Assembly: GCA_017461565.1 (NCBI GenBank)
Contig: JAFTXQ010000008.1
Span: 1 to 33,611, forward strand
Source of the DNA: Oscillospiraceae bacterium
GTDB lineage: Bacteria > Bacillota > Clostridia > Oscillospirales > Ruminococcaceae
Length of the DNA stretch: 33,611 nucleotides
Reading direction: 5' to 3'
Numbering within the stretch: the first letter of the stretch is position 1; every line of letters begins with the position of its first letter. Below the pieces are notes generated by a model, which saw nothing but the letters and a program-made list of their open reading frames with translations, did no database searches and was not told the DNA's origin. This document shows, piece by piece, positions 1 through 33,611 of this stretch. A program made the position numbers and the translations under genes.

Positions 1-10
1 CTGGAATCAT

Positions 11-53
11 CAAGGTTGCAACATTGCAAGATTGCAATGACTGTGGTTTGCAA
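11..53. repeat. Left cluster of four TTGCAA sites (left arm of inverted repeat)
   Basis: TTGCAA occurs at 16, 24, 32 and 48, that is at 8, 8 and 16 bp spacing. Positions 24-45 are an exact inverted copy of 1065-1086 (22 bp). The cluster lies just downstream of the tnpV-like gene. The regular spacing resembles iterons or multiple binding sites for one protein; function is inferred only. Confidence 0.6.
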
Positions 54-61
54 TCTTCCTC

Positions 62-397
62 CTAAACGGGAATTCTGATTTGCAGAACAATCTGCTCCAT
101 TACCTCGTGTTCGACCGTGAGAGAACGCATTTTCTCCCACGATACGATTTCGCTGAAAGTAGTTGGTCGGGGATTTTTCTGGGCGTACTGTCTGCGGAGC
201 AGTTCCCACATTTCCCAAGCCTCGTTGTCAATCCGTCGGGCAAGCTCATCAAATTCGCCGTCCTTGAAATTTGCCGAGATTTCGTCGGGAGTGCAGTTTT
301 CTTTCATATATCTCCGCCAAGCCTCGCCCCAGCGACCTATGGGGTTTTGAATAAGCTCCTGTTCTTCGGTGGTTAAGGTTTGTTTGAGTTCGGTCAT
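62..397 (-). CDS. tnpV: TnpV-like transposon-associated protein
   Basis: A 111-residue soluble protein. The central stretch (IGRWGEAWRRYMKENCTP, residues 20-37), followed by acidic helices with many Trp and Glu and a C-terminal EHEVMEQIVLQ helix, matches my memory of the TnpV family carried by clostridial Tn4451-type and other integrative elements. TnpV has no established biochemical role. The ATG start is preceded by AAAGGAC at a good distance. It is transcribed away from the GyrI-like gene, and both lie between mirror-image TTGCAA clusters, so it belongs to accessory DNA. Family assignment is from remembered sequence likeness, not a search. Confidence 0.7.
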   Translation of the reverse strand: MTELKQTLTTEEQELIQNPIGRWGEAWRRYMKENCTPDEISANFKDGEFDELARRIDNEAWEMWELLRRQYAQKNPRPTTFSEIVSWEKMRSLTVEHEVMEQIVLQIRIPV

Positions 398-416
398 AAT
401 TATAAGTCCTTTCGTA

Positions 417-445
417 TTGAATTTTGTGGGTGGGTGTGGTATAAT
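417..445 (+). promoter_or_regulatory. Sigma-A-type promoter for the GyrI-like gene
   Basis: TTGAAT at 417-422 and a perfect TATAAT at 440-445 are separated by 17 bp. The predicted start near 452 lies 28 bp before the ATG at 480. Confidence 0.75.
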
Positions 446-479
446 TAATCTGTAAATAATAAATTTGTGGAGGAGCTAT

Positions 480-944
480 ATGAAAATCGAAAAACAAATT
501 AAACCTTCGTTCTCTATAATCGGTAAAGAAGGCTCAACCTTGGATGGTCAAGGCTTTATTCAAAAGTTGTGGGATGACGCAAATTCTCATTTCAATGAAG
601 TTCAGTCATTAGCCAAGAAAGATGAAAATAACAATTTGGTTGGTATTTGGGGTGCAATGTCCGATTGTTCTCATTCATACAAGCCGTGGGAAGATAACTT
701 CAGCAAAGGATTATATCTTGCTGGTGTTGAATGTGTAGATGATGCTATAGCACCACAGGGATGGACAAAATGGACAATTCCAGGATATGAGTATCTTTGT
801 GTAGAGGTTGAAGGCGAAAACACTTTTTCTGATGTACTGGACTATATGAATACAAACGATTTCACCTTGGTAGGTGCTGTTCATGACTTTACTTGCCCAT
901 CAAATGGAAAGAATTATATGTTTTTTCCGATAAGAACAATTTGA
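480..944 (+). CDS. GyrI-like / AraC effector-binding domain protein
   Basis: A 154-residue stand-alone small-molecule-binding domain. The features seen are an N-terminal strand (FSIIGKEGS), a helix with FIQKLWDDANSHF, a central GIWGAMSD strand, the YLAGVEC segment, the conserved W-x-K-W-x-IPG-x-x-Y segment near residues 95-105, and a C-terminal hydrophobic strand. This order is that of the GyrI-like superfamily, whose members bind hydrophobic or cationic compounds, inhibit gyrase, or serve as effector domains of MerR/AraC regulators. No DNA-binding domain is attached. The ATG at 480 is preferred over an upstream in-frame TTG (465) because GTGGAGGAG sits 5 bp before it. A strong promoter precedes it. 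The ligand is unknown. Confidence 0.7.
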   Translation: MKIEKQIKPSFSIIGKEGSTLDGQGFIQKLWDDANSHFNEVQSLAKKDENNNLVGIWGAMSDCSHSYKPWEDNFSKGLYLAGVECVDDAIAPQGWTKWTIPGYEYLCVEVEGENTFSDVLDYMNTNDFTLVGAVHDFTCPSNGKNYMFFPIRTI

Positions 945-981
945 CATATACAAATTTATCGGTCAGTTAATTCCACTTTGC

Positions 982-1045
982 GTGACGGCTGGTGACGGTT
1001 ATTTAGACACCGCCACCGCTATCACAAAAACCGTCACAGCTGTCA
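982..1045. other. Origin-like inverted repeat downstream of repA-like gene
   Basis: Two GTGACGG words (982-988, 992-998) face CCGTCAC (1031-1037) and TGTCAC (1041-1046). Together 983-1000 and 1029-1045 form an imperfect inverted repeat of about 17 bp. With the adjacent TTGCAA cluster this makes a repeat-dense, gene-free stretch (945-1097) next to a RepA-type ATPase. It is a candidate replication or recombination site of the element; this is inference. Confidence 0.4.
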
Positions 1046-1056
1046 CCTGTTCAAGG

Positions 1057-1094
1057 TTGCAAAGCACAGTCATTGCAATCTTGCAACCTTGCAA
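1057..1094. repeat. Right cluster of four TTGCAA sites (right arm of inverted repeat)
   Basis: TTGCAA occurs at 1057, 1073, 1081 and 1089, spaced 16, 8 and 8 bp, the mirror image of the left cluster. Positions 1065-1086 are the exact reverse complement of 24-45. The cluster touches the 3' end of the repA-like gene. Confidence 0.6.
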
Positions 1095-1097
1095 TGT

Positions 1098-2060
1098 TCA
1101 CTCCGATAATTTCCAATACCAGCTCTCGCCGACCTTGAATGAGGTTACGGCGAGAGCTTTTTTCGCCTCGTCAAGCGTTCGTTTGCTGAAATCCATTTCC
1201 GCAGCAGCACCAAGTATTTCCTTTTGGCTTTTTTCGCCGTCGGCAAGTATATCAAGCAGAAAGTCCTTTGCTGTTTCCAGTTTGCTGATACTTGTACCGC
1301 CGTCCTCCAAAAACTGGTCTGCGGTGATGTCTATCGCTCCTCGCCATTCGAGAGCGGAGCTTTCGTTTATCTCGAACATAAGTGACTGCCCCGTGGGAGC
1401 AAGGCTGCTTTTGGCGTGGCTCATAACACGCTTTGTCGGATCGTTTTTCATCTTACCCACAATCAGCATACTTCTTGCCACTGCAGGAATATCTATTGAG
1501 CCTAATCCTCGGTATGCACATTTCTGTCCTGCACTTTTATTAAGATGTCCGATGAGAACAACTGCACAGCCGTAGCTTTCAGCTATTCTTCCCAAGTGAG
1601 ACATTACGGGGCGTATCTCGTTTGCTCGGTGCATATCAACATTCGCACCAAGATAGGCTTGAATGGGGTCGAGAATAACCAGCTTTGCGTTAGTCTGCTT
1701 TATAGCCTCCTCGATACGCTCATCATTCATAGAAAGCTCTTCTTTGCTTTCATCTATAACGAGAATGTGGCTGCAATCCGCATTAACAGCCTCTAATCTC
1801 GGTTTAATGGTGTCGGCAAGTCCGTCCTCTGCGGTCTGATAGATGATGTTCACAGGCTCTCGGTTGTCTGTATCACCGGGGAGCATATCTCCACGGGTGA
1901 GTGCAGCGGCGATAGCGAGGGCGAGAGTTGTTTTGCCCTCGCCCGGATCGCCTTGGATTATCGTAATTTTTCCGAGAGGTATGTACGGTTTCCACAGCCA
2001 TTTGACGGGAACGGACTCCACATCACTCATATTGATAAGGGTGAGCGGGGTTTTACTCAT
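1098..2060 (-). CDS. RepA-type AAA/RecA-fold ATPase of a mobile element
   Basis: A 320-residue P-loop ATPase. Walker A is GDPGEGKTT near residues 37-45. A Walker B-like strand (KLVILDPIQAYLG, about 126-138) and a sensor strand ending in VVLIGHLNK (about 163-171) follow. This is the AAA_25/RepA hexameric helicase layout found in plasmids, prophages and integrative elements. The C-terminus (about 250-320) looks like a winged helix (KSQKEILGAAAEMDFSKRTL). The ATG overlaps the upstream small gene by 8 bp with AAGGCGG as ribosome site, so the two are co-translated. The likely role is replication or maintenance of the element. Its 3' end abuts the TTGCAA cluster and origin-like repeat. Confidence 0.8.
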   Translation of the reverse strand: MSKTPLTLINMSDVESVPVKWLWKPYIPLGKITIIQGDPGEGKTTLALAIAAALTRGDMLPGDTDNREPVNIIYQTAEDGLADTIKPRLEAVNADCSHILVIDESKEELSMNDERIEEAIKQTNAKLVILDPIQAYLGANVDMHRANEIRPVMSHLGRIAESYGCAVVLIGHLNKSAGQKCAYRGLGSIDIPAVARSMLIVGKMKNDPTKRVMSHAKSSLAPTGQSLMFEINESSALEWRGAIDITADQFLEDGGTSISKLETAKDFLLDILADGEKSQKEILGAAAEMDFSKRTLDEAKKALAVTSFKVGESWYWKLSE

Positions 2061-2286
2061 TGAGAGCCGCCTTGTCGTTGAAATAGCCTGTTGCCTCCCA
2101 CACCAGCTTGTCGGAGCAGTAATATGTGTATTCAGATGAACCTTCGTTCTTCATCGCAACCCCGAAAGGAAGTATGCCACGCTGTAAGCCGATGCGGATA
2201 AACTGCGGATTTTTGCCTGTTGCACGGGCAATTTCGGCGATAGGTACATTTCTACCTGTGAATTTAGGGTGTTCTACATAATTCAT
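2053..2286 (-). CDS. Small helix-turn-helix / excisionase-like protein
   Basis: A 77-residue protein with a predicted HTH (VPIAEIARATGKNPQFIRIG, about residues 14-33) followed by a wing-like stretch, as in excisionase- or MerR-type small DNA-binding proteins that sit next to repA-like ATPases in clostridial elements. It has a strong AAGGAGG ribosome site and is the first gene of a two-gene unit with the ATPase (8-bp overlap). It is driven by the consensus leftward promoter at 2387-2415. Whether it controls excision, replication or transcription cannot be read from the sequence. Confidence 0.65.
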   Translation of the reverse strand: MNYVEHPKFTGRNVPIAEIARATGKNPQFIRIGLQRGILPFGVAMKNEGSSEYTYYCSDKLVWEATGYFNDKAALNE

Positions 2287-2305
2287 TTCATTTCCTCCTT
2301 ACTTA

Positions 2306-2334
2306 TTGACTATTCGGTGTTAGTGTGGTATAAT
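2306..2334 (+). promoter_or_regulatory. Rightward promoter toward the XRE regulator
   Basis: TTGACT (2306-2311) and TATAAT (2329-2334) are separated by 17 bp. The predicted start near 2341 gives a leader of about 147 nt that runs through the opposing leftward promoter and both palindromic operator candidates before the GTG at 2488. Confidence 0.7.
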
Positions 2335-2386
2335 TTATACACAAAAGTCAGCGAACAATAACTTATAGTGTATCTTTACCAATTTT

Positions 2387-2415
2387 ATTATAATCCACTA
2401 TGAGTGACTTGTCAA
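2387..2415 (-). promoter_or_regulatory. Consensus leftward promoter for the HTH-repA unit
   Basis: On the minus strand TTGACA (2410-2415) and TATAAT (2387-2392) have a 17-bp spacer, a perfect sigma-A consensus. The predicted start is near 2380, about 39 bp from and pointing into the rightward start site. Confidence 0.8.
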
Positions 2416-2447
2416 CACTTTTAAGTGATTTTAGATAACTTAAAAGT
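2416..2447. promoter_or_regulatory. Twin palindromic operator candidates
   Basis: CACTTTTAAGTG (2416-2427) and ACTTAAAAGT (2438-2447) are two ACTT-N2-AAGT palindromes. Their centres are 21 bp apart, two helical turns. The first touches the -35 box of the leftward promoter. They are likely sites for the adjacent XRE protein; this is inference. Confidence 0.55.
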
Positions 2448-2487
2448 GACTTTCGTGAATTATGCACAATGTTTCAGGAGGTTTTCT

Positions 2488-3192
2488 GTGTTCTATAACC
2501 AACTCATCAAGCTCTGTGAGGAGCGTAACGAAAAACCAACACCATTGTTAAAGTCATTAGGATTAAGTGCAACAAATCTGAAAAGGTGGCAGAACGGCTC
2601 TACCGTTAATTCTGATATACTTGCCAAACTTTCAGAACACTTTGATGTCCCCGTAGATTATTTCTTTGAAGATGATGAGCCAGCCGACAAAATGGTAATT
2701 ACCGATGACGGCAATTCTATCAAGAAAGTGTATAATGTGCTTGCGGCTCACCCCGACCATATAGCGAGTATGTATTCTGGCACGACGATTTCTTCCGCCG
2801 ACCTCAACAGAATAGCAGCATATATGAACTGTTCGGTTGAGTACCTTGTGCCTGCTGATTTAGCGGTTGAGGGAGCCGATGACGGCAAGACAAGCTCCGT
2901 CATTCCAGATAAGGACTGCATTTTGAACATTCTTGAAAAGCTCGCAGGTAATGCTGCATACCGCTATCTTCAGGTCAGAATATCGTCCATCATCATTTCC
3001 AACCTTGCCAAGAAGAACATCACAATGGACAAGCTGATTGATATAAACCTATCTGAAAAGAAAATCCGTGACCTGTACGACTTGGCAATGCCCGCAGAAA
3101 AGAAAAAAGGTCTGAATTTTTCAGACCTTATGAGGATTTCCGAGGCTTTTAATGTCAGCTATGATTTTATGTTGACGGGGAATGGGGAGTAA
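2488..3192 (+). CDS. XRE-family transcriptional regulator of the element
   Basis: A 234-residue protein. The N-terminal HTH (about residues 3-60: LIKLCEERN, LLKSLGLSATNLKRWQNG, ILAKLSEHFDVPVDYFF) is typical of Xre/Cro-type repressors of clostridial mobile elements. Two further segments, DLNRIAAYMNCSVEYLV (105-121) and DLMRISEAFNVSYDFML (213-229), repeat the last helices of an XRE domain. The GTG at 2488 is chosen because CAGGAGG ends 6 bp upstream; an in-frame GTG at 2425 lacks a ribosome site and lies between the operator candidates. It is transcribed opposite to the HTH-repA unit and probably represses it. The coding region contains a perfect 10-bp inverted repeat (3107-3129). Confidence 0.75.
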   Translation: MFYNQLIKLCEERNEKPTPLLKSLGLSATNLKRWQNGSTVNSDILAKLSEHFDVPVDYFFEDDEPADKMVITDDGNSIKKVYNVLAAHPDHIASMYSGTTISSADLNRIAAYMNCSVEYLVPADLAVEGADDGKTSSVIPDKDCILNILEKLAGNAAYRYLQVRISSIIISNLAKKNITMDKLIDINLSEKKIRDLYDLAMPAEKKKGLNFSDLMRISEAFNVSYDFMLTGNGE

Positions 3193-3323
3193 GTACAATT
3201 TATTAAATGCAAAAGTTCGTATCTGGTGTAAATTGGATGCGAGCTTTTTATATATGCGATTGCGTTTTGGGTTATGTATATGAAAACAAAATAAGGAATT
3301 ATTTGAAAAATTTTATTATCATA

Positions 3324-3352
3324 TTGACTTATTTCGCTTGAACGAATATAAT
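3324..3352 (+). promoter_or_regulatory. Promoter of the restriction-modification operon
   Basis: TTGACT (3324-3329) and TATAAT (3347-3352) are spaced 17 bp. The predicted start near 3359 leaves a 30-nt leader before the TTG start codon of the methyltransferase. The rest of 3193-3388 is AT-rich with no other feature seen. Confidence 0.75.
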
Positions 3353-3388
3353 ATTTATAGGCATACATTGATTATGGGGTGATTTAAT

Positions 3389-4840
3389 TTGAATAATTAT
3401 ATAACAGTTCAAGAGGCAGCACAAAAATGGAATTTGACGCCAAGGCGTATTCAGATATTGTGCAACGAAGAGCGTATTGAAGGAGCGGTTAGAGTAAGCA
3501 GAGTTTGGTTAATCCCAGCTTCTGCTCCTAAACCAGCTAGACAAACCAAAATAGCGAAAAACGAAAAGAGACAGACTACTATAAATGTTCTTTCGCTTTT
3601 TTCAGGTTGCGGCGGAATGGATTTAGGTTTTGAGGGCAATTTCGAAGTCCTTTCAAAGTCTGTAAATAAAGCTATAAATCCTCATTGGGATATTACTCCG
3701 ATTGATGCAAATTGGGTTAAATTGCCTAAAAACCGTTTTCACACTGTTTTTGCTAACGATATACGAGAAGATGCCAAAAAGGCTTGGACAAACTATTTTG
3801 GTTCTAGAGGAATAAGCAGTTCAACATATTGTCTTGATAGTATTGTTGACCTTGTAAAATTACATAAGGAAAACGGTGTAAAGATATTTCCTAAAAATGT
3901 CGATATCGTAACTGGTGGCTTTCCTTGTCAGGATTTCTCCATTGCAGGAAAAAGATTAGGTTTTGATTCTGATAAAAGCCATAAAGGAAAAACACTTAAC
4001 GATGACACACCAAGCATTGAAAGCAGAGGACAGTTATATATGTGGATGCGTGAAGTAATAGCGATTACGCAACCCAAAATGTTTGTTGCCGAAAATGTAA
4101 AGGGACTTGTTAATTTAGGCGATGTAAAATCCATTATCGAACACGACTTTAGCACTATTGGTGGCGATGGATATCTTGTAGTAAGTGCAAGAGTTCTGCA
4201 CGCTGCTGATTATGGTATACCGCAGTCAAGAGAGCGTGTCATTTTCTTTGGCTTTAAAAAATCCGCATTAACAAAAGAGGCAATTCGTGCTCTGTCATCG
4301 GAGTGTATTCCCGCCGATTTCGACCCTTATCCGTTAATTACGCACGCTTATAATAACAATGATGAAAGTTTACTACCTCCGGTAACATTAAGACAAGCTT
4401 TCGTAGGTTTGGATGAGCCACATAAATCATCCGATATATCTCAACAGAAATACTCAAAAGCGAAATATATGGGTAAACATTGTCAAGGGCAAACAGAGGT
4501 TAAGTTAGATGGAATTGGCCCTACCATACGTTCTGAACATCACGGAAATATCGAATTCCGTCGATTAAGCGCAGAGCACGGTGGAAAAAATATTGATGAA
4601 TTAAAAAGCGGACAAGAAGAAAGACGACTTACAATTCGCGAATGCGCACGTATTCAGACTTTCCCAGATAACTATTCTTTTGTGTTCAAGAATAAGGAAA
4701 CGGGTGCAAGTGTATCGGCTTCAGAGGCTTATAAACTAATAGGAAATGCAGTGCCACCGTTGTTAGGATTTCATATAGCAAAACGCTTGGAATTGTTATG
4801 GGATAAATATTTTGGAGGAAAAAACGATGATAATTTCTGA
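3389..4840 (+). CDS. DNA (cytosine-5) methyltransferase, type II modification enzyme
   Basis: A 483-residue enzyme that methylates cytosine C5 in a specific DNA site using S-adenosylmethionine. Motif I is LSLFSGCGGMDLGF (69-81); motif IV has the catalytic Cys180 in GGFPCQDFS; motif VI is AENVKGL (234-240); motif VIII is QSRERV (279-284); motif X is IGNAVPP (451-457). The variable target region lies at roughly 300-410. The first 45 residues form a separate helix-turn-helix (TVQEAAQKWNLTPRRIQILC), unusual for a minimal enzyme and possibly autoregulatory. It starts at TTG with GGGGTGA upstream. Its end overlaps the endonuclease start by 14 bp. AT-rich codon use suggests transfer. The target sequence cannot be inferred. 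Confidence 0.92.
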   Translation: MNNYITVQEAAQKWNLTPRRIQILCNEERIEGAVRVSRVWLIPASAPKPARQTKIAKNEKRQTTINVLSLFSGCGGMDLGFEGNFEVLSKSVNKAINPHWDITPIDANWVKLPKNRFHTVFANDIREDAKKAWTNYFGSRGISSSTYCLDSIVDLVKLHKENGVKIFPKNVDIVTGGFPCQDFSIAGKRLGFDSDKSHKGKTLNDDTPSIESRGQLYMWMREVIAITQPKMFVAENVKGLVNLGDVKSIIEHDFSTIGGDGYLVVSARVLHAADYGIPQSRERVIFFGFKKSALTKEAIRALSSECIPADFDPYPLITHAYNNNDESLLPPVTLRQAFVGLDEPHKSSDISQQKYSKAKYMGKHCQGQTEVKLDGIGPTIRSEHHGNIEFRRLSAEHGGKNIDELKSGQEERRLTIRECARIQTFPDNYSFVFKNKETGASVSASEAYKLIGNAVPPLLGFHIAKRLELLWDKYFGGKNDDNF

Positions 4841-5900
4841 AAATAGAAAGCCACCGCTTGAGGCGTTTCGCGAATTGATGAGCAAAACAGATGAAACGCT
4901 TAACGCCGAATCTGCAGGAAAAGAAAAGTATTATAGCGGTCGTAACGGTACGCAGCTTGAGGAGGATGTTTGTGATGCATTAACAAGATGTGCCGTAAAT
5001 ACCCCTTTTGAGGGCACAATTCAGTTAGTTTCTGGTGCGTCCTTTCCCGATATTGTTGCAAGCAAGTATTATGGTGTAGAGGTAAAAAGCACGAACAAAA
5101 ATCATTGGAAATCAATAGGCAGCAGCATTTTAGAATCAACAAGAAATCAAAGCGTAGAAAGAATATTTCTTACATTCGGAAAGCTGGGTGCGCCTATAGC
5201 GTTCAAAAGTCGTCCTTACGAGGAATGTTTGTCCGGTATTTCTGTTACCCACTATCCAAGATATCAGATTGATATGGAACTAGGTGTTGGTGAAACCATA
5301 TTTGATAAAATGGGCGTTCCTTATGATACATTACGAAAAATGGATAATCCGGTTGCGCCTGTCTCCCAGTATTATAAAAAGAAACTAAAACCAGGTGAAA
5401 GTTTATGGTGGGCAGCTGATGCAGATGTAGAAGAAACTGTTGCACCTCCTACCGTAAAGCTTTGGAGTGCATTAACTCCAGAAGAAAAAAATATATACAC
5501 GGTTAAAGGATATGCGTTATTTCCGGAAATACTTACTCCAAACAGCACAAAGAAATATCAACGCTATGCTCTTTGGCTGGCGACACATTGCGGTATTATA
5601 AACACCAATATTCGTGACCAATTTTCTGCAGGAGGGCGTGTTGATATTATTACAGACAAAGGTGTGTATGAAAAAATGCCTGCTGCATTTGGTCGCATCG
5701 TAAAATACAAAGATTTAATAATTGATACCCTCATTACAGAGAATTCTGAACTTTTGAAAGAATATTGGGAATTGCTTGATAGTGTTCCCGAAAATCGTAT
5801 TCTCTATTGGTGTCAGTTAGCTGCGTTATCGGCAGGTAAGAGTTCGAAAGATAATTGCAACGATATGTACTGTATGCTCCGAACAATTTTTAACGTATAA
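4827..5900 (+). CDS. Type II restriction endonuclease, PD-(D/E)XK fold
   Basis: A 357-residue protein encoded directly after, and overlapping, the cytosine methyltransferase. An acidic helix (GTQLEEDVCDAL, 41-52) precedes FPDIVA (73-78) and YYGVEVKST (81-89). Asp75, Glu85 and Lys87 fit the PD-x(9)-ExK nuclease signature, with Glu45 or Glu46 as the helix acid. The C-terminal 200 residues have no motif I recognise and probably carry DNA recognition. The ATG at 4827 has GGAGG 8 bp upstream and is preferred to the TTG at 4812. It presumably cuts the site protected by the methyltransferase. Family and specificity are not recognised. Confidence 0.8.
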   Translation: MIISENRKPPLEAFRELMSKTDETLNAESAGKEKYYSGRNGTQLEEDVCDALTRCAVNTPFEGTIQLVSGASFPDIVASKYYGVEVKSTNKNHWKSIGSSILESTRNQSVERIFLTFGKLGAPIAFKSRPYEECLSGISVTHYPRYQIDMELGVGETIFDKMGVPYDTLRKMDNPVAPVSQYYKKKLKPGESLWWAADADVEETVAPPTVKLWSALTPEEKNIYTVKGYALFPEILTPNSTKKYQRYALWLATHCGIINTNIRDQFSAGGRVDIITDKGVYEKMPAAFGRIVKYKDLIIDTLITENSELLKEYWELLDSVPENRILYWCQLAALSAGKSSKDNCNDMYCMLRTIFNV

Positions 5901-5917
5901 AGCAACAAGCGAATTGT

Positions 5918-5955
5918 ATTGAAAAAATCTGCATATATATGCAAAAATTTTCAAT
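5918..5955. terminator. Long AT-rich hairpin after the endonuclease
   Basis: ATTGAAAA (5918-5925) pairs with TTTTCAAT (5948-5955), and the centre is a TGCATATATATGCA palindrome. It starts 18 bp after the endonuclease stop. It is a plausible transcript end or 3' stabiliser, but lacks a G/C-rich stem and clear U-tract. Confidence 0.45.
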
Positions 5956-6157
5956 AGAACTTCATCAAACTAAATCGCAATTTACCAAATCACGATTAGA
6001 TAACAGTGCAATCTCAAACTTGTTGCCGCACCGAATTTTTTACCCCCATTTTTTACTGCAACAAACACGCATAATCCCCACCCACCTTCATAAGAAATAC
6101 ACTCATAATACACAACTGAAAAGAAAACCGCATTGATAAAGGCTTTTTTGAGCCGTC

Positions 6158-6366
6158 CAGTTGCTGTTGAAGAAGCGATGAAGTAAGCAGCGTTTCGCTG
6201 CACCAAATTCCGCCTGACGGCGGTAGCTGATAATAAACAAGATTGAACACGTCATTTGCGAGAAATCATGATGACGTGTTCAATTTGTTTTTGAACGAAA
6301 AGTCAGAATGGATGCGGTGTTATGCAGAAAATGAAGATGCGAGACCTCTCAAATAATCTTACTTTA
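6158..6366 (+). repeat. 209-bp direct repeat, copy 1 (integrase leader)
   Basis: Matches 13613-13821 over 209 bp without gaps and with about 7 mismatches by eye. It contains three consecutive hairpins: GCAGCG/CGCTGC, CCGCC/GGCGG, and a perfect 14-bp inverted repeat (6242-6255 with 6271-6284, loop 15) followed by a T-rich stretch. It ends with the ATG and first 15 codons of a tyrosine integrase. It could be a terminator-protected leader or a recombination site. The stretch 5956-6157 before it holds nothing I recognise. Confidence 0.85.
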
Positions 6367-6390
6367 CTTAATGAAGTAGATTTTCCTTAA
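6322..6390 (+). pseudogene. Integrase remnant: first 15 codons only
   Basis: ATG at 6322 begins MQKMKMRDLSNNLTL, identical to the start of the integrase at 13777. After codon 15 the sequence diverges and stops at TAA 6388-6390. This is a truncated 5' end, so either recombination occurred within the integrase gene or the element ends here. Confidence 0.7.
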
Positions 6391-6410
6391 CATGGTATAA
6401 ATATGGAAAA

Positions 6411-6444
6411 TCCGCTGAACCTTAATTAGAAAAGGTTCAGCGGA
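6411..6444 (-). terminator. Terminator of the leftward operon ending at 6532
   Basis: A perfect 13-bp stem (6411-6423 with 6432-6444, loop 8) is followed on the minus strand by TTTTCC and AT-rich sequence. It lies 88 bp beyond the stop of the last leftward gene. Confidence 0.65.
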
Positions 6445-6531
6445 CGCTGATGCCGATACTACGCTACAACAGATTATTAGTCCAAAGGATTTTTAGATAT
6501 TGTTTTGATGTTTGAGATTGGTATTGATAAT

Positions 6532-6750
6532 CTATTTTTTAAAACGAATGATAATGCATACTATTCCAATCACTGCAAGAACAAATCCAATTATCAGAAA
6601 AATTACCATTTTTCGTTTCATTTGTGTGTAATGTTCCGGTGAACCATCAAGCAGATGATAATACCCAAACCTATTGAGTGCAGCAAATAACAAAGATAAA
6701 ACGCATACAATTATACATATAATACCAATAATTAAAAGTGTTTTTTTCAC
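6532..6750 (-). CDS. Small two-helix membrane protein
   Basis: A 72-residue protein with two hydrophobic segments: residues 4-25 (LLIIGIICIIVCVLSLLF) and 48-69 (MVIFLIIGFVLAVIGIVCII). They are separated by a short polar loop with HLLDGSPEHY. Lys/Arg residues at both ends fit a helical hairpin in the membrane. The start is GTG at 6748 with a GGGGGG run just upstream. It is the last gene before a leftward terminator, 92 bp downstream of the LRR-like gene. Family not recognised. Confidence 0.6.
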   Translation of the reverse strand: MKKTLLIIGIICIIVCVLSLLFAALNRFGYYHLLDGSPEHYTQMKRKMVIFLIIGFVLAVIGIVCIIIRFKK

Positions 6751-6842
6751 TGTCCCCCCCTATTCAAACATAAAGCTTCTTTATTACCATCCATGCAGGC
6801 ATTGTGTCACTGCCTTTTCAAGATGATCTTAGTGTCATTACC

Positions 6843-7484
6843 TTATCGCTTGGCATAACTACGGAGAAATGCTTCCAGCTCCTTGTTCTTCATTATCTGC
6901 TCAAAATATGCCTCAGGCATCATATCTGCAAATTCTTCTAAAGTGCAGCCTTTGTGAAATTCCTCAGGCATATCTCTTGTAAACTCACCGCCCATGGTAT
7001 TTCCTGCCGAGATGCCCTGACAGAAATCCTCGTACAGCAGCGACATCTGACCGCTCTCCTCAAAATGCAGCGTTATCGTCCTGGATTCACAACGCTCCTC
7101 ATTGCGCCGTATTCCGAGGTAGATATCCTTGTGGATGAACAGCAGGCCGTTTTTCTCGGCAAACCATTCTGCATAAGTATCGTAACCGCCACGGATGATG
7201 ACCTGGTTGTTCTTCAGCAGTTCTATAAGCTCATTTGTCATTTCAATGTTCTCTACGGTACTGTCGATGATAAGCTCTTTCAGACCGATGAACGATTCGA
7301 GAAAGCCTTTTTTTACCTCTGTAATACCGTCTTTGAAATAAAGGCGGGTGTATTCCTGTGTCCAGTTTTCCTTGCCGATATCGGTGTCCTCTTTGCATAG
7401 TGCACCTTTACCCTCAACAAGCACAGGCTTTCCCCAAGTAAAAAAATATGTGATATTGTTGTTGTGTCTGGAATAATACATCAT
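6843..7484 (-). CDS. Hypothetical protein with LRR_5 (BspA-like) segment
   Basis: A 213-residue protein without signal peptide. Residues about 50-120 (DGITEVKKGFLESFIGLKEL, then VIIRGGYDTYAEWFAEKNGL) resemble BspA-type leucine-rich repeats, where a repeat ends in a GYxxSxAExYAxxNG-like cap. The remainder has no recognised domain; the C-terminus is acidic and helical. Tandem ATGs at 7482 and 7479 follow AAAGGAG. It starts 9 bp after the lipoprotein stop, so the two are an operon. It may act in recognition or be a degenerate LRR protein; function unknown. Confidence 0.6.
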   Translation of the reverse strand: MMYYSRHNNNITYFFTWGKPVLVEGKGALCKEDTDIGKENWTQEYTRLYFKDGITEVKKGFLESFIGLKELIIDSTVENIEMTNELIELLKNNQVIIRGGYDTYAEWFAEKNGLLFIHKDIYLGIRRNEERCESRTITLHFEESGQMSLLYEDFCQGISAGNTMGGEFTRDMPEEFHKGCTLEEFADMMPEAYFEQIMKNKELEAFLRSYAKR

Positions 7485-7493
7485 TGTGCTCCT

Positions 7494-8867
7494 TTATCCA
7501 TGTGCTGGCATACCGTCAGCACCTACCGCAAAGATATCATTGCCCTCGGATACTCCGCCGCCTGCGCCATCTCCGAAGATATCAAAATGCATACGGTCGG
7601 GGTCTGTCGGGACAGTCGATACTCCGTCGTTGTAATAGGGTGTGACATTTGCTTCGCCGACCTTGCTTATTGCTCCGCCCGAGATGTTATAAACATAAAG
7701 ATACATCTGTGTCTCAAGCTCCGTAAAAAGATACAGATAGTGCTTGCTGTCAGCGGTCTTTATATAGTACGGCTCGCATGAGTATGCCATAAAGCTTTCG
7801 GAATAGCTGTTATCTGCCGTACAGATATCCACGGACGCATTGTTATCCTCGTCATAGCGGTCGTAAATGATAAGCTCCTCACAGCTTCCGTCGCCGTCAA
7901 GGTCTGTATAGAACATGTACTTCATCGGCAGGGAAACTATATAATCATCGGAGACAGCCATGTATTTCTCATTGAAAAGCTCAGGGTGCTCCGCAAATGT
8001 AACTGTAACATCCATACCGCCAATGCCGATGTCAGCGATCTCACCCTCGTCGAAATACATGGTAACTCCATTATAATCTATCGTCCAGTGTGTGCCGTCT
8101 GCACCGTACATCTCAAAATATTCCTTGATAATACCATCGTTGTAGAAAACATCTTTGCCTACTGTGCCGAAAAGCCGATCTTCAACAGCCTGTGTAAATG
8201 CGTCCATATCCGTTACGATATCGGGGAGATGAAGCTCCTCGCCCGTCTGAGTATCGTAATTGCTGGCCCAGAAGCTTCTGTGACCGCCGTTCATTCCATT
8301 ATCATAATGGCAGTCAGTAAGCACGCTCAGCACAATACTATCTGCACGTCGTACCTGTGCGTCAAATTTTGAAACGAGCGGTGCCTGAAGTTCCATACCC
8401 ATACCGATCATTTCATCGACAGCCTCAGAGAACATTTCATATTCGTCTTTAAGGCTGCTTTCCTCGGCATCTGCAGCATCCATCAGCACAGCTGCAAGAG
8501 CCGGGAAGCGGTCTGCATCCTCGCCGCCAAGAATAACAGATGTACATTCACACTCTACCAGCGGCATAGCGGTGTCCTCGGACCATCTGTATTCAAACGT
8601 TGTCCTTTCGTTGAGTTCGAGTATCTGTACTTCCTTTTCAACAGGGACATCGTCGTTCGGGTTTTCAGACATAGTATTTGTTGTAGTTGTGCTTTCTGCG
8701 GTCTGTACGGTCGCTTCAGTCTTTGAACTGCTTTCAGCTGTTGCTGCAGAAGTAGTCTGCGAAGAAGCTTCGGATGTGCTATCCGTAATGATTTCGGTAT
8801 CACCGCTGCATCCTGCCGCCGCCAGCAGCACACAGAGCGTTAATACGAGTCCTGTAAGTCTTTTCAT
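7494..8867 (-). CDS. Lipoprotein with RsiV/DUF3298-like domain
   Basis: A 457-residue exported lipoprotein. A signal peptide ends in the lipobox LLAAAGC (Cys20), followed by a Ser/Thr/Glu linker (about 21-75). Residues about 80-290 resemble the DUF4163/DUF3298 pair of RsiV-type proteins: a strand-rich start, then HYDNGMNGGHRSFWASNYD and TGEELHLPDIV, as in DUF3298. The region after 290 contains YTDLDGDGSCEELIIYD, a calcium-loop-like repeat seen in FG-GAP/VCBS proteins. In B. subtilis RsiV binds lysozyme, but here no sigma factor is adjacent and the anti-sigma part is missing. AAAGGA ribosome site present. Exact role unknown. Confidence 0.7.
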   Translation of the reverse strand: MKRLTGLVLTLCVLLAAAGCSGDTEIITDSTSEASSQTTSAATAESSSKTEATVQTAESTTTTNTMSENPNDDVPVEKEVQILELNERTTFEYRWSEDTAMPLVECECTSVILGGEDADRFPALAAVLMDAADAEESSLKDEYEMFSEAVDEMIGMGMELQAPLVSKFDAQVRRADSIVLSVLTDCHYDNGMNGGHRSFWASNYDTQTGEELHLPDIVTDMDAFTQAVEDRLFGTVGKDVFYNDGIIKEYFEMYGADGTHWTIDYNGVTMYFDEGEIADIGIGGMDVTVTFAEHPELFNEKYMAVSDDYIVSLPMKYMFYTDLDGDGSCEELIIYDRYDEDNNASVDICTADNSYSESFMAYSCEPYYIKTADSKHYLYLFTELETQMYLYVYNISGGAISKVGEANVTPYYNDGVSTVPTDPDRMHFDIFGDGAGGGVSEGNDIFAVGADGMPAHG

Positions 8868-8889
8868 AGGTGTGTTCCTTTCTGCAAAT

Positions 8890-8922
8890 AAGGGCGAAGG
8901 GTTTAATGACCCATTCGCCCTT
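8890..8922. terminator. Bidirectional hairpin between leftward genes
   Basis: AAGGGCGAA (8890-8898) pairs with TTCGCCCTT (8914-8922), with T-rich flanks on both sides (TTTTT on plus, TTATTT on minus). It lies in the 78-bp gap between the 199-residue gene and the lipoprotein gene, probably ending most transcription from upstream. Confidence 0.65.
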
Positions 8923-8945
8923 TTTGGATGTCTTATGTTACAACA

Positions 8946-9545
8946 TTACGCCCAGGGATCGTCTGCCACAGGAACACGGATATCCGCAAGGCACTGAATA
9001 TCATTCAGGAACCACTGACCCGTAGACGGCTTCTTTCTCAGCTTTATGGGACGGGGATTATCCGCGCCGCCGCTTGTAACATAGAGAGTTGCCCAGTTCT
9101 CCTCGTCAAAGGAGTAGGGATTCTCGCTGACCTTTATGACAAAAGGAGTGTCAGGCTTGTAGCCGTTTTCGGGTGTTGCTCCCTCGAAGAAAGAAAAGGT
9201 CTTGTAGAATTTACCGTTCAGACGCTCCTTGATAAAGCCCTTTTCGTATGTACTTACCTCTGCAGGACCCTTGAGGAAGTTAAGCATCTCTATGCAGGCG
9301 TCGGGATTCTTTTCATAAGCACAAAGAGCAACGATGGTAAGTGCGGTTGTCTTGAATGCGGAGTCAAGAGTAGCCTCGGGAAGTGCCTGAAGCTCCGCTA
9401 CACTTTCAGGAAGTGCTGTAAAAGTAAAGCTCTCGGAACGGTTGCTGCCCTTGCCTACCGAGGAAACAGCATCGTTCACAGCTTTTGCCGCTTCACGCTT
9501 TACTGCGTGTTCTGCTGATTTCATAAGCGAATCAAATAATCCCAT
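8946..9545 (-). CDS. Conserved hypothetical cytosolic protein (DUF6935-like)
   Basis: A 199-residue protein without signal peptide or membrane helices. It starts MGLFDSLMKSAEHAVKREAA, an amphipathic helix, then has a helical core with the cysteine-containing ALCAYEKNPDACIEMLNFL, and a C-terminal beta-rich part (TPFVIKVSENPYSFDEENWA) ending WFLNDIQCLADIRVPVADDP. This C-terminal pattern fits what I recall as DUF6935, common in clostridia; the label is tentative. AAGGAGG at the end of the upstream gene gives a good start, and only 3 bp separate the two genes, so they are co-transcribed. Function unknown. Confidence 0.65.
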   Translation of the reverse strand: MGLFDSLMKSAEHAVKREAAKAVNDAVSSVGKGSNRSESFTFTALPESVAELQALPEATLDSAFKTTALTIVALCAYEKNPDACIEMLNFLKGPAEVSTYEKGFIKERLNGKFYKTFSFFEGATPENGYKPDTPFVIKVSENPYSFDEENWATLYVTSGGADNPRPIKLRKKPSTGQWFLNDIQCLADIRVPVADDPWA

Positions 9546-9548
9546 TTT

Positions 9549-10007
9549 TTAGTCCTCCTTGATAAATCTGAAGTTCATAAAATTAAAAAAGCCGTTTTCG
9601 TCAATTGGCTTTATCCAGCTGCTGACTTCCTCGTCATAGACCTCGCCCCCGATGCCTGTGTCGAACCAGAATTCTCCGTCACGAAGCTCCCAGCTTTTCG
9701 GGTCATCCGCAATTGCGCCGTCCACAAGCTTGATAACGCCTGCGGCAACAGCCTTATCTACCTCCGCTTGTGTAACTCCCTCAGGGAGAGGCGACAGCAT
9801 ATAAAGCTTTCCGTCCTCGCAGATCTTGATAAATGTATCTGCCATCCTCCTGCGTTCCCTCATCTCATCCGCAACTGCCTCCTCGTCGGTTTCGTCGACG
9901 TAGGGCATAGGGGAGTCGAGATATTCCTCGGGAGTGAGATAAACTGGCATATTGTCGTCATCAAAGGTCATGACGGAATGTAGTTTCCATTTTCCTGTGT
10001 AGGTCAT
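9549..10007 (-). CDS. Small acidic cytosolic protein, lipocalin-like
   Basis: A 152-residue acidic protein. It begins MTYTGKWKLHSVMTFDDDNM, resembling the first strand of a calycin/lipocalin-like barrel (GxW), and ends WIKPIDENGFFNFMNFRFIKE. The middle has an acidic helix (VDETDEEAVADEMRERRRMA) and a Met/Leu strand. The ATG at 10005-10007 has AAAGGAG 9 bp upstream; the longer in-frame extension to 10328 lacks a ribosome site and overlaps the divergent gene, so it is rejected. It is first gene of the leftward unit with the 199-residue protein. Function unknown. Confidence 0.65.
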   Translation of the reverse strand: MTYTGKWKLHSVMTFDDDNMPVYLTPEEYLDSPMPYVDETDEEAVADEMRERRRMADTFIKICEDGKLYMLSPLPEGVTQAEVDKAVAAGVIKLVDGAIADDPKSWELRDGEFWFDTGIGGEVYDEEVSSWIKPIDENGFFNFMNFRFIKED

Positions 10008-10038
10008 ACTTTCTTCTCCTTTGCTGTTTTTGTCAATC

Positions 10039-10067
10039 TTGACTAAATCAGTGCAATATGCTAAAAT
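10039..10067 (+). promoter_or_regulatory. Candidate promoter for the solute-binding protein gene
   Basis: TTGACT (10039-10044) and TAAAAT (10062-10067) are spaced 17 bp. The predicted start near 10074 would leave a leader of about 215 nt that begins with a 9-bp hairpin (10081-10089 with 10104-10112). Confidence 0.5.
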
Positions 10068-10215
10068 AAATAGATGGGCGGTTCCTGTGACTGTTGGCGC
10101 ACCCACAGGAACTTCAAGCACCCGTAACGAGGCAGGATATATACTCTCTTTTACCCTTGCAGGTATTATTCTATCAAAAATAACGCTTTTCCACACTACC
10201 CTAATAATAAAAAAC

Positions 10216-10272
10216 GGGTAGGAAAGCTGAAAAAATATGCAGAATTGGGTAGGAAATCGGGTGGGATACCCG
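10216..10272 (+). promoter_or_regulatory. Repeated GGGTAGGAAA words and hairpin before the SBP gene
   Basis: GGGTAGGAAA occurs at 10216-10225 and 10247-10256, 31 bp apart (three turns). A small hairpin CGGGT/ACCCG follows at 10258-10272. They are candidate binding sites for the downstream LuxR-type regulator; inference from position only. Confidence 0.4.
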
Positions 10273-10288
10273 TACAGAAAGGGAATAT

Positions 10289-11659
10289 ATGATGAAAAAG
10301 ATAATATCTTTAATATTAGCTTTAGCAATAAGTTCAGTCTGCCTGTCAGGCTGTTCAGATAAGACTAAGCCTGACGCCGACCACCCCGTGACACTTACAA
10401 TGTGGCATGTTTACGGCAGTCAGACAAGATCTCCCCTAAATGACGCAATCGACGAATTCAATGATACTGTCGGCAGACAAAACAGCGTTACGGTGAATGT
10501 TGTGTCGGTAACGAGCTCCTCTGCGATCGACAAGGCTCTTTCCGCCTCGGCAAACGGTGAGCCGGGTGCAGAGGAACTGCCCGACCTGTTTACCGCTTAT
10601 CCGAGAGTAGCGGAGATCGTTGGAGAGGACAAGCTCCTATCGTGGAACAACTACTTTTCAGAGGAAGAGCTTTCCGCTTTCAGAGATGAATTTATTTCCG
10701 AAGGGTATTTCGGCGACAGATTGCTTATGCTTCCTGTTGCCAAATCCTCCGAAGGCTTATTCCTGAACAAGACTCTGTTTGACAGATTCAGCGCCGAAAC
10801 AGGTGTATCGACCGATACGCTCAAAACCTTTGACGGCTTTTTTGGAGCAGCAAATATCTATTACGACTGGTCAAATGGTCAGAATTTCACACAGATAAAC
10901 GATTTTTATAACTACGCTTATATCGGAATGAAAGCCTGCGGCAGTGAATTTATCAAGGACGGTAAGCTGAATCTGAACGACAATGCCTTTGAACAGGTAT
11001 GGCTTCCATTGAGCAAAGCGGCAATATACGGCGGAATATGTCTTGACGACGGATACGCAGCTTCACGCTGGAAAACCGTTGAGATCATCTCCAATATAGG
11101 CTCAACAGCCGATATTCTTTATCAGCCTGAAATGGTGTTCTATCCTGACAACACTACCGAAAATATTACTTCGGTTTCACTGCCTTATCCCGCCTTTATT
11201 GAGGACAAGCCTGCCGCAGTACACAGAGGCGGTGGACTTTTTGCTGTAAAAAGCGATGATGAACGCAAAAATTACGGTGCATATATCTTCGCAAAATGGC
11301 TCACCGAAAAAGAAAATAACCTGAGCTTTGTTACAAGCACAGGATATCTCCCTGTTACGGATGATGCTTTTACGGAACTTTTTGCCGATACAAGCGTTGC
11401 TAAAAATGAAAGCTATCGAAATCTTTATGATATGATGAATGATATGATGGATAGCTTTAGGCTTTATTCTCTCCCCGTTTATAGCAATGCTTCGGATATT
11501 CAGAGCGATTTCGAGCAGAATGTAAAGCTGGTGCTGAGATCCACACACAACCAGTATGTTGAACGGACAGCAAACGGCGAGGACAAGGAAGCTGTGCTGA
11601 ATGAGCTTGCCGCAGTCTCCCTTGAAGAATTGAAAAAGCTTTCTGAAAAGGACATGTGA
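10289..11659 (+). CDS. Extracellular solute-binding lipoprotein (sugar type)
   Basis: A 456-residue lipoprotein. The signal peptide ends LSGC with Cys22. The mature part starts with VTLTMWHVYGSQ, the first strand of family 1 carbohydrate-binding proteins. Other family features are LPDLFTAYPR, LPVAKSSEGLFLNKTLFDRF (strand plus helix after the hinge), GGGLFAVKSDDERKNYGAYIFAKWL and STGYLPVT. It should bind a sugar or oligosaccharide at the outer face. No permease is adjacent; instead a membrane-bound LuxR-type regulator follows 10 bp later, which suggests that it presents ligand to that sensor. Tandem ATGs at 10289 and 10292 follow AGAAAGGGA. Confidence 0.85.
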   Translation: MMKKIISLILALAISSVCLSGCSDKTKPDADHPVTLTMWHVYGSQTRSPLNDAIDEFNDTVGRQNSVTVNVVSVTSSSAIDKALSASANGEPGAEELPDLFTAYPRVAEIVGEDKLLSWNNYFSEEELSAFRDEFISEGYFGDRLLMLPVAKSSEGLFLNKTLFDRFSAETGVSTDTLKTFDGFFGAANIYYDWSNGQNFTQINDFYNYAYIGMKACGSEFIKDGKLNLNDNAFEQVWLPLSKAAIYGGICLDDGYAASRWKTVEIISNIGSTADILYQPEMVFYPDNTTENITSVSLPYPAFIEDKPAAVHRGGGLFAVKSDDERKNYGAYIFAKWLTEKENNLSFVTSTGYLPVTDDAFTELFADTSVAKNESYRNLYDMMNDMMDSFRLYSLPVYSNASDIQSDFEQNVKLVLRSTHNQYVERTANGEDKEAVLNELAAVSLEELKKLSEKDM

Positions 11660-11669
11660 GGGTACCGCT

Positions 11670-13328
11670 ATGAATATGCTAAGACACCTTGACATCAGGA
11701 GCCTTGTAAAGCAGTTCAAAGAGGAAGGCTTGTCGATGCGCAGAAGATTTGCTTTCTATGTTTTTTCTGTAATCTGCCTGTTCCTTGCAGTAATTATAAT
11801 TCTGCTGAACCTATTCGGCATTCTGAATCCTACCGACAGACAGATAATGAACGACCTTAATGCACAGCTTTCTGCCTGCTCGGACAGTATCGAGAGTGAC
11901 TGCGATGAGCTTGCGGCTTGTGCAATATCCTTTTCGGGACAGCTTTCGGATTCTATACAGAACTATCTGACTGAGAATAATATCAGCTTCGATGAGCTGG
12001 AAAACGATTCCGAAGCGCTTGACGCCTTACAGAACAGGCTTTACGACTCGGTCTACCTTAATATGCAGGTTGCCCCCGCAAGCGGCGCATTCTATATTCT
12101 TGATACCACGGCAAACAGCAATTCCAAAACTCCGCTTTACAGCGGAATTTACCTGAAATACATCAATCTTTACTCCGAAAATACCGTAAACAATGATTTC
12201 TCCATTTACAGGGGCTCATTCTCTACAGGAAAAAGCAGGGGGATAAATTTCCACAGCGGCTGGAAGAATGAGAGCAGTACCCGTTTTTTTGAACACTGCA
12301 ACGAGACCTTTTCAGACGGAACACATTATGTTTTAAGTCCCACCGTTTCCATCCCCGATACATGGGAAAGGGCTAGGTACATTTATGTTCCCATTCGGGG
12401 TCATAACGATATTATTATCGGGGTCTGCGGCTTTGAAATAAACGACCTTTTGTTTCAGCTGTCATACAAGACTGAGAACGGACGCTGGGGAGATGTGACC
12501 TGCGGTCTGCTTGACGAAAGCGATGGGATATATTCAGGGCAATTCAGCTCAGGGCGTTATAATAATATCGGAAATGAGTTAAATATCTCAAATAAAAAGG
12601 ATTCACAGCTGTTTGATTTCGGCAACGAGAAATGCGTGGGGATGACAGAGAGGATTAAGCTCGGAAAAGAGACCTTCAGCATTGCTGTTATGCTACCGAA
12701 AACACAGTATGAAAGCTTTCTGCGTAAAGGGCAGATAAATATTCTGCTGATCTTTCTGATCGCGGCAATTCTCGCTGCTGTCTGCTGTGTTTTCATGAGC
12801 AAGAAGTATGTTTCTCCCATTCTGAAAAAGATCGAACAGGTCAAATCAAAGGAGGACTATGGCGAGCAGCTTCGTATCCGTGAAATAGACGACCTTTTTG
12901 CTTTTCTTGAGGAAAAGGATAATTACTACGAACAGCAGCTTGATGACCTTGAAAATGCAAAGAAATTCGCTGAAAACGAGGCCCAAAAAGCAAAGCTGGA
13001 ATACGAAAAGGCAGCTGAAAAATACGAGCTCGCCAAAAGCGAGATCGACCGTCTTGCCGAAAAGCACAAGGAAGAGATCGTTCCTGAAGAATATGATTTC
13101 TTTGTGGAAAACCTTGGCATGCTAACTCCGACTGAGCATAGGGTATACGAGCTGTATCTTTCAGGAAATACTGCGAAGCAGATCGCAGAGATCCTTCATA
13201 TTACGGAAAATACGCTTAAATATCACAACAAGAATATTTACAGCAAACTTGGCATATCCTCACGCAAGCAGCTGCTCCGCTTCGCCGCCTTGAAACAGCA
13301 CAGGGATGGCAAGGAGGACTGGTCATAG
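11670..13328 (+). CDS. Membrane-anchored LuxR-type regulator with extracellular sensor
   Basis: A 552-residue one-component receptor. A short cytosolic N-terminus precedes TM1 (27-51), then a 300-residue extracellular domain (about 52-352) with a helical start and Cache-like strands (GAFYILDTTAN, RARYIYVPI, IIIGVCGFEIN). TM2 is 355-376. A cytosolic coiled coil (about 410-470) leads to a C-terminal LuxR/GerE helix-turn-helix (484-545: LTPTEHRVYELYLSGNTAKQ, then IAEILHITENTLKYH and IYSKLGISSRKQLL). No kinase or receiver domain is present. It lies in one transcription unit with the solute-binding protein, so it probably senses that protein and switches nearby sugar genes. It is cut off from the ABC operon at 14560-18115 by the integrase remnant. 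Confidence 0.85.
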   Translation: MNMLRHLDIRSLVKQFKEEGLSMRRRFAFYVFSVICLFLAVIIILLNLFGILNPTDRQIMNDLNAQLSACSDSIESDCDELAACAISFSGQLSDSIQNYLTENNISFDELENDSEALDALQNRLYDSVYLNMQVAPASGAFYILDTTANSNSKTPLYSGIYLKYINLYSENTVNNDFSIYRGSFSTGKSRGINFHSGWKNESSTRFFEHCNETFSDGTHYVLSPTVSIPDTWERARYIYVPIRGHNDIIIGVCGFEINDLLFQLSYKTENGRWGDVTCGLLDESDGIYSGQFSSGRYNNIGNELNISNKKDSQLFDFGNEKCVGMTERIKLGKETFSIAVMLPKTQYESFLRKGQINILLIFLIAAILAAVCCVFMSKKYVSPILKKIEQVKSKEDYGEQLRIREIDDLFAFLEEKDNYYEQQLDDLENAKKFAENEAQKAKLEYEKAAEKYELAKSEIDRLAEKHKEEIVPEEYDFFVENLGMLTPTEHRVYELYLSGNTAKQIAEILHITENTLKYHNKNIYSKLGISSRKQLLRFAALKQHRDGKEDWS

Positions 13329-13612
13329 ATGGCGTTATGACACATTAAATATTGGTGGGTGAAATGACCGGTTTCATACAAAGTGATCCGTTGCTTCTTC
13401 TCAAAATATCGCTGTATCGGCGCAAGGTTTGAAATGACATTTCACCGTGGCAAACGCAGCATTACATATAATTCGAATACAACAAATAGCTCTGTAATAC
13501 TATTTCAGTTGTGTGCAAATTCACAAGATAAAGAGCGGTAATGGAACGCCATAAAATCGCCTGTGAAGGTGGGCAACATTTTCACGGGCAGTGTTGCCAT
13601 TGTCTTCCTGCG
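13329..13612. other. Intergenic stretch with inverted repeats
   Basis: No gene. GGTGAAATG (13358-13366) is the reverse complement of CATTTCACC (13438-13446), and TGAAATGACATTTCA is itself palindromic. A 7-bp hairpin GGCAACA/TGTTGCC (13572-13578 with 13592-13598) lies before the 209-bp repeat. No clear terminator for the regulator gene was found. Confidence 0.4.
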
Positions 13613-13821
13613 CAGTTGCTGTAGAAGAAGCGATGAAGTAAGCAGCGTTTCGCTGCACCAAATTCCGCCTGACGGCGGTAGCTGATAATAAACAAGATTG
13701 AACACGTCATTTGCGAGAAATCGTGATGACGTGTTCAATTTGTTTTTAGGCGAAAAGTCAGAAAGGATGCGGTGTTATGCAGAAAATGAAGATGCGAGAC
13801 CTCTCTAATAATCTTACTTTA
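13613..13821 (+). repeat. 209-bp direct repeat, copy 2 (integrase leader)
   Basis: Second copy of the sequence at 6158-6366, same length, about 97% identical by eye. It holds the same three hairpins, including the perfect 14-bp inverted repeat (13697-13710 with 13726-13739), and ends in codon 15 of the integrase fragment. Direct orientation means recombination between copies would remove a 7455-bp circle. Confidence 0.85.
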
Positions 13822-14241
13822 GCAGAGGGTCAGGATGAGTATATCAGGGATTGCAAGGTCAGAAATCTAAGAGAAGGAACTATCAAGCATTGGAAGGATA
13901 TGTTCACGAATATGTCACATTACATTGACCCCGACACGCCGATTTCTGATCTTGATGAAAATATAATGCCTGAATTTATCCTTGCCCACCGAGATAAAGA
14001 ATTATCAGATATGGCACTATACACCTATTGCCGTGACCTACGCACTCTGTTATATTTCTTTATGAAACAGGGCTGGTTAAGAGAATTTAAGGTGGAAGTT
14101 CCAAAATGCTCTAAAACCCCCGTAGAAACCTATACAGACGAGGAATTAAGTCTACTTCTCAAAAAGCCTAATGCCAAGGCTTATGCGAACGACGCTTGGC
14201 AGGTGGCTTCGGGTACTGTTTACGGAACTCCCGTGGCATGA
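13777..14241 (+). pseudogene. Tyrosine-type integrase, N-terminal fragment
   Basis: A 154-residue reading frame. Residues about 15-110 form the SAM-like core-binding domain of tyrosine recombinases (EYIRDCKVRNLREGTIKHW, TYCRDLRTLLYFFMKQGWLR). YTDEELSLLLKKPN (about 116-129) leads to the catalytic domain in relatives, but here the family sequence stops at residue 129 and an unrelated 25-residue tail follows. The catalytic R-H-R-Y set is absent, so it cannot recombine DNA alone. Full-length relatives have about 300 residues. It reads out of the 209-bp repeat and is probably the relic of an integrated element whose 3' part was deleted. Confidence 0.75.
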
Positions 14242-14266
14242 TTCCACTGACAGTAGCATGATACAA

Positions 14267-14303
14267 AACACCCTTGCAAATGGCGATCATCTGCAAGGGT
14301 GTT
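14267..14303. terminator. Hairpin terminator after the integrase remnant
   Basis: AACACCCTTGCA (14267-14278) pairs with TGCAAGGGTGTT (14292-14303), a perfect 12-bp stem with a 13-nt loop. It is followed by CTTTAT on plus and by TTGTAT on minus, so it may work in both directions. Confidence 0.65.
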
Positions 14304-14326
14304 CTTTATGCTTATCCTGCAGGTTA

Positions 14327-14463
14327 AGGCAACTGTACGGCGTTGTAAAGGCTCGCTCGGCTACTTTGAGGTAATCCTCCCCCGTCATCTTAGGCGACTA
14401 TACGGCGCTGTAAAGGCGTGCAGGGCGCTTAAGAGGCGATCTCACCCGCTCTTTTAGTCGCCT
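14327..14463. repeat. Paired 26-bp repeats and long hairpin in gene-free DNA
   Basis: 14327-14352 and 14392-14417 are 26-bp direct repeats with 23 matches, 65 bp apart. AGGCGACTA (14392-14400) also pairs with TAGTCGCCT (14455-14463), enclosing shorter G/C-rich complementarity. No coding capacity is evident. It may be a dispersed extragenic repeat or a structured RNA. Confidence 0.45.
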
Positions 14464-14503
14464 GTGTAGCGCATTTGCGGCACGATCTCATCAAGACAAC
14501 AAA

Positions 14504-14529
14504 ACCGCCCCTGATAAGTCAGGAGCGGT
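14504..14529. terminator. Terminator of the sugar ABC operon
   Basis: ACCGCCCCTGA (14504-14514) pairs with TCAGGAGCGGT (14519-14529) apart from one mismatch. It is flanked by TTTTGTTGT on the minus strand and GTTTTTT on the plus strand. It lies 31 bp after the stop of the second permease. Confidence 0.8.
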
Positions 14530-14559
14530 CGTTTTTTCACAGATATCTCAACCAGAGGA

Positions 14560-15435
14560 TTAACCCTTTACTGCACCCAGAGTTACACCACCGATGATGA
14601 ACTTGGAAAGGCAGAAGTAAACGATCATTACGGGCAGGATGGAGATTGTGATAACCATGTAGATATGACCCATGGAGATGGACGCATAGTCCTTACAACG
14701 CCACATGTAAACCATGATAGGCAGTGTCTTCATCTCTGTCTTTGTGATCAGCAGGTTGGGAGTGAAGTAGTTGTTCCAGGACGAAACGAATGTGAAGATC
14801 GCCTGTACAGCCATAGCAGGCTTGAGGATAGGCAGAATGATCGAGTTGAATGTCCTGTACTCGTTAGCGCCGTCGATACGAGCAGCCTCAACGATGTCGA
14901 TGGGCAGCGAGCTGTCCATGTACTGCTTCATGAAGAAGAATACTGTGGGAGCTGCGATAGCGGGAACGATAAGGGGGATAAGGCTGTTCAGCAGACCCCA
15001 GCTTCTCATCATGTCAACGAAACCGAGAGCGGTTACCTGTGTAGGAATTGTCATGATAAGGAGGATGAAGTTGAATGCGAACTTTCTGCCCTTGAAGTCG
15101 TATACGTGGCAGCCGTAAGCTGTCATAGCGGAGAAGTATACGGAGCAGAACACTGTGCCAACAGAAACGATGATGGAGTTGAGCATACCCTTCATCAGAG
15201 GGATGTTAGCATCTGTTGCAACAGCTGTAAAGTTAGAGATAAAAGAAGTGCTTGGTAAGAACGCAAGACCGGCTCTCTGGATCTCGTTATGTGAACGTGT
15301 ACAGTTGATCAGCATGATGTAGAAGAAGAACAGACACAGGATACACATAAGTGTCAGACCGATGTAAGCCACAGTACGTCTGAAATTGAGCCAGAATTTT
15401 CTTTCGTTGGTAACAACATCATATTTTCCTGCCAT
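14560..15435 (-). CDS. Carbohydrate ABC transporter permease, MalG-type
   Basis: A 291-residue inner-membrane permease with six predicted helices, the first at about 15-40. The EAA loop reads EAARIDGANEYRTFNSIILP (about 184-203), which docks onto the transport ATPase. The C-terminus ends IIGGVTLGAVKG, typical for the MalG/AraQ family. The start ATG has AAGGGGGTG upstream and lies 3 bp after the stop of the MalF-type gene, so the two are translated together. It forms the channel with that partner for uptake of a sugar or oligosaccharide; the substrate is not deducible. The operon lacks an ATPase, so a shared MsmX/UgpC-type ATPase encoded elsewhere is probable. Confidence 0.92.
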   Translation of the reverse strand: MAGKYDVVTNERKFWLNFRRTVAYIGLTLMCILCLFFFYIMLINCTRSHNEIQRAGLAFLPSTSFISNFTAVATDANIPLMKGMLNSIIVSVGTVFCSVYFSAMTAYGCHVYDFKGRKFAFNFILLIMTIPTQVTALGFVDMMRSWGLLNSLIPLIVPAIAAPTVFFFMKQYMDSSLPIDIVEAARIDGANEYRTFNSIILPILKPAMAVQAIFTFVSSWNNYFTPNLLITKTEMKTLPIMVYMWRCKDYASISMGHIYMVITISILPVMIVYFCLSKFIIGGVTLGAVKG

Positions 15436-15438
15436 AGC

Positions 15439-16476
15439 TTACACCCCCTTCTTTTTCTTCTTAGCCGCAAAGGACTTTGCACCGCCGAGAGTTCTGTCGG
15501 TGAAGAAGTAGTATACGATAAGGCTGAATGCAGCACAAACGATGAACAGGATAACAGAGATGGCACCTGCTGCACCGTAGTTCTTGGAGTACAGGTTGTC
15601 GTTCAGGAACATGATAAGGGTCTTTGTAGTACCGTTAGGTACGCCGATACCGCTTGTAAGTACCTGGGGAACGTCGAACATCTGCAGACCGCCGACCAGA
15701 GATGTGATGAACACATATACAAGGATGGGGCGGATAAGGGGCATTGTGATCTTCCAGAAGATCTGGTTGGGTGTACAGCCGTCGATGTCAGCAGCCTCAA
15801 CCAGAGACTCGTCAACACCTAGCATTGCAGCCATCAGCATGATGGTGGTGTTACCGAACCACATGATGAAGTTCATAAATGCAATGATTCCGCGAGCGGA
15901 CCACTGGTTAGCAAGGAAGTCGATCTTTTCGGTAGTTGCGCCGATAGAAAGAAGCATATTGTTGATGGGAGCTGTCTCAGTGTTAGCAAACAGAGAGAAC
16001 ATCAGCAGAGAGAACGCAGAAGCCATGATAAGGTTCGGCATATAAATGATAGACTTGAATATGCTTGTGCACTTCAGATCCATTCTCTTGTTTGTAAACC
16101 AGTAAGCAAACAGAAGAGATACAGCAAGCTGAGGGATAAAGCCCATCAGCCACATGATAACCGTATTGGAGATCAGATTCCATACAGGAACGCCCTTTGC
16201 ACCGGTAAAGAAGTTTATGTAGTTCTCAAAACCGATGAAGTTGGGTCCTACCTGATCAAGACCGATACGATAGTTTTCAAAGAAGCTATTGTATACTGTG
16301 GTAATCAGAGGCCACAGGGAGAATATCGCATACGCAATAAAGAACGGTGCGATAAAGAAATAGCCCCACTTCGCATAGCTTATAGACTTGCGTTTCACAG
16401 GAATTTCACCATCACTTTCATGTTTTTTCTCGGCCAGCTCAACATCCGAAGCCGCCACACGCACAGGCGGCCCCAA
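15439..16476 (-). CDS. Carbohydrate ABC transporter permease, MalF-type
   Basis: A 345-residue permease. A polar N-terminus with KRKSISYAKW precedes the first membrane helix (about 33-57). The EAA loop is EAADIDGCTPNQIFWKITMP (about 226-245). The C-terminal FTDRTLGGAKSF with a Lys-rich tail is usual for MalF/UgpA-type proteins. The start is uncertain: the frame opens at TTG 16474-16476 without a good ribosome site, and GTG codons at 16462-16464 and 16456-16458 are alternatives. It lies 133 bp after the binding-protein gene, separated by a stable hairpin, and 3 bp before the MalG-type gene. Confidence 0.9.
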   Translation of the reverse strand: MGPPVRVAASDVELAEKKHESDGEIPVKRKSISYAKWGYFFIAPFFIAYAIFSLWPLITTVYNSFFENYRIGLDQVGPNFIGFENYINFFTGAKGVPVWNLISNTVIMWLMGFIPQLAVSLLFAYWFTNKRMDLKCTSIFKSIIYMPNLIMASAFSLLMFSLFANTETAPINNMLLSIGATTEKIDFLANQWSARGIIAFMNFIMWFGNTTIMLMAAMLGVDESLVEAADIDGCTPNQIFWKITMPLIRPILVYVFITSLVGGLQMFDVPQVLTSGIGVPNGTTKTLIMFLNDNLYSKNYGAAGAISVILFIVCAAFSLIVYYFFTDRTLGGAKSFAAKKKKKGV

Positions 16477-16569
16477 GGTATGTTAATACCGATTTACCAT
16501 AAAAAATTACATTTCTATACAGCAAAATGGCATTAACATACCGGACTGCGAGTTTTACCCCGCAGTCCG
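16477..16569 (-). promoter_or_regulatory. Intercistronic hairpins between binding protein and permeases
   Basis: CGGACTGCG (16542-16550) pairs with CGCAGTCCG (16561-16569) with a 10-nt loop and no U-tract. GGTATGTTAAT (16477-16487) pairs with ATTAACATACC (16532-16542). Such stems between binding-protein and permease genes often protect the upstream mRNA and lower permease expression; that role is inferred. Confidence 0.55.
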
Positions 16570-16609
16570 AAGATGTTAAGTCAGACCTTAATTGCTAAAC
16601 GTTGACTAA

Positions 16610-18115
16610 TTACTCAGCAGGCTTTGTGAGTGCGGGGTACTTAGTAATAACGTTTGTGTAGAAGTTCTCGAGAGCGGTATCGTAATCAACAGTACCATCG
16701 AAGTAGTCCTTCATAGCTGCCTGGAATGTCTCGTTGCAGCCCTGGTCATACTTGCTGATGTTAGACATGTCGATCTTCTTAGCGTTCTCTACGAAGAGAG
16801 CGATGTGGTTCTGGCCGCCAAGGAAGTCAGACTTGAAGTCAGAGTTAGCAACTTCTTCCATAGCTGCCATGTTGTTTGTGTAATCCTCAACACCGGGTGT
16901 TGTTGTGATGCTCTTCATGATCTCGCCGTTGCATGTCAGCTGGTACATAATGTCCTTAACGAGGGAAGCATTATCTGTCATGTAGGAAGCGCAGAGCCAT
17001 GTACCGCCCCAGTAGTATGTCTGAGGACCGTAGCAAACTGCGTAGTCGCCGAATGCACCGTTGCCTGTGCAGTGCTCAAGCCACTCAGCAGAACCCTGAG
17101 CCATGCCATCCGGAACCTTAGTAGCGAGAGAGTTGCCGAGCAGTGTGAAGTTGATACCCCATGTGGAGTAGAAGAAGCCGAATACCTTACCGTCGGGACC
17201 CTGGTCAGCAGCCCAACCATCAGACCACAGACCGTTCTTGTTGTTGAAGCCCTTGTCTGTGAAGTTCTTGGTCTGCTCTACCCACTTGAGGATGTTCTCG
17301 TCGATGATGATCTCGTTCTTGTCGTTTACCCAAGGAGCGGAAACGTTGTTGGAGAATGTACGGTAAGCATCGTCGTAACCGGAGAGCATGAAGTAACCGT
17401 TGTCCTTCATTGTCTGAGCGGTCTCTTCGAACTTATCCCAGTCAGCTACGTACTCCTGAACTGCATCGGGATCGTCTGTACCGAGAACCTTCTGAGCGAT
17501 GGAGCGCTTGTAAGCGAACAGACCGGGAGCTGCCTGCCAGGAAACTGCCTTCAGGTCGCCGTTAGCGTCTGTAGCGATAACCTTTGTGTACTCGTACATC
17601 TCAGCTGTATCAGCGTCTGTAATACCTACAGCGGATACGGGCAGAGAGTACTCAGAGTTAACGTACTTGTCAGCGTAGTCAGCCTCGATAAGGAAGATAT
17701 CGATTCTGTCATCAGCTGCTACGTTCTCCTGATCCTGCAGAGCAGCATCGAGGGGGATCTGGTAACCGTTATCCTTGTTGGGGTTGATTGTCCACTTAAC
17801 AAGAACGTCACCGATCTTACCTGTGCCGTCGCCGTTGTCAACGTAGTCAGGATAGAAGTCCTTAACACGGCTCTGGAACTCGTCATTCCAGCACCAGATG
17901 TTGAGAACCTTACCATCATCGGGAACTGTAACAGTGTCGCCGCCTTCAGTGTTGCCGCCTGTGGAACCGCTGTCGTTGCCACCTGTGGAACCGCTGTCAG
18001 TGTTGGATGTGTTGCCGCTGTTGCCTGCGTCGCTGCCGGATGTGTTGTTGGAGCAGCCAACTACAGACAGAACTGTAGCAGACGCGAGGAGCGCTGCTAA
18101 AACTCTTTTCTTCAT
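16610..18115 (-). CDS. Sugar ABC transporter substrate-binding lipoprotein
   Basis: A 501-residue lipoprotein. The signal peptide MKKRVLAALLASATVLSVVGC gives lipid-anchored Cys21, followed by a low-complexity Asn/Ser/Gly/Thr linker (about 22-62). The mature domain starts LNIWCWNDEFQSRVKDF (family 1 first strand and helix), with further family features such as DIFLIEADYADKYV, AVSWQAAPGLFAYKRSIA and a Trp-rich middle (FGFFYSTWGINF, YYWGGTWLCASYM) suited to sugar stacking. The start ATG has GGGAGG 9 bp upstream; an in-frame upstream ATG at 18226 is rejected for lack of a ribosome site. It is first gene of the importer operon, and its biased codons suggest high expression. Confidence 0.9.
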   Translation of the reverse strand: MKKRVLAALLASATVLSVVGCSNNTSGSDAGNSGNTSNTDSGSTGGNDSGSTGGNTEGGDTVTVPDDGKVLNIWCWNDEFQSRVKDFYPDYVDNGDGTGKIGDVLVKWTINPNKDNGYQIPLDAALQDQENVAADDRIDIFLIEADYADKYVNSEYSLPVSAVGITDADTAEMYEYTKVIATDANGDLKAVSWQAAPGLFAYKRSIAQKVLGTDDPDAVQEYVADWDKFEETAQTMKDNGYFMLSGYDDAYRTFSNNVSAPWVNDKNEIIIDENILKWVEQTKNFTDKGFNNKNGLWSDGWAADQGPDGKVFGFFYSTWGINFTLLGNSLATKVPDGMAQGSAEWLEHCTGNGAFGDYAVCYGPQTYYWGGTWLCASYMTDNASLVKDIMYQLTCNGEIMKSITTTPGVEDYTNNMAAMEEVANSDFKSDFLGGQNHIALFVENAKKIDMSNISKYDQGCNETFQAAMKDYFDGTVDYDTALENFYTNVITKYPALTKPAE

Positions 18116-18145
18116 AGGTTTTTTCCTCCCATAAATAGGTTGTTC

Positions 18146-18162
18146 GTTCCGAAGATCGGAAC
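18146..18162. promoter_or_regulatory. Palindrome in the 5' leader of the binding-protein gene
   Basis: GTTCCGA-AGA-TCGGAAC, a perfect 7-bp inverted repeat, lies between the promoter candidate and the ribosome site. It may be an operator or a leader hairpin. Confidence 0.45.
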
Positions 18163-18216
18163 TGGTTTTATTGATCAGGCAGCCGCAGTTATGCAGTTGT
18201 CCTGATTTCATTTGTA

Positions 18217-18245
18217 AGTTTATCATAAAACTGCCTTTTTTTCAA
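18217..18245 (-). promoter_or_regulatory. Candidate promoter of the sugar ABC operon
   Basis: On the minus strand TTGAAA (18240-18245) and TAAACT (18217-18222) are 17 bp apart. The predicted start near 18210 leaves a leader of about 95 nt. The -10 box is weak. Confidence 0.45.
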
Positions 18246-18279
18246 GTCTTTTTTTTGAACTTTTTCGCACCCTGACGTC

Positions 18280-18293
18280 CGTAAACGTTTTCA
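18280..18293. promoter_or_regulatory. CcpA/LacI-type operator candidate, near site
   Basis: CGTAAACGTTTTCA matches the catabolite-responsive consensus TGWAANCGNTNWCA at 13 of 14 positions. It lies about 35 bp upstream of the -35 box of the ABC operon. Confidence 0.5.
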
Positions 18294-18505
18294 AACCCGT
18301 CGGATTGTACAATATGACAACAGTTTTCCTTTATAACTTAAAAAACCACAAATTGGAGAACGGACTTGTTTTTTCGGCTTAACCAAGCCGTTTTCAAACT
18401 GCCCTCCCTGCATGATCTGACAAAAAAATCACATTTGTAACCGTTTTGTTACCAAGTTGTAACTTTTAATTTGGTGAAAGTGCCGAAAAATTGACGAACC
18501 ATTAT

Positions 18506-18519
18506 TGTAAACGTTATCA
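18506..18519. promoter_or_regulatory. CcpA/LacI-type operator candidate, perfect match
   Basis: TGTAAACGTTATCA fits the catabolite-responsive consensus TGWAANCGNTNWCA at all positions. It lies about 390 bp upstream of the binding-protein start, in the long AT-rich gap 18227-18789 that holds no gene. Two LacI-family sites in one gap suggest carbon control, possibly by looping. Confidence 0.55.
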
Positions 18520-18677
18520 GTAAAAATATACAGTATTTTTTAACTATTTTTATATATATTGAACTGCTGCGCTAAATCGTCACAGCGGTACGCCTTTATT
18601 AATAATAGTGCTCAACTGCGGCGGAACTTTTCACATATTTTGCGCCGAATTTGTGCTTTTCAGGATGTTTTACAGAC

Positions 18678-18730
18678 TGTCGTGCCCTCAGATAACGGAT
18701 ATTGCATCAACAGGCACGACACGTCGTGCC
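18678..18730. repeat. Short inverted repeats GGCACGAC/GTCGTGCC
   Basis: TGTCGTGCC (18678-18686), GGCACGACA (18713-18721) and GTCGTGCC (18723-18730) can pair in alternative hairpins. It lies between the two leftward operons and looks like an extragenic palindromic element. Confidence 0.5.
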
Positions 18731-18742
18731 CCTACATAAAAA

Positions 18743-18772
18743 TATCCCCCTCTGTTTTCACGGAGGGGGATA
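18743..18772 (-). terminator. Terminator of the carboxyltransferase operon
   Basis: TATCCCCCTC (18743-18752) pairs perfectly with GAGGGGGATA (18763-18772). On the minus strand it is followed by TTTTTATG. It lies 17 bp beyond the oadA stop. Confidence 0.85.
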
Positions 18773-18789
18773 TATACTATATAAATATA

Positions 18790-20187
18790 TTAAACGGGAT
18801 GAACCTTGTTCACCTTGTCTGCATGGTCAGCATCGATGCCGAGCTTGCGGTCACGGCGCTTCTCAAAGTACTTGGGAGCAACCTTGGGGAACATAGCGTA
18901 GGTGAGGATATCCTCCTCCTGCTCTATCCACTCGGCAGCCTCAGCCTTCATAGCCTCGAACTCGGGAGCGAGCTGGTCAGCGGGACGGCAGGTGATGGGC
19001 TGCTCGTCGCCGAGGATCTTCTTGCGGAACTCGGGATCGATATCCACGGGAGTCTTGCCGTATTCGCCCTTTACAAGGCCCTTGAACTCCTTGGTAACGG
19101 TCTTGTAGCGCTCGCCTGTGATAACGTTGAACACAGCCTGTGTGCCGACGATCTGGGATGTGGGTGTAACGAGGGGCGGGAAGCCGCTGTCCTTACGAAC
19201 ACGGGGAACCTCCTTAAGGACCTCGTCAAGCTGATCTGCCTTGCCTGCCTGCTTGAGCTGAGAGAGCAGGTTGGACAGCATACCGCCGGGAACCTGATAG
19301 ATAAGCGCATTTGCGTCTGTTGCGAGCATGGAGGGGTCAAGCAGACCGCTGTCGATGTACTTCTTGCGCAGCTTCATGAAGAAATCTCTTACCTCTGTCA
19401 GCGCAACAAGGTCGATGCCTGTGTCGTACTCTGTGCCCTTGAATGTAGCCACGATGGACTCTGTGGGGGCGTGGGAAGTACCCAGTGCAAGGGGTGACAT
19501 AGCGGTATCCACTGCGTCAGCGCCTGCCTCAACAGCCTTGAGTATGCACATGGATGCAAGACCCGAGGTGTAGTGTGTGTGGAGCTGTACAGGGATGCTT
19601 ACAGCGCTCTTGATGTCACGGACGAGTGTTTCAGCCTCGTAGGGGGTCAGCAGCGCAGCCATATCCTTGATGCAGATGGAGTCAGCGCCTGCGCTCTCTA
19701 CCTGCTTTGCGTAGTTCATGTAATACTCGTGAGTGAACACCTCACCGAGGGTGTAGGAGATAGCCACCTGTGCGTGACCCTGCTCCTTCTTGGCAGCGTT
19801 GATAGCTGTCTCGAGGTTTCTTATATCGTTCAGTGCGTCGAAGATACGGATGATGTCGATACCGTTTGCGATGGACTTCTGTACGAAGTACTCTACAAGG
19901 TCATCGGCATAGTGACGGTAGCCCAGCATATTCTGTCCTCTGAACAGCATCTGGAGCTTTGTGTTGGGCATCTCCTTACGGATGGTGCGCAGTCTGTCCC
20001 AGGGGCACTCGTCCAGGAAGCGGATGCAGGAATCGAATGTAGCGCCGCCCCAGCACTCAGCGGAATAGAAGCCGATCTTGTCCATGGTGGACAGGATGGG
20101 GAGCATCTCGTCTAAAGTCATTCTGGTGGCGAGCAGTGACTGGTGCGCGTCACGCAGAACGGTTTCGGTTATCTTAAGCTTAGCCAT
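18790..20187 (-). CDS. oadA: OadA-type carboxyltransferase (oxaloacetate decarboxylase alpha / transcarboxylase 5S)
   Basis: A 465-residue TIM-barrel enzyme moving carboxyl groups between oxaloacetate or pyruvate and biotin. It starts KITETVLRDAHQSLLATRM with the metal-binding Asp of RDAHQS, then GATFDSCIRFL, RGQNMLGYRHYADD and RIFDALND. SICIKDMAALLTP carries the Lys that is carbamylated in the family, and HTHYTSG provides metal-ligand histidines. The post-barrel domain (about 300-445) is present, but there is no C-terminal biotinyl domain, so it is shorter than fused OadA of about 590 residues; the biotin carrier is the separate upstream gene. AAGGAG precedes the ATG. No OadB sodium pump is seen, so a transcarboxylase or pyruvate-carboxylation role is as likely as sodium-linked decarboxylation. 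Confidence 0.9.
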   Translation of the reverse strand: MAKLKITETVLRDAHQSLLATRMTLDEMLPILSTMDKIGFYSAECWGGATFDSCIRFLDECPWDRLRTIRKEMPNTKLQMLFRGQNMLGYRHYADDLVEYFVQKSIANGIDIIRIFDALNDIRNLETAINAAKKEQGHAQVAISYTLGEVFTHEYYMNYAKQVESAGADSICIKDMAALLTPYEAETLVRDIKSAVSIPVQLHTHYTSGLASMCILKAVEAGADAVDTAMSPLALGTSHAPTESIVATFKGTEYDTGIDLVALTEVRDFFMKLRKKYIDSGLLDPSMLATDANALIYQVPGGMLSNLLSQLKQAGKADQLDEVLKEVPRVRKDSGFPPLVTPTSQIVGTQAVFNVITGERYKTVTKEFKGLVKGEYGKTPVDIDPEFRKKILGDEQPITCRPADQLAPEFEAMKAEAAEWIEQEEDILTYAMFPKVAPKYFEKRRDRKLGIDADHADKVNKVHPV

Positions 20188-20208
20188 TTTTCGCTCTCCT
20201 TATTTATA

Positions 20209-20565
20209 TTAGTTGATGGTGATTACAACAGCGCCTGTCTCAACGGAGTCGCCCTTTGCAACGTTAACGGAAGCGACAACGCCGTCCTTATCGCAAACGA
20301 TGTCGTTCTCCATCTTCATAGCCTCGAGGATAGCAACGACTGTGCCGTTTGCAACCTTGTCGCCTGCCTTTACCTTAACGTCAACGATGGTGCCGGGCAT
20401 GGGAGCAGTAATGGAGGAAGCGCCTGCTGCTGCGGGAGCGGGAGCTGCCTTCTTGGGAGCTGCCTTGGGAGCGGGAGCCGCTGCCACGGGAGCCGCAGAG
20501 CCGTCTGCCTCTGCTACTGTTACATCATAAGCTGTGCCGTTTACTGTGATGGTGTATCTTTTCAT
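20209..20565 (-). CDS. Biotin carboxyl carrier protein
   Basis: A 118-residue biotinyl protein. An N-terminal strand pair (MKRYTITVNGTAYDVTVAEA) is followed by an Ala/Pro/Lys-rich swinging linker (about 22-50) and the biotinyl domain, with Lys84 in the canonical EAMKMEN. Length and layout match decarboxylase gamma / 1.3S transcarboxylase subunits. It is 21 bp upstream of oadA and shares its transcript. It should shuttle carboxybiotin between OadA and the acyl-CoA-type carboxyltransferase encoded at 21045-22370. The ribosome site is GAGAGG. Confidence 0.92.
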   Translation of the reverse strand: MKRYTITVNGTAYDVTVAEADGSAAPVAAAPAPKAAPKKAAPAPAAAGASSITAPMPGTIVDVKVKAGDKVANGTVVAILEAMKMENDIVCDKDGVVASVNVAKGDSVETGAVVITIN

Positions 20566-20590
20566 GTCAAAAACCTCTCTTTGTAAAATT

Positions 20591-20618
20591 AGGAATTAGG
20601 AGTTAGGAATGAGGAATT
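20591..20618. repeat. Tandem heptamers of AGGAATT type
   Basis: Four 7-bp units (AGGAATT, AGGAGTT, AGGAATG, AGGAATT) occur in a row just upstream of the biotin-carrier gene. Such short heptamer runs arise by slippage and are useful for strain typing. Confidence 0.6.
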
Positions 20619-20628
20619 ATTGTGTCCG

Positions 20629-20670
20629 CTCTGCGGACATATCCTGATGCGGCTGCGCCGCATTTTTTTT
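20629..20670 (+). terminator. Twin hairpins with T8 run inside a leftward operon
   Basis: TGTCCGC/GCGGACA is followed by ATGCGGC (20647-20653) pairing with GCCGCAT (20657-20663) and a run of T. The orientation is that of a rightward terminator although no rightward gene is near. It probably belongs to the repeat element next to it. Confidence 0.55.
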
Positions 20671-20692
20671 GCAATTAAGTATATCAAGATGC

Positions 20693-21040
20693 GTTCTTAT
20701 CGCCGTCGTTATCTCACCTGAGGGCGGTGAGAAGGATGCAGATGCAAGGATATCGACCGCCGACGTACTTTGTGTACGCCAAGCGTGTAATACGTGCATA
20801 TCGCCGTCGTTATCTCACCTGAGATCGGTGAGATGTATGCAGATGCGAGGAAGCCGCACCGCAGGCGTACTTTGTGTACGTCAAGGGAGATAGACGAAGC
20901 AGATGCGTGCATATCGCTGTCGTTACCTTACCTGAGGGCGGTGAGAAGGATGCAGATGCAAGGATATCGACCGCCGACGTACTTTGTGTACGTCAAGGGA
21001 GATAGACGAAGCAGATGCGTTCTTATCGCCGTCCGAACGC
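20693..21040. repeat. Three tandem copies of a 101-113 bp hairpin repeat
   Basis: Units start with CGCCGTCGTTA-like words at 20701, 20802 and 20915, and a partial fourth starts at 21027, giving periods of 101, 113 and 112 bp. Each unit carries two hairpins, CTCACC/GGTGAG and CGTAC-TTTGT-GTACG. Copies 1 and 3 are most alike. It sits between the carboxyltransferase and biotin-carrier genes of one leftward operon, so it would be in their mRNA. Open frames across it show the periodicity and are not genes. Confidence 0.8.
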
Positions 21041-21044
21041 TCAG

Positions 21045-22370
21045 TTAAAATGCGAAATTAACGTGCTTTCTGGTAGGAGCCACTACTCTCTTGCCGCTGC
21101 AAAGATCCACAGCGGATGCGATGGCGTCCTTGGTGTCCTCGGCAGCGATAACGCCGTCGATCATGCCGAGTGCCGCAGCGTTGAAGGGAGAAGCGTCGAT
21201 CTCCTCGCCCATGAATACCTTGGCAGCCTCGAGGGACATGGGAGCGATGGAAGCGCTCTCCCATGCGTAGGAGATGTCAGCGCTGTCAAATGCAGCGTAA
21301 GCCGCACCGTAAGCCGCACCCTTGATGAGGTTGACCTTTGTTGTGGTAGCGGAAGCGTATACCTGTGCAAGCTTTGCGCAGTCTCTTACGCTGCCTGCAA
21401 GCTCAGCCTCGCTGGAGGGAACGAAGCCCTCTGTGTCGATAACTGTAACAACGGGGATGGAGAATACGTCAGCAAGCTGAACGAAGCGTGCGATCTTAGC
21501 ACAATCAGCAGAGGAAAGCTTGTCCGCCTTGTCGGTTGCAACGAAAGCAACTGTTGCCCAGTTCACGCTTGCCAGTGCTGTGTAAGCAGCACAGCCGAAC
21601 TCTGCGCCAAGCTCAACAACGGAGTTGCTGTCAGCGACAGCTGCGATAACGTCCTTGCCGCCCATACCTGCGGATACAACAGCGTCGTTCTCTGCAAAAT
21701 CATCGTTTCCTGCGAGGGAGATGTTGTTTGCAGGGAGGATAGCAACCAGCTTCTTAGCCTTTGCGATAGCCTCTGCGTCGTCCTTTGCGAGGATATCGCA
21801 AACGCCTGCCTTAGCTGCGTTAGCGGCACTGCCTGCGCCTGCAAGCTTACCGTCGGGTGTATTGAAGGGAGCGGTCATGAACAGCTCAGCCTTTTCTGTC
21901 ATTATGGTAACATCAGCCATGGAGGCGATCATTGCAGCAGCACCTGCGCAGACGCCGCATACAACTGCGATCTGGGGAACAACGCCCGAGATAGCTGCGG
22001 AAGCCTTTACGATGTCGCCGTAAGCGGAGAGCACAGCCATGCCCTCGTTGATGTCGCCGCCCTTGGAATCGAATATTGCAACAACGGGAGCGCCGTTCTT
22101 TGCAGCAAGCTCGTAGATCTTCTTTATCTTGAGTGCAGCGCTCTTGTTTACTGCGCCGCCCTTAACGCTCACATCCTGTGCGAATGCATAAGCGGTAGCG
22201 CCCATAACTGTTCCGTAGCCCGCAACAACGGAGCAAACGCCACCGTCAGCGGAAACGAACTTGTCCAGCTCTCTGAAGCTGTCCTCGTCAAACAGCGCGG
22301 TAAGTCTTTTCCTTGCTTCGCTGTCGGGAACGTTCTGTTCCATTTCAGCCAATGTCTTTGAAATTGCCAT
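21045..22370 (-). CDS. Acyl-CoA-type carboxyltransferase subunit (12S/MmdA-like)
   Basis: A 441-residue crotonase-fold carboxyltransferase, shorter than the usual 510-525 of MmdA or transcarboxylase 12S. The N-half shows VAIFDSKGGDINEGMA and VVCGVCAGAAAMIASMADVT, the oxyanion-hole glycine stretches of biotin-dependent carboxyltransferases. The C-half shows IPVVTVIDTEGFVPSSEAEL and a second glycine-rich stretch near KGAAYGAAYAAF. It should exchange carboxyl between biotin and an acyl-CoA such as methylmalonyl-CoA or malonyl-CoA. The start ATG at 22368 has GGAGGACAGAT upstream; a longer in-frame extension to 22430 is less likely. It is first gene of the operon with the biotin carrier and oadA. 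Substrate not deducible. Confidence 0.85.
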   Translation of the reverse strand: MAISKTLAEMEQNVPDSEARKRLTALFDEDSFRELDKFVSADGGVCSVVAGYGTVMGATAYAFAQDVSVKGGAVNKSAALKIKKIYELAAKNGAPVVAIFDSKGGDINEGMAVLSAYGDIVKASAAISGVVPQIAVVCGVCAGAAAMIASMADVTIMTEKAELFMTAPFNTPDGKLAGAGSAANAAKAGVCDILAKDDAEAIAKAKKLVAILPANNISLAGNDDFAENDAVVSAGMGGKDVIAAVADSNSVVELGAEFGCAAYTALASVNWATVAFVATDKADKLSSADCAKIARFVQLADVFSIPVVTVIDTEGFVPSSEAELAGSVRDCAKLAQVYASATTTKVNLIKGAAYGAAYAAFDSADISYAWESASIAPMSLEAAKVFMGEEIDASPFNAAALGMIDGVIAAEDTKDAIASAVDLCSGKRVVAPTRKHVNFAF

Positions 22371-22451
22371 ATCTGTCCTCCATAACTTAACAAAGAGCAG
22401 CCGTATCATGCAGACACAGCTTCCCTTCATATTAAAAATTATACCAGTTTA

Positions 22452-22480
22452 ATTATACTACATTGTGACGAAAATAACAA
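22452..22480 (-). promoter_or_regulatory. Promoter of the carboxyltransferase operon
   Basis: On the minus strand TTGTTA (22475-22480) and TATAAT (22452-22457) are 17 bp apart; the predicted start is near 22445, about 75 nt before the ATG. A second TATAAT-like box lies at 22438-22443 without a good -35. Confidence 0.65.
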
Positions 22481-22487
22481 GACCAAA

Positions 22488-22820
22488 TCACATTTTTGTA
22501 CATTTTTTATTTTCGTCAAAGAATTTGGCGATATTATCTATCGTTTTTTCGTCGTTTTTAACAAAACCCCAGCGTCTGAGCTGCTGAAGCTGTTCACCCT
22601 CCTCAAAATCGAAGCGTGCCTTTTCAACGCCGTGAAGATCCATAAGGTTGAGGATGGCTCTTACAAGACCGTCAACGAAAAAGTCATCGCACTGAAGCTC
22701 ATCGAAAACGAAGGTGTCGCCGCAAAGCACGCCTGCGCATTTTCCGAGGCTCTTTCCGTTTTCGGAGGCGTTGAACTCTATCTTCTCTGTATTCTGCTTG
22801 TTCTGAAGTATCTCTATCAT
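22488..22820 (-). CDS. GNAT-like small protein
   Basis: A 110-residue protein. The order GKCAGVLCGDTFVFDELQCD, then a helix FVDGLVRAILNLMDLHGVE and LQQLRRWGFV resembles the second half of the GNAT acetyltransferase fold: strand, long cofactor helix, final strand with a GF motif. The usual Q/RxxGxG/A acetyl-CoA loop is replaced by DDFFVDG, so catalytic activity is doubtful. AAGGGGG precedes the ATG. It starts 14 bp after rluB, so it is the last gene of the conserved leftward operon. Function unknown. Confidence 0.6.
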   Translation of the reverse strand: MIEILQNKQNTEKIEFNASENGKSLGKCAGVLCGDTFVFDELQCDDFFVDGLVRAILNLMDLHGVEKARFDFEEGEQLQQLRRWGFVKNDEKTIDNIAKFFDENKKCTKM

Positions 22821-22833
22821 TTTATGTACCCCC

Positions 22834-23580
22834 TTATCTTCCCTGCTTTACGCCCTTGCCGACAGCGGTGCGAAGCCTTCTCAGCTCGTCCTTTGTGAGG
22901 TCACGGTACTCGCCGGGCTTCAGCATTCCAAGCTTTACGCCGCCGATAGCCACTCTGCGCAGTCTGCCTACCTGTAGTCCCACTGCGTCGCACATACGGC
23001 GTATCTGACGGTTCCTGCCCTCCTTGATGATGAAGCGCAGCACCGTGCGCTCGGGCTCCTCCGTCAGTACCTCAACGGTACAGGGCAGGGTCACAGCGCC
23101 GTCGTCCAGCTCCACGCCCGACATGAGGGTATTGAGCTGCTCCTCGTTCACCCTGCCGTCGATCGTAACACGGTAGGTCTTTGCGACATGGCGTGAGGGG
23201 TGCATGATGTCGTTTGCAAACTCGCCGTCGTTCGTGAATATTAGCAGACCCTCGGAGTTGCGGTCAAGCCTGCCCACGGGGTACACACGCTCCCTTACGT
23301 CTGTAAGGAGCTCTGCGGCGATCTTTCTTCCCTTTTCGTCAGCCATCGAGGTAACGTAGCCCCTCGGCTTGTTGAGTATGATATAACGCTTCTCGGCACG
23401 CTCGGCAGGGATGATGTCCTCGCCGACCTTGATAAGATCGTTGCGGGGGTCTGCCTTGTCGCCGAGGGAGCAGCCCCTGCCGTTCACCGTGACAAGTCCC
23501 GAGGAGATGTACTCCTCAGCCTTTCTGCGTGAGCAGTAGCCGCTGTCTGCGATTATCTTCTGTATCCTTATCTTTTCCAT
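22834..23580 (-). CDS. rluB: RsuA/RluB-family rRNA pseudouridine synthase
   Basis: A 248-residue enzyme converting a uridine of 23S rRNA to pseudouridine. An S4 RNA-binding domain (IRIQKIIADSGYCSRRKAEE, about 4-62) is followed by the synthase domain with KPRGYVTS, the catalytic Asp in GRLDRNSEGLLIFTNDG, and the conserved GRNRQIRRM loop. The C-terminus is basic (RRLRTAVGKGVKQGR). The length is normal for the family. GGAGG precedes the ATG. It belongs to the conserved scpA-scpB-ytfJ-dacF-rluB order. The exact target base is inferred from the RluB family; RsuA-type 16S specificity is less likely. Confidence 0.93.
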   Translation of the reverse strand: MEKIRIQKIIADSGYCSRRKAEEYISSGLVTVNGRGCSLGDKADPRNDLIKVGEDIIPAERAEKRYIILNKPRGYVTSMADEKGRKIAAELLTDVRERVYPVGRLDRNSEGLLIFTNDGEFANDIMHPSRHVAKTYRVTIDGRVNEEQLNTLMSGVELDDGAVTLPCTVEVLTEEPERTVLRFIIKEGRNRQIRRMCDAVGLQVGRLRRVAIGGVKLGMLKPGEYRDLTKDELRRLRTAVGKGVKQGR

Positions 23581-23662
23581 AATGTTTTACCTCCGTCTCC
23601 CGACGAGTTTATTTTAACGGCAGCACATCGGCATATCCGTGCGCCGCCGTCATGTTCTGTAT

Positions 23663-24790
23663 TCAAATATAGATACCGACAGCCGCCAGTATCCTCTGCC
23701 ACAGCGAAAGCTGTTCATCTGCGACAGTGACGCTGCTTTCGGCGTACAGCGGACAGGTCTTTACCACCCTGCCGTCTATGCTGAACTCCATACGCCCCAG
23801 CTGCTCGCCACGCCTCACGCTGCCGTAGATAAACCTCGGCAGGTACACCTTGCGTATCAGCCGCTCACGCTGCCCCGCCATAAGCGAGACAGTATCCTGC
23901 TCGGCGTACACCGCAACGCTCTGTCCCGTGCCCGCAACCGCAACACGCTCGCCGCAGGAAAGCTCCAGCGGGTAGCTGTGCACCTGCGAAAAGCCGTAGT
24001 CCAGCATCTTTGTGTGGTCGTTCCAGTCGTCGCCTGCGTTGAGGGTCACAGCGATAAGCGTGACCCCGTCACGCTCCGCCGCCGAAACAAGGCAGCGCCG
24101 TGCATTGTCTGTAAAGCCTGTCTTTACGCCGATAGCGCCCTCGTATCGGGTCAGCATCTTGTTGGAATTGTAGAGAGTGCGCATATACGGCGGGTTGCCG
24201 TACTCCACCTCGGCGGAGGAGCAGCACACTATCTCACGGAACGTCTCGTTCTCCATCGCATAAGCGGTGAGCGCCGCAAGATCCCTTGCGGTGGTGTAGT
24301 GCCCGTCTGCGTCAAGTCCCGAGGGAGTGACGAAATGCGTTGAGGAGAGCGAAAGCTGCTGCGCTTTCTCGTTCATAAGCTCCACAAAGCCGCCTATGCT
24401 GCCGCCTACCGACACCGCCGCCGCATTCGCCGCATCGTTGCCCGAGGGCAGAAGTATGCCGTAAAGCAGATCACGCCTTGAGACACGGTCGCCCTCACGC
24501 AGTCCCATGGAGGTGCCCTCCACCATGATGGCATAGCTGTCCACCGTGAACTCGCTGTCAAGGTCGCCCGCCTCGATGGTGAGGATGGCGGTCATTATCT
24601 TTGTGGTGCTCGCCATGGCACGCTGTGCGTCGGCGTTCTTTTCATAGATGACGGCGCCTGTGTCCGCCTCGATAAGTATGGCGCTGACCGCCGAGATGTC
24701 GGCAGGTCTCGCCCATACGTAAGCCGCAGTGATCTGAGAGACCATTGCGGCAAGCATTAAAGATGCAGCTGCGATCAACCTTTTTTTCAT
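23663..24790 (-). CDS. dacF: D-alanyl-D-alanine carboxypeptidase (DacF/PBP5 type)
   Basis: A 375-residue exported serine peptidase (S11) trimming the terminal D-Ala of peptidoglycan stem peptides. The signal peptide (1-27) ends in AYVWA. The catalytic motifs are SxxK in ASTTKIMTA (Ser about 61), SGN in LLPSGNDAA and KTG in GVKTGFTDNARR. A C-terminal beta domain (about 280-360) and a final amphipathic helix (LSLWQRILAAVGIYI) would hold it at the membrane, as in PBP5. CAGGAGTG precedes the ATG. In sporulating Firmicutes DacF neighbours spore-maturation genes, which fits the adjacent ytfJ. Confidence 0.93.
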   Translation of the reverse strand: MKKRLIAAASLMLAAMVSQITAAYVWARPADISAVSAILIEADTGAVIYEKNADAQRAMASTTKIMTAILTIEAGDLDSEFTVDSYAIMVEGTSMGLREGDRVSRRDLLYGILLPSGNDAANAAAVSVGGSIGGFVELMNEKAQQLSLSSTHFVTPSGLDADGHYTTARDLAALTAYAMENETFREIVCCSSAEVEYGNPPYMRTLYNSNKMLTRYEGAIGVKTGFTDNARRCLVSAAERDGVTLIAVTLNAGDDWNDHTKMLDYGFSQVHSYPLELSCGERVAVAGTGQSVAVYAEQDTVSLMAGQRERLIRKVYLPRFIYGSVRRGEQLGRMEFSIDGRVVKTCPLYAESSVTVADEQLSLWQRILAAVGIYI

Positions 24791-24866
24791 AAAAGCACTC
24801 CTGTACGTTTATTTTCAGTGCTAGGATGTGCAGAAAAAGGAAGAATATACAGCTATTTCATGGATG

Positions 24867-25280
24867 TTATTCGCTTACTTCCGTATCGGCAGCAGCTTCC
24901 TCGCCGCCGTTGTTCTTCTTGTCGATAAAGCCCTTGATCTTGTCGATGATGCTGGGAAGTGCGTCAACAACGCCGTCGATGGGGCTGCCCTTTGCGCCAA
25001 GCTCCATAAGCTTCACGTCGCCGTCCTTCTTGATGACGATGAAAGCAACGGGCTTAACGGTAACGCCTGCGCCCGAGCCGCCTGCAAATCTGTCGTTTGC
25101 CTGTGTGGGGAGATCGCTGCCGCCCGAAACAAATCCGAAGGAAACCTTGGATACGGGGATAACGATGGTGCCGTCAGGCGCACTGATGGGATCGCCGATG
25201 ATGGTGTTTACATCGGTCATCTCGTGGATCTTGTCCATGGAAATGCCCATTACACCTTCGATTGGATGCTTGTCGTTCAT
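24867..25280 (-). CDS. ytfJ: GerW/YtfJ-family sporulation protein
   Basis: A 137-residue soluble protein of the YtfJ family. It starts HPIEGVMGISMDKIHEMTDV, then NTIIGDPISAPDGTIVIPVS, VSFGFVSGGSD and a Gly-rich loop before GAGVTVKPVAFIVI, all hallmarks of the family. The tail (about 115-137) is acidic and variable. In B. subtilis the homologue (GerW) is made in the forespore and is needed for germination; in ruminococci, many of which are not seen to sporulate, the role is less clear. AAAGGAG precedes the ATG. It is 33 bp after the DUF2953 gene. Confidence 0.93.
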   Translation of the reverse strand: MNDKHPIEGVMGISMDKIHEMTDVNTIIGDPISAPDGTIVIPVSKVSFGFVSGGSDLPTQANDRFAGGSGAGVTVKPVAFIVIKKDGDVKLMELGAKGSPIDGVVDALPSIIDKIKGFIDKKNNGGEEAAADTEVSE

Positions 25281-25313
25281 AATAAAAACTCCTTTCGGTC
25301 TTTACGGTTGATG

Positions 25314-26336
25314 TTATTTATTCTTGTCCTTGCGGATCTGTTTTGCTATCTTCTTTCTGGACTTCTTATCAGCCTTCTTGTCTGCGCTGTTGCCACGGAT
25401 CCTGCCGATGTAGCCCTTGATCTTACTGCTCCTCAGCGCCCTCACGATGAGCCTTCCGAGGAACGTGAAAGCAAATGCCAGTGCGGTCAGCGCACTCATC
25501 TTCACAGTGCAGGAGCAGAGCACGGTGGTCTCCTCCGAGTCGAACGCAACGTCTATCTTGGCGTGCGGTCTTTTAAGCTTGAAGAACGTATCGAAAAAGC
25601 CGAACGCATTGCCTATCAGCAGGTTCATCCTGCCGAAATTGAGCGCCGCCTTTGCGGCGTCCTCGCCGCCGCACACCATCTCGATATCGAGATCGCATAT
25701 CTTTATGCGCTTCAGCAGCTTTTTCAGCGGCTTTTTAAGGCTGTCCACGAACACCTTCACAAGCTCGAATATCTCGGGAAGGGTCGGCATATTGGGATTT
25801 TTCTCCTTGGGACCCTTCTCCTTTTTCTTCTCTTGCTTTTCAGCAGACTTGTCGGAGGGCTTTTCTTCGGCTGTTCCCTGCCCTGTGGCTTCCGCCTTGG
25901 AGGCAGCTTCTGCCTTGGAGGCGGCTTCTGCCTTGGGGGCGGCTTCTGCCTTGGGAGCGGCTTCCGCCATGGGGGCGGCTTCCGCCATGGGGGCGGCTTC
26001 TGCCTTGGGGGCGGCTTCCGCCATGGGGGCAGCTTCTGCCTTTTTGGGGGTGACGGTAGCCGATGCAGCCGCCTGCGCATGAGCACCCGAGCCTGCCGCA
26101 GCACCCGAAGCCACAGCCTGTACGTCGGTCCTTGCGGACTTTTCAGGCTTGTGCTTCTTCTCCTTTTTTGGCTTCTGAGGTATCCTGAATATCGTGATGA
26201 AAAGGTACCTGACCCTTAACCGGATATCATCTGCGTAATCGAAGCTTATCACAACGGGAATAGCCAGCAGAACTATTATAAACAGTATGATGCTGCCTGC
26301 AATTATCCAGCCCGTTAGGATCACCACCTTTGCCAT
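25314..26336 (-). CDS. DUF2953 membrane protein with hexapeptide repeats
   Basis: A 340-residue protein. An N-terminal membrane helix (about 8-31) is followed by FDYADDIRLRVRYLFITIFR, the start of DUF2953. The domain is then split by an Ala/Lys/Glu-rich insert of about 110 residues. The insert holds AEAAPM/AEAAPK/AEAASK hexapeptides at residues 100-150. The domain resumes at about 185 (EIFELVKVFVDSLKKPLKKL, IKICDLDIEMVCGGEDAAKA), with a second hydrophobic helix near 287-307 and a very basic tail. DUF2953 proteins stand beside ytfJ and scpB in many clostridia; function unknown. The ATG directly abuts a hairpin containing the scpB stop codon and has no free ribosome site of its own. Confidence 0.85.
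   Translation of the reverse strand: MAKVVILTGWIIAGSIILFIIVLLAIPVVISFDYADDIRLRVRYLFITIFRIPQKPKKEKKHKPEKSARTDVQAVASGAAAGSGAHAQAAASATVTPKKAEAAPMAEAAPKAEAAPMAEAAPMAEAAPKAEAAPKAEAASKAEAASKAEATGQGTAEEKPSDKSAEKQEKKKEKGPKEKNPNMPTLPEIFELVKVFVDSLKKPLKKLLKRIKICDLDIEMVCGGEDAAKAALNFGRMNLLIGNAFGFFDTFFKLKRPHAKIDVAFDSEETTVLCSCTVKMSALTALAFAFTFLGRLIVRALRSSKIKGYIGRIRGNSADKKADKKSRKKIAKQIRKDKNK
25887..26039. repeat. 18-bp coding minisatellite in the DUF2953 gene
   Basis: About eight and a half 18-bp units encode AEAAPM, AEAAPK and AEAASK hexapeptides. Unit length is a multiple of three, so slippage would change length without breaking the frame. Confidence 0.85.
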
Positions 26337-26356
26337 CGGGAGCTGTCAGTCTCCCG
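26337..26356 (-). promoter_or_regulatory. Hairpin coupling scpB stop to DUF2953 start
   Basis: CGGGAG (26337-26342) pairs with CTCCCG (26351-26356). The 8-nt loop contains the scpB stop codon (26346-26348) and the downstream ATG (26334-26336) begins right at the stem. The GGGAG that could act as ribosome site lies inside the stem. Confidence 0.5.
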
Positions 26357-26909
26357 AAAACGTCATTTCCTCATATTCGTCAAAATCTATCTGGCCGCTG
26401 CTGTCGGGTATTGGAGGAAGCCCCCCGATATCCGTCATGCCGAAGCAGCGCAGAAAGTTCTCCGTCGTCTTATATGCTATCGGACGGCCGGGCAGGTCAA
26501 GCCTGCCGTACTCCTCAAGCAGCCCACGCTCTGCGAGGTTGTTGACAACGCTTGAGCTGTCAACGCCCCTCACCTGCTCCACAAAGCCCTTTGTGACAGG
26601 CTGATTGTAGGCGATTATCGCAAGCACCTCAAGCGCCGCCTGCGACAGCGGAGTCTGGCGCTTTGTCTCGATAGCGCTCTTTATCTTCGGTGCGAACTCG
26701 GGGCGTGTCATCATCTGGTAGCTGTCGCCCAGTCTTGAGATGCACAGTGCGCTCTCCTGCTCGCTGTAACGGTCGTTGAGACGGTCTATTATCTTTTCGA
26801 CGGTCTCCTTTTCTATCTCTGCGGCGGACGCAAGCTTGTCAAGCTCTATCGGCTCTCCGCAGGCGAAAAGTATCGCCTCCACCGCCGCCATTCCCTCGGA
26901 AAATTTCAT
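26346..26909 (-). CDS. scpB: Segregation and condensation protein B
   Basis: A 187-residue subunit of the SMC-ScpAB condensin that organises and separates chromosomes. Two winged-helix domains are visible: the N-terminal one from EGMAAVEAILFACGEPIELD, and the second from LSQAALEVLAIIAYNQPVTK with the signature IRGVDSS-like QVRGVDSSSVVNNLAERGLL. Length is typical. The start ATG overlaps the scpA stop by 4 bp (ATGA), so the two are translationally coupled, as is usual. Confidence 0.95.
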   Translation of the reverse strand: MKFSEGMAAVEAILFACGEPIELDKLASAAEIEKETVEKIIDRLNDRYSEQESALCISRLGDSYQMMTRPEFAPKIKSAIETKRQTPLSQAALEVLAIIAYNQPVTKGFVEQVRGVDSSSVVNNLAERGLLEEYGRLDLPGRPIAYKTTENFLRCFGMTDIGGLPPIPDSSGQIDFDEYEEMTFSGD

Positions 26910-27622
26910 GCTTGTGCTTCCTCCTTGTCGGCACGGGTCGCCATACGGATGCTGTTTCCGTCCTCCGAAATAACTATGCGCCCCTGCTTTGAAAGCTCCA
27001 GTATCGCAAGGAACATCGCAACCTCGTGCGAGCGCTCCCTGCCGCCGTAAAGCTCGTCCATCGTAACACTGCCCTTGCGGCGCAGACTCTTCAGCACCGT
27101 CATTATCCCCGTGAACACGGTGACGTAGCTCTTGGCAACTATCGGCTTTATGGACTTGGGACGGTAGGACGCCTTTTTGCGCCCCCTGTCCGTGACAGCG
27201 CCGAGGGCAAGCAGCAGCTCCTCGGGCTGGTGTGATCTGTTATACGAGCGGTCCGTCTCTATCTCCATCTGCTGGCGCACGAAGATGCAGTCGCCCTGAA
27301 AGCGCTTTTTGAGGCGCTCCGCCATGGTCTTGCACAGTGCGTACTCGATAAGTGCGCCCTGAAGCTCCTTTTTGAGCTCCTCCGCCTCCTCCTTCGGAAG
27401 CAGTGCGGCGGATTTGATCAGGATAAGGCGTGCCGCCATCTCCAGAAACTCCGAGGTGACCTCAAGGTCGGCCTCCGTCATGCGCTCAAGGTACAGCATG
27501 AACTGCTCCAGCAGTATGCTTATCTCGATGTCCTGTATGTTGAGCTTGTGCTTCTGTATCAGCGACAGCATAAGGTCCAGCGGACCCTCGAACACCTCAA
27601 GCTTAAAGCTAAGTTCCTCCAT
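26906..27622 (-). CDS. scpA: Segregation and condensation protein A (kleisin)
   Basis: A 238-residue kleisin linking the SMC dimer heads. It starts FKLEVFEGPLDLMLSLIQKH with the conserved FEGPLDLLL motif, then INIQDIEI-like NIQDIEISILLEQFMLYLER and an acidic helix after LIKSAALLPKEEAEELKKEL. The C-terminal winged helix ends AMFLAILELSKQGRIVISED, with the family's FLAxLELxK signature. It lies 6 bp after the M50 protease gene and overlaps scpB by 4 bp. Confidence 0.95.
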   Translation of the reverse strand: MEELSFKLEVFEGPLDLMLSLIQKHKLNIQDIEISILLEQFMLYLERMTEADLEVTSEFLEMAARLILIKSAALLPKEEAEELKKELQGALIEYALCKTMAERLKKRFQGDCIFVRQQMEIETDRSYNRSHQPEELLLALGAVTDRGRKKASYRPKSIKPIVAKSYVTVFTGIMTVLKSLRRKGSVTMDELYGGRERSHEVAMFLAILELSKQGRIVISEDGNSIRMATRADKEEAQA

Positions 27623-27628
27623 CTGTCA

Positions 27629-28333
27629 TCAACCCACAAAGAAGGACGCCTTGTCAAGCAGCCACACCACGCAGTCGGTAAGGAAGCTGAGCGGAACATC
27701 CAGCACGCCGAATATCAGCAGCGCAAAGAACACCCAGTGGATGACCTGTCCGTAGCGCTCCATGAACACGATGCCCTTCGTGGGCAGGAAGCTGTAAAGT
27801 ATCTTGGAGCCGTCAAACGGAGGGATGGGAAGCAGGTTGAACACCGCAAGGTAGATGTTGAGGTGCACCACCAGTCCGATAGCTGACCAGACATACAGCA
27901 TAGCCATGTTGCTGACCGACATCAGCACGATCTTTGAAATGATAAGGAACACATAAGCGAGTATGATATTCGCCAGAGGTCCTGCAAGCGAAGTGAGCGC
28001 AAGCGCCGTCCTGCCTTTCACCTTGCTACAGCGTGAAACATTTACAGGCACAGGCTTCGCCCAGCCGATGCAGCAGAAGCACATCACGATTGCGCCCGTC
28101 GGGTCGATATGTGCAAAGGGATTGAGTGTGAGCCTGCCCTCACGGTCTGCGGTATCGTCGCCCAGTATCTTTGCCATAAGTCCGTGGGCGCACTCATGTA
28201 TCGGGAATACCACAAATATCACCACTGCCACCGCAAAAAACGAGATAACCACTGTCTCAAGCGAAGTCCTGCCTGCCATCCAGTCCAGCAGTTCAAATAT
28301 CGGGCCTTTTATTCTTTCTATGGGATCGTTCAT
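27629..28333 (-). CDS. Site-2 protease-like M50 metalloprotease
   Basis: A 234-residue integral-membrane protease. The zinc motif HExxH reads HECAH within VFPIHECAHGLMAKILGDDT, preceded by a membrane helix (about 21-42). The second motif is NLLPIPPFDGSK, the NxxPxxxxDG of S2P enzymes, where Asp is the third zinc ligand. Four to five helices are visible and no PDZ domain, as in the YwhC/FtsH-independent Rip-type group located next to scpA in Firmicutes. AAAGGAG precedes the ATG. It is the first gene of the conserved leftward operon. Substrate unknown. Confidence 0.92.
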   Translation of the reverse strand: MNDPIERIKGPIFELLDWMAGRTSLETVVISFFAVAVVIFVVFPIHECAHGLMAKILGDDTADREGRLTLNPFAHIDPTGAIVMCFCCIGWAKPVPVNVSRCSKVKGRTALALTSLAGPLANIILAYVFLIISKIVLMSVSNMAMLYVWSAIGLVVHLNIYLAVFNLLPIPPFDGSKILYSFLPTKGIVFMERYGQVIHWVFFALLIFGVLDVPLSFLTDCVVWLLDKASFFVG

Positions 28334-28435
28334 CTGTAACTCCTTTGCTAACGAAGGTCTGTCTATCTATTATTGAACACAGACGCCAAACGTAAACGCA
28401 CGTCTGCGAAAACAGATTTATAAATATTCCATATT

Positions 28436-28464
28436 ATTATAACCGATATTGAGATTTTTTTCAA
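28436..28464 (-). promoter_or_regulatory. Promoter of the M50-scpAB-ytfJ-dacF-rluB operon
   Basis: On the minus strand TTGAAA (28459-28464) and TATAAT (28436-28441) are 17 bp apart. The predicted start is near 28429, about 96 nt before the protease ATG. CAGACG/CGTCTG (28380-28385 with 28401-28406) forms an operator-like inverted repeat in the leader. Confidence 0.75.
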
Positions 28465-28575
28465 GGGGTGAAATGAAATTACACAGTATTTTCATCTTTG
28501 ATACGGGGAGTTGATATGTTGTGCCGTGGAGCTTTACAACACGACATGGCGTTATCCCCCCCACGTCGCAAAAAA

Positions 28576-28820
28576 ACGACCCATGGAAGCTACATGGGTC
28601 GTGAGACCGTCGAAAAAGTCCCGTCGGGACTTTTCCGCCGAAACATCCGCACTGCCCGCACTCGTTGGCGGTGATACCGCCAACTCGCACAGTTGTGCGG
28701 ATAGAAGTGTTTTTTGGCGTGGCAGAGCCACACCAAAAAAGCAATAAAAAAATGCCCGCTGTGCGGGCATCAACCAGGTTTTTCGACAGGCAGACGACCC
28801 ATGGAAGCTGCATGGGTCGT
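28576..28820. repeat. Array of stem-loops bounded by twin ACGACCCATG palindromes
   Basis: Two near-identical 27-bp palindromes (28576-28602 and 28794-28820; 10-bp stems, 7-nt loops) enclose further hairpins: AAGTCCC/GGGACTT near 28617, ATCCGCAC/GTGCGGAT (28645-28652 with 28694-28701) nested around GTTGGCGGT/ACCGCCAAC (28664-28672 with 28676-28684), TTTTTTGG...CCAAAAAA near 28711-28741, and ATGCCCGC/GCGGGCAT. No coding function is evident; it resembles a small non-autonomous palindromic element. Confidence 0.65.
28752..28770 (-). terminator. Terminator of the MCP gene
   Basis: ATGCCCGC-TGT-GCGGGCAT is a perfect 8-bp stem followed on the minus strand by a run of seven T. It is 88 bp beyond the MCP stop. 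Confidence 0.75.
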
Positions 28821-28857
28821 CTTTTATCAAACTGCTGCCGGGCTATCGGCATGGCTG

Positions 28858-30792
28858 TCAGTGGTTCATAAACCTTGTAAGCATATCCTGGAGGTTGCCT
28901 GCCTGCATACTCAGCCTGTCGCTGGACGCAGCGCTTTCCTGTGCGGAAGCCGCAGTAGCACGCACGATATCCTCTATGGCGTTTATCTTCTCCGAAACAG
29001 TTCTGACATCATCAGCCTGCGCCTCGGAAGCCTCGGATATCTTCACGATAAGACTGTTTACGTTCTCTACGCCCTCGGATACGGTGATAAGCGCAGCCTC
29101 GGTCTCAGCTGCAAGACGGGAGCCCTTCTCCACTGCCTCTCCTGTTCCGCTGATAAGCTGATTGGTGTTCTGTACAGCCTCGGCAGACTTGGAGGCAAGG
29201 TTCCTTACCTCGTCCGCTACAACTGCGAAGCCCTTGCCCGCTTCACCTGCTCTTGCAGCCTCGATAGCGGCGTTGAGCGCAAGGATGTTTGTCTGGAATG
29301 CGATGTCATCGATAGTCTTTACGATCTTTACTATCTCCTGAGCCTTGTCGTTGATGTCGTTCATCGACTCAAGCAGCTCCGTCATGCGGCGGTTACACTC
29401 CACAACATTGTCAGATGTAATGCCCGACTGAGCCTGTGCGGACTCCGCAGAGGCTGCGTTCTCGTTGATCTGTGTAACAAGGTTCTCGATAAGGCCCGTA
29501 AGCTCGTCGATGGTCCTGGACTGCTCGCTTACGCCATCGGCAAGAGCGCCCGAGGACGCCGCAACATCTGCGGAGCCGAGAGACACCTCATTGGAAGCGT
29601 GATCGATACCGCCGATGATCTCACGGAGCTTGTCGGAGATGTTGATGACCGACTCCCTGATCTTTGCAAAATCGCCCACATAGCTGCCGTTGAACTCGAT
29701 GTCAAAGTTACCGTGAGCCAGCTTGTCAAGGTTGCTGCTGATATCGTTTATGTAGCCCGTCCATACCTGATTGGTCTCGGAGATGCTCTCGCAAAGGTCG
29801 CTTATGCTGTCGTTTGCGTAATAGGTAGGAGTATATCTGAGGTTGCCGCTCTTCATGTCGGCAGCGGCAGCGGTAAGCTCGTCAACAGGCTTGATGAACC
29901 TTTTAATGAGCAGAGAGATGACGAAGATGGACACCACGGCAGAGCATACTATTATAGCGAACATCGTGAGCATCACGCCCATGATCTCAGAAATATACTC
30001 AGAGGAATTTACTGCATAAAGATAATACCATCCCGTGGAGGATATCCTTGCAGGCGCAAAACAGGTGGAGATACCGTTGTAGTCGGCAGCTTTGATAACA
30101 GAAAAGTCGTTGTTTGTGATATTTGTCACAAGAACCGAGTATGCAGGGATGTCCGTAAGAGCGGTGACGCTTGAGGAGCCGTCGTCATTTGCTTTGGGCA
30201 TATACTCCTCGTTGCCGTGTACGATAATGTTGAAGCTGCTGTCGGCAAGCATGGGGTATGCGTTGTCGAATATCTTTATGCTGTTGGTGACCTCTGCGAG
30301 ATAGTCGGCGTAGATATCGGCGCCCATAACGAAATCAAGAGAGCCGTCAGCCTTGTAGAAAGCTCTTGAGACAGTCATTACAAGCTTGCCGGTGTTATGA
30401 TCGATATAGGGAGATGTGCAGGTATAACCGCCCTCGGCTGCGAGGGTAGCCTTGTACCAGTCACGCTGTGTGACATCAAAATCCTCGGGAAGCACGGTCT
30501 TGCTTGCGAAAAGAGTGATCTCGCCCGGGATGACCACATAGCGGTCAACCGTGTCGGAGGAGTTTTTTGAAGCAAGAAAATCCTCGATCTCGGCATTCGT
30601 CATAGTGTTGAGACCGTCATTATACTGGATGGAATCGCCGAAATAGGCTATCGTCTGCTCCTGAGTATCTATCCAGCTGTCAAACTCCAGCGCCTTTGCC
30701 GAAAGCGTAGCGGATATCTCGTTGTTGATGCGCTGATCCAGCGTCTGTCTGAACAAAAAGAACGAAACTACCGCAATAAGCGCAAACACCAC
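28858..30792 (-). CDS. Methyl-accepting chemotaxis protein, 5' end broken
   Basis: Membrane chemoreceptor of 644 residues from the GTG at 30790. Part of TM1 ([13 protein letters not shown]) precedes an extracellular dCache-like domain (about 30-270), TM2 (about 270-295), a HAMP linker ([20 protein letters not shown]) and a signalling coiled coil with the conserved tip [20 protein letters not shown] and [19 protein letters not shown]. Upstream the frame continues only as [11 protein letters not shown] back to a TAA at 30826-30828. Relatives begin with a longer cytosolic tail and full TM1, and no ribosome site precedes the GTG. The gene therefore seems to have lost its start and promoter to a rearrangement; it may be a pseudogene. 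A good terminator follows. Ligand unknown. Confidence 0.8.
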
Positions 30793-30900
30793 GCTTATGA
30801 TAACAACGATAGCAAGGGTAAGCCTTTAGGGTAATTACCATATAGAAGTATTCACAAATTCTAATGTTTATTGACTAAACGGTGGCTAATGAAACAAACA

Positions 30901-30930
30901 GAGCAGTATCGCTTGATTGCGGTACTGCTC
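30901..30930. terminator. Terminator of the cysteine cluster
   Basis: GAGCAGTATCGC (30901-30912) pairs with GCGGTACTGCTC (30919-30930) with one mismatch. It is followed by TTGTTTTT on plus and TGTTTGTTT on minus, so it is bidirectional. It lies 14 bp beyond the stop of the YczE-like gene. The gap 30826-30900 holds nothing else recognisable. Confidence 0.75.
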
Positions 30931-30943
30931 TTGTTTTTATATA

Positions 30944-31654
30944 TTATTTTGATGCATCTCCCAGAAATTTTTTCAGTTTTACCAAAAAGCGTTTTGAAAT
31001 CGGCTTGATGATTATTCCGACAATAATTGCGGCAATTATGGTTCCTTCTCTTACGCCGAGAAGCTCTCCACGAGCAATCAGGGAAATGAGTGCGGCGATT
31101 GCTACAACCGAGCAATCAAAACCGATTTTGCAGATATGAAATGGGATGCTCGTCCTTTTTGAAAAAGTGAGCATAACTCCCTCGCTTGGCAGTGGGAGAA
31201 AATCGGAATTGACATACAGGAAAACTCCGACAGCGACGAAAAACAGGCTTATTATTATGTAAATCATCTTGATAATGTAGCTTTCGGGAGTCGGAATAAA
31301 CGAAGTGCAGATATTGGCGAGAGTCACAAACCATCCGAAAACAAAGGAGCATATAATCTGCAGAAAAGAGAACGGAGAAAAATTTTTCGGTGAAATCAGA
31401 AACTGCACAAAAATAAGCACAAGGAAAAACGCTGTTGTGCATAATCCCTGTTCAAAGCCTGTCAGCAGACTTACTGTGTAAGGAACGGAATTCACAGGTG
31501 AAACACCCAGCGATGACTTTGCGGAAATACTGATTCCGATTGCTATAAGAAAAAATCCGAAGCAATAAATCACAATACGCCGTATGGAAAGTTTATCGAG
31601 TATTTCGGATTTAAGCCGTGTCTTAAATGTCTGTTTTTCACTGTTTGCGTTCAT
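30944..31654 (-). CDS. YczE/YitT-like integral membrane protein (DUF6198-like)
   Basis: A 236-residue protein with five or six membrane helices. The segment VIYCFGFFLIAIGISISAKS followed by SLGVSPVNSVPYTVS is the family hallmark, a helix ending in small residues and a conserved Gly/Ser/Pro loop. The second-half counterpart is VAVGVFLYVNSDFLPLPSEG. The ATG at 31652 is chosen because AAGGAG lies 6 bp upstream; an in-frame ATG 9 codons earlier lacks one. It follows the Rrf2 gene after a terminator-like hairpin, so it may be partly independent. Position in a cysteine cluster suggests transport of a sulfur compound, but this is a guess. Confidence 0.75.
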   Translation of the reverse strand: MNANSEKQTFKTRLKSEILDKLSIRRIVIYCFGFFLIAIGISISAKSSLGVSPVNSVPYTVSLLTGFEQGLCTTAFFLVLIFVQFLISPKNFSPFSFLQIICSFVFGWFVTLANICTSFIPTPESYIIKMIYIIISLFFVAVGVFLYVNSDFLPLPSEGVMLTFSKRTSIPFHICKIGFDCSVVAIAALISLIARGELLGVREGTIIAAIIVGIIIKPISKRFLVKLKKFLGDASK

Positions 31655-31688
31655 TTTCTTCTCCTTGCATTTATTTTTCACCCGAAAA

Positions 31689-31717
31689 AGCGGTAATACA
31701 GCTTATGCATTACCGCT
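31689..31717 (-). terminator. Hairpin between rrf2 and membrane-protein gene
   Basis: AGCGGTAAT (31689-31697) pairs with ATTACCGCT (31709-31717), followed on the minus strand by TTTTCGG. It probably ends or attenuates transcription after the Rrf2 gene. Confidence 0.7.
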
Positions 31718-31730
31718 CATATTTCAGCTT

Positions 31731-32144
31731 TTATAAAGACTTGCCGTTTGCCAGCTCCGCAACGGTGATACCGTCAAAATACTGATTGGTCAGACGGTGA
31801 AACTCCGTCCACATAGAAAGCGTTTTACAGGTATCTTTCTTTTCGCATACCTCGGCATTGCAGTCAAGACAAGCCACGGGAGCAAGATTACCTTCAGTAA
31901 GTCTTAAAATCTCACCTACAGTACATTCTTCGGGAGCACGGCTCAGTCTGTAGCCGCCGCCTTTACCCTGAACACCCTCAACAAGTCCGTTTTTCACAAG
32001 AACAGGAAGTATTCTTTCAAGATATTTCAGCGAGATTTCCTGACGTGCCGCAACTTCTTTCATAGGTACATAACCGTTGTCAATATGCTCTGCCAAATCT
32101 ATAATAACACGCAGAGCGTATCTGCCTCTTGTTGAAATCATCAT
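31731..32144 (-). CDS. Rrf2-family transcriptional regulator
   Basis: A 137-residue winged-helix repressor. It starts MMISTRGRYALRVIIDLAEH with the family's typical opening; the recognition part is VAARQEISLKYLERILPVLV, and VQGKGGGYRLSRAPEECTVG is the conserved wing. Cysteines in ACLDCNAEVCEKKDTC (about residues 97-112) match the spacing region where IscR or NsrR hold an Fe-S cluster. Relatives next to cysK are CymR-type regulators of cysteine synthesis, which usually lack such cysteines. Tandem ATGs (32142, 32139) follow GGGAGG. It has its own promoter and a palindrome over the -10 box, pointing to autoregulation. Confidence 0.88.
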   Translation of the reverse strand: MMISTRGRYALRVIIDLAEHIDNGYVPMKEVAARQEISLKYLERILPVLVKNGLVEGVQGKGGGYRLSRAPEECTVGEILRLTEGNLAPVACLDCNAEVCEKKDTCKTLSMWTEFHRLTNQYFDGITVAELANGKSL

Positions 32145-32162
32145 ATCAAACACCTCCCGTTT

Positions 32163-32192
32163 ATTGTAACACAATACTGTAGAAAAAGTCAA
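32163..32192 (-). promoter_or_regulatory. Promoter and operator-like palindrome of rrf2
   Basis: On the minus strand TTGACT (32187-32192) and TACAAT (32163-32168) are 18 bp apart, overlapping the last codon of cysK. TATTGT-AAC-ACAATA (32162-32176) is a perfect inverted repeat across the -10 box, a likely self-repression site. Confidence 0.6.
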
Positions 32193-33125
32193 TCATTCGG
32201 AGAAAAGAGGAGTCGAAAGATATCTGTCCCCCGTATCAGGAAGCAGTACGACAATGTTTTTTCCTGCATTTTCAGGACGCTTTGCAAGCTCGATTGCCGC
32301 ATAAGTTGCCGCACCGGAGGAAATGCCAACAAGTACACCCTCACTTCTGCAGATAAGTCTACCCGTTTCGAAAGCGTCTTCGTTTGAAACGGCGATAATT
32401 TCATCGTAAATCTTCATGTTCAGAACATTGGGAACAAAGCCTGCGCCGATACCCTGAATTTTGTGAGGACCTGCAACGCCTGTTGAAAGCACAGCTGAAG
32501 AAGCAGGTTCAACTGCTACGATTTTTACATCGGAATTCTTTGATTTAAGATATTCGCCGACACCTGTTATCGTGCCGCCTGTGCCTACACCTGCAACAAA
32601 GATATCAACCTTTCCGTCAGTATCATCCCAGATTTCGGGACCCGTTGTTTCAATGTGAGCCTTCGGGTTTGCAGGGTTTGTGAACTGGGACGGAACAAAG
32701 CTGTGAGGGATTTCCTTTGCAAGCTCCTCTGCTTTTGCGATTGCTCCCTTCATTCCCTTTGCGCCCTCGGTGAGAACAAGCTCAGCACCGTAAGCCTTCA
32801 TAAGCTGTCTACGCTCAACGGACATAGTTTCGGGCATTACAATGATAATTCTGTAGCCTCTCGCCGCCGCAACAGCCGCAAGACCGATACCTGTATTTCC
32901 CGAAGTCGGCTCAATAATTACCGAGTCGGGTTTAAGCTTTCCGCCTGCTTCCGCATCATCAATCATCGCTTTTGCAATTCTGTCCTTGACCGAGCCGGCA
33001 GGGTTGAAGTATTCAAGCTTGGCAAGAATGTTCGCTTTAAGTCCGAGATTTTTTTCAATGTGTGTAAGTTCAAGTAATGGTGTTTTGCCGATAAGCCGGT
33101 CGGCTGATGTATATATATTAGCCAT
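32193..33125 (-). CDS. cysK: Cysteine synthase (O-acetylserine sulfhydrylase)
   Basis: A 310-residue PLP enzyme making L-cysteine from O-acetylserine and sulfide. The PLP lysine is in [11 protein letters not shown] (Lys about 47); the substrate loop is [11 protein letters not shown]; the glycine loop for the phosphate is [23 protein letters not shown] near the C-terminus is the PLP ring-nitrogen serine region. Length and motifs match CysK rather than cystathionine beta-synthase (no CBS domain). It starts 5 bp after the MetY-like gene and precedes rrf2 by 48 bp. In Bacillus, CysK binds CymR as co-repressor; such a link with the neighbouring Rrf2 protein is possible. Confidence 0.95.
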
Positions 33126-33130
33126 AGTAA

Positions 33131-33611
33131 TTACTCCTTTACTGCCGCAAAACCGTTTTCAAGGTCTGCGATAATATCGTCAATATGCTCCGTGCCGATT
33201 GAAAGACGGATTGTGTTCGGCTTGATGTCCTGTTCTGCAAGCTCTTCCTCGGTAAGCTGACTGTGAGTAGTTGTTGCAGGGTGAATTACGAGTGATTTAG
33301 CGTCGGCAACATTGGCAAGCAACGAGAAAATTTTAAGATTATCAATAAATTTGTGAGCCTCTTTTACGCCGCCCTTGATTTCAATGGTGAAGATTGAACC
33401 GCCGCCGTTTGGAAAATATTTTTCATAAAGCGCGTGGTCGGGATGTTCCGCAAGGGACGGGTGATTTACCTTTTCAACCTGCGGATGATTTTTCAGGAAC
33501 TCAACAACCTTTTTGGTGTTCTCAGCGTGTCTGTCAAGACGGAGGGAAAGTGTTTCAACTCCTTGCAAGAGGAGAAATGCGTTGAACGGAGAAATTGTTG
33601 CACCCGTGTCA
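33131..33611 (-). CDS. metY: O-acetylhomoserine sulfhydrylase-like enzyme, C-terminal part
   Basis: The 3' end of a Cys/Met-metabolism PLP enzyme; the frame stays open to the window edge, so the N-terminal part with the PLP lysine lies outside. The visible 159 residues begin [20 protein letters not shown], then [53 protein letters not shown] and [10 protein letters not shown]. This matches MetY (homocysteine from O-acetylhomoserine and sulfide) better than cystathionine gamma-synthase because of the [12 protein letters not shown] stretch. It is the upstream partner of cysK, giving a sulfide-assimilation pair. The frame's internal TTG at 33566 is not a real start. Confidence 0.9.

Follow-up and report, generated by a model that had tools for sequence, protein, structure and literature searches.

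A 209-bp direct repeat in an Oscillospiraceae genome as the left end of islands that insert at the 3′ end of GGGtGRT

The 209-bp direct repeat that brackets a 7455-bp segment in this genome forms the left end of islands of one family that insert at the 3′ end of the gene GGGtGRT. We consider it highly probable (roughly 0.88 on our own estimate) that these are site-specific islands that stack at that gene end, and that the window, by which we mean the whole stretch of 33,611 nt analysed here (contig JAFTXQ010000008.1 of assembly GCA_017461565.1, Oscillospiraceae bacterium; all positions are 1-based within it), holds a composite of three islands, A, B and C, the first of them from an unrelated family.

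Copy 1 (6158–6366) and copy 2 (13613–13821) of the repeat align without a gap and differ at exactly 7 of 209 positions (about 97% identity), which bears out the sequence-only reading that had counted about 7, and the same pair was also picked up by a repeat finder. The edges are sharp, with only 1–5 of 10 bases agreeing per 10-base step outside the copies, and a search of the 2.19-Mb, 19-contig genome found no copies beyond these two. Three hairpins can be read in the unit (6187–6201, 6210–6223 and 6241–6292 in copy 1), the last with 14 perfect pairs in its stem, just as that reading had described them. The repeat ends after 45 nt of an open reading frame that starts at 6322 in copy 1 and 13777 in copy 2; the claim that it stops exactly after codon 15 of an integrase is exact in copy 1, and the 129 integrase codons credited to copy 2 become about 135, as homology to the intact integrase of a relative, SIG524, reaches 14182. 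An Rfam scan of the window at gathering thresholds gave no match, and a tRNA was rejected as the insertion target, there being none in the window. The features of the window are as follows.

1–6157, no strand: right part of island A, of a different family, a putative integrative mobilizable element (matches to islands at loci L050 and L051)
1098–2060, minus: RepA-like AAA_25 ATPase of island A (PF13481, 2e-33; 49% identity to L051)
2425–3192, plus: HTH regulator of island A (PF13443; 43–46% identity to L050/L051)
3389–4840, plus: C5-cytosine DNA methyltransferase (PF00145, 1.8e-52; PADLOC MTase_II)
4812–5900, plus: type II restriction endonuclease candidate (PADLOC REase_II, 5.6e-35)
6095–6113, plus: AATACAC present twice close to the right end of island A, resembling the TAATACAC arrays with which islands of that family begin on the left
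6158–6186, plus: GGGtGRT gene tail, copy 1, insertion core (VAVEEAMK-stop)
6158–13612, no strand: island B, decayed, 7455 bp, between two gene-tail copies (repeat copies and gene tails)
6241–6292, plus: conserved hairpin and T-run, copy 1, probable terminator (model R1, 69.2 bits, a training sequence; covariation)
6322–6366, plus: tyrosine integrase start, first 15 codons, rest lost (repeat alignment)
6843–7484, minus: cargo open reading frame with no match in the Pfam scan
7494–8867, minus: cargo putative lipoprotein (lipobox read from sequence; Pfam match below cutoff only)
8946–9545, minus: cargo DUF6935 protein (PF22043, 4.4e-55)
10289–11659, plus: cargo extracellular solute-binding protein (PF13416, 1.7e-20)
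11670–13328, plus: cargo protein with LuxR-type HTH (PF00196, 2.9e-15; membrane sensor part read from sequence)
13568–13612, plus: island B right end, 45 bases (homologous to the sequence before SIG524 gene tails 2 and 3)
13613–13641, plus: GGGtGRT gene tail, copy 2 (sequence match to the tail)
13696–13747, plus: conserved hairpin and T-run, copy 2 (model R1, 69.8 bits, a training sequence)
13777–14182, plus: island C integrase remnant, about 135 codons, SAM-like domain only (PF13102; homology to the SIG524 integrase)
14557–28333, no strand: host chromosome with a sugar ABC transporter, carboxylase and scpAB block (gene order as in contig C93 of genome G303)

The first 29 bp of the repeat are the 3′ end of a host protein gene, ending AVAVEEAMK-stop, and this gene is GGGtGRT (Pfam PF14057, E 1.4e-190). 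Upstream of both window tails the reading frame is not that of GGGtGRT (frames of 25 and 24 codons), and each copy therefore joins a gene tail separated from its gene to a tyrosine integrase leader. The repeat begins at an insertion junction; the hairpins and first integrase codons that come after the tail appear to belong to the island itself, as its left end. Because 13568–13612 is homologous to the right ends in SIG524, copy 2 marks a junction between one island's right end and the next island's left end. The earlier suggestion that two related elements had inserted here proved right, with an unrelated third element to be added on the left. No third gene tail is present in the window at up to 3 mismatches to the 29-bp pattern. 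With a looser 16-bp pattern the window yielded 10 matches, a number not reached in any of 100 shuffles; apart from the two known copies these were not taken as cores, since each carries 2–3 mismatches and they are scattered. A search with the whole 209-bp unit matched 6 of 297 family genomes: this genome twice at full length, four others over bases 1–25 to 1–38 only, and one over bases 75–136.

The closest relative is the MAG SIG524 (contig SVMX01000007.1), in which GGGtGRT is followed by three left ends in tandem. The first comprises the complete gene, the leader and an intact integrase of 310 aa with its catalytic domain (PF00589, 3.5e-29); the second, 12.7 kb from the first gene tail, consists of a right end, the second tail and an integrase truncated near codon 72; and the third, 5.5 kb past the second and 18.2 kb from the first, has the tail and hairpins, with no integrase detected there. 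This array, together with the target-gene association described below, disfavours a plain segmental duplication in which an integrase promoter region was copied with no site-specific insertion. Two 97%-identical copies on one contig would suit such a duplication, but the repeat starts with a gene tail used as insertion core by islands of other genera, and SIG524 shows the same type of junction again, making this explanation very improbable. It is likewise hardly credible that the repeat is an assembly artefact: the 19-contig genome does break near the region, yet the two copies differ at 7 places, their flanks differ, and a similar arrangement lies within a contig of another genome.

Integrase and target are associated in all the close relatives found. 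Seven intact integrases of this kind were found (SIG524, L011, L012, L055, L056, L057 and L058), the six others sharing 48–60% identity with that of SIG524, and all 7 lie at GGGtGRT or its tail, directly after the gene or, in L055, after its last 31 codons. The available flanks of 11 more distant integrases (L013 and L060–L069; at most 39% identity in one comparison and 41% in another) contain GGGtGRT in 0 of 11 cases, and none of those loci has the conserved hairpin considered below. In a tree of 22 sequences, including four still more distant integrases whose genomes carry GGGtGRT on another contig, the seven GGGtGRT-site integrases form one clade (99/98), present in 97% of 200 bootstrap trees. 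As regards a possible phage origin, matches to the integrase occur in 150 phage records, all below 60% identity and at 23–30% among the 10 matches listed, and viral contigs yielded one partial match at 40%.

The largest hairpin is common to 13 left ends, found in the window, in SIG524 and in eight further genomes, as a stem around ACACRTYAT followed by a spacer of 15–16 nt and a T-run; the examples from G197 and G400 entered the alignment via a regex match, the remaining left ends having been chosen beforehand. Standard pairs fill 98.9% of the 182 pair cells. Both sides have changed in 7 of 14 pairs, a count reached in 1 of 500 shuffles, and the covariation score is reached in 0 of 500, although kinship of the 13 sequences inflates these scores. 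Sliding the partner columns by 1–3 left only 0–1 doubly changed pairs, and further pair types showed no excess over shuffles (394 of 500 as high). The RNA fold of 13620–13760 has a z score of −5.75, with 0 of 200 shuffles as good; a simple terminator scan restricted to loops of 3–8 and no bulge did not list the large hairpin.

Applied to 100 loci of the survey described below, a covariance model of the hairpin gave five strong matches, all 33–81 bp after GGGtGRT, two of them training sequences (L140 and L161) and three from outside the training set (L202, L189 and L163); three of the five loci match on the opposite strand as well. Across 67 further sources the model returned the training left ends and their copies, with one weak match away from the gene, in the right flank of SIG524 (L044, 30.4 bits), and within the genome studied here only the two window copies. 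The hairpin regex matched 3 of 123 loci and nothing in 362,020 bases further downstream, and missed three of the loci found by the covariance model. Given its conservation with compensatory changes and its T-run, the simplest reading is that the hairpin is probably a transcription terminator supplied to GGGtGRT. It could also be a protein-binding DNA palindrome, as compensatory change would appear there too.

A near-complete island of about 6.5 kb in genome G272 (L224) helps to separate gene tail from hairpin. It comprises the gene, leader, intact integrase, regulators and a small serine resolvase, and about 6.5 kb on a second tail (residues 297–332) is followed by a different hairpin and then by argG/argH/argF-like genes (named from sequence), so that target-end repeats are present on both sides; a run of N interrupts the gene end on the near side, and the exact join there is unread. 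Because it carries a different hairpin, the far tail is best read as the displaced native end of GGGtGRT, the conserved hairpin belonging to the island. Furthermore, the tail junctions of G272, G038 and G231 start at one common GGGtGRT codon (about 302), well before the hairpin.

These junctions bear directly on the earlier proposal that the leader is itself a recombination site, which stands for the first 29 bp or so, the gene tail, and falls for the hairpins and integrase start, given the different hairpin at the G272 far tail. In its fullest form, with the whole leader including the hairpin as the site and the 7455-bp segment as an actively excising cassette, the proposal would account for G231, where a segment lies between two perfect 175-bp repeats of tail plus hairpin (the junctions being on separate contigs), and for G400, from the same genus, where a single such unit shares 650 of 691 aligned bases with the G231 far junction and no integrase was detected. 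It would also fit the conservation of the hairpin in sequence, rather than in pairing alone, and its near-constant spacer. However, the G272 far junction is a gene tail without this hairpin, so that the site seems to need the tail only, and the common start of the three junctions lies well upstream of the hairpin. Moreover, both window copies are without an intact integrase and the genome holds no further match to the SIG524 integrase at E 1e-10. Taken together, we find an excising cassette of this kind improbable and prefer insertion at the gene tail. The two states of G231 and G400 are suggestive of one site when occupied and unoccupied, gain and loss being indistinguishable. They also count against stacking by left ends, as a hairpin at the G231 far junction and at the integrase-free site of G400 requires either an older relic or a native hairpin there. 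Small serine resolvases lie near the right ends of the islands in G272 (L224, 4590–5177, PF00239) and, judged from sequence, in G231 (L225, reverse strand, immediately ahead of the far tail).

Left ends with a truncated or lost integrase comprise both window copies, SIG524 tails 2 and 3, contig C37 of G038 (about 28 codons) and G197 (about 48 codons), and the hairpin stands without a detected integrase in G400, G183, G277 and at the G231 far junction. These relics fit islands that keep the part next to the gene while the remainder decays, within a hairpin-based search that relics without the hairpin would escape.

Island B is itself such a relic. It is flanked by attL- and attR-type sites, formed by the tail cores at 6158 and 13613 and the right-end homology at 13568–13612, and is without a functional integrase, its own being cut to 15 codons. 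Neither integrase nor relaxase was found by Pfam in six of its seven cargo frames of at least 70 aa, the six being all but the smallest (6532–6750). It is possible that the island could be excised as a 7455-bp circle.

To the left, the RepA-like and HTH proteins match islands adjoining GGGtGRT in genomes G334 (L050) and G180 (L051), where they have the order and orientation seen at 1098–2060 and 2425–3192 in the window. The L051 island also encodes a convergent tyrosine integrase and a MobV relaxase, both of which look degraded in L050. Together with the two AATACAC repeats left of copy 1, these matches suggest that 1–6157 is probably most of an island of this second family, here with restriction-modification genes; sequence searches of Pfam and PDB returned nothing for the endonuclease candidate at 4812–5900. 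The integrase side of island A would be past the end of the contig, in the assembly gap; neither integrase nor relaxase was seen, as the window does not include the region of the island expected to carry them, and the integrase of the second family, as in L051, has no match in the genome. A type III restriction-modification pair is present at L012 (11213–15459), in an island of the family of B and C, so that restriction-modification genes occur in both island families at GGGtGRT. Within island A, 42-nt inverted repeats (16–57 and 1053–1094, 90% complementary) bracket a TnpV-like frame (62–397) and a second frame (465–944) with a Cass2 match just below cutoff; 16–1094 is possibly a small insertion. 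An AT-rich near-palindrome lies at 5914–5959, near the right end of the island.

A wider survey supports the use of this site by both families. GGGtGRT was matched in 322 of 396 family genomes searched and in 35 of 43 genus genomes, and 123 loci with the gene end were surveyed, 23 from the genus and 100 from the family, the latter hand-picked among the approximately 150 matches listed with some near contig ends left out; at least 1 kb of downstream sequence was available at 118 of the 123. An integrase-like frame lies downstream at no fewer than 11 loci (6 of 23 in the genus, 5 of 100 in the family), which is a lower bound as the profile missed fragments in G300 and in C37 of G038. Nine of these 11 frames are on the opposite strand and so, by orientation, are not of the window's island family. 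At least one TAATACAC is found in the first 200 bp at 12 of 123 loci, compared with 3 of 1754 background blocks, and at least two at 8 of 123, compared with 0 of 1754. The survey points to GGGtGRT as a site at which no fewer than two families of tyrosine integrases insert in Clostridia, and the left-end signature of gene tail, hairpin and integrase start allows decayed islands to be found after the integrase has been lost.

Island C has no right end that we could detect, since no third gene tail was found at up to 3 mismatches in the 29-bp pattern. GGGtGRT itself has a single match in this genome, on contig C5 (8969 bp), which breaks off at residue 209 of the protein, and the likely order is GGGtGRT on C5, a gap containing the island A integrase, island A, island B, the island C remnant and then the chromosome. 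As the C5–C4 junction is unassembled, we infer rather than read the array's place at GGGtGRT in this genome. Gene order on the right was rejected as proof of that placement, because the block resembling 14557–28333 on C93 of G303 is not beside GGGtGRT: its neighbours there are DUF368-like and rnf-like genes (names taken from sequence), with GGGtGRT on a different contig. With that block lying apart from GGGtGRT in G303, a rearrangement must also have happened, and the right end of island C was probably lost as well, by deletion or rearrangement. The presence of rnf-like genes beyond the GGGtGRT island of G180 (L051) is a weak hint in favour of the placement. The SIG524 right flank, the upstream flanks of SIG524 and C5, and the downstream flank of GGGtGRT in G303 matched none of the compared loci at E 1e-25.

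Three further repeats were noted on the right of the window. At 20687–21033 an intergenic family of direct repeats (62–108 bp) lies beside the carboxyltransferase gene, and 18-bp tandem repeats at 25850–26065 encode an Ala/Glu/Pro-rich repeat in a minus-strand frame (25314–26336). The palindrome ACGACCCATGGAAGCTRCATGGGTCGT occurs twice in 28576–28820, and the intervening 28606–28741, perhaps a dispersed repeat, is 90% identical to a stretch of SIG524.

These observations enable us to propose a model for the growth of the array. The tyrosine integrase of each island would insert its element into the 3′ end of GGGtGRT, with a left end carrying replacement last codons and a stop, a terminator-like hairpin and the start of the integrase; because this left end replaces the last codons and stop, the gene would stay whole. 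A later island would then insert at the rebuilt gene end and displace the earlier ones, so that islands would follow one another head to tail, each junction marked by one left end. In older islands the integrase would be lost and the left end kept, probably because it had been the gene's own end and terminator while adjoining it. Under this model selection would have preserved the left end, and the events would have run in the order given. A bolder extension, which we regard as tentative and rather doubtful, is that the end of GGGtGRT is a layered record of insertions with captured terminators, in which a newer neighbour's integrase keeps decayed islands mobile. The system makes it possible to test whether a host gene must retain an end that it received from a mobile element.

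A limited literature search, judged by titles and the starts of abstracts, returned no report of GGGtGRT as an insertion site. PMC5704250 and PMC7563491 describe tandem accretion at gene 3′ ends, CIMEs (cis-mobilizable elements) that keep their att sites and arrangements of the type CIME-IME-target gene; the second places composite islands of Streptococcus salivarius at gene 3′ ends that include those of rpmG, rpsI, fda and rplL. Island A can be compared with IMEs that encode a MobV relaxase: L051 has an integrase, a Mob_Pre relaxase, an AAA_25-like ATPase and an HTH protein, of which island A shares the last two, whereas it is only partly in the window, with its integrase and relaxase not seen. 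For the parent family of island B, the 10 proteins scanned, part of the gene content of four related islands, include no relaxase, and on these proteins the family looks more like a mobile genomic island than an ICE or IME. Such an island is defined, in PMC7563491, by its own integrase and a lack of conjugation signature genes, and the G272 island resembles it in having an intact tyrosine integrase and cargo with no relaxase among 5 proteins scanned. Compared with the composite islands and CIMEs of S. salivarius, the array shares site-specific 3′-end insertion, tandem elements and decayed, integrase-less elements with att sites, and differs in its target, GGGtGRT, and in having no relaxase among the parent-family proteins scanned. 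The composite island is thus of a kind already known, tandem accretion with CIME-like decay, here with another gene as target and a clade of integrases specific for that gene.
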